From a virus, in the IMG/VR virus record IMGVR_UViG_3300036832_000607, positions 1-31,341 of that record: a stretch of 31,341 nt of DNA. One strand, 5' to 3'. This document shows positions 1 through 31,341 of the stretch, one piece after another; within the stretch, counting starts at the first letter, position 1; every line of letters starts with the position of its first letter. Position numbers and translations under genes: made by a program. The notes beneath the pieces were generated by a model. The model was not told where the DNA came from and searched no databases. It worked only from the letters and a program-made list of their open reading frames with translations.

Positions 1-2294
1 CGGGCTCCCTGATTGTTGTTAGAGGACCAGCTAAGGTGCGCGTCGAACTCGGTGAGGCCACTCTCGCTGAGCTTGATCCCAGCAGCGAATCGCCCCTCTC
101 CATACATCTTCAGGTAGTCGCGGTCGAGGGCCACGAGGTCCCCGCACACGATCTTCATGGCATCCCAGAACCGGTTCGTCGGCATCGGCTTACCAGCGTG
201 GTTATTCCGCCAGTACTCGAAGTAGGCGGCGTAGACGTCGGACCGCCTGACCATGGTCCTGTGGTCATACTCGATGCAGTCGCGGAGGAACGCCCGGACG
301 GGGTTCGAGATATCCTCGAGAGCCTCGCTCGCTTGCCGCAGCTTCTCAGTCATGAGGAAGTAGCCGCGCTTGACGGCTCGATCCATCCCGTCGAGAGACC
401 AGTTCAGGACGCCGCTGAGCTCCTCGGCCACGACCTTCTCTGGGGGATCTCTATACCTCCCTACCTCGAGGGCTACGCCGGTGGGGTGGTCGCTGTCGAA
501 GATGACGTGGCACTCGAAGATCGCTAACCGAGAGGACACCGCCTGGGTCATCTCCGCGAACCTAGGCATGGCGTTGCTGCCCCACATCATCGCCCCGCGG
601 TAGATCTTGGAGAATGACCCCTTTCTCTTCAGCTCGATGCTGACCCCGGCGCTGTCGATGAGACTTTTTACCTTCTCCGACTCCTCCCACTTTCCACTGG
701 AACCGAACACCTCGTCGGCCACCCAGGGCTCGTCCGTGACGAAGCTCTGCAGGCCGAACTGGTCCTTGTTGATCCGGATGATGTTGTCGGTGATGATCTT
801 CCCGGTCTCTGACTTGTAGAGAGCTCCGAACACAGTCAGGGCGCCCGTCTTCCCGGCATTGGTGTCGCCCACGAGCAGTGGAACTCTCTTCAAGTTCTTC
901 GGGCGGTCGCGGTGCAGGGGCAGGCCGAACGCCTCCTGGAACGCTCGCTGCGTGTCCCTGTCGCCTGGCCATCGCTCGTCGACCATCCTGACCCACGTCG
1001 GGCACTGCGCTTCCAGGTCGTAAGTGACGCCAGACCTGTACGTCGCGTAGTGGTCGGGCTCGTAGGGGGTCAGCTCACGCGTCCTCGGGTCGAGGAGACC
1101 GTTCCTGACTGGGGTCAGGCCGTGGCTGTCCCACTTGTGGCCGTCGGGTGACAGCGTCAGGGCAGCTAGGTGCGATATCGTCTCGCTGACGATGTGGTTG
1201 CCGGGGACGTGCCCCGCCGCCTGGACGGCCTCGCGGATCATCTCCCTTATCTTCGGGTCGTGGTGCTTGTCATCGAAGTCAATGCTCCACACACCGTCGC
1301 GGCACCAGCACCACACCTTTGCCCACCACATCAGGCGCTCGCTGCGTGTCGCTAGCTCAGCGACGATCGCCTCGGCGACGTCGACGTGGAGTCTCGCCTT
1401 CTTACTCCTCCTCGGTCCCTCCCCGGGAGGCATCTGCTTCTGACGGCGCTGCCGCACCTCGCCGAGGTTGACGACCTTCTCGTCGTCTTTACTCCGCATG
1501 CGGCTGATCATGCTGCGGACCTCTCGCTCCTGCTCGTCAGCGTCCCAGTCCTCGTCCATGGCCAGCGCTGCGGCGACGAGCTTCTCGACGATGTCGAGGT
1601 CGTTCCAGCCTCGGCTGACGTAGTACCCGACGCACCGCAGCATCGTGGCGTTGACGTCCTTCCCGACTTCCATCTTGCGGAGAGCCTCGTCGGGGTCGAA
1701 GTTCTCCTCGCCGTATCGAGAGAAGCGCTCGGCCACGATGTCGTCGTTGTCGAGGTAGGTCCCCTCCTCGACCTTGTGGCAGATCGATCTGCTGCGACCC
1801 TCGACGCTGCCGCAGAAGAAGCCGCGCGCCTGCGTCTCAGTCGACGGGTCGAACTCGATCCTTGGGAAGAACTTGGAGACGCGGCGGAACCAGTCGACCT
1901 CGCCTGGGTCGTACGGTCGCGACAGGAATAAGAGTATCCGCCACTTAGGGTGACCATCAGTGTGGCCGGGCGTCGTGTAGATGAGGCCGATCAGGCCAGA
2001 CTTGACTAGCCAGCGCTTCCCCTCGTCGTACGAGATCTTCCCGTCGTCGTAATCGAGGCCGATGCCCGTCACCTTGACGAGGTTCGACTTCTTCTTTCCG
2101 TTGCCGTCGAAGATGTTCGGGCTGAGCAGCGGCAGGCGCTGCTTAGATTTCTTGAGATCTGGATCGTTCGGGAGAAGCGGCACCATCGTGGTCAGGATCA
2201 CGTCGACGATCTCGCTGATCGTCATATCCACCTGTCGAGGCCACTTGTCTAGAACGTTCCGGCAGATCGAGACTTGATAGCGAGGTCTCACCAC
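1..2294 (-). CDS. Phage primase-helicase (PrimPol-like plus SF3 helicase), 3' end cut by window edge
   Basis: The minus-strand frame is open from a GTG at 2294 or 2291 to position 1 with no stop, giving at least 763 residues, so the C-terminus lies outside the window. The N-terminus has an archaeo-eukaryotic primase look: an LDYD motif near residues 79-82 and YTTPGH near 105-110, followed by WRILLFL. The C-terminal half is an SF3/D5-like helicase: Walker A GDTNAGKT at about 475-482, a Walker-B-like WVADE, a sensor-like MMWGSNAMPRF and a SSRLAIFE stretch. In this family the primase makes primers and the helicase opens the phage DNA. The GTG follows an in-frame TGA and an AGGTG ribosome site. 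The residues after it match the usual family start, so the later ATG at 2225 is less likely. It is the last gene visible in the leftward operon and lies 53 bp after its neighbour, with a hairpin between them. The motifs are clear; the exact helicase subfamily is less so. Confidence 0.88.
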   Translation of the reverse strand, partial: MVRPRYQVSICRNVLDKWPRQVDMTISEIVDVILTTMVPLLPNDPDLKKSKQRLPLLSPNIFDGNGKKKSNLVKVTGIGLDYDDGKISYDEGKRWLVKSGLIGLIYTTPGHTDGHPKWRILLFLSRPYDPGEVDWFRRVSKFFPRIEFDPSTETQARGFFCGSVEGRSRSICHKVEEGTYLDNDDIVAERFSRYGEENFDPDEALRKMEVGKDVNATMLRCVGYYVSRGWNDLDIVEKLVAAALAMDEDWDADEQEREVRSMISRMRSKDDEKVVNLGEVRQRRQKQMPPGEGPRRSKKARLHVDVAEAIVAELATRSERLMWWAKVWCWCRDGVWSIDFDDKHHDPKIREMIREAVQAAGHVPGNHIVSETISHLAALTLSPDGHKWDSHGLTPVRNGLLDPRTRELTPYEPDHYATYRSGVTYDLEAQCPTWVRMVDERWPGDRDTQRAFQEAFGLPLHRDRPKNLKRVPLLVGDTNAGKTGALTVFGALYKSETGKIITDNIIRINKDQFGLQSFVTDEPWVADEVFGSSGKWEESEKVKSLIDSAGVSIELKRKGSFSKIYRGAMMWGSNAMPRFAEMTQAVSSRLAIFECHVIFDSDHPTGVALEVGRYRDPPEKVVAEELSGVLNWSLDGMDRAVKRGYFLMTEKLRQASEALEDISNPVRAFLRDCIEYDHRTMVRRSDVYAAYFEYWRNNHAGKPMPTNRFWDAMKIVCGDLVALDRDYLKMYGEGRFAAGIKLSESGLTEFDAHLSWSSNNNQGA

Positions 2295-2310
2295 TCACCT
2301 ATTAGAAATC

Positions 2311-2338
2311 GGGACCGACCTCCGTCGAGGCCGGTCCC
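2311..2338 (-). terminator. Hairpin between replication genes (attenuator or weak terminator)
   Basis: Two 12-nt arms (GGGACCGACCTC and GAGGCCGGTCCC) pair with one A-C mismatch around a 4-nt loop. On the leftward transcript it is followed by ATTTCTAAT, not a clean U-tract. It lies just downstream of the 225-residue gene and about 17 nt before the GTG of the primase-helicase. It could lower expression of the primase or stabilise the upstream mRNA. The fold is visible; the function is inferred. Confidence 0.55.
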
Positions 2339-2347
2339 TTGGTTAGG

Positions 2348-3025
2348 TCACCTTGCGGCCACCTTTCTTGGCCGAGCACGGGGTGAGACGACCTTGCTCG
2401 TCCAACCGGTGACCTCCAGCACCGGAGTCTTGATCCTGCCGAACTGCTTGTTCGAGTGGTTGTAGCCGCCGACGCCGAGCTTGATGGTCGGCCAGTCGTC
2501 GGGCCGCTGCCGCATCTCCTTGGCATACACCTTAGACAGCTCTCCGATGGCGCCCATGACGCCCCTCGATGACCCGACGAACGTGAAGAGATCATCATCG
2601 TCGCCAGTCCAGTTGACTGGCCTCAGTATGAGTTGATTGGATAACTGCCACGGGTCGCGTGGCTTGCCGTCGTCGCCGGTCTCCCACTCGCTCTGGTCGG
2701 TGTCGCTCAGCTCCGACCGCTTGAGCGGGACGTACTTGGTATCGCTGAGGTAACCGAACACCTGGTCGACGGGCCGGTTGTCCTCCCACTTGATCCAACC
2801 GACCTGGAGCGTGTCCATGACGGCGACGAGCTCGGTCCCGACCGGGATCTCCTCACTCTCCTGGCCGGCGAGGTAGTCGCCCTTGCTGAACTTCAGCAGG
2901 CGGCCGGTGATCGGCCTGGCTACGGCCTGGTTGCCGTACTGCTCGTACCGGTTCGCTACCTCGTCTAGGTTGGATAATTCTTGCTGGCTCTTCTTCTCTA
3001 CCACTTCCTGCTTTACCCTTGCCAT
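2348..3025 (-). CDS. Conserved phage replication-module protein of unknown function (225 aa)
   Basis: The protein starts MARVKQEVVEKK, is acidic in the middle, and ends in a basic, proline-containing tail. It shows no transmembrane segment, signal peptide or recognisable catalytic motif. The stretch GAIGELSKVYAKEMRQ followed by WPTIKLGVGGYNH looks like a folded conserved core. It sits 3 bp from the Cas4-like nuclease upstream and before the primase-helicase, so it is co-transcribed with replication genes. Such a place and acidic composition would fit an accessory or single-strand-binding protein, but no binding motif is seen and I do not assign that role. The start is supported by the neighbour's stop just upstream. 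Confidence 0.8.
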   Translation of the reverse strand: MARVKQEVVEKKSQQELSNLDEVANRYEQYGNQAVARPITGRLLKFSKGDYLAGQESEEIPVGTELVAVMDTLQVGWIKWEDNRPVDQVFGYLSDTKYVPLKRSELSDTDQSEWETGDDGKPRDPWQLSNQLILRPVNWTGDDDDLFTFVGSSRGVMGAIGELSKVYAKEMRQRPDDWPTIKLGVGGYNHSNKQFGRIKTPVLEVTGWTSKVVSPRARPRKVAAR

Positions 3026-3028
3026 TGT

Positions 3029-4063
3029 TTACCTCTTGCTATCTACGAGTATCTGCAGTCGATCGGTGGGCTCACCGACGACCTTCAGGCTGTCGACGTC
3101 CACTCCGGCAGCCTGAGCCGCCTCGCGGATCGCCTTGTTGTCAAAGCGAACGGCCGCCTTGACCGTCGACCACGTTACCACGTCGGGCACGCGGCGGACA
3201 TTCTTTTTTCGGAGATCTTCCTTGAGCTCGTACTTCTTCTCCTCGACGGAACTTGCTAATGCCTTGATCTGGTCCTCGAGCGCCACGATCTCTCGGCATT
3301 GGTCCTCGATCTGAGCGACGTACTGCTTGTCCAACGTGTTGTCTTCCTCAGGCACGCGGCCGAGTCTCTCGTAGCACTGCTTCCTGAACGGGCAGTATTG
3401 GCACTCGCTCCCTCCTGTGAACGTGCCCTCGGGCCGCATGTCATCCATCGACTTCGCCGTGATGATCCGCTCGGCTCGCTCCTTGGCGACCTTGTAGATC
3501 TTCGGGTCGAACTTCTCGATGAACTCGTCTACCTCGTCCCAGAACGACGCGTTGATGTAGCTGATGATCGCGTAGTTGGGCTTGAACTTCGTCGTCTCCC
3601 GGACCAGGCCCATCTGGACCTGGACCTGGTATCTGTTCTCTGCCTTCGCCTCTCGCAGAATTGATCTTGGATCAATAGTCTTCGACTCGAGGAGCACGCA
3701 GTTGCCCCTCCCTCGCAAGATACCGAACTCTTTCAGGGGGTTAGTGTCAGTCAGCAGGCCGTCGGGCGTGGCGGACAGGTACCCCGAGGTCAGGGTCCGC
3801 TGGTCCTTCCCTATGAACAGCACCTTGTCGCCGTACGTGGCCCTGATGGCCGGCGCCCACACCGTGTCTTCGATCATCGAGCCGCGGAACGACGCCCCCC
3901 ACGACCCCGTCTCGCGGATCGGCGTCGCTCGCGGCGTGTGCTTGGCGAACCACACGCGCCGCTCGCACAGGCCGATCTCCGACGCGCCGACCGTCTTCGT
4001 CCGGTCGTGTGTGAACTCTTTGTTCGTCTTCAGCGCGTAGTCGCGCAGCGCCTCGCGGATCAT
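3029..4063 (-). CDS. Cas4/RecB-like PD-(D/E)XK nuclease with four-Cys cluster
   Basis: The 344-residue protein has the ordered marks of a RecB/Cas4-like exonuclease: SEIGLCERRVWF near residues 28-39, the acidic RGSMIED near 60-66, TPDG at 99-102 (Asp101), ESK at 126-128, and a QVQVQMGL helix at 146-153. One Cys (33) lies at the N-terminal side and three (221, 224, 230, in CQYCPFRKQC) near the C-terminal side, the layout that holds an iron-sulfur cluster in Cas4 and AddB-type nucleases. A charged, probably coiled-coil tail of about 100 residues follows. Phage members of this family process DNA ends during replication or recombination. It overlaps its upstream neighbour by 4 bp, so translation is likely coupled. 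Nuclease family assignment is strong; cluster type and substrate are inferred. Confidence 0.88.
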   Translation of the reverse strand: MIREALRDYALKTNKEFTHDRTKTVGASEIGLCERRVWFAKHTPRATPIRETGSWGASFRGSMIEDTVWAPAIRATYGDKVLFIGKDQRTLTSGYLSATPDGLLTDTNPLKEFGILRGRGNCVLLESKTIDPRSILREAKAENRYQVQVQMGLVRETTKFKPNYAIISYINASFWDEVDEFIEKFDPKIYKVAKERAERIITAKSMDDMRPEGTFTGGSECQYCPFRKQCYERLGRVPEEDNTLDKQYVAQIEDQCREIVALEDQIKALASSVEEKKYELKEDLRKKNVRRVPDVVTWSTVKAAVRFDNKAIREAAQAAGVDVDSLKVVGEPTDRLQILVDSKR

Positions 4064-4404
4064 GATAAGTCCTCGTGATCAGTTACAATTTCCGTCACTA
4101 TCTCGACTTTTTCGTCGAGATCAGGTAAGTTAGGAAAATTTTTCTCAAAGAACTCTCTGACCTTCTTGGCAACTTCAGGAAAAACTCGGGTCCGCATAGG
4201 CATAGTCATCTGCTTCTCCTCGAGAGAATATGGTCCGTTGATGTCGCCTGCGGCGATTATGACTTCTCCAAATTCATCCTTCTGGATGTGGCCCGGCTCG
4301 AGGTACCACGCCGTCCCGCCGGGGATCTCGAGGTAGATCCTGGCGTCCTGATCAGGATATCTCTGAAGAATCTTGATGAGGCCGGATATAGTTAAGACTG
4401 ACAT
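4060..4404 (-). CDS. Hypothetical small acidic protein (114 aa)
   Basis: Starts MSVLTISGLIKILQRYPDQD and has a segment resembling an SH3- or Tudor-like beta fold (RIYLEIPGGTAWYLEPGH, then FGEVIIAAGDI), followed by a charged helix and an acidic tail. There are no membrane segments or metal-binding motifs. It overlaps the Cas4-like nuclease by 4 bp. Its reading frame is richer in A and T than its neighbours, as is the segment upstream of it. A purine-rich AGGAAA lies shortly before the ATG. Function unknown. Confidence 0.75.
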   Translation of the reverse strand: MSVLTISGLIKILQRYPDQDARIYLEIPGGTAWYLEPGHIQKDEFGEVIIAAGDINGPYSLEEKQMTMPMRTRVFPEVAKKVREFFEKNFPNLPDLDEKVEIVTEIVTDHEDLS

Positions 4405-4511
4405 GAGGGAGTTTCCTTTCTGTGTTTTTGTACATCACTACCCCCTTCACTATAAACTATTTTTTGCTTTATTCTCTCATGCTCGACCAACTCAGTTATG
4501 GTGTTGATCAT
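4392..4511 (-). CDS. Possible 39-residue small protein
   Basis: An ATG at 4511-4509 directly abuts the TAG of the upstream gene, and the frame stays open to a TAA at 4392, overlapping the next gene by 13 bp. The predicted product begins MINTITELVEHERIKQ and is charged and hydrophilic. The tail-to-head packing with both neighbours argues for a real gene. The lack of a clear ribosome-binding site, the A+T-rich composition and the short length argue against. Alternatively this stretch is only leader sequence for the downstream gene. Confidence 0.35.
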   Translation of the reverse strand: MINTITELVEHERIKQKIVYSEGGSDVQKHRKETPSCQS

Positions 4512-4925
4512 CTACTCAGAGGCGAGGGCGGCGCGGGCATGCAGATGACATCCGCAGAAATGAAAATCGTGACGTTCTCCAGCAATCTTCGTCAGCGCCT
4601 CCACCAGCTTCGCAATGTGCACCTCAGCGCGCTCGGCGCGGGCGATGCAGCCGGTCAAGTCTGTCTCGACATGCTCAAGGTCATGCTCCAACTCCACCAC
4701 GCGGGCGTGGAGGCGTCTGTTTTCCAAGACAATAACTCTCGTCTCTCTGGTGTCGCTCACGACTGACTTCTCGGCGGCCTGCGAGTCTGGCGCAATGGCG
4801 GATATGACATCCTCAAGTTCCTTGTGAAGCTCTCTTACACTCTCTCGGGTGCCACAGAACTCTCCCTCTACCGCCCCATAAGCTCTGCGGATATTCTCTA
4901 TAGCCTCTTCCCGTGTCATATTCAT
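4512..4925 (-). CDS. Predicted coiled-coil protein (137 aa)
   Basis: Long heptad-like helices dominate (for example NRRLHARVVELEHDLEHVE and RAERAEVHIAKLVEAL), with a short Cys/His-rich stretch near the C-terminus (HDFHFCGCHLHARAALASE). The ending ARAALA is shared in form with the upstream gene, which ends ADARAAIAS, so the two are probably a duplicated pair. This type of coiled-coil accessory protein is common in phages and its role is unknown. It overlaps the upstream gene by 4 bp. Confidence 0.75.
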   Translation of the reverse strand: MNMTREEAIENIRRAYGAVEGEFCGTRESVRELHKELEDVISAIAPDSQAAEKSVVSDTRETRVIVLENRRLHARVVELEHDLEHVETDLTGCIARAERAEVHIAKLVEALTKIAGERHDFHFCGCHLHARAALASE

Positions 4926-5401
4926 GGTGTCTCTCCCTGAACGGAGGCGATGGCGGCGCGTGCGTCGGCAATGATGTAGCTATCATAATATTCCGTATTA
5001 AGGCACACTTGCGTGACCTTTTCCAACGCTTCCACGAGCACCTTCCCCCGTGCCCGGAGGCGGGTGATCTCAGCGGTCAGCTCTGAACGGTCTTCGCTCA
5101 CGCATTCCAGAGCCTCATGAGCCTCTTGCCGGTAGTGCTCTAATTCATCGATGCGGTCGCTGGCGTCGTCGGCAACTACAGCACATGCCCGCCACCGTTC
5201 TCGGATGTCGTCGCACTCTGCCTCGGCGCGCTCGGCGCGGGCCTTCAATTCATCTGCCAACCCCCTGAAGGCGATGCGCTCAAATGCAGGGAGGTTCATG
5301 CCTAACAATCTTTCTTCCTCCAACTCCGCCACGCGGGCGCGGAGGAGGTCGATCTCGGTGGCCTGCTGGGAAATGGTGGAGAGCTCTTCTTCACCCGTCA
5401 T
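4922..5401 (-). CDS. Predicted coiled-coil protein (159 aa)
   Basis: The product is almost wholly helical and charged, with heptad repeats such as LLRARVAELEEERLL and ELKARAERAEAECDDIRERW, and ends ADARAAIASVQGETP. It resembles the next downstream gene in layout, suggesting tandem duplication. Its ATG overlaps the stop of the DNA polymerase gene by 4 bp (ATGA), so it is translated from the same message. No catalytic motif is seen and the function is unknown. Confidence 0.78.
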   Translation of the reverse strand: MTGEEELSTISQQATEIDLLRARVAELEEERLLGMNLPAFERIAFRGLADELKARAERAEAECDDIRERWRACAVVADDASDRIDELEHYRQEAHEALECVSEDRSELTAEITRLRARGKVLVEALEKVTQVCLNTEYYDSYIIADARAAIASVQGETP

Positions 5402-7317
5402 CGCCTCTTCCTCCTCGGCACCTTCTCTCCCAGCATGTCGATCGAGGCGGCGCGCTTGGCCGACGCCGTGTGCTCGACGTTGTCGCTCAGGTCGCCCCAG
5501 TTCGGCCCGACTCCCAGGTCGACCTTCAGGGGGAGCTTCAGCTCGACGCAGCCCTCAAGCGTGCGGTGCATGTGATCGAGCGCCTGACTCGCGACCCGAC
5601 CCCTGGGCACCGAGCCGTCGAGCTCGTCGTGGACGGTCAGGGACGGTACGCCGCCTAGCTCCTTGAGGACGCCCGACTCGTACACGTCGACCATCGCCTT
5701 CTTCAGGACGTCGGCGGCCGACCCCTGCACCCTGGCGTTCAGCGCCTTGTGACAGAACGCTCGCTTGCTGCCAGGGATAGCGTGGGGCGTGTAGATCGGC
5801 TCGACCTTGCCCGTCTCTCGGTTCCACTTGTCCTTGACCCACATCTCGAATCGTCGCTTGCGGTGCATCAGCGTCTTGACCTCACCCTGACGCGACGCCT
5901 GGTTCATCATGAGGTTCATGAGCGGCCTCATGAATGGCACCTTCGCGTGATACTGCCTGAGGAACTCCTCGCCTTTTTCTTTAGTAAGATTAAGCTGAGC
6001 GCATAGCTTGACGATCCCCTCGCCGTAGGCCAGGCCGAAGTTGATCGTCTTGGCGAACTGCCGAGAGATGCCAGCCATCTTTGAGACGACCTCGTGGTAG
6101 TCGGTGTCGGGGTCGTCGATGAACTGCTGGCACACCTTGGCCGCCCCCGGCAGGCCGGCGCACGTAGCGTCGTGTACCAGGAGCCTGAACTCGATCTGCG
6201 AGAAGTCGAACTTGTACCAGAGGCAGCCTGGCTCGGGGATGAAGAGGCCCCTGATCATCTTCCCGTCGTCCGTCCGCACGGGGATAAACTGCAGGTTTGG
6301 GCCCGTCGAGCTCAGCCTACCCGTCACAGTCCCGCCGTCGTCGCTCTTCAGGGGGTGGAACTGAGTGTAGACTCGGCCGTCGACGTGAGCGTTCAGGATC
6401 GTCCCCTCGAGGAACGTCCCGCACAGCTTGTCCAGCCGCCGAGCCTCCAGTATCAGCGCGGCGATCGGGTGGGTGCTCTCGGTTAGGAACAGCTTGGAGA
6501 AAGACGGCGCCTGCGTCTTCGGCGTCAGCTGGTACTCCAGGCCGAGCTCGTCGAAGGCCGCGCCGATCGACTTGGCCGCCCAGATCTGGACCGGCCTGCC
6601 GGCGACGCGGTCGATCTTCGCCTGGGTCACCGCGAGGGCGCGCCTGAATCTCTTCAGCGCCTCCTCGGCGCGGTCCAGGTCGACGCGGACGCCGCGCATC
6701 CGCATGTCGAGGAGCATCGGGAGCAGCCGCGACTCGAGGTCGAACAGGCTCCACAGGTTCTCTTTCTCCAGGAGTGGTCTCTGCTTCTCGAAGATCCGCA
6801 TCGGCAGGTCCACGTCGCCGATGGCGTAGGGAGCGACGACGTCCGGCGGCGCGCGCCATATGTTGTTCTTCGGGTTGCGCTTACCGAACTTGCTGATCAG
6901 CCAGGCGTCGAGCTCGTCGTCGACCTTACCCTCGAGGCCGTAGCTCTTGGCGATCGCCTCGAGGCTGTAGGTGAACCTGTTCTCGTTCAGCAGCGGCTCG
7001 GCCACCTGGATGTCATAGATCGGCCCTCGGACCTCGACGCCGGCCTTCGCCAGGAAGGCGAGGTCGTATAAGGCGTTAGCGAATATCTTCGGCTGGCTGC
7101 CGCTGAGCTGCCTCTTGAGCCACGAGAGGACCTTGGCCTTGTCCAGGTTGGGCCCGGTCTCGTGAGCGATCGGGTAGTAGTGGCGGAAACTCTCCGTCGC
7201 TACGGCGACGCCGCAGATGTAGCAGTCCGGCCTGTGGTACCCGGGGCCCAGCCTCCTCAGGTCGGGGTCTCGAGTTTCACAATCCAAGGCGATCGGCCCT
7301 CGCAGGGTGGGGAACAT
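5398..7317 (-). CDS. Family A DNA polymerase with 3'-5' exonuclease
   Basis: This is the replicative polymerase of the phage (639 aa). The exonuclease domain shows Asp12 and Glu14 (LDCETRD), Asn81/Asp85 (ANALYDLAF) and Tyr164/Asp168 (YAIGD). The polymerase domain shows motif A DFSQIEFR at 371-378, motif B RQFAKTINFGLAYG at 419-431 and motif C VHDE at 562-565. A Phe (427) occupies the motif B position that disfavours dideoxynucleotides in E. coli Pol I. The 5'-3' exonuclease domain of cellular Pol I is absent, as is usual for phage enzymes. The end of the upstream gene lies 1 bp before its ATG and the downstream gene overlaps it by 4 bp. Assignment is near certain. Confidence 0.97.
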   Translation of the reverse strand: MFPTLRGPIALDCETRDPDLRRLGPGYHRPDCYICGVAVATESFRHYYPIAHETGPNLDKAKVLSWLKRQLSGSQPKIFANALYDLAFLAKAGVEVRGPIYDIQVAEPLLNENRFTYSLEAIAKSYGLEGKVDDELDAWLISKFGKRNPKNNIWRAPPDVVAPYAIGDVDLPMRIFEKQRPLLEKENLWSLFDLESRLLPMLLDMRMRGVRVDLDRAEEALKRFRRALAVTQAKIDRVAGRPVQIWAAKSIGAAFDELGLEYQLTPKTQAPSFSKLFLTESTHPIAALILEARRLDKLCGTFLEGTILNAHVDGRVYTQFHPLKSDDGGTVTGRLSSTGPNLQFIPVRTDDGKMIRGLFIPEPGCLWYKFDFSQIEFRLLVHDATCAGLPGAAKVCQQFIDDPDTDYHEVVSKMAGISRQFAKTINFGLAYGEGIVKLCAQLNLTKEKGEEFLRQYHAKVPFMRPLMNLMMNQASRQGEVKTLMHRKRRFEMWVKDKWNRETGKVEPIYTPHAIPGSKRAFCHKALNARVQGSAADVLKKAMVDVYESGVLKELGGVPSLTVHDELDGSVPRGRVASQALDHMHRTLEGCVELKLPLKVDLGVGPNWGDLSDNVEHTASAKRAASIDMLGEKVPRRKRR

Positions 7318-7318
7318 C

Positions 7319-7801
7319 TTACTCTATGACTCGTCGGAATGGGATCAGATTTTCCTCGACATCTAGCTGCATCTCCCCTTCTCTTCGAGGAGCATTTGCT
7401 GTCTTGATGTGACCTTTTGCTGCAGCTTTATTCTGTTGGTACATCACATCTCGATTTGGATCTCCTGGATCGCTTGTGCAATATATCCCGTCAGGGGATA
7501 TGCGAATAATTGTGTAATAAGGAGTCGGAATTAACTCATTACGCTGTTCGTGATTTTTAAATTCTTCGTCTATAGCTCGACATATGTGGACGAGTTGTCC
7601 CCTAGTAGCTGAGATACCTTTTTTGACATTACCCCTCAACGGAGGATGAGATAGAGCATGAAGGGCTGCTCGAGCTCCAATTTCTGTCACAACTTTTTCT
7701 CTTCGCCAAGCTTTTTTTGCTGTCCTTGGAAAAGTTCCATTGACGAGCATCTCTTTCGTCACTCTGATCAGGAGTGGAAGCGCCTTTGATACTTTACTCA
7801 T
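7319..7801 (-). CDS. Hypothetical protein (160 aa)
   Basis: Starts MSKVSKALPLLIRVTKEML and contains a basic helical N-terminal half and a beta-rich middle (PYYTIIRISPDGIYCT). No motif is recognised. The DNA of this gene is visibly richer in A and T, with different codon choice, than the polymerase next to it, which hints at separate acquisition. It overlaps its upstream neighbour by 4 bp and precedes the polymerase by 1 bp, so it is expressed with the replication genes. Confidence 0.75.
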   Translation of the reverse strand: MSKVSKALPLLIRVTKEMLVNGTFPRTAKKAWRREKVVTEIGARAALHALSHPPLRGNVKKGISATRGQLVHICRAIDEEFKNHEQRNELIPTPYYTIIRISPDGIYCTSDPGDPNRDVMYQQNKAAAKGHIKTANAPRREGEMQLDVEENLIPFRRVIE

Positions 7802-8457
7802 CTCTGTAGTTCCTTCTTCAGATTGGAGATATCGCTCTTTAACAGATCTAGCTGAGCGATCGTGAAAGACTTCGCTTCGGGGGAGAATTTGTCGATGCAG
7901 TGCTCAGTATTTGCTATTTCCTGTCTATATTGTTTGGTGATTTCAAGAAATCGCTTGACTCGGCCATCGAATGACTGGTGCCACTTAGCTCGTGCTCGCG
8001 TCCTCTGATCTTTCTCCTCTTGCTTGTCAATTCTTTGAGGAGCAGCCCTAGCGACTCGCCGCGCCGTCGGGACAACTCTCTCCTCAAAGTCCTCGTCTGT
8101 AACTGCAGCTGCCTTCCTCGCCCTGTCGGCCAGCGCCTTGTCGATCCCAGCCCGTCGTAGGGTAGGTTTAGCACCGGGTTTTGGCGAAACCCGGTGCTCG
8201 GTCGTATCTCCTCCACCTTTCTCCATCCCTACCGTGTCGCGCTGCTGCTCCATCATCTGGCCGAGGCGGCGCTCCGCTCGTAGGCGAATCTCGGCGGCGT
8301 CCTCCAAGAGTTGATGATCCTTAGCCATCCGCGCGTAGGCAGCCATAGCCACCGCCTGGTCGCGGATGTCCTTGACCTCGTCCACGGTCTTGCACTCCGC
8401 GAGAGCTGACGCAGCCTTGTCGTACCGAACTAACTTTGGCGACTCCATATAGTTCAC
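7798..8457 (-). CDS. Conserved phage protein of unknown function, helical (219 aa)
   Basis: The N-terminal part (RYDKAASALAECKTVDEVKD, then AMAAYARMAKDHQLLEDA and RLRAERRLGQMM) matches a family I recall from many alphaproteobacterial phages and prophages. In those it lies close to replication or methyltransferase genes and has no proven role. The rest is basic and helical with a coiled-coil C-terminus. The GTG start at 8457 overlaps the upstream stop as GTGA; an ATG three codons later is the alternative. DNA binding is plausible from the charge but not shown. Confidence 0.8.
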   Translation of the reverse strand: MNYMESPKLVRYDKAASALAECKTVDEVKDIRDQAVAMAAYARMAKDHQLLEDAAEIRLRAERRLGQMMEQQRDTVGMEKGGGDTTEHRVSPKPGAKPTLRRAGIDKALADRARKAAAVTDEDFEERVVPTARRVARAAPQRIDKQEEKDQRTRARAKWHQSFDGRVKRFLEITKQYRQEIANTEHCIDKFSPEAKSFTIAQLDLLKSDISNLKKELQR

Positions 8458-8642
8458 CCGATCAGCTCTTCGAGAATAGTGCGCTTCTCTCGGACCTTAG
8501 CCCACGCCTCGTGGCACTTCTTCAACTTGTGTGGTTGCCACTCCTCCGTCATCTCCGCTTCTACATCTCTGCGGACAGCCGCCCGCAGAGCGCTCTCGAA
8601 TTCGTTCAACGCTTGAAATCTATCAACACCACTCATATCCAT
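8454..8642 (-). CDS. Hypothetical small helical protein (62 aa)
   Basis: Short charged helical protein (MDMSGVDRFQALNEFESAL ... KVREKRTILEELIG) with no known motif. It overlaps the upstream gene by 10 bp and the downstream gene by 4 bp in a compact operon, which is the main support. Function unknown. Confidence 0.65.
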   Translation of the reverse strand: MDMSGVDRFQALNEFESALRAAVRRDVEAEMTEEWQPHKLKKCHEAWAKVREKRTILEELIG

Positions 8643-8869
8643 GACTCCACTATGATGAGATCGTCTCGCTCATCTCTGGGCAAGCAGATGAGGCCGAAGG
8701 GGACGCTCTCCCTCGCCTCCTCGAGAGAGTCGAAGTCCCACATCTCCTCTATCCGCACACCCAGCTTCCCGACCGACTGCCGCTTCACTGTGTACGGCCC
8801 GGCGCGGTCGCTGCACCCCCGCATGATCGTGTAGATGTACAGCTCACTCCAGCCACTCACTGTAGTCAT
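8633..8869 (-). CDS. Hypothetical small protein (78 aa)
   Basis: A compact mixed alpha/beta protein with the central sequence RIEEMWDFDSLEEARE and C-terminus DDLIIVESWI. It overlaps the end of the helicase gene by 26 bp and the next gene by 10 bp, consistent with operon packing. No family is recognised. Confidence 0.68.
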   Translation of the reverse strand: MTTVSGWSELYIYTIMRGCSDRAGPYTVKRQSVGKLGVRIEEMWDFDSLEEARESVPFGLICLPRDERDDLIIVESWI

Positions 8870-10277
8870 CTCCAGTGATGATGTCCGACAGGTTCTGCTT
8901 GTCGCGGAGGGCTCGCAGGAACTTCCCCTCGACGGTCCCAGGGACGATCAGGTCAATGTACAATATTGGCCGCGTCTTGCCAACTCTTTTTACGCGGTCC
9001 TCGGACTGCTTCCTGTGCTCTAGGTCGGGCGTCGAGCTGTAGTAGATCACGGTGTCGGCGACGTCCCAGGTCCGGCCGAAGCGGCCGGCGGCTGGCGTGC
9101 CGACCATGAAGCGGCACCTGTCGTCAGTCTTGAACAGCTTCTCCTCGTCCTCCCTGGTCGCATTGTTGCCGCCCCAGAACCGCGCCACGGACCCCTCGCC
9201 GTACTCTTTCTCGAGAGCTGCGGTGACGCGGCGGATGTCGTCGTCGTAGCTGCACCAGACGACGACCTTGCCCGTGACCTCCTCGAGGGTCTCGAGAAGA
9301 GCGTCGACGCGGTTAGTCGGGATCTCGCGCCTGACACCCTCCTCGTCGACGACGTGGCCCATCAGGATCTGGTGCAGGCGGAGCATCTGGGTGACGACGG
9401 CCGTTGCGGTGACGTGGACGGCCTCAGAGAGCTGAGCGAACGAGTGCTTCTTCATGCTGGCGTAGGCCAGGGTCTGCTCCTTCGTCATCTGCACCTCTCG
9501 GCGGACGTACGTCGACTCGGGGAGCTCGGTGCAGTCCCTCAAGAGCACGCGGTAGCAGTACGGCTCTATCCTCTTGCTCAGATCCGCTAAATTCTTGTAG
9601 CCGACGACGATCCGGACGAACTTGCCAGGGATCGGTAGCTGCTTGGTGACGGCGTACCGCGCCTGGAACTGGGAGTATCTCCTGATCCCGATGATCGTCG
9701 GGTCGAGGAACGCGAACTGCATGAAGATGTCGAGCGGTGACCTCGGCGTCGGCAGGCCCGACAGGATGCGGCGGTGCGAAGCTCGCGGGCCGACGACCTC
9801 GACGAGGAACCTGGCGCGCTTCGCCCTTGGATTCTTCAGGAACGTGCTCTCGTCGGCGGCGACCATCACGCGCCTCTGGGCGAGAAATTCGATGACGAGC
9901 TCCCTCGCCCGGTCGACATTGCTCATCGCCTCGGAGTTGATGATCAAGATGCGGCGGCCGCGATAGCTCAGCAGCTGCTCGATCTCTGATCTCTTCGTGC
10001 TCCTGGCGGACCAGAGCAGCACCTTAGTACTCTTCAGGACGTCGGGCGGGACGTGCTCGTCGATCGCGGTCAGCCACGTGCGGTACGCGCCGCCTGGCGC
10101 GATGACTAGTAAGTCGTCGACCTCGTCGCGGCTCTGAGCGCTGAAGTAGTCGTGGAGCAGCAGCGGCGTCTTGCCGGTCCGCTGCTCCATCAGGAGCGCG
10201 AAGGCGGGTTGCCCTCGGATCTGAGCCGCCCCTGCCACCTGGTGGGACCAGAGCGGCTGGAGCGGCCGGTAAGTCAC
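8844..10277 (-). CDS. SNF2-type DEAD-box helicase/ATPase
   Basis: Read from the GTG at 10277, which overlaps the upstream stop as GTGA, the product is 477 aa. An ATG 63 bp further upstream keeps the frame open but lies inside the preceding gene. Helicase motifs: I EQRTGKT at 31-37, II DEST at 142-145, III SGLPTPRSP at 173-181, and in the second RecA domain VGTPAAGRFGRTWDVAD with motif VI QSEDRVKRVG at 424-433. This is the small SNF2-like helicase typical of phage replication operons, which may remodel forks or help recombination. No extra nuclease domain is seen. Family assignment is strong; the cellular role is inferred. Confidence 0.92.
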   Translation of the reverse strand: MTYRPLQPLWSHQVAGAAQIRGQPAFALLMEQRTGKTPLLLHDYFSAQSRDEVDDLLVIAPGGAYRTWLTAIDEHVPPDVLKSTKVLLWSARSTKRSEIEQLLSYRGRRILIINSEAMSNVDRARELVIEFLAQRRVMVAADESTFLKNPRAKRARFLVEVVGPRASHRRILSGLPTPRSPLDIFMQFAFLDPTIIGIRRYSQFQARYAVTKQLPIPGKFVRIVVGYKNLADLSKRIEPYCYRVLLRDCTELPESTYVRREVQMTKEQTLAYASMKKHSFAQLSEAVHVTATAVVTQMLRLHQILMGHVVDEEGVRREIPTNRVDALLETLEEVTGKVVVWCSYDDDIRRVTAALEKEYGEGSVARFWGGNNATREDEEKLFKTDDRCRFMVGTPAAGRFGRTWDVADTVIYYSSTPDLEHRKQSEDRVKRVGKTRPILYIDLIVPGTVEGKFLRALRDKQNLSDIITGDDYSEWLE

Positions 10278-10546
10278 TTCGAGGCGACGCCGTAGGCGAC
10301 GACCCTGGACTTGCCCGTCGGGGTCTTCGTCAGCTTCCACGGCTCCTTGTTGCTCTTAGCCTTGGTCTCCAGACCGTTGTAGATCATCCCGATCCTGGTC
10401 CGGCCACGCTCCGGGATGTCCGACCCGAAGAACTTCGGCAGGATGTCCGTCGTGGAGACGGGCTTCGACTTGATGATGCTGAACAGCTTCTTCTCAGACT
10501 CGTTGTAGCGCTTCGCAGCGTCCTTCGACAGTTCGATCTTTGCCAT
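10274..10546 (-). CDS. Hypothetical basic protein (90 aa)
   Basis: The best start is the ATG at 10546 (MAKIELSKDAAKRYNE), preceded by GGAG at suitable distance and lying 5 bp after the upstream stop. The longer frame to 10684 runs through the nuclease gene. The protein is lysine-rich, with a helical N-terminus and a winged-helix-like layout (LFSIIKSKPVSTTDIL, RIGMIYNGLETKA, WKLTKTPTGKSRVVAYG), so DNA binding is possible. It couples to the helicase gene by a 4-bp overlap. Confidence 0.72.
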   Translation of the reverse strand: MAKIELSKDAAKRYNESEKKLFSIIKSKPVSTTDILPKFFGSDIPERGRTRIGMIYNGLETKAKSNKEPWKLTKTPTGKSRVVAYGVASK

Positions 10547-10551
10547 CTCTA

Positions 10552-10941
10552 TCAACTCCGTAGTGCACTCTCTATCGCTCTCCAGTCCCAGCGGCTCGGT
10601 CCTCCGGACCATGAGCCGATCGGCCGAGTGGCCCTCAGGCCGCCCTCGGAGAGGATCTGGGCGTCCTGACCGGCGACGAGCCACAGCTCATCGCGTTTCC
10701 TCCGCACGGCGACGAAGCACCTGCCGCCGTACCTGACCCGGCGGCTGATCCACGCGACCTGCTGAGGGTTGATGGCGACGGCCCACCCCTCGGTTCTCTT
10801 GTGCTCCACCCACCCGCAGATCCCGCCAGGGAAGCAGTACTCTGAGTCCGGGACCCCCGCGGCCGTCGTTCCTGTCTCCACGGCAGTCCACATCGCCTGG
10901 CGGATCGTCGAGTGGAATATCTTTCGCAGTTCTCCATCCAT
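10552..10941 (-). CDS. VRR-NUC-like PD-(D/E)XK nuclease
   Basis: First gene of the leftward operon (129 aa from ATG 10941). The core has an Asp in GVPDSEYCF, the E-x-K of WVEHKRT, and a downstream QVAWISRRVRYGG helix, the order expected for VRR-NUC or Holliday-junction-resolvase-like nucleases. Phage members are thought to cut branched or recombining DNA. The start is uncertain: TTG 10953 has no ribosome site, ATG 10941 has AGAGG 12 nt upstream but overlaps a candidate -10 box, and ATG 10893 lies inside the first helix. The nuclease fold is fairly clear; the substrate is inferred. Confidence 0.8.
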   Translation of the reverse strand: MDGELRKIFHSTIRQAMWTAVETGTTAAGVPDSEYCFPGGICGWVEHKRTEGWAVAINPQQVAWISRRVRYGGRCFVAVRRKRDELWLVAGQDAQILSEGGLRATRPIGSWSGGPSRWDWRAIESALRS

Positions 10942-11014
10942 ATGTACTTTCAACCTCTAAGATGTAAACCCTTCCCGGTTTACAAAACATCGCGGCTGCG
11001 GTAATTCAACAGGT
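10942..11014. promoter_or_regulatory. Divergent promoter/operator region with palindrome
   Basis: This is the only place in the window where leftward and rightward gene blocks diverge. A perfect inverted repeat, TGTAAACC and GGTTTACA around 6 nt, spans 10963-10984. Each arm carries a TTTACA. Leftward, TTTACA (10968-10963) is followed after exactly 16 bp by TACATA (10946-10941), the same design as six promoters elsewhere in the window. Rightward, TTTACA (10979-10984) is followed 16 bp later by a weaker GTAATT (11001-11006), only about 8 nt before the ATG. The palindrome could be an operator covering both -35 sites. Positions are observed; promoter use is inferred. Confidence 0.6.
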
Positions 11015-11461
11015 ATGACCGCGAAGCCGATGCTCGTCGGGGAGAGCAACCCATACCCCGGGACCCAGGCGCTAGCTCCTGTGAACTCGTCGTGCACGGG
11101 CTACAGGATCTGGGCCATGATCAACTCCGTCGCGCCGCTGACGCACGAGGAGTATACGGCAGCGTTCGATCGCCTCAACCTGTGCGCTGGCGGCTGGTCG
11201 TCAGTCGAGGCCGTCGAGGTCGCTCGCGACATCAAGAGTTCCGCCGAGCCAGGATCTACCGTCGTCCTGCTGGGCCAGAGGGTGAGTCACCTGTTCGGCA
11301 TGAAGGGGACGAACCCGTCGATCCTCGGCGGCGTCCGGTACTTCGAGATTCCCCACCCGTCGGGGCTGAACCGGTACTACAATGATAAGGTGCTGCGCCG
11401 CGAGGTCGCGGTGTTCCTCGCTAGCTTGTACAGGGAGACGAAGATATGTCGAAGCAGATAG
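11015..11461 (+). CDS. Uracil-DNA-glycosylase-superfamily-like protein
   Basis: The 148-residue product has the frame of phage UDG-like proteins: VGESNPYPGTQALAP near residues 8-22, GYRIWAM near 29-35, VVLLGQRVSHLFG near 83-95, and IPHPSGLNRYYN near 112-123, where HPSGLN resembles the HPSPLS-type motif of UDGs. True UDGs remove uracil from DNA; whether this copy is catalytic is unclear, since the N-terminal water-activating motif is not standard. It is the first rightward gene after the divergent control region and heads a nucleotide/DNA modification block, overlapping the next gene by 16 bp. Confidence 0.6.
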   Translation: MTAKPMLVGESNPYPGTQALAPVNSSCTGYRIWAMINSVAPLTHEEYTAAFDRLNLCAGGWSSVEAVEVARDIKSSAEPGSTVVLLGQRVSHLFGMKGTNPSILGGVRYFEIPHPSGLNRYYNDKVLRREVAVFLASLYRETKICRSR

Positions 11462-11721
11462 TGAAGCTGAAGCCGGTGACTGAGGTCATCGCGGACCGTC
11501 AGATGGTCCACGGCGACTTCCGAGATGTGGCGAAGAAGAGCCAGGAGTTCCAGGCCATCCTTCGCGACGGTAAGAATTGGGACGACCTGCCTGACCATCA
11601 GAAGGAGGGGCTCCTCATGATCTGCCACAAGGTAGCTCGCATCCTCAGCGGCGACCCGAACCATCTCGACCACTGGCAAGATATCTGTGGTTACGCTGCT
11701 CGCGTCGCGTCGTACCTCTGA
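11446..11721 (+). CDS. DUF6378-like phage protein (91 aa)
   Basis: A small helical protein with the order ADRQMVHGDFRDVAKKSQ, then LPDHQKEGLLMICHKVARIL, then SGDPNHLDHWQDICGYA. I recall this layout, especially GDPNHxDHW...GYA, as a widespread phage family (DUF6378, name from memory). The clustered His and Asp residues suggest metal or nucleotide binding, unproven. It shares one base with the next gene's start and lies among nucleotide-metabolism genes. Confidence 0.75.
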   Translation: MSKQIVKLKPVTEVIADRQMVHGDFRDVAKKSQEFQAILRDGKNWDDLPDHQKEGLLMICHKVARILSGDPNHLDHWQDICGYAARVASYL

Positions 11722-13016
11722 TGTGCGGGGTCGTCGCTCAGCTTGGGAAGACCGCCGAGTTCGTCGAGGCCTTCGGCGCCATGACCTACCGCGGCACTCG
11801 AGGCGCCATATGCTCGTCGTCGAGGTGGGGGTACGTCGGGCACCACAGGCTGCCGATCGTCGGTCTGGATGCCAAGTACGACCAGCCCGTCGTCGACGGT
11901 AAGTGGACCCTGGCCTTCGTCGGCGAGATCCTGAACTTCCGCAAGTTCGGATCGGACGAGTCGGACCTGCCAGTCCTCGTCGAGGCCTGGAAGGTGTTCG
12001 AGAAGAAGAACTGCTTCCGAGACTTCGACGGTTTCTGGTCTCTCGTCGCCATCGACGAGGAGACCGGCGACCTCCACATGCTCACCGACTACCTGGGGCA
12101 GAAGCCGCTGTACTACAGGGGCGACGTCCGGGCGTGCGCGTCTGAGCCGGCGGCCGTGGCTCTCCTCGGGCCGACGACGCCAGACGAGATCTACTTCGGG
12201 GCGGTCGCCAAGTGGGGATACTGCCCGGACACGAAGCGGACGCCCTACAGGGAGATCAGGAAGACTGTGCCCGGCGAGCACGTCGTGATCCACCAGGACG
12301 GCCTCGTCCTCCGCGGGCTCGCTGACTGGCTGGAGCCAGCCCACGGCGACTTAGAAGAAGCCATCGAGGAAGCTGTCAAGCTCCGCGTCACGTCGTCGGA
12401 CGTGCCCGTGGCCATGCTGTACTCCGGCGGTCTCGACAGCTCGATCGTGAAGCTCCTGGCTGAGCAGCACGGGAAGATCAAGCACTACTTCGTCGAGGGC
12501 TGCAGCGAGGACAACGTGCCAGACGACTTCCACGGCGACGTGTGCGACGCGAGCGGCGTCAACCTATCTACCGCCGTCAGGGTCATGCAGGAGCCGATCG
12601 ACTTAGGGTCACTGGTCCCTCAGATCGCTATGTCCGACGCCGTCCTCGAGACCGTGTGCCTGACGGGGGACGGCGCGGACGAGCTCTTCGGTGGCTACGG
12701 CAGGGCTCAGCGGTACGACAGTCAGGCGTCGGACGTCTACCACGAGCTCGTCAACTGGCACCTGCCGCGGCTGGATCGCGTGATGATGAGGAACGCCATC
12801 GAGGTCAGGTCGCCGTTCCTGGCCAGGGGTGTGGCGGAGATAGCCTTCGGCCTGCCGTACGAGAAGCGGAGGGGCAAGAAGATCCTTCGCGACATCTACG
12901 GCGACCGCATCGATGCGAAGATCCCCAAGATTCCCCTGCGGACGGCGCATGTCGGGCACGAGAACACGCTCAAGATGATCGAGATCTTCAGGAGGAAAGC
13001 GTGGCCAAAGAAGTGA
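11721..13016 (+). CDS. Asparagine-synthetase-like glutamine amidotransferase
   Basis: Both halves of class II asparagine synthetase are present in a compact 431 residues (cellular enzymes are about 550). N-terminal glutaminase: Cys2 nucleophile after the initiator Met, YRGTRG at 23-28, GHHRLPI at 40-46, FVGEILN at 66-72, SEPAAV at 141-146. C-terminal synthetase: PP-loop SGGLDSS at 235-241, TGDGADELFGGY at 315-326, and NAIEVRSPFL at 358-367. Odd point: the usual NGEIYN Asn, which helps form the oxyanion hole, is Val68 here. The reaction in the family is ATP-dependent amide transfer from glutamine. In a phage the acceptor could be aspartate or a nucleotide or modified base. It overlaps the cytosine methyltransferase gene by 16 bp. 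Confidence 0.9.
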   Translation: MCGVVAQLGKTAEFVEAFGAMTYRGTRGAICSSSRWGYVGHHRLPIVGLDAKYDQPVVDGKWTLAFVGEILNFRKFGSDESDLPVLVEAWKVFEKKNCFRDFDGFWSLVAIDEETGDLHMLTDYLGQKPLYYRGDVRACASEPAAVALLGPTTPDEIYFGAVAKWGYCPDTKRTPYREIRKTVPGEHVVIHQDGLVLRGLADWLEPAHGDLEEAIEEAVKLRVTSSDVPVAMLYSGGLDSSIVKLLAEQHGKIKHYFVEGCSEDNVPDDFHGDVCDASGVNLSTAVRVMQEPIDLGSLVPQIAMSDAVLETVCLTGDGADELFGGYGRAQRYDSQASDVYHELVNWHLPRLDRVMMRNAIEVRSPFLARGVAEIAFGLPYEKRRGKKILRDIYGDRIDAKIPKIPLRTAHVGHENTLKMIEIFRRKAWPKK

Positions 13017-14365
13017 GGAAGCAGTTCACCGCGATCGGCCTGACGTGCGGCGTGGGGTCGATGCTCTGTGGTGCTCGAGCGGCTGGCTTCGATGTCCTCG
13101 GCAACGTCGAGTGGCGCAACTACTATCACTACAAGGACGAGCAGGGCCGCAACACGTTCACTGAGAACTTCCCTGGCGCCAAGTTCGTCGAGAATGTTGA
13201 CCACCTGTCGATGGACGAGATCGAGCGGATGATGCGAGCGGACATCGCTCTAGGCCATCCCGAGTGCGGCCGGTTCTCCATCCTGGATGGGACGAACAAG
13301 AAGGCCGCGGCCGCTGCAGGCAGGCCCGACCGCGGCCTCGACCCGGGCGACATTCCCCTCTTCGTGGAGCTGGTCGGCAGGATGCGGCCGAGGTTCTTCG
13401 TGATGGACGACCTGCCGAAGGCGTTCGCCGCGTTCTCGATGGAGAGGTACGCGGAGCGGCTCCCGGACTACGACCTATTCCCCGAGTGGGTCAGCAACTA
13501 CGGCTACGGCAACCCCCAGAAGCAGCGGAACCGGATGTTCATGATCGGCTCCATGAAGAGGGAGCGTTGGGCGTTCCGGCCGGGCGAGGTCGCCTCGTCC
13601 CTGACCGTGGCCGACGTGATCGGCGACTTATCTGCCCCCAGGAGAGGATCTAACATCCCGAACCACGAGCCGCACGACATGTCGAGCGACTGCTTCCGCG
13701 CGCTGAACCTCGGCGGCTACAGGAAGAAGAACACGTGGGGCGAGGTCCGAGATTACTTCAAGAGTGTCAAGAGCGGGAAGATCCTCCAGTACGAGGACGC
13801 TCGCGGTCAGATGATGACGAGGATCGGCTTCGTGAAGGGCCACTGGGACGGCCCGGCGCACGTCCTGACCGGCGGCAACGCCTGCATCCACGCGCTGCGG
13901 TGCGAGCCGTACACGATCCGCGAGCGCGCTCGCATCCAGGGGTTCCCTGACGACTTCATCTTCTACGGCACCATCCTGAACGAGAGAGGCGAGTGGGACC
14001 ACGACAAGAACAATCACCTGGTGCGGCAGACGGGGAAGGCGATGCCTGTTCAGTTCTGCGAGTATGCGGCCAGGCAGGTCATGGCGCACTGCCGCGGCGA
14101 GGAGTTCGCGTCGTCTGGCTACAGGCTCCTGCCGCCGAGTGAGCACATCGACGACGCGAAGCGGTGGTACTGCTCCAACGTCGGCTACGCTAACCAGAGG
14201 CGAGCGTGTGGCTCGTGCTGGCTGTTCGACCAGTGCGTGATCCGCACAGAGAAGTACGGCATCGGGAGAGTAGTGGACAAAAAAATTGCACCGCCGACGC
14301 GAAGAGTAGTGGACAGGTCGCCGAAAAAAATTGTACAAGTCGTTCCAAAGGACATAGAGTTCTGA
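13001..14365 (+). CDS. Divergent C5-cytosine DNA methyltransferase with C-terminal Cys cluster
   Basis: Starts at GTG 13001 behind a strong GGAGG; 454 aa. The frame is open further upstream, but that part lies inside the preceding gene. Motif I is FTAIGLTCGVGSMLCGARAAGF; the catalytic loop is GHPECGRFS (Cys89); the ENV motif is replaced by MDDLPK (135-140); QKQRNR (173-178) and GKAMPV (345-350) match motifs VIII and X; RERARIQGFPDDF (307-319) also fits the family. So it should bind AdoMet and attack cytosine C5, but the Pro before the Cys is Glu and the ENV Glu is Asp. A tail with Cys391, 403, 406 and 412 may hold a metal or Fe-S cluster. The end carries an imperfect duplication (RVVDKKIAP, RVVDRSPKK). 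Confidence 0.85.
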   Translation: MAKEVRKQFTAIGLTCGVGSMLCGARAAGFDVLGNVEWRNYYHYKDEQGRNTFTENFPGAKFVENVDHLSMDEIERMMRADIALGHPECGRFSILDGTNKKAAAAAGRPDRGLDPGDIPLFVELVGRMRPRFFVMDDLPKAFAAFSMERYAERLPDYDLFPEWVSNYGYGNPQKQRNRMFMIGSMKRERWAFRPGEVASSLTVADVIGDLSAPRRGSNIPNHEPHDMSSDCFRALNLGGYRKKNTWGEVRDYFKSVKSGKILQYEDARGQMMTRIGFVKGHWDGPAHVLTGGNACIHALRCEPYTIRERARIQGFPDDFIFYGTILNERGEWDHDKNNHLVRQTGKAMPVQFCEYAARQVMAHCRGEEFASSGYRLLPPSEHIDDAKRWYCSNVGYANQRRACGSCWLFDQCVIRTEKYGIGRVVDKKIAPPTRRVVDRSPKKIVQVVPKDIEF

Positions 14366-14366
14366 C

Positions 14367-14564
14367 ATGAAGCTGATCGAGGCGGAGAGACTAGCGAGCT
14401 CGCTCGGATGCGACGTCCGCTGCGTCAGGAAGACTGGCGAGATGAGGTTCAGGCACCCACTGATGAAGAAGTCCATGCTCGTGAACGCTCGCCGGAAGGA
14501 CGCGTCTGTCCACCTGCGCGTCTGGATGAAGCGCCTGAAGGAGGAGCTGAGTCGTGTTGCGTGA
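14367..14564 (+). CDS. Small basic HicA-like protein (65 aa)
   Basis: A short basic protein with the pattern GCDVRCVRKTGEMRFRHPL then MLVNARRKDASVHLRVWMKRL. The beta-beta-beta-alpha order resembles the small dsRNA-binding-like fold of HicA toxins. The HicA active-site His context is not clearly present and no HicB antitoxin is adjacent, so a toxin role is unlikely. It begins 2 bp after the methyltransferase stop and overlaps the HNH gene by 11 bp. Confidence 0.65.
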   Translation: MKLIEAERLASSLGCDVRCVRKTGEMRFRHPLMKKSMLVNARRKDASVHLRVWMKRLKEELSRVA

Positions 14565-15057
14565 GGAAACTGTCATTGACCGCTTCTTGTCGTTTTGTGA
14601 ACGGGATTTGAGTAGTGGATGCTTAATCTGGAAAGGTAAAATCTTTGAGCCAAGGGGATACGGACGAACATTCAGACAAATAACGGGTGACCGCTGGGCA
14701 CATCGTGTATCGTTCCTATTATTTAGAGGTATTATTCCTAAGGGAAAACGAGTATTGCACTCGTGTGATACGCCTGCGTGTGTCGAACCTAGTCATTTGT
14801 TTTTAGGGACACAGAAGGATAACATAGCTGATTGCGTCTCTAAGGGAAGAAATGGTTATCGATCTTTCCATGGAGAAGATCACTGGAAAGCTAGAATTTC
14901 TAAGAGTCAGGCGGAAGAGATCAAATCATCGACGCTCAGTCGAAAGCAACTCGCTAAGAAGTTTGGTGTAACGCAACTCTATATTAAGCACGTCCGGAGC
15001 AGCCGGGCTTGGAAGAAGACAGAGGGATTAACAAATGTCCATGGGCGACGTCGTTAA
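14554..15057 (+). CDS. HNH homing endonuclease with C-terminal helix-turn-helix
   Basis: The HNH core reads CLIWKG ... GYGRTF ... AHRVSFLLFRG ... VLHSCDTPACVEPSHLFLGTQKDNIADC, with His50, His69, Cys71, Cys76, His81 and Asn90 placed as in the HNH_3 family of phage free-standing endonucleases. Residues 115-150 (ISKSQAEEIKSSTLSRKQLA, KKFGVTQLYIKHV) form a helix-turn-helix for site recognition. The gene is much richer in A and T than its neighbours and uses different codons, as expected of a mobile element. It begins at a GTG behind GGAGGAG, overlaps the upstream gene by 11 bp and the next by 23 bp, so it sits without breaking translation of either. Confidence 0.9.
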   Translation: MLREETVIDRFLSFCERDLSSGCLIWKGKIFEPRGYGRTFRQITGDRWAHRVSFLLFRGIIPKGKRVLHSCDTPACVEPSHLFLGTQKDNIADCVSKGRNGYRSFHGEDHWKARISKSQAEEIKSSTLSRKQLAKKFGVTQLYIKHVRSSRAWKKTEGLTNVHGRRR

Positions 15058-15901
15058 CATAATCAAGAAGTGTCCGACTGACTACCACTGTAGATGCGAA
15101 TACTGTAAGAGATTTATCGGAGAACTTCGTCCTGCTGATAAATCTTATTACTCGCGTCTCGAGCGTCGAAAGTATTATGATCCCTGCGAAAGTGGATCAG
15201 GAGAGGGGAAATCTCCTCATATCGCTAAGACGCCGCTGCACATCGCACGGTGGGCCGTCCAGCGGTACACCGAGCCGGGCGACTGGGTTCTCGACCCGAC
15301 GGCGGGCGCTGGCACCACGGCCGTCGAGGCGATGACCCAGGGGCGGTGCTTCATCGGGATGGAGCTCCAGTACGAGAGCATCATCGTCGCCAACATCAAG
15401 AAGCACGTGGAGCTGTCACCGAAGAAGCCGATCCTGCGGATAGGCGACGCTCGGCAGATCGGTGACCTCTTGAAGAAGAGTAAGATCAGACCTACGCTCG
15501 TCGTCAACAACCCGCCGTACTCGGGCGACGAGAGCATGCCGTCGCTCAACAAGAGGAACGGCGTAGAGACGGTCTACAAGTACGACAGGAGCCTGCCGAA
15601 CATCGCCTTCCTGAGGGAGAACGGAGCGTACTGGGAGACGATTAGATCTATCTACGGCACCTGCGTCGACTCGCTGGCGCCCGGTGGCCACTTCGTCACC
15701 GGCATCAAGGACCAGGGGCGCGGCGGGAAGTCAGACGATTTACATAAGGGCTACTGCGATGTACTGAGGGCACTGGGCTTGACCCCCGTCGGGACAGCGA
15801 TCCTGCTGCACTACCCGAAGACTCTGCATTTGAACACTTGCTTTCAGCGCCACGGCTACCACCCGCCCTACTACCAGACCATATCAGTCTTCAAGAAGTG
15901 A
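15035..15901 (+). CDS. NPPY-type DNA methyltransferase (N6-adenine or N4-cytosine)
   Basis: The AdoMet motif VLDPTAGAGTT lies at residues 85-95 and the catalytic NNPPY at 158-162, AdoMet motif first. The family transfers methyl to an exocyclic amino group of adenine or cytosine. A second pattern, GEGKSPHIAKTPLHIARWAV, is typical just before motif I. The N-terminus has a compact Cys/His cluster (Cys13, His18, Cys19-area, Cys21, Cys24) that may bind zinc. The first 200 bp are A+T-rich like the HNH gene before it, then composition switches abruptly to the GC-rich phage norm near 15235. No cognate restriction nuclease is seen, so it is probably an orphan protective or regulatory methylase. Confidence 0.87.
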   Translation: MSMGDVVNIIKKCPTDYHCRCEYCKRFIGELRPADKSYYSRLERRKYYDPCESGSGEGKSPHIAKTPLHIARWAVQRYTEPGDWVLDPTAGAGTTAVEAMTQGRCFIGMELQYESIIVANIKKHVELSPKKPILRIGDARQIGDLLKKSKIRPTLVVNNPPYSGDESMPSLNKRNGVETVYKYDRSLPNIAFLRENGAYWETIRSIYGTCVDSLAPGGHFVTGIKDQGRGGKSDDLHKGYCDVLRALGLTPVGTAILLHYPKTLHLNTCFQRHGYHPPYYQTISVFKK

Positions 15902-15998
15902 CGCACAGCAGACGCGGTAGAACGCGGACGGTTAAAAATTAATTTTACTTCCGACTACGAATCCGGTACGGAATATTATCGTTTCGGAAGGAGTAACT
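15902..15998 (+). promoter_or_regulatory. Short intergenic segment, A+T-rich, with possible promoter
   Basis: A 97-bp gap holds GGTTAAAAATTAATTTTAC, a TATTAT and then AAGGAG before the next ATG. TATTAT could be a -10 box, but no convincing -35 is found at 16-18 bp, and the 16-bp promoter cassette used elsewhere is absent. No terminator hairpin is seen. Confidence 0.25.
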
Positions 15999-16322
15999 AT
16001 GATGGTCGAATTCGTGATGTCTATAGAAGAGGCTCGTCGGCGGGTCGAGGCGAATGACGCGAACCGCACGAGGAGCCCCAACCAGTCGCATGGCCACCAC
16101 AGGAAGATCGAGAAGATCTTGCTTGAACTTATGCGTCCTGGCAAGGTATATCCTATCAAGGAGCTCAAAACCTTCGTTATGGCGGTGCTCGGTAAGAGTG
16201 ACGGGTCAGTTGGTCCCGCAACTTCGTACATGGTCGATGTTAGCAAGACGGTGTTCAGGCCTAGCCGTGGTTGGTATCAGCTCACGGATAAGGGAAAGAA
16301 AAAAGATGTACACATCGACTGA
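15999..16322 (+). CDS. Hypothetical protein, possible winged helix (107 aa)
   Basis: Starts at ATG 15999 after a strong AAGGAG. After a basic N-terminus (MSIEEARRRVEANDANRT), the part HRKIEKILLELMRPGKVYPIKEL ... WYQLTDKGK has the helix-helix-helix-wing order of winged-helix proteins, so DNA binding is possible. It overlaps the thymidylate-synthase-like gene by 17 bp, and may be a partner or regulator of it. No family is recognised. Confidence 0.68.
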   Translation: MMVEFVMSIEEARRRVEANDANRTRSPNQSHGHHRKIEKILLELMRPGKVYPIKELKTFVMAVLGKSDGSVGPATSYMVDVSKTVFRPSRGWYQLTDKGKKKDVHID

Positions 16323-17502
16323 GAAGACGTTCCGAGACACGTTCGTCGCTCTGAAGATCGCGATGCTGAGTCGAGGCGTCGCCGTCAGGACGGAGCGGTG
16401 GCAGGGGGTCCAGGCCAACCTGGACACGCGCGAGCTGCGGAACGTCAACTTCGAGATCGACCTCGGGGGGATAGAGGACCTCAACCACTGGCGCCAGGAC
16501 ATCCGCCCCAACCTGTCCTGGGCTGATGGACACTTCCTCGAGCGCGTCGGCGGGGTATGTCTTAATCCTGGAGAGGAGTGGAAACGGTGGCCGTGGGGAC
16601 AGAGTGCAAATAAGTTCCGCGGAACAGACGAACTTGGTCCCCGTTTCCCTCCTCAGGACTGGGCATATCTTGCTGGTATGATCGATGGGGAGGGCACAAT
16701 CTATTTTCAAAGGCACAAGTTACCATCCTTCCAGGGAGTTATTCGAATCTACCAGAAGAACCGATTTGTTCTTGACTATTTGCATAGTCTCTTTCGAGTT
16801 GGAGATGTCCATGAGGTCGGTGGTCAGCAACAAGTACTGAACGGGACAGAGTATAATGATGCGAGTCATCAGTGGGCCATCGGAGCTATTCTAGAGATTC
16901 GATGGATTTTATCTGGAGTTCTTCCATATCTTAAAGTAAAACAAGATGTGGCGAAATCTACTCTGATGGCGATTAATTCTTGTCTTCAATCGAAGAAGGA
17001 AACTGGGGTACCGATGAAGAAGGTGTGGGGCCAAGATTGGCCGGCCCGTTTTAATCACACCTACGCCGATCGTTTGTGGCCTAAGAGACTTGAGGGTGGT
17101 AATGAGTTTAGAGGTCAACACTGGACCTACGGGGACTTGAATAATCTTGTGGACCTCTTAGCGAAGGAACCATACACCCGTCAGGCGTGGATACCACTCT
17201 TCCATCCAGAAGACACTGGCCTCGGTGATGGCGGCAGGAAGATGTGTTCGCTGGGGTACCAGGTCATCGTCCGCGACGGCCGAGCGCACATCTGGTACCC
17301 GCTGCGATCCGTCGACCTGGTCAGGCACTTCTCTGACGACTGCTACCTGGCGGTCAGGATGCTGCTGTGGATCATCGACCGGTGCCGGGAGAGGAGTGAG
17401 GTCTGGTGCAGCATCACTCCTGGCAGTTATGCAATGCACTGCACGTCGCTGCACGTGTTCGAGACAGACCTGAAGGAGATAACTGATGACGATGTTCGAT
17501 GA
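16306..17502 (+). CDS. Thymidylate-synthase-like enzyme with in-frame LAGLIDADG insertion
   Basis: From ATG 16306 the product is 398 aa; the upstream extension overlaps another gene and is not used. The parent protein matches phage thymidylate-synthase-like enzymes: RPNLSWADGHFLERVGG at 67-83, PWGQSANKFR at 96-105, RFNHTYADRLWPKR at 248-261, YGDL near 275-278, TRQAWIPLFHPEDTG at 291-305, catalytic Cys314 in KMCSLGYQ, and RSVDLVRHFSDD at 334-345. Family members methylate or hydroxymethylate dUMP or dCMP. Residues about 114-247 are a single-motif LAGLIDADG domain with no Hint (intein) region. Base composition is A+T-rich across the insert and its flanks. With the dCMP deaminase and MazG-like genes downstream it forms a pyrimidine nucleotide module. 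Activity with the insert present is uncertain. Confidence 0.87.
   Translation: MYTSTEKTFRDTFVALKIAMLSRGVAVRTERWQGVQANLDTRELRNVNFEIDLGGIEDLNHWRQDIRPNLSWADGHFLERVGGVCLNPGEEWKRWPWGQSANKFRGTDELGPRFPPQDWAYLAGMIDGEGTIYFQRHKLPSFQGVIRIYQKNRFVLDYLHSLFRVGDVHEVGGQQQVLNGTEYNDASHQWAIGAILEIRWILSGVLPYLKVKQDVAKSTLMAINSCLQSKKETGVPMKKVWGQDWPARFNHTYADRLWPKRLEGGNEFRGQHWTYGDLNNLVDLLAKEPYTRQAWIPLFHPEDTGLGDGGRKMCSLGYQVIVRDGRAHIWYPLRSVDLVRHFSDDCYLAVRMLLWIIDRCRERSEVWCSITPGSYAMHCTSLHVFETDLKEITDDDVR
16640..17051 (+). mobile_element. In-frame LAGLIDADG homing-endonuclease insertion flanked by 7-bp repeats
   Basis: The 7-bp sequence CCCGTTT occurs at 16640-16646 and 17045-17051, exactly 405 bp (135 codons) apart. Removing one copy and the insert rejoins GPR-F to NHTYADRLWPK in frame. 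The insert encodes WAYLAGMIDGEGTIYF near residues 119-134 and LSGVLPYLKVKQDVAKSTL near 202-220, the two conserved blocks of single-motif LAGLIDADG enzymes, which act as homodimers. There is no Cys/Ser start, no block B TxxH and no terminal His-Asn, so it is not an intein; and too little non-coding sequence remains for a group I intron. Confidence 0.78.
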
Positions 17503-17881
17503 CGTCGGAGCGTTCCACAAGAAGTTCGGCCTCGACGTCTACCACGAAGACACTGACGCGCACTGGCTCAGCGACGAGCTGATGGAGTTCAGGCTCAAGT
17601 TCCTCGAGGAGGAGATGCGAGAGCTCCGGGAGGCCGTCGTGGCCAGGGACATGGTGAAGGTGGCCGACGCGCTCGGCGACATCGTCTGGGTCGCCCTCGG
17701 CCACGGTCACCTCATGAGCATACCGATGGACGGGGTGTGGGCCGAGATCAGGCGGGCGAACATGGCGAAGGTCCGGTCGGTCGGGGACGACGACCCTAGA
17801 TCCACTCGCGGGTCTCGCTTCGACGTCGTCAAGCCGCCCGGCTGGGTGCCGCCGGACATCGGGTGGATCTTGAAGAGATAG
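17486..17881 (+). CDS. MazG-like nucleotide pyrophosphohydrolase
   Basis: The 131-residue helical protein has the EExxEL and DxxGD order of the all-alpha NTP pyrophosphatases: FLEEEMRELREA at 39-50 and KVADALGDIVWVALG at 58-72, with acidic residues for metal binding. These enzymes hydrolyse nucleoside triphosphates to monophosphates, and phages use them to clear unwanted dNTPs or disturb alarmone signalling. The ATG overlaps the previous gene by 17 bp, linking it to the thymidylate-synthase-like enzyme. Assignment to the superfamily is good; the substrate is inferred. Confidence 0.85.
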   Translation: MTMFDDVGAFHKKFGLDVYHEDTDAHWLSDELMEFRLKFLEEEMRELREAVVARDMVKVADALGDIVWVALGHGHLMSIPMDGVWAEIRRANMAKVRSVGDDDPRSTRGSRFDVVKPPGWVPPDIGWILKR

Positions 17882-18006
17882 CTCAGGGGGGATTCAGTGA
17901 CGGCTAGTGAGGGAGTCGGACAGCGGAAGGCGGGATGCAGGACCCCTGGGCTACGGAGTTGTTTTCCTGTCACAATGCCGCCGACCCTCACACCACGGAG
18001 ACGCGA

Positions 18007-18456
18007 ATGACTGACTGGTTTCAGCGCTACATGAATCTCGCTCGGCACATCTCTACGTGGAGCAAAGATCCGAGCACTAAGGTTGGGGCGGTCATCGTCG
18101 GGCGGAACCGCCGGCACATCGCTGTCGGCTACAACGGGCCCCCGCCGGGCATCGAGGACACGCCTGGGCGGCTGAACGACCGAGAGCTCAAGTACCGGTA
18201 CACCCAGCACGCTGAGCGGTGCGCCCTCGACAACGCCTGGTTCGACACCGTGGGCAGCACCCTGATCGTGACGATGCACCCCTGCTGCGAGTGCGCCAAG
18301 TCGATCGTCGCTAAGGGGATCGTGACGGTGGTCTCTCCCGGCATCCCGGACAATCCCCGGTGGCACCAGGAGGCCACGTGGGGTGCCGGGATCTTGCATG
18401 AAGCGGGTGTCAATTTGGTATATATGGAGGGTGAGACTGATTACTCACTAACTTGA
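18007..18456 (+). CDS. dCMP deaminase
   Basis: Starts at ATG 18007, with GGAG 7 nt upstream; an in-frame ATG at 17935 has no support and would add residues outside the family. The 149-residue protein has the zinc-binding and catalytic HAE (His68, Glu70 in QHAERCALDNA) and PCCEC (92-96), plus the N-terminal SKDPSTKVGAVIV typical of deoxycytidylate deaminases. It turns dCMP into dUMP, feeding the thymidylate-synthase-like enzyme upstream. The 125 bp before it hold no gene or clear promoter. Confidence 0.93.
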   Translation: MTDWFQRYMNLARHISTWSKDPSTKVGAVIVGRNRRHIAVGYNGPPPGIEDTPGRLNDRELKYRYTQHAERCALDNAWFDTVGSTLIVTMHPCCECAKSIVAKGIVTVVSPGIPDNPRWHQEATWGAGILHEAGVNLVYMEGETDYSLT

Positions 18457-18517
18457 GGGACCCCGTCGTGGTACAACTTCTCTGCCGTAGATTAGCGCGG
18501 TATTTAGGAGGGGTCTT

Positions 18518-18706
18518 ATGTTAGAAGTGTGTGTATTATTGGCTCAGTGCTACCTCACCGATGTGAAGTTTACACCTCGCGAGGCAGCGATCCAGCGGTG
18601 CAACGCGCAATCCCGAGCGCTCCCCAAGGGGAAGTACTACGACTGGGACGGCGTGTGGAATATGCGGTACTCATCGTGCATGGCTGAGGCGGGTCAAGTT
18701 CCCTGA
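18518..18706 (+). CDS. Hypothetical small protein (62 aa)
   Basis: Good ribosome site GGAGGGG 6-8 nt before the ATG. The product begins with a hydrophobic stretch MLEVCVLLAQCYL, possibly a short signal or membrane anchor, and has four cysteines. C-terminus: WDGVWNMRYSSCMAEAGQVP. It is followed by a terminator, so it closes the modification block. Function unknown. Confidence 0.65.
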   Translation: MLEVCVLLAQCYLTDVKFTPREAAIQRCNAQSRALPKGKYYDWDGVWNMRYSSCMAEAGQVP

Positions 18707-18744
18707 CGCAGCGACCTGACGACATCAACTAGCTGCGCGCAGGC

Positions 18745-18783
18745 GGGGCGGTCTTATGATACAGGGCCGCCCCGAGATTTTTT
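18745..18783 (+). terminator. Intrinsic terminator after the modification block
   Basis: GGGGCGG (18745-18751) pairs with CCGCCCC (18767-18773), followed by a T-run at 18778-18783. The T-run runs directly into the upstream TGTATA element of the next promoter. Confidence 0.8.
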
Positions 18784-18821
18784 GTATAGGGGGTGTACAA
18801 ATCACGATCGTGGATTACAAT
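18783..18821 (+). promoter_or_regulatory. Promoter copy 1 of the 16-bp-spacer cassette
   Basis: -35 TGTACA at 18794-18799, 16-bp spacer, -10 TACAAT at 18816-18821. An upstream TGTATAGGGGG box starts 11 bp before the -35. It serves the gene at 18853. Confidence 0.72.
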
Positions 18822-18852
18822 ACACATGTCGATAACCGACATGGAGTTGATC

Positions 18853-19317
18853 ATGACAATGACACCAGACGAGTTCCGAAGGCTCGTCAACAACGACACT
18901 GTCCCGTGGTTCACGGAGCAGCTGACGACCGCACTGGAATCTGAAGAGTCAGAGCCTATAAACATGAAACAGTGGGCATCTGGTGAGGTTCCTATCCCCG
19001 ACACAGTTGCCGCCTTCATTCGTGGGATGTCGTTCGGGGTATTCTACTGCAACATGAGCGACGATGATACCTACCAACTGACTGAGGAAGGTCAAGACTC
19101 TGCAAAGCATCTAGTGATGACTAAAAAACCTGTCTACCATGGCGTTCATGGAACGTTTCTCGGTTTCGCTTCTAATGCTCTTGATGCGAAGGAACTTGTG
19201 ATCGCGGAAGAAGCAGAGACAATCAAGCTTATTGAAGCAAGCGATATCCCCTGGGAAGCGATAGTCACTGAGACTGAAGCTGACTTCCAGGCTAGTATCT
19301 TATGTCCTGGTGATTAG
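18853..19317 (+). CDS. Possible Cro/XRE-like regulator or hypothetical protein (154 aa)
   Basis: The ATG at 18853 follows GGAG at good distance and lies downstream of the promoter; the ATGs before it sit close to or within the promoter. The N-terminal part (TPDEFRRLVNNDTVPWFTEQ, MKQWASGEVPIPDTVAAFIRGM) resembles the end of an XRE helix-turn-helix, with the WASGEVPIP signature common in phage repressor-like proteins, though the first helices are weak. The C-terminus is an acidic region with no motif. It is a single-gene transcription unit between a promoter and a terminator, which fits a regulator, but this is inferred. Confidence 0.7.
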   Translation: MTMTPDEFRRLVNNDTVPWFTEQLTTALESEESEPINMKQWASGEVPIPDTVAAFIRGMSFGVFYCNMSDDDTYQLTEEGQDSAKHLVMTKKPVYHGVHGTFLGFASNALDAKELVIAEEAETIKLIEASDIPWEAIVTETEADFQASILCPGD

Positions 19318-19330
19318 GGTGTGACAAGAG

Positions 19331-19354
19331 AGGGGCTTCGGGGCCCCTTTTTTT
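19331..19354 (+). terminator. Intrinsic terminator
   Basis: AGGGGC and GCCCCT pair around a 6-nt loop (TTCGGG), followed by seven Ts at 19348-19354. The last T begins the TGTACAA element of the next promoter. Confidence 0.85.
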
Positions 19355-19419
19355 GTACAAGGGGATGAGACAAAAAAGATGTACAAGGGGATGTACAAAT
19401 CTTGAAGAACCCTTATATT
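19354..19419 (+). promoter_or_regulatory. Promoter copy 2 with duplicated upstream element
   Basis: -35 TGTACA at 19392-19397, 16-bp spacer, -10 TATATT at 19414-19419. The 14-bp TGTACAAGGGGATG occurs twice, at 19354-19367 and 19380-19393, 26 bp apart; the second copy runs into the -35. The leader CTTGTAACAAGG resembles that of copies 3 and 4. Confidence 0.73.
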
Positions 19420-19450
19420 GCTCTTGTAACAAGGAAAAGGAACTGACCCC

Positions 19451-19672
19451 ATGCGTCACCTCGATCTCTCTAAGAACCGCAGCTACGCTACTGAGAAGAA
19501 TGCCAAGCAGAAGCTCGAGAAATTCGCTGCCATGATCGGCGACGCCACTACGCTGATCGCCACTCAGGTCCAGGAGGACGGCACCATCCGCTTCGTCCCA
19601 GTCGTCATCCACCGCGAGGGCCAGTCCGTCCCCTTTGCCCTCGCTCACAACGGCATCACGATCATCAACTAA
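19451..19672 (+). CDS. Hypothetical small protein (73 aa)
   Basis: A small basic protein (MRHLDLSKNRSYATEKNAKQ) ending in a beta-rich segment (RFVPVVIHREGQSVPFALAH). AAGGAA precedes the ATG. It has its own promoter and is followed by a hairpin, so it is a single-gene unit. No family is recognised. Confidence 0.72.
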   Translation: MRHLDLSKNRSYATEKNAKQKLEKFAAMIGDATTLIATQVQEDGTIRFVPVVIHREGQSVPFALAHNGITIIN

Positions 19673-19692
19673 GGACCCCCGCGAGGGGGTTC
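19673..19692 (+). terminator. Hairpin, weak terminator candidate
   Basis: GGACCCCC pairs with GGGGGTTC (one wobble) around the loop GCGA, directly after the stop codon. There is no real T-run, so it could also stabilise the mRNA end. The following 90 bp show no promoter of the 16-bp type. Confidence 0.5.
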
Positions 19693-19784
19693 GACCAGCT
19701 GTCCCAAGCTCGGGACCAAATAGAACGCCTGCAGTGAGTCCGGCGAGACGGTGACGGCTGATCGAACCACCAAGGGAGACCACG

Positions 19785-19952
19785 ATGACCATCAAGGCCG
19801 AAGGATATGCCTACAATGCGCAAACGCGCGATTGGACCGAACGCGTCGAGTATGTCGCGCGTGACCGCATCGAAGCCCAGCGCTGGGTCAACTTCAACCG
19901 CGATTGGATGAAGCGCCTTAGCATCATCGAGAGTGACGGAGCAAACCAATGA
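19785..19952 (+). CDS. Hypothetical small protein (55 aa)
   Basis: The ATG at 19785 follows AAGGGAG; the frame runs to TGA at 19952 and overlaps the next gene by 4 bp (ATGA). The product begins MTIKAEGYAYNAQTRDWTER and is basic and aromatic-rich. It uses CGC for arginine heavily, unlike the AGG and CGA mixture of neighbouring genes, which suggests separate origin. It forms a two-gene cassette with its neighbour between two hairpins. Function unknown. Confidence 0.62.
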   Translation: MTIKAEGYAYNAQTRDWTERVEYVARDRIEAQRWVNFNRDWMKRLSIIESDGANQ

Positions 19953-20131
19953 CCACGATGAACCAACGCGAGGCCGAGTTGCTCGCCGCTGGCAACCGCA
20001 ACTGGACCGCCCGCAAGGTGCGAGGCCGCTGGGTCGTGTGGGACGCCGTGTCCGACCACGCCGTCGAGTTCGACGCCGACACCCTGCGCGCCAACGCACA
20101 GGCCGACTGGGACCTTTCCCGCAGGCAGTAA
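19949..20131 (+). CDS. Hypothetical small protein (60 aa)
   Basis: Starts MTTMNQREAELLAAGNRNWT and contains WTARKVRGRWVVWDAV, a short beta pattern. GGAG lies upstream of the ATG, which overlaps the previous stop. Codon use matches its partner, not the rest of the region. A strong terminator follows, so the pair is a compact accessory (moron-like) unit. No family is recognised. Confidence 0.68.
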   Translation: MTTMNQREAELLAAGNRNWTARKVRGRWVVWDAVSDHAVEFDADTLRANAQADWDLSRRQ

Positions 20132-20154
20132 CCGCGCCCCGGTGCCTGCGGGCC

Positions 20155-20199
20155 GCCCCCGGATCTGTCCTTCCCTAGCAGATCCGGGGGCACTTTTTT
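20155..20199 (+). terminator. Strong intrinsic terminator
   Basis: A perfect 13-bp stem (20155-20167 with 20179-20191) around an 11-nt loop is followed by AC and six Ts at 20194-20199. It closes the two-gene cassette and abuts the next promoter. Confidence 0.92.
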
Positions 20200-20238
20200 G
20201 TATTAGGGGGTATACAAAATCTTGGAATGCATTACATT
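20199..20238 (+). promoter_or_regulatory. Promoter copy 3 of the 16-bp-spacer cassette
   Basis: -35 TATACA at 20211-20216, 16-bp spacer, -10 TACATT at 20233-20238, with a TGTATTAGGGGG box upstream. The leader CTTGTAACCAACCAGGA is shared with copy 4. The ATG at 20267 lies 28 nt after the -10. Confidence 0.75.
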
Positions 20239-20266
20239 GCTCTTGTAACCAACCAGGAGAACTACC

Positions 20267-20761
20267 ATGCACACCCTGACTGACCTCTTCGCTCACCTCG
20301 ACCAGGACCCTCGCGACGGGGAGGAAGCTCCTCGACAGGAGTTCAAGACGGCCGAGGCCGCCAGGCGCTTCATCTTCGGTGGCAAAGCCAAGGTCACCGT
20401 CCGATCCAAGAAGACGGGTACGCGGTTCACCTTCCGCATCCAGGCGAAGGACGACGGCAAGATCTTCTTCGTGTCGCTCCTGACCGGGTCGAACAACGAG
20501 GCCGACTACAGGTATATGGGCCACATCTTCAACGACGGCCACCACACGTACCGGCACGGCCGGAAGTCGAAGATCGACGAGAGTGCCCCCGGCGCCGTCG
20601 CCTTCAGGTGGGTGTACGCACAGATCCTGAAGGGTAACATGCCCGAGCAGCTCGAGGTATGGCACGAGGGCTCGTGTGGCCGCTGCGGCCGGACCCTGAC
20701 GGTCCCGGAGAGCATCGCTACCGGGTTCGGTCCCGAGTGCGCAGGGAAGGTAGGGTTATGA
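20267..20761 (+). CDS. DUF6011-type protein with C-terminal zinc-ribbon-like motif
   Basis: The 164-residue product ends in CGRCGRTLTVPESIATGFGP then EC, with Cys137, Cys140 and Cys158. This is the signature I know from phage proteins of the DUF6011 class, which likely binds zinc. The body contains a beta-rich nucleic-acid-binding-like region (AKVTVRSKKTGTRFTFRIQA) and TYRHGRKSKIDESAPGAVAF. The function is unknown. It overlaps the following gene by 4 bp and has its own promoter. Confidence 0.85.
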   Translation: MHTLTDLFAHLDQDPRDGEEAPRQEFKTAEAARRFIFGGKAKVTVRSKKTGTRFTFRIQAKDDGKIFFVSLLTGSNNEADYRYMGHIFNDGHHTYRHGRKSKIDESAPGAVAFRWVYAQILKGNMPEQLEVWHEGSCGRCGRTLTVPESIATGFGPECAGKVGL

Positions 20762-20976
20762 TCACCATCGACCAGTGGCTCATCCTGACGGAAGAGGAGG
20801 CGGCCGCGTGGGTCGCCTCTCACGGCCGACCGATCTTCGCCGTCTACTTCGAGAGCGCGGCCGTGTACGACCAGTGGTGGATCGACCTCGGCGAGCGGAG
20901 CGAGGAGCTCGAGTGCCGATCCATGGTCCGTAATCCCGACGGCAGCATGAGCGCCGTCATCACTCTGAGAGAATAA
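20758..20976 (+). CDS. Hypothetical small acidic protein (72 aa)
   Basis: ATG 20758 overlaps the previous stop (ATGA), preceded by AGGTAGGG. The longer frame from 20659 would overlap the DUF6011 gene and is not needed. The product (MITIDQWLILTEEEAAAWVA ... MSAVITLRE) is acidic and aromatic-rich. No family is recognised. Confidence 0.72.
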   Translation: MITIDQWLILTEEEAAAWVASHGRPIFAVYFESAAVYDQWWIDLGERSEELECRSMVRNPDGSMSAVITLRE

Positions 20977-20982
20977 TTTTTT

Positions 20983-21022
20983 TGCACAAAGTGATTTACA
21001 AATCTTAGCAAGTCATTACACT
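20983..21022 (+). promoter_or_regulatory. Promoter copy 4 of the 16-bp-spacer cassette
   Basis: -35 TTTACA at 20995-21000, 16-bp spacer, -10 TACACT at 21017-21022. The upstream box is the most degenerate (TGCACAAAGTG). A T-run precedes it, but the hairpin before that is weak. The leader CTTGTAACCAACCAGGA matches copy 3. Confidence 0.72.
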
Positions 21023-21056
21023 CTCCCTTGTAACCAACCAGGAAAGGCTGAATCTC

Positions 21057-22142
21057 ATGAAATCCGGTAAGACAGTCACTGATCTCGTCAAGGAGATCCA
21101 TCGCCGAGCCAACGCGAAGCTCGACCTCGTCGCCAGCACCAAGGACATGCGCATGTCGCCTGACCTGCGGCTTCACGTCGGCGACGACTACGACTTCGAC
21201 GTCAACTCGGTCGCTCACGGCCAGATCGGCGCCTACACGGGCATCCCCGCAGCGTACTACGACAAGATGCGCACCGAGGCCCCTGAGCTGCTCGCTAACA
21301 ACGTCAACGAGTGGTTCAAGAAGTACCCGGCGCCGCGGATGACTCGCACGCTCGACCGCACGAGCAGGGCCTTCCTCTCGGACATGTTCTCCCCCGACAT
21401 GGAGAACGAGGACCTGGCCGAAGCGGTCTTGCCCGTCATCCACGACCTCGGCCTGGACGTGATGAGCTGCGACGTCACCGACAAGAAGCTCTACATCAAG
21501 GCCGTGGACCCCAGGGTGACCAGGGAGCTCACCAAGCACGGCGCGCGGTTCGGCGACGGCGGCCACACGATCGTCCGCGTCGTCTCCCCCGCGGTGACCA
21601 TCAGCAACTCCGAGGTCGGCCTCGGGTCGATGTCCGTCCGCGGCGGGATCTACGACGGCTTCTGCTCGAACCTTGCCTCGTTCGGTGAGCGGTCGATGCG
21701 GAAGGCGCACCTCGGTCAGCGCCACACCATCAACGAGGGCGAGCTCTACGCGATGCTCTCCGACAAGACCAAGCGGCTCGATCAGGCCGCGCTGTGGTCA
21801 AAGGTTCAGGACGTCGTCCGAGGGATCTTCGACCGGGTCCAGTTCGATGCCCTGGCCGACAAGATCGAGGGGACCCGCAGGGACCACATCGTCTCCGACG
21901 ACGTCGTCAAGGTCGTCAAGGTCGCTTCGGTGAAGTTCAACCTCAACGAGACCGAGGGCAAGTCAGTCCTGAAGCACCTGATCGAGGGCGGAGAGCTGTC
22001 GAGATTCGGTCTCTACAACGCGGTCACGCGGATGTCTCAGGACGTCGAGTCTTACGACCGAGCGACCGACCTCGAGCAAATCGGCGCCAAGGTCATCGAG
22101 CTGCCGAAGCAGGAGTGGAAGGAGATCGCCGAGGCGGCGTAA
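21057..22142 (+). CDS. DUF932 family phage/plasmid-like protein
   Basis: The 361-residue protein has the DUF932 pattern: IGAYTGIPAAYYDKMRTEAP, then LANNVNEWFKKY, then MTRTLDRTSRAFLSDMF, and later SEVGLGSMSVRGGIYDGFC. DUF932 proteins are common in phages and plasmids, are soluble, and have no settled function; roles in DNA processing have been suggested. It lies alone between a promoter and a terminator, so it is likely strongly expressed early. Length fits the family. Confidence 0.9.
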   Translation: MKSGKTVTDLVKEIHRRANAKLDLVASTKDMRMSPDLRLHVGDDYDFDVNSVAHGQIGAYTGIPAAYYDKMRTEAPELLANNVNEWFKKYPAPRMTRTLDRTSRAFLSDMFSPDMENEDLAEAVLPVIHDLGLDVMSCDVTDKKLYIKAVDPRVTRELTKHGARFGDGGHTIVRVVSPAVTISNSEVGLGSMSVRGGIYDGFCSNLASFGERSMRKAHLGQRHTINEGELYAMLSDKTKRLDQAALWSKVQDVVRGIFDRVQFDALADKIEGTRRDHIVSDDVVKVVKVASVKFNLNETEGKSVLKHLIEGGELSRFGLYNAVTRMSQDVESYDRATDLEQIGAKVIELPKQEWKEIAEAA

Positions 22143-22152
22143 CTTCATCGGG

Positions 22153-22178
22153 GGAGACCGCGAGGTCTCCTCTTTTTT
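22153..22178 (+). terminator. Intrinsic terminator
   Basis: GGAGACC (22153-22159) pairs with GGTCTCC (22164-22170) around the loop GCGA, followed by TC and six Ts at 22173-22178. The T-run joins the next promoter's TGTACAAGGGG. Confidence 0.88.
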
Positions 22179-22216
22179 GTACAAGGGGTTTACAGATCAC
22201 TCCGATCTATTACATT
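22178..22216 (+). promoter_or_regulatory. Promoter copy 5 of the 16-bp-spacer cassette
   Basis: -35 TTTACA at 22189-22194, 16-bp spacer, -10 TACATT at 22211-22216. The upstream TGTACAAGGGG box starts exactly 11 bp before the -35, as in copy 6. It drives the run of small genes starting at 22242. Confidence 0.77.
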
Positions 22217-22241
22217 GCAAGCATAGGGAAAGGAAGATCAC

Positions 22242-22385
22242 ATGACCGAAGACATGATCGAGACCGTCGCTGAGAAGGCGATGGACAGGCTCGACAGGCA
22301 GCTCCTCAGCGGCGACCTGACTCAGGCCGACTATGACCGGACCGTCAAGTCGCTAGACGACTGGGTGAGGTCGAGGCTCCGATGA
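22242..22385 (+). CDS. Small SHOCT-like protein (47 aa)
   Basis: ATG 22242, preceded by AAAGGAAG, to TGA 22385. The product MTEDMIETVAEKAMDRLDRQ continues LLSGDLTQADYDRTVKSLDDW. The pattern L-x-x-G-x-L-T-x-x-x-Y resembles the short C-terminal oligomerisation (SHOCT) motif. It is the first gene of an operon and overlaps the next by 4 bp. Function unknown. Confidence 0.65.
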   Translation: MTEDMIETVAEKAMDRLDRQLLSGDLTQADYDRTVKSLDDWVRSRLR

Positions 22386-22687
22386 GGTGGACCTTACTAG
22401 GCAAGAGGCACGTCAGCCATATCTCCCCCCTGTTCGCGATGCTGTCCGAGGACGACCCTCGGCCAGCGAGGGAGCAGCTCGATTCTCACTACAAGCACGG
22501 CGGGGGCTGGGTCCCGTTCGAGGGGTTCAGGCTGGGCAGCGACAACTCGCTGCTCTACCCTGGCGACCCGCCGATCCGCCCGGTCGCTCGAGCGAGGTTG
22601 CGCGACGAGGTGATCCTCGTCTACCTCCATGACTGGGTGGCGATCAAGCAGCCCAACGGCAGCTTCGAAGTCTGCAGGATGGACTGA
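22382..22687 (+). CDS. Hypothetical protein (101 aa)
   Basis: ATG overlaps the previous stop (ATGA). The middle of the product reads HGGGWVPFEGFRLGSDNSLLYPGDPPIRP, then a beta-rich end (DEVILVYLHDWVAIKQPNGS), suggesting a small beta domain. No motif or family is recognised. Operon packing supports it. Confidence 0.72.
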   Translation: MRWTLLGKRHVSHISPLFAMLSEDDPRPAREQLDSHYKHGGGWVPFEGFRLGSDNSLLYPGDPPIRPVARARLRDEVILVYLHDWVAIKQPNGSFEVCRMD

Positions 22688-22688
22688 C

Positions 22689-22883
22689 GTGGCCACAGGA
22701 TACGCGACTAGGGACGGCCGCCGGCGGATCGCTGTCACGATCCCAGAGGAGCTGTTCCAGAAGATCAACGGCCGAGCCAAGGAGCAGGGTGTGCCCTTCT
22801 CTACGGTGGCGGCAGATCTCCTAGCATGCGGGGAGCTCTGTATCTGGGAGATGGAGCGAGACGAGGAGCGGAAGGTGTCATGA
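22689..22883 (+). CDS. Ribbon-helix-helix protein (64 aa)
   Basis: Read from the GTG at 22689, one base after the previous stop; the frame is open further upstream but overlaps another gene. The pattern RRRIAVTIPEELFQKINGRA followed by KEQGVPFSTVAADLLACGEL is the CopG/Arc ribbon-helix-helix: a beta strand then two helices. Such proteins bind DNA as dimers and regulate transcription, so it may be a local repressor. It overlaps the next gene by 4 bp. Confidence 0.78.
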   Translation: MATGYATRDGRRRIAVTIPEELFQKINGRAKEQGVPFSTVAADLLACGELCIWEMERDEERKVS

Positions 22884-23119
22884 CTGAGAGGGACGACTTC
22901 ATCGAAGCGAAGTGCGACGAGCTCGCCGAGTGGTTCGGCGACATGGACGAGGACGCCAGGGCTGAGATCTTGAGGGTGTGCCTAGCGGAGACGATCGCCA
23001 TCAGCTCGAGCTCTCAGGATGACCTCGCGAAGAAGCTGAGGCTCACCGTCGAGGAGATGACGGAGCACGCCATTAGCGAGCACACCAGGATGAGCGACCA
23101 GTGGAAGAGCTTAACATGA
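22880..23119 (+). CDS. Hypothetical acidic helical protein (79 aa)
   Basis: ATG 22880 overlaps the previous stop; AAGGTG lies just upstream. The product (MTERDDFIEAKCDELAEWFG, LTVEEMTEHAISEHTRM) is acidic and mostly helical. No family is recognised. It overlaps the Imm-like gene by 4 bp, so it may be co-regulated with it. Confidence 0.7.
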   Translation: MTERDDFIEAKCDELAEWFGDMDEDARAEILRVCLAETIAISSSSQDDLAKKLRLTVEEMTEHAISEHTRMSDQWKSLT

Positions 23120-23373
23120 GGGAGATGATCACCATAACCGTCATCGTCGCGATCTACTTCATCCCGACGATCACCGCCTACGTGAGGCGCCACCGCCAGA
23201 AGCTGGCGATCCTCTGGCTCAACGTCCTGGCGGGGTGGACTGCCGTCGGGTGGGTCGGCGGCGTCGTCTGGGCCTGCACCTCCGACGTCGAGCCACCTCG
23301 CGCGCTAGTAGATCTGCCTCCGGCCGATCCAGTCATACCCACAGGTCCGTGGGAGTACAGAGGACCGCAATAA
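23116..23373 (+). CDS. Superinfection-immunity-like membrane protein (Imm type)
   Basis: The 85-residue product has two membrane helices (about 4-22 and 30-54) split by the basic YVRRHRQKL, then a proline-rich tail. The order IAIYFIPTITAYVRRHR ... LAILWLNVLAGWTAVGWVGG is that of the superinfection-immunity family related to T4 Imm, which sits in the inner membrane and blocks DNA entry of related phages. Here the tail after VVWACTSDVEPP is unusual. The ATG overlaps the previous stop. Family assignment is good; the immunity effect is inferred. Confidence 0.82.
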   Translation: MREMITITVIVAIYFIPTITAYVRRHRQKLAILWLNVLAGWTAVGWVGGVVWACTSDVEPPRALVDLPPADPVIPTGPWEYRGPQ

Positions 23374-23391
23374 CTACAAAGGAGAAGACCA

Positions 23392-24051
23392 GTGCTAGAT
23401 AAGGTGAAGAAAGAGGAGAAAGTCAGGGTCGTCATCACACCACCGAAGATCGCCACCGCCCTGGTGACGATCATCGGGCTCTCTCCGTACATGCAGAACA
23501 AGTTCAGCTCGGAGAACCGGGACAAGATGATCGCGACTCAGAAGGCTGGGTCGGCCGTCAAGAAGACTCGCAAGGCTAAGCCGCCGAAGGACTTCGAGAG
23601 GGTGTACCAGAGCTCGATCCACTACTCTGAGGAAGGGTGGATCGGGATACCAGCCACTGCCATCAAGGCTGCTATGGCTGAGGCGTGCAGCCTGACCGAG
23701 GTCGAGAAGACGCGGTTCAAGATGTGCGTCTTCATCGTCGGCCAGGGCTACGACTCTGAGTCGGAGGAGGACCTGATCAAGATCGTCGGTGAGCCCGAGA
23801 TGAAGCTTGATCGCGTCCGAATCGGCATCAACCAGACGGACATCGCGGCGCGAGCGATGTTCAGGAAGTGGTCGGCAACTTTCGAAGTTCAGTGGGACGA
23901 CGACTTCTTCAAGGCCCAGGATGTCTACAACCTGCTCGCCAGGGCTGGCCTGCAGGTCGGCATCGGGGCAGGTCGACCTCTCTCGAGGTCATCGATTGGC
24001 CTGGGCCGCGGCAGGTGGCGGGTGGAGGCGACCGATGTCGATCAGGGATGA
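23392..24051 (+). CDS. Conserved phage protein, RAMP-like features, unknown function (219 aa)
   Basis: GTG start at 23392, with AAGGAG upstream. I recall similar proteins in many phages, of unknown function: LVTIIGLSPYMQNKFS, then a basic KKTRKAKPPKDFERVYQ, EGWIGIPATAIKAAMAEAC, and near the end LLARAGLQVGIGAGRPLS followed by IGLGRGRW. The glycine-rich ending and the IPATAIKAAM stretch resemble the G-loop and the IPGSSLKG segment of RAMP proteins (Cas7/Csm3), which bind RNA. That resemblance is by eye only. The next gene overlaps by 17 bp and is its usual partner. Confidence 0.8.
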   Translation: MLDKVKKEEKVRVVITPPKIATALVTIIGLSPYMQNKFSSENRDKMIATQKAGSAVKKTRKAKPPKDFERVYQSSIHYSEEGWIGIPATAIKAAMAEACSLTEVEKTRFKMCVFIVGQGYDSESEEDLIKIVGEPEMKLDRVRIGINQTDIAARAMFRKWSATFEVQWDDDFFKAQDVYNLLARAGLQVGIGAGRPLSRSSIGLGRGRWRVEATDVDQG

Positions 24052-24487
24052 GCTGCTGCTGATCAAGGGCCGCGACGACGTCCTCCACGTCGAGAAGGTC
24101 CACGAGTGGGCCCAGGGTCACCCTGGGTCTAACATCCACCGAGCTCTGGAGTGGGACGACGCCAGAGCAGGCCACGCCTACCGCCTCGACCAGATCCGCA
24201 ACCTCATAGCGGTCCACGTCAGGTACGAGGACAGGCCGGAGGTCAGGCAGCTCGTCTCGCTGTCGACGGATCGGGCCAGCGGCGGCGGTTACCGCGACGT
24301 CGACGACGTCCTCGACAAGCGGGACCTGTACACGATCATGCTCGAGGACGCGCTGAAGGAGCTTCAGCGCCTCCAGGACAAGTATGATATGATCAAGGAG
24401 CTGAAGCCAGTGTGGAGCGCGGCCAAGAGGGTCAAGCTGAAGCCTGGCAGGAGGAAGGAGGGAGACGACAAGCGCCCAGCGGTCTGA
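24035..24487 (+). CDS. Conserved phage protein of unknown function (150 aa)
   Basis: ATG 24035 lies inside the end of the preceding gene; the longer frame upstream is not used. The pattern VEKVHEWAQGHPGSNIHRAL then EWDDARAGHAYRLDQIRNL is one I know from phage and prophage proteins, usually next to the preceding protein, which supports a joint function. The C-terminus is basic and lysine-rich. Its TGA stop is the exact start of the AGYNN array. Confidence 0.8.
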   Translation: MSIRDELLLIKGRDDVLHVEKVHEWAQGHPGSNIHRALEWDDARAGHAYRLDQIRNLIAVHVRYEDRPEVRQLVSLSTDRASGGGYRDVDDVLDKRDLYTIMLEDALKELQRLQDKYDMIKELKPVWSAAKRVKLKPGRRKEGDDKRPAV

Positions 24488-24932
24488 GCAGGCTGAGTTT
24501 AGCGAAGTAAAGCCCAGCGTAGCGCAGTGAAGTATAGCGAATCGGAGTGAAGTGAAGCAAAGCAGGCCTAGCCCAGCATAGTTCAGCGAAACCTAGCGTA
24601 GTTAAGCGAAGTTTAGTCTAGTGTAGCAAAGCAGGCATAGCACAGTCTAGCGGAGTAAAGCTCAGTTGCGTACAGCTCAGCAAAGCAGGCGAAGCACAGC
24701 ACAGAGCAGCGGAGTTAAGTCTAGCGTAGTTTAGCAAAGCAGGCCAAGCGAAGCCCAGCCGAGTAGAGTGCAGCAGAGCTAAGTTTAGCAAAGCAGGCAT
24801 AGCATAGCGAAGTGGAGCTTAGCTAAGTTCAGCGAAGTCTAGTCCAGCAAAGCATAGTAAAGCAGGCACAGCCTAACCGAGCACAGCGCAGCCTACTGAA
24901 GTGTAGCTATCCCTAGCAAAGCAGGCAAATCA
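24487..24932 (+). repeat. AGYNN pentanucleotide-template array (about 90 units), non-coding
   Basis: The whole gap between two genes follows the 5-nt template A-G-(C/T)-N-N. Only about eight of roughly 90 units break it (for example 24541 ATCGG, 24669 CGTAC). Eight units are 4-nt GCNN, each right after AGCAG, which shifts the phase by one. AGCAG begins at 24487, 24561, 24630, 24684, 24738, 24792, 24861 and 24920, so cycles are 74, 69, 54, 54, 54, 69 and 59 bp, all of form 5n+4. AGCAA precedes AGCAG in six of the eight. The two N positions vary widely, so it is not a simple microsatellite. Stops occur in all plus frames; the longest minus frame is 60 codons. Function unknown. Confidence 0.92.
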
Positions 24933-25412
24933 ATGCTCAAGCTCATGACTGTCACAGCGGCACTGGTTCTCTGGTTGGTGTTCCCAGCGTCAGCTGTGAT
25001 GGTCGAGGGCGGCCGCCTGCAGGACACCTGTGGCGATCCACAGGAGGTCAGGCAGGCGGCCTGCTTCGGCTACATAGGCGGCATCATCGACGCCATGTAC
25101 ACCAACGGTCAGTTCTGCCTCAGCCCTCGAGTGCCGTCTCCTGAGATCCTGAGGAGAGTCGCCAGCTACATCGTCACTAACCGCCGAGAGATTGGCGGCA
25201 ATTCCGGAGTCACCCAGGTGCTTCTCGCTCTCAAGGCGAACTGGCCCTGCGTAGATCAACAGCCCATCGTGATGCCGCCGATGCCGTCTCTCGAGAGGGA
25301 CGGCCGCATCCCCCCTTATTACCCTCGCGGCGCGTCTCAGCCGAGCCCGTACCAGACGCGGCCCTACTTCGGCATCGACGCCTACGGCCGGCCGACCGTC
25401 CACTGGAGATAG
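24933..25412 (+). CDS. Exported Rap1a/Tai-like immunity-domain protein
   Basis: A clear signal peptide (about residues 1-21, cleavage after FPASA) leads to a 90-residue domain with Cys33, Cys44, Cys62 and Cys106, likely two disulfides, in the order CGDPQEVRQAACFGYIGGII ... FCLSP ... NWPCV, which fits Rap1a/Tai immunity proteins. In T6SS systems these bind toxins in the periplasm. A proline-rich tail follows. In a phage it may protect against lysins or other phages, or play a role in the periplasm. The ribosome site is in the last AGCAGG of the array. The fold assignment is good; the role is inferred. Confidence 0.82.
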   Translation: MLKLMTVTAALVLWLVFPASAVMVEGGRLQDTCGDPQEVRQAACFGYIGGIIDAMYTNGQFCLSPRVPSPEILRRVASYIVTNRREIGGNSGVTQVLLALKANWPCVDQQPIVMPPMPSLERDGRIPPYYPRGASQPSPYQTRPYFGIDAYGRPTVHWR

Positions 25413-25414
25413 AC

Positions 25415-26530
25415 ATGGGTAAGCCCGACACGCTGATGGACATGGTCCTGCGAGAGTCCTACACCAAGATTTTCCGGATGTGGGACAAGACGAGCTGGTT
25501 CCAAAGGACCATCCTCGAGGCTCGACGATTCGTGCTCGACGACGAGATGTCGGCCATGACGGCAGACCTCGCCTTCGCTGGAGCGGCTGAGCACCTCGGC
25601 AAAGCTGCCACCCCCAGGACGATGAGAGACATCACCAGCTTCCTCGAGTCGATCCGCACCAGTTCGCGACTGCCGTACCCAGTCACGTGGATCGAGTTCA
25701 GCATGAGGGAGAGGTCGCGACGACGGGACGAGATCAAAGCCTCTCGCGGATCTAGGATAAGCCCCGCTGAGACGGGCGACATGCCCAAACTGTGCGGGTG
25801 GCTCCTGGTCCAGCACCCCCAGGTCGAGACTGCGGTCATGTGCATCGAGTGCTCGAGCACGACGTTCGACAGGTACGGTGAGGACAGCGACACACCAGGG
25901 ATCGGGCCGATCGCCTGGGCCTGGTCGACCGAGACGGACGGCATCGTCCCCTGGTCCGACAGGCTCCTCATGAGCCGATTCAGCGAGGAGAACACACCAG
26001 CGTCGTGGCTCACCGGGTTCCCCTTCTACAACTCCAGGCAGGTCACTCTCCTGCCGGCTCCGTGGGTCGACCGCAAGGTAGCTGCTACGGAGAACTTCGT
26101 CACCAAGGTCCTCTCTCGCGAGTACCTCGAGCAGATGTCGTCTGACCTGCGGTACGCCTGGGCGCTCCTCGCTACCATCAACAGCCTGCCGACGCGGATG
26201 GTCGACGTCAAGCCCGACAAGGGGTTCATCGCCCGAGGATCTTACAAGAAATTCTTGAGCCACCAGGTCGTGCGGCTCACCATCCCGACTGTCCAGGCAC
26301 GGCGGCTCGTCGCCAGGATCAAGGCGGCCAGGCGAAGAGCTCATGAGGTCCGCGGCCACTGGCGGGAGGATCGGTGGCACCCTGGGTCGCCAAACTGCAA
26401 GCATACCTGGAGCGAGGACCACTGCACCACGTGCGGCGCTCAGCGGTTCTGGATTCACAAGCATCAGCGTGGCGACGCCAGCCTGGGGTTCGTCACTCAC
26501 TCGTACGAGGTGTCCAAGGGCCACGATTAA
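25415..26530 (+). CDS. Conserved phage protein with C-terminal zinc-finger-like region (371 aa)
   Basis: Starts at ATG 25415, 2 bp after the previous stop. The first 300 residues are mixed helical and strand (LDDEMSAMTADLAFAGAAEH, VTWIEFSMRERSRRRDE) with no catalytic motif I recognise. The C-terminus carries RRAHEVRGHWREDRW, then Cys/His residues (C.HTWSEDHCTTCGAQRFW), and RGDASLGFVTHSYEV, a conserved ending I recall from phage proteins. It may bind zinc and nucleic acid. Role unknown. The long antisense frame here is a GC artefact. Confidence 0.82.
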   Translation: MGKPDTLMDMVLRESYTKIFRMWDKTSWFQRTILEARRFVLDDEMSAMTADLAFAGAAEHLGKAATPRTMRDITSFLESIRTSSRLPYPVTWIEFSMRERSRRRDEIKASRGSRISPAETGDMPKLCGWLLVQHPQVETAVMCIECSSTTFDRYGEDSDTPGIGPIAWAWSTETDGIVPWSDRLLMSRFSEENTPASWLTGFPFYNSRQVTLLPAPWVDRKVAATENFVTKVLSREYLEQMSSDLRYAWALLATINSLPTRMVDVKPDKGFIARGSYKKFLSHQVVRLTIPTVQARRLVARIKAARRRAHEVRGHWREDRWHPGSPNCKHTWSEDHCTTCGAQRFWIHKHQRGDASLGFVTHSYEVSKGHD

Positions 26531-26532
26531 TT

Positions 26533-26572
26533 TTGTACAAGGGGTTTACAAATCTTGTTGATCCATTACATT
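26533..26572 (+). promoter_or_regulatory. Promoter copy 6 of the 16-bp-spacer cassette
   Basis: -35 TTTACA at 26545-26550, 16-bp spacer, -10 TACATT at 26567-26572. The TGTACAAGGGG box starts 11 bp before the -35, as in copy 5. No hairpin terminator precedes it. It drives the last accessory operon. Confidence 0.77.
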
Positions 26573-26602
26573 GAAGACATATCAAGAGGAAAGGCGAACA
26601 CC

Positions 26603-26992
26603 ATGCAGTACCAAGAGATGAACGGTCAAGAGTTGCTGAGCGCATACAACGTCCTCACCATGAAGCTCGGGTTGCCGCCGAGGAAGTCGAAGTTTCAGAC
26701 CAAGTCGGATGGAGTGGAGCGGTGCACCGAGCTCGCGGCTAAGATCCAGCCCGAGGCGCCCAAGAAGAATGGCAAGTTCGAGCGAGCTCAGGGTCACTGG
26801 AAGATCACGACCTTGCCGACGGACAACCCTCACCGGCAGGGAACGGACGCTCACGCGCACTTCGAGCTCATGCGCGGCGAGCCGACGAGGGACGAGTACC
26901 TCGCCAAGTTCGATCCGAAGGACCAGAGGAAGGCCATGCTGTGGATCGGCAACGAGCTCAAGGCTAACTACATCGTGTGGAACAAGGGGTGA
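26603..26992 (+). CDS. Hypothetical protein, paralogue of the next gene (129 aa)
   Basis: ATG 26603 lies downstream of the promoter, with AGAGGAAAGG upstream; the earlier in-frame start at 26555 falls inside the promoter. The N-terminus (MQYQEMNGQELLSAYNVLTM, KFQTKSDGVERCTELAA) resembles a small helical phage family. The C-terminal part, HFELMRGEPTRDEYLAKF, is nearly repeated in the next gene and may be a helix-turn-helix-like domain. Function unknown. Confidence 0.75.
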   Translation: MQYQEMNGQELLSAYNVLTMKLGLPPRKSKFQTKSDGVERCTELAAKIQPEAPKKNGKFERAQGHWKITTLPTDNPHRQGTDAHAHFELMRGEPTRDEYLAKFDPKDQRKAMLWIGNELKANYIVWNKG

Positions 26993-26995
26993 CCC

Positions 26996-27424
26996 ATGTG
27001 GACTCAGGTCGAGGTGAGGAAGTGGCGGATGATGGACGGCAACGTCTTGCTGCGGGTCCACCAGATCGGGATGAGGGCTGACCCGGCCTACTGCGTCTAC
27101 CGCGGCTCGAAGTACCTCGGGACTCTGAGGGACCTGGAGGAGGCAAAGAAGCTCTGCGAGTCAGGAGAGGTGGCAGCGACTGAGGTCGCTGCTGCCCCAC
27201 CGGAAAAACCTAAGAGTTTGCCTGGTGAGATCGTCCTCCTCGTGAGCAAGCACCCAGGGAAGGTCGGCTCGAAGGGAGCGACTCACTTCGAGGTCATGCG
27301 CGGAGGGCTGACGGTCGACCAGTACCTCGCCAAGTTCCCGGTGGGGAAGAGCAGAGAGACCGCCCGGCAGTGGCTCAACAATTTCAAGAGGGAGAAGCTG
27401 ATCAGCGTGGGTGTATCCAAGTAA
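26996..27424 (+). CDS. Hypothetical protein, shared C-terminal domain (142 aa)
   Basis: ATG 26996, 3 bp after the previous stop, with AAGGGG upstream. N-terminal beta-rich part (GNVLLRVHQIGMRADPAYCV), linker rich in Ala/Pro/Glu, then a C-terminal domain HFEVMRGGLTVDQYLAKF ... ARQWLNNFKREKLISV that matches the end of the upstream gene. Domain sharing in tandem suggests duplication and fusion to a new N-terminus. Function unknown. Confidence 0.75.
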   Translation: MWTQVEVRKWRMMDGNVLLRVHQIGMRADPAYCVYRGSKYLGTLRDLEEAKKLCESGEVAATEVAAAPPEKPKSLPGEIVLLVSKHPGKVGSKGATHFEVMRGGLTVDQYLAKFPVGKSRETARQWLNNFKREKLISVGVSK

Positions 27425-27461
27425 GTTGCTCTGGGGTATCATCCTCAGGTAGGGGGTACCA

Positions 27462-27755
27462 ATGACCAAGATCAATCAGCCACTACCCGAGTATCTCCGC
27501 CCTAAGGAGGTTGTGATGAAGACGCACGAGACTGAGGCGCTCACTGCTCTCGAGAGCGAACTGACTAGTCGCAAGGACGATCGACCTAATCTTTACATCC
27601 CGAGATCCGTGCAGAAGCCGCCATCGAAGATGGAGATCCAGCTCAACAATAGGGCGCTCCGCATCGACAGCATCTGCAGCACTGACGTCGAGGCCACTCA
27701 GCTGATCGGTGCGCTGACCGCCATGCTGCCGTTCCTCCCCAAGGGCACAGAATGA
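27462..27755 (+). CDS. Hypothetical protein (97 aa)
   Basis: AGGTAGGGGG precedes ATG 27462. The protein (MTKINQPLPEYLRPKEVVMK, IQLNNRALRIDSICSTDVEA) has no recognised motif. It overlaps the next gene by 4 bp. Function unknown. Confidence 0.7.
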   Translation: MTKINQPLPEYLRPKEVVMKTHETEALTALESELTSRKDDRPNLYIPRSVQKPPSKMEIQLNNRALRIDSICSTDVEATQLIGALTAMLPFLPKGTE

Positions 27756-28126
27756 GCGATGCTGTGCTGTCAGCCATCGCTCGGCAGATCGCCGAGGTCC
27801 TCATGGTCATCTCGCGCGAGCGCGAGTCACCCGCTGGCGTGCAGGCGAAGAAAGAGCTCGCCCGCCTCCAGTGGGATGTGTGCGTCGCTTGGGGGAAGGA
27901 GAAAGAGGAGATAGCTAAGAGCGGAGCTCTGCCGGAGATGAGCGCGCGGTTCGTCCGCGGAGACCTCGTCTCCAAGACTGACGGGGACTACTGGTACGAG
28001 GGGCGGATCGCGTTCTCAGGGTACAAGCTCGACACTAACGCCCTGCGGTACGTGGTCCAGGACAGTCGCGGTCTCTTGCTGATCCTGAACGAGAAGCAGC
28101 TGAGAGGGTCGAATGAGGATCGATGA
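27752..28126 (+). CDS. Hypothetical protein with SH3-like C-terminus (124 aa)
   Basis: ATG overlaps the previous stop. Helical N-terminus (ARQIAEVLMVISRERES), then RFVRGDLVSKTDGDYWYEGR and LRYVVQDSRGLLLILNEKQL, the beta-barrel-like pattern (GD.V.K.....Y.G ... RYVV...G.L.I....L) found in many phage proteins. A small nucleic-acid or protein-binding role is possible. Overlaps the next gene by 14 bp. Confidence 0.75.
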   Translation: MSDAVLSAIARQIAEVLMVISRERESPAGVQAKKELARLQWDVCVAWGKEKEEIAKSGALPEMSARFVRGDLVSKTDGDYWYEGRIAFSGYKLDTNALRYVVQDSRGLLLILNEKQLRGSNEDR

Positions 28127-28418
28127 TCTCCCGGAAGAGGTGAGGGAGAGCGCCAGGAGAGTCGCTGAGATCATCTCGAGGGTGGGACCCGTCCTCCACC
28201 GCGAGGACTCAGTCTCTCAGATGGCGATCCTGTCGTTCCTCGTGGCCTCGTGGGTAGCTAGTCACCGAGACGGCGAGGCAGAGAGAGGTGACAATCCTAC
28301 CAGGGTGGGGGTGGAGAACCGCAACGCGCTCATGGCGGTCTTCCGGGAGAAAGTCATGCAGATGGTTCCTGGTATGATGGTAGACTCAGACAGGCTCAGG
28401 GAGACGCAGAATGGTTAG
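28113..28418 (+). CDS. Hypothetical helical protein (101 aa)
   Basis: Starts MRIDDLPEEVRESARRVAEI and has a hydrophobic helix MAILSFLVASWVAS followed by a hydrophilic linker and a methionine-rich end. Not a clear membrane protein. It overlaps both neighbours (14 and 8 bp). No family recognised. Confidence 0.7.
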   Translation: MRIDDLPEEVRESARRVAEIISRVGPVLHREDSVSQMAILSFLVASWVASHRDGEAERGDNPTRVGVENRNALMAVFREKVMQMVPGMMVDSDRLRETQNG

Positions 28419-28836
28419 CATGCGCGAGGCCATAGAGGCGGCGTCAGAGCTCGCTGGTAGGCTCTTCGTCAGGTTTGGTGTAATGCGGCCTCTGTTCTTC
28501 ATCCATCAGCCCGACGGCATCGGCGTCATCCCGTCGCCGCATGAGGACAAGGACACCGCTGTCAGGATCATCAGCAAGATGGTCAGAGACCTCAAGGCCG
28601 AGTACTACATCCTTGTCGATGAAGCCTGGATCGTCGAGGCTAAGATCAGTGAGGACATCGCGAACATATCAGCGAGGAATCACCCCGACCGCCGCGAGGT
28701 CATCATATTCGTCGGCGTCGGCGACAAGGCTCAGATGCTAGCTGAGCGGAAGATCATCAGGCCAAAGACAGGCAAGGTCAAGCTCGGCAAGCTGCACTTC
28801 AACGCCATCGACCAGGGCAGCCAGACGAGGCACTGA
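28411..28836 (+). CDS. Conserved phage protein of unknown function (141 aa)
   Basis: The core FFIHQPDGIGVIPSP ... YYILVDEAWIVEAKI ... HPDRREVIIFVGVGDKAQML and the ending IRPKTGKVKLGKL form an alpha/beta fold I recall in small phage proteins. No catalytic motif is seen. ATG 28411 overlaps the previous gene by 8 bp, and the next ATG shares its final base. Confidence 0.75.
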   Translation: MVSMREAIEAASELAGRLFVRFGVMRPLFFIHQPDGIGVIPSPHEDKDTAVRIISKMVRDLKAEYYILVDEAWIVEAKISEDIANISARNHPDRREVIIFVGVGDKAQMLAERKIIRPKTGKVKLGKLHFNAIDQGSQTRH

Positions 28837-29042
28837 TGACGGACCGTGAGACGATAGACGAGTTTGACCACATCTATGAGATGACCAAGAATACTCAGAA
28901 TGTCGGCCACTACACGCACAACTACCCAGGGAACGGCAAGGGGATGAGGACGATCTCAGCCAGGCAGAGGAAGATCCCTCGCTGGAAGAAGCAGCTCATG
29001 GGGATCATGTCGCACAGGGTCAAGCGGCGATGCGTGACCTGA
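28836..29042 (+). CDS. Hypothetical basic protein (68 aa)
   Basis: ATG 28836 sits on the last base of the previous stop. The product (MTDRETIDEFDHIYEMTKNT, then RQRKIPRWKKQLMGIMSHRV) becomes strongly basic at the end, which could bind nucleic acid. It overlaps the next gene by 13 bp. No ribosome site beyond coupling. Confidence 0.58.
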   Translation: MTDRETIDEFDHIYEMTKNTQNVGHYTHNYPGNGKGMRTISARQRKIPRWKKQLMGIMSHRVKRRCVT

Positions 29043-29425
29043 CCGACCCGCAGATCGACCGCTGGAGGGTGAAGCTGCCAGACGCTGTGATGAGGCTCAT
29101 GGGGGTGACGGACGCTGACGGTATGGACTTGCGATGTAACGGAGCATTCTCTGTCCCTGTCGTGAAGACGGACGGAAGCACCGTCAAGTTGACAATTCTC
29201 GCCGCATCCGAGGGTGGGTGGGACCACGTCAGCGTCAGACTCGACGAGAGGTGCCCGACGTGGCTAGAGATGTCGGCCGTGCACAGGATATTCTTCGGTG
29301 ACGACGAGGTGGCCATGCAGCTCCACGTGCCGTCGAAGGACCACGTCAACAACCACCCGTTCTGCCTGCACCTGTGGCGGCCGTGGTCAAAGAAGATCCC
29401 GCTGCCGCCGAGGAGGTTCGTGTGA
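29030..29425 (+). CDS. DUF7694-like phage protein (131 aa)
   Basis: The order GAFSVPVVKTDGSTVKLTIL, SEGGWDHVSVRLDERCPTW, QLHVPSKDHVNNHPFCLHLW and RPWSKKIPLPPRRFV matches a widespread phage family (DUF7694, name from memory) with conserved His and Trp residues that may bind metal. The role is unknown. It overlaps the next gene by 4 bp. Confidence 0.82.
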   Translation: MRDLTDPQIDRWRVKLPDAVMRLMGVTDADGMDLRCNGAFSVPVVKTDGSTVKLTILAASEGGWDHVSVRLDERCPTWLEMSAVHRIFFGDDEVAMQLHVPSKDHVNNHPFCLHLWRPWSKKIPLPPRRFV

Positions 29426-29853
29426 GGTACGGCATCATCAACGAGGAAGTCCAGAAGATCATCGACGAGAAGATCGCCACCGCTCGGGACAACCCAGTGA
29501 GCAAGGCTGAGCTCAAGCGGTGCTGCGCTGACCACATCCCGAGGGACGAGGAAGTGATCTACCACAAGGACCGCCGCCCCGGCTGGGTCCATCCCCCTAG
29601 TCAGGAGGTCGTGATCGGTGACGGCCACCGCGTGGCCGTCGCGTTCGAGGAGAGGGGGGAGAGAATCTACCGCCACGTGGCAGTCACTCTCGACGACGCC
29701 CCGTACGGAGCTGTGATCGACAAGATGACGGTGATGCCAGTCGTGGCGAGGGCATTCAGGATAGAGCCGCGCCGCGTGGTGTCGCGGTGGCTAGACGAGT
29801 ACGAGCCAGGGAAGTGGAGGCACAACTATCTCACCATAGAGCCAGAGCGATGA
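29422..29853 (+). CDS. Hypothetical protein (143 aa)
   Basis: The GTG at 29422 overlaps the previous stop (GTGA) and is preferred over a start 48 bp upstream inside the DUF7694 gene. The product (MRYGIINEEVQKIIDEKIAT ... RHVAVTLDDAPYGAVIDKMT) has no recognised motif. It overlaps the next gene by 4 bp. Confidence 0.72.
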   Translation: MRYGIINEEVQKIIDEKIATARDNPVSKAELKRCCADHIPRDEEVIYHKDRRPGWVHPPSQEVVIGDGHRVAVAFEERGERIYRHVAVTLDDAPYGAVIDKMTVMPVVARAFRIEPRRVVSRWLDEYEPGKWRHNYLTIEPER

Positions 29854-30080
29854 TGAACTCCTACAGCTCCAGGTACTTCACGCGATGCAAGAGTTGCAAG
29901 AACAACACTGCCACCTTCGCTGGCCGATGCCTCGTGTGCGACGAGGTCAAGGACGCGGCGGTGATATCCGAAGGGGAGCTGTCGCATCGCCAGAGCAGAC
30001 TCTCACTCATTGCCCTCTCAGTGATGTCTCTGATCTTCGTGGCGGCGTTCCTGATCATAGTGACCCATCACATCGACTGA
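29850..30080 (+). CDS. Small zinc-ribbon membrane protein (76 aa)
   Basis: ATG 29850 overlaps the previous stop. Two CxxC pairs (Cys13/16 in CKSC and Cys27/30 in CLVC) form a zinc ribbon, and residues 51-71 (LSLIALSVMSLIFVAAFLII) form a membrane helix, with the ribbon probably in the cytoplasm. It ends the rightward run, 5 bp from the oppositely directed endolysin gene. The function may relate to lysis or immunity, but nothing in the sequence proves it. Confidence 0.72.
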   Translation: MMNSYSSRYFTRCKSCKNNTATFAGRCLVCDEVKDAAVISEGELSHRQSRLSLIALSVMSLIFVAAFLIIVTHHID

Positions 30081-30085
30081 TGCCT

Positions 30086-30958
30086 CTACGCGCTCCGCAG
30101 AGACTCGCTAGCGGCCTTCTTGAGAGCGGCCCTGGTGATCGGCCCGACGATGCCGTCGACGACGAGGCCGTGGCTCTCCTGAAACTTCTCCACGGCCCTG
30201 ATGGTGAACGGGCCGTTGATTCCGTCGACCTCGAGGTCAGCCTCGTCGATGTCGTTGAGCATCTTCTGGACCCAGGCGATGCTCCCCTCCACGTCCTGAG
30301 CGTCAGGGACCCGAGGGATGCAGACTCCGATGTAGTCGATCTTAGAGTCAGCCAGCTTGTTGTTGATCCAGTTCGGATCGGTGTCGAGGCTGGTCGTGAT
30401 TCGCGGCAGGCCCTGGATCATCACGTACCTGCCGCCGGCGATCGACGCCCTGGTGCCCCGGAAGCCGAGAGAGTCAGTGAGCCAGATCAGGGGCTGCCCA
30501 CCGATGCTATCGAGGATGCCGTCCTCGACCAGGCGATCGGCGATGTATCCCGACGAGTAGATGCCCATCTTGTATCTACCCTCGAGAGCTTTCTTGAAGG
30601 CTCTGCAGGCTGAGGCGATGCCCGGGTAGTCGCTCGAGTCAGCGTCGTAGTCGACTGTGTACCACGTCGCGCAGCCGTCGATGACGCCGACGGTCGGCAG
30701 GTAGTCCGCCGTGAACTCACCGTCGCGGCGACCTATCGCCGTCCCCGACGGTCTCCCAGCGATCTCGTAGACCGTTCCTAGCTTCATGCCGTGCTCGGCG
30801 ATGGCTCGCGCCTCCGCCGGCTTGATCACCTTCTCCCTGCCGACCAGGCCCGCCGCGACGTAGCGGATCAGCGTGTCCACGCCGGCACTCTTGAGAGCTG
30901 ACAGCTTTGACGTCGTGTTGTGGTTGGTGTCGATGATGTGGAACTTCGGCGTCGCCAT
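30086..30958 (-). CDS. Endolysin: DUF1906 hydrolase-like domain plus peptidoglycan-binding domain
   Basis: The N-terminal domain (about 6-205) fits DUF1906/glycoside-hydrolase-like proteins: FHIIDTNHNTTSKLSALKSA, TLIRYVAAG, MKLGTVYEIAG, YSSGYIADRLV, and IWLTDSLGFRGTRAS. The C-terminal part (about 225-282) is a PG_binding_1 domain: QKMLNDIDEADLEVDGINGP ... EKFQESHGLVVDGIVGPITR. It should cut peptidoglycan at lysis. There is no signal peptide, so a holin or other route is needed; none is seen here. It lies 2 bp after the leftward gene at 30961 and converges on the rightward operon. Confidence 0.9.
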   Translation of the reverse strand: MATPKFHIIDTNHNTTSKLSALKSAGVDTLIRYVAAGLVGREKVIKPAEARAIAEHGMKLGTVYEIAGRPSGTAIGRRDGEFTADYLPTVGVIDGCATWYTVDYDADSSDYPGIASACRAFKKALEGRYKMGIYSSGYIADRLVEDGILDSIGGQPLIWLTDSLGFRGTRASIAGGRYVMIQGLPRITTSLDTDPNWINNKLADSKIDYIGVCIPRVPDAQDVEGSIAWVQKMLNDIDEADLEVDGINGPFTIRAVEKFQESHGLVVDGIVGPITRAALKKAASESLRSA

Positions 30959-30960
30959 GA

Positions 30961-31341
30961 CTACACCTCCGCCTCTGGATCATCTTTTAATTCTGGAGAC
31001 TCGTCGACGAACGGCTGGTCTCCTGGCTCAGGGATGTGGAACGTGGCGACCTGGTCTGTCTCGAGACCCAGTTTTCGCATTGCTCCTGGAGAGAGGTCAG
31101 CCACGCGACGGGTCCTGAGGGCAGGCCCCCAGTCCGCCGGCTGCAGCAGAACAGACTTACCGTTAGCCTCACCTTTGACGAGGTGGTGTGCAAGGAAGGA
31201 ATAAGTCACGCCGTGAGGCCACCGCATCGCGATGTAGAGCTTCTCCGGGTCGAGCCTCCTGGCGAGACCTGAGGTGGCCTTGGGCTGCTTTGCCAAGAAG
31301 ATCTCGGGGCACTGCCGCACCGACTGAAAGATCGCGAGACC
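30961..31341 (-). CDS. Double-psi-beta-barrel (RlpA-like) phage protein, 5' end beyond window
   Basis: The frame is open to the window edge; a GTG at 31320 is a possible start, but seven more codons are open upstream, so the gene may be longer. The pattern TSGLARRLDPEKLYIAMRWP ... GKSVLLQPADWGPALRTRRVADLSPGAMRKLGL fits the DPBB domain of RlpA-like proteins, where the Asp of ADWGP and of VADLS lie in the active cleft. I recall such proteins beside phage lysins. It is probably a wall-acting partner of the endolysin, or part of a structural protein. Confidence 0.72.
   Translation of the reverse strand, partial: GLAIFQSVRQCPEIFLAKQPKATSGLARRLDPEKLYIAMRWPHGVTYSFLAHHLVKGEANGKSVLLQPADWGPALRTRRVADLSPGAMRKLGLETDQVATFHIPEPGDQPFVDESPELKDDPEAEV

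Follow-up and report, generated by a model that had tools for sequence, protein, structure and literature searches.

An AsnB-like protein lacking the glutaminase oxyanion asparagine in a viral contig, with a proposed role in cytosine hypermodification

The stretch of DNA analysed here, called the window, is a 31,341-base IMG/VR virus contig with 59.8% G+C. It carries an open reading frame for an AsnB-like protein within a run of plus-strand genes. These features are listed below; numbers of loci with relatives refer to the best 80 of 357 family loci.

11015-11461, plus strand: UDG-superfamily-like protein (phrog_12275), relatives in 11/80 loci
11446-11721, plus strand: DUF6378 protein of 91 aa that shares one base with the AsnB-like start (TGATG), relatives in 21/80 loci
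11721..13016, plus strand: AsnB-like protein, 431 aa, ATG start (Pfam, family alignments, AF2 model, structural matches)
11919..11921, plus strand: codon of Val67, which aligns with the oxyanion residue Asn74 of E. coli AsnB
13013..14365, plus strand: C5-cytosine methyltransferase (C5-MTase) homologue with HPEC in motif IV, the Lys of GKAMP and a four-Cys tail
15035..15901, plus strand: N4/N6 amino-MTase homologue (NPPY); in two related loci it forms one protein with the C5-MTase (L040:7377-9650, 757 aa; L047:8034-10289, 751 aa)
16054..17502, plus strand: TS homologue of the dCMP hydroxymethylase type (Asp at ThyA position 177), with an in-frame insert
17486..17881, plus strand: PRA-PH / MazG-like nucleotide pyrophosphohydrolase (family-library matches)
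17935..18456, plus strand: dCMP deaminase (family-library matches)

The initial annotation had placed the AsnB-like gene between a UDG-like protein and a cytosine methyltransferase. The C5-MTase does adjoin it downstream, where a GTGA overlap joins the AsnB-like stop and the C5-MTase start, but the immediate upstream neighbor is the DUF6378 open reading frame, and the UDG-like gene, whose motifs resemble those of the UDG superfamily, lies one gene further. The C5-MTase probably starts at the GTG at 13013; in most analyses it was translated from 13016. A replication block on the opposite strand (2348-10340, minus) diverges from the modification genes and contains a Cas4-like exonuclease (3029-4063), a family A DNA polymerase (5398-7317) and an SNF2-type helicase (8844-10340, minus). 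Rfam and tRNA searches of the window gave no match, and no close DNA relatives of the window were found in phages.

The AsnB-like protein begins with MCG and consists of an Ntn-type N-terminal domain (approximately positions 1-200, with Cys2 and Val67) and a PP-loop synthetase domain (approximately 210-430). Pfam matches are Asn_synthase (2.4e-25), GATase_6 (6.9e-13) and GATase_7 (1.7e-11). The score for TIGR01536 (asparagine synthase, glutamine-hydrolysing), 146.1 bits, is below the curated cut-off of 267.1. Residue numbers of E. coli AsnB are used for the sites we take to be equivalent (Asn74, Arg49, Asp98). The N-terminal domain retains Cys2, Arg24-Gly25, Arg43 (AsnB Arg49), Gly68, Glu69 and Asp82 (Asp98), and the synthetase domain retains SGGxDS, GDGADE, Glu361, Arg363, Lys386 and Lys403. 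An apparent loss of the C-terminal catalytic Lys in a few-sequence alignment is an artefact, as the family alignment places Lys403 there. The window reads FVGEILN where asparagine synthetases show NGEIYN, and Val67 aligns with the Asn of both E. coli AsnB and human ASNS. The initial annotation is thus confirmed in stating that all synthetase motifs and Cys2 are present and that the Asn is replaced by Val. In addition, YRGTR replaces the cellular RGPD, and the stretch from the VGE motif to Asp82 is approximately 12 residues shorter than in cellular relatives. An AF2 model from an 11-row alignment (mean pLDDT 84.8) matches over both domains the hydroxyamidotransferase TsnB9 (7ylz, Z 36.4), E. 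coli AsnB (1ct9, 35.9), human ASNS (32.5) and beta-lactam synthetase (approximately 30).

A search of viral contigs with the window AsnB-like protein alone gave no match. The window C5-MTase led to 10 related viral loci. With a profile built from the 11 AsnB-like proteins, 357 relatives were matched in viral contigs, and the analysis covers the best 80 of them. The resulting 90 family rows represent 86 contigs (four contigs are counted twice, and close relatives are included), and the Asn74 position is Val in 76, Ser in 10, Thr in three, Ala in one and Asn in none. At 70% identity, the 45 representatives, one of which is perhaps a repeat contig, show Val 41, Ser 2, Thr 1 and Ala 1. The nucleophile Cys and Gly75 are kept in 90/90 rows and Asp98 in 89/90. 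Arg49, which binds glutamine, is kept in 36 rows and lost in 54, and RGPD is replaced, Pro32 not being among the residues listed for any group of family rows. Among 79 cellular homologues, Asn and Arg49 are present in 79/79 and Pro32 in 78, with one gap; this cellular sample is not random, as patterns of the phage family itself were used to draw it and it comprises the best 80 of a larger set. The replacement of Asn in the phage family (0/90 with Asn, vs 79/79 in cellular rows) is far beyond chance. When the 45 representatives were placed in a tree together with 20 cellular rows and three other phage AsnB-like rows, the family formed one side of a branch with support 100/99, and the window protein fell in a sub-clade of 12.

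An isolated mutation is ruled out by the absence of Asn from all 90 rows, and a decayed glutaminase by the fixed Cys and Gly75 and the nearly fixed Asp98. Because every row keeps the Cys, the site seems to have been re-tuned under selection and not to be decaying. The proposal that glutamine use is weakened is plausible from the loss of Asn74 and, in 54 rows, of Arg49. With Cys2 and Asp98 retained, however, the N-terminal domain may equally well be active on another donor as be bypassed by ammonia.

Among 80 loci returned from 84,980 genomes, only one (L114) belongs to the phage family. It is a contig in a Myxococcaceae MAG (RPRB01000006.1, 75,335 bases) with a sequence identical to the IMG/VR viral contig L039. 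A tblastn search of 50,697 phage records with two family members found no isolate of the family; the matches were Streptomyces phage TurkishDelight and other AsnB homologues, many bacterial-looking. In the records fetched, which cover part of these matches, the motif is NGE wherever it was found, the cut L006 and L011 giving none. Four unannotated 'phage' records (L003, L004, L005, L006) come from fecal or wastewater samples, and the genes around AsnB in them look bacterial.

A changed donor has a precedent in TsnB9, which lacks the Asn (SGE) and uses glutamyl hydroxamate (PMC13418202). One alternative is that the phage protein is a TsnB9-like transferase whose acceptor is a small-molecule acid with no link to DNA, loaded with hydroxylamine or another N-nucleophile from a glutamyl derivative. 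In the structural comparison TsnB9 ranks first, tied with AsnB, and it shares with the phage family the AsnB fold and a non-Asn oxyanion residue, Ser there and mostly Val in the phages. However, TsnB9 retains RGPD and belongs to a natural-product gene cluster, and the tight spacing of the phage gene to the TS homologue favors a nucleotide role. We consider this reading highly improbable.

The phage family shares with asparagine synthetase B / ASNS the two-domain architecture, fold, nucleophile Cys, PP-loop and catalytic Lys. It differs in the replaced Asn74 and RGPD, the frequent loss of Arg49, other acceptor-side residues, a length of 431 aa and other genomic company. An asparagine synthetase that uses ammonia, i.e. 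a metabolic gene feeding phage protein synthesis with asparagine, would agree with the predicted AsnB fold over both domains, with the intact PP-loop, GDGADE and Lys403, and with an altered glutaminase site, which suits ammonia. But use of ammonia alone leaves Cys2 in 90/90 rows unexplained, the gene is linked to cytosine-nucleotide genes and not to amino-acid genes, and the acceptor side is changed. Nine positions of the synthetase domain (D294, L295, G296, Q301, R328, Y332, E342, H347, P349) are invariant in 57 family representatives, and 74 cellular representatives mostly differ there; the cellular Phe406 is Leu in the phage family. These positions probably lie at the acceptor pocket, and the acceptor side looks rebuilt. 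An asparagine-forming role is accordingly rather improbable.

The constant neighbors of the AsnB-like gene in the family are a TS homologue and a dCMP deaminase. Asp is found at ThyA position 177 in 68 of 69 TS homologues, the window included, with one gap, and Thr or Ser at position 147 in 69/69. In the same alignment, which is sure around Cys146 to Asn177 and less so in the N-terminal third, the controls are T4 gp42 with Asp179 and Thr149 and E. coli ThyA with Asn177 and His147. According to the MetaGPA paper (PMC8670742), positions 177 and 147 are the top two TS positions separating modified-cytosine contigs from the rest, and TS, dCMP deaminase and PRA-PH pyrophosphohydrolase form a module around a 5hmC carbamoyltransferase. 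The window encodes the same three partners. It resembles the 5hmC module of MetaGPA (PMC8670742) and T4 gp42 in a TS with Asp177 and without His147, a dCMP deaminase and a PRA-PH pyrophosphohydrolase; the difference is that in the phage family an AsnB-like protein stands beside the TS homologue.

The window TS homologue also carries an in-frame insert of approximately 115 aa (approximately 16642-16990) that is missing from six aligned relatives. The insert contains the LAGLIDADG-like stretch AYLAGMIDGEG; PHROG labels this part an HNH endonuclease, and an Rfam search found no intron. With the insert, the window TS homologue may be non-functional as it stands.

Searches (tblastn) over the best 80 of 357 loci found a relative of the window TS homologue in 69, dCMP deaminase in 63, MazG in 41, the N4/N6 MTase in 34, DUF6378 in 21, the C5-MTase in 20, the UDG-like protein in 11 and CmoA in none. 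When open reading frames were clustered, the TS was upstream of the AsnB-like gene in 53 loci and downstream of it in 15, including the window; the median distance between the two genes is two bases. Two gene orders recur most often, N4/N6MT-TS-AsnB-dCMP deaminase and MazG-TS-AsnB-dCMP deaminase (eight each). Of 11 loci without a clustered TS, six have the AsnB-like gene starting less than 170 bases from the contig start. L022 measures 5 kb, L035 and L037 stop shortly downstream of the AsnB-like gene, L032 has a TS by tblastn, and L038 is the same contig as L020, which has a TS. The C5-MTase, assigned by hand, is present in 11/12 representatives of the window sub-clade (the exception, L037, is truncated), 12/13 of the second (not L041) and 1/20 of the third.

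A ThyX-like gene, named from sequence, is found in 17 loci, and 12 of these also carry the TS homologue, as would fit if the latter is dispensable for dTMP. In contrast to its frequency in the family loci, the window TS is matched at all by 103 of 50,697 phage records. The record MW202777 shows the core module, with a TS homologue ('pyrimidine hmase'), an FAD-dependent TS, a dCMP deaminase and an NTP-PPase-like gene, and an AsnB-like gene is not annotated nearby. An AsnB-like enzyme added onto this module would lead one to expect such cases.

The C5-MTase homologue of the window has Lys341 (GKAMP) at the position of HhaI Asn304 and CmoX Arg350, and HPEC rather than SPPC in motif IV. At this motif X position Lys is found in 30/30 rows of the homologues (26 contigs), while 31 cellular C5-MTases (30 loci) show Asn 27, Met 2, Gln 1 and Asp 1, and SpCmoX and TurkishDelight gp123 show Arg. 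A four-Cys tail (KxWYC...C..C...C) is present by pattern at the C-terminus of 27/30 rows and possibly constitutes a metal site. The AsnB-like gene is directly upstream of the C5-MTase in 10/10 loci found with the window MTase.

The closest known system to the phage family is CmoA-CmoX-CmoY. According to Yang et al. (2025, PMC12783734), CmoA makes Cx-SAM, CmoX, with Arg350 for HhaI Asn304, makes 5-carboxymethylcytosine, and CmoY, an asparagine-synthetase homologue, adds glycine; the system is that of Synechococcus phage S-B43. The same paper likens CmoX Arg350 to the engineered Cx-SAM-using M.MpeI N374K, states that host CmoA can suffice in E. coli, and describes a second ligase cluster carrying a glutaminase domain, which the authors could not test. 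The likeness consists of an AsnB homologue beside a C5-MTase homologue, a charged residue in place of the motif X Asn, and a presumed amide on cytosine. The window differs in that CmoA was not found and in having HPEC, Lys and VGE where the known system has SPPC, Arg350 and NGE; the phage family, moreover, is a separate clade accompanied by a dCMP-type TS and dCMP deaminase.

Streptomyces phage TurkishDelight (L002:12127-17155, gp121-gp125) carries ParB-like genes, an Arg-type C5-MTase, a ligase with a glutaminase domain and NGELFN (gp124), and gp125, annotated 'methyltransferase', which is CmoA-like (TIGR00740 2.6e-25, under the cut-off). From its gene content this looks like a full CmoA-CmoX-CmoY set. 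In Achromobacter phage Motura (L010:10001-11281) an AsnB-like gene that retains NGE is part of a 7-deazaguanine cluster, flanked by QueC and a tRNA-guanine transglycosylase; this is a third kind of phage base-modification neighborhood for AsnB homologues. The 7-deazaguanine route suggested by Motura was rejected for the window, as no such gene was found among the window proteins searched against family libraries.

A divergent CmoX-CmoY pair would have the window C5-MTase use host-made Cx-SAM to form 5-carboxymethylcytosine, which the AsnB-like protein amidates to 5-carbamoylmethylcytosine. The invariant Lys, the M.MpeI N374K parallel and the sufficiency of host CmoA in E. coli (the latter two from PMC12783734), and the constant adjacency of the two genes, overlapping in the window, agree with this, and because of the Lys, carboxymethyl chemistry is still possible for the window sub-clades. 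Against it, CmoA was not found in the window (0/1) or in whole records of the 10 nearest relatives (0/10), which may be fragments and for which a host CmoA could serve, while it was found in 5/5 controls. Motif IV is HPEC or a close variant and not SPPC, and the TurkishDelight ligase falls outside the AsnB-like clade (branch 100/99). Most of the 80 family loci lack the C5-MTase. Since CmoA is missing and the wider family follows the TS and dCMP deaminase rather than the C5-MTase, plain membership in this system is set aside as an unlikely alternative.

The best-supported reading is that the AsnB-like protein would be an ATP-dependent C-N bond former (an amide or amine synthetase) in cytosine hypermodification. 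We put the probability that it is a hypermodifying enzyme of a cytosine-modification module, and not an asparagine synthetase, at about 0.6. This reading is supported by the replacement of Asn74 with the Cys kept in 90/90 rows, the single clade, the linkage to TS and deaminase, the Asp177 and Thr/Ser147 of the TS homologue, the changed acceptor-side residues and the TIGR01536 score below cut-off. A precedent for AsnB-type cytosine chemistry is CmoY, an AsnB homologue that modifies phage cytosine (PMC12783734). The gene linkage suggests that the reaction takes place on the base rather than on a free metabolite. The initial annotation proposed a nucleotide or base acid acceptor rather than aspartate. 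In outline this is supported by the dCMP-type TS and dCMP deaminase neighbors and the family's own invariant synthetase-domain residues; the acid itself matches CmoX/CmoY chemistry (PMC12783734), but CmoA was not found in the contig or the 10 nearest relatives. A literature search with partial coverage found no paper combining dCMP hydroxymethylase, asparagine synthetase and phage.

In the proposed hypermodification pathway, the dCMP-type TS homologue would make 5-hydroxymethyl-dCMP (or 5-methyl-dCMP), and dCMP deaminase and pyrophosphohydrolase would lower unmodified dCMP and dCTP. The PP-loop domain would spend ATP, with an AMP intermediate and release of PPi, to activate an acid or oxygen group that is already part of the modified base or is later attached to it, and the activated group would be joined to nitrogen to give an amide- or amine-bearing cytosine. 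Since the Cys domain is kept and the glutamine-reading residues are changed, the probable nitrogen source is ammonia, or else some amide or amine that is not plain glutamine. In the window sub-clades, the Lys-type C5-MTase homologue, whose translation is coupled to that of the AsnB-like gene, may act on the same base in DNA, as may the N4/N6 MTase.

Several points count against this pathway. Every catalytic synthetase residue, Asp317 of GDGADE among them, is also found in asparagine synthetases. Phages commonly carry TS, dCMP deaminase and pyrophosphohydrolase as nucleotide genes, so that their linkage to the AsnB-like gene could be general. 5hmC has no carboxylate that could serve as the activated group.

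A more specific version, which we regard as speculative and unlikely, is that the AsnB-like enzyme acts directly on 5-hydroxymethylcytosine, as nucleotide or in DNA. The PP-loop would adenylate the hydroxymethyl oxygen or a loaded group, and a non-glutamine nitrogen, its donor bound in the rebuilt Val/Ser-Gly-Glu Cys site, would displace AMP to give an amino- or amidomethyl cytosine in one step. In the window sub-clades the Lys-type C5-MTase would then be a further enzyme on the base and not a methylase. If true, N-bearing DNA bases would be reached by a new route, and Ntn amidotransferases would gain a new donor specificity.

The family itself provides a natural fixed case for the role of the glutaminase oxyanion Asn, as a whole clade has the Cys without Asn74 and often without Arg49. 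If the cytosine hypermodification reading is true, AsnB-type DNA modification would not be confined to the carboxymethylcytosine system but would also occur in phages that have a dCMP-type TS homologue. Viral 'asparagine synthetases' of a widespread class, with the 357 relatives matched in viral contigs, would then be DNA-base chemistry misread as amino-acid metabolism.
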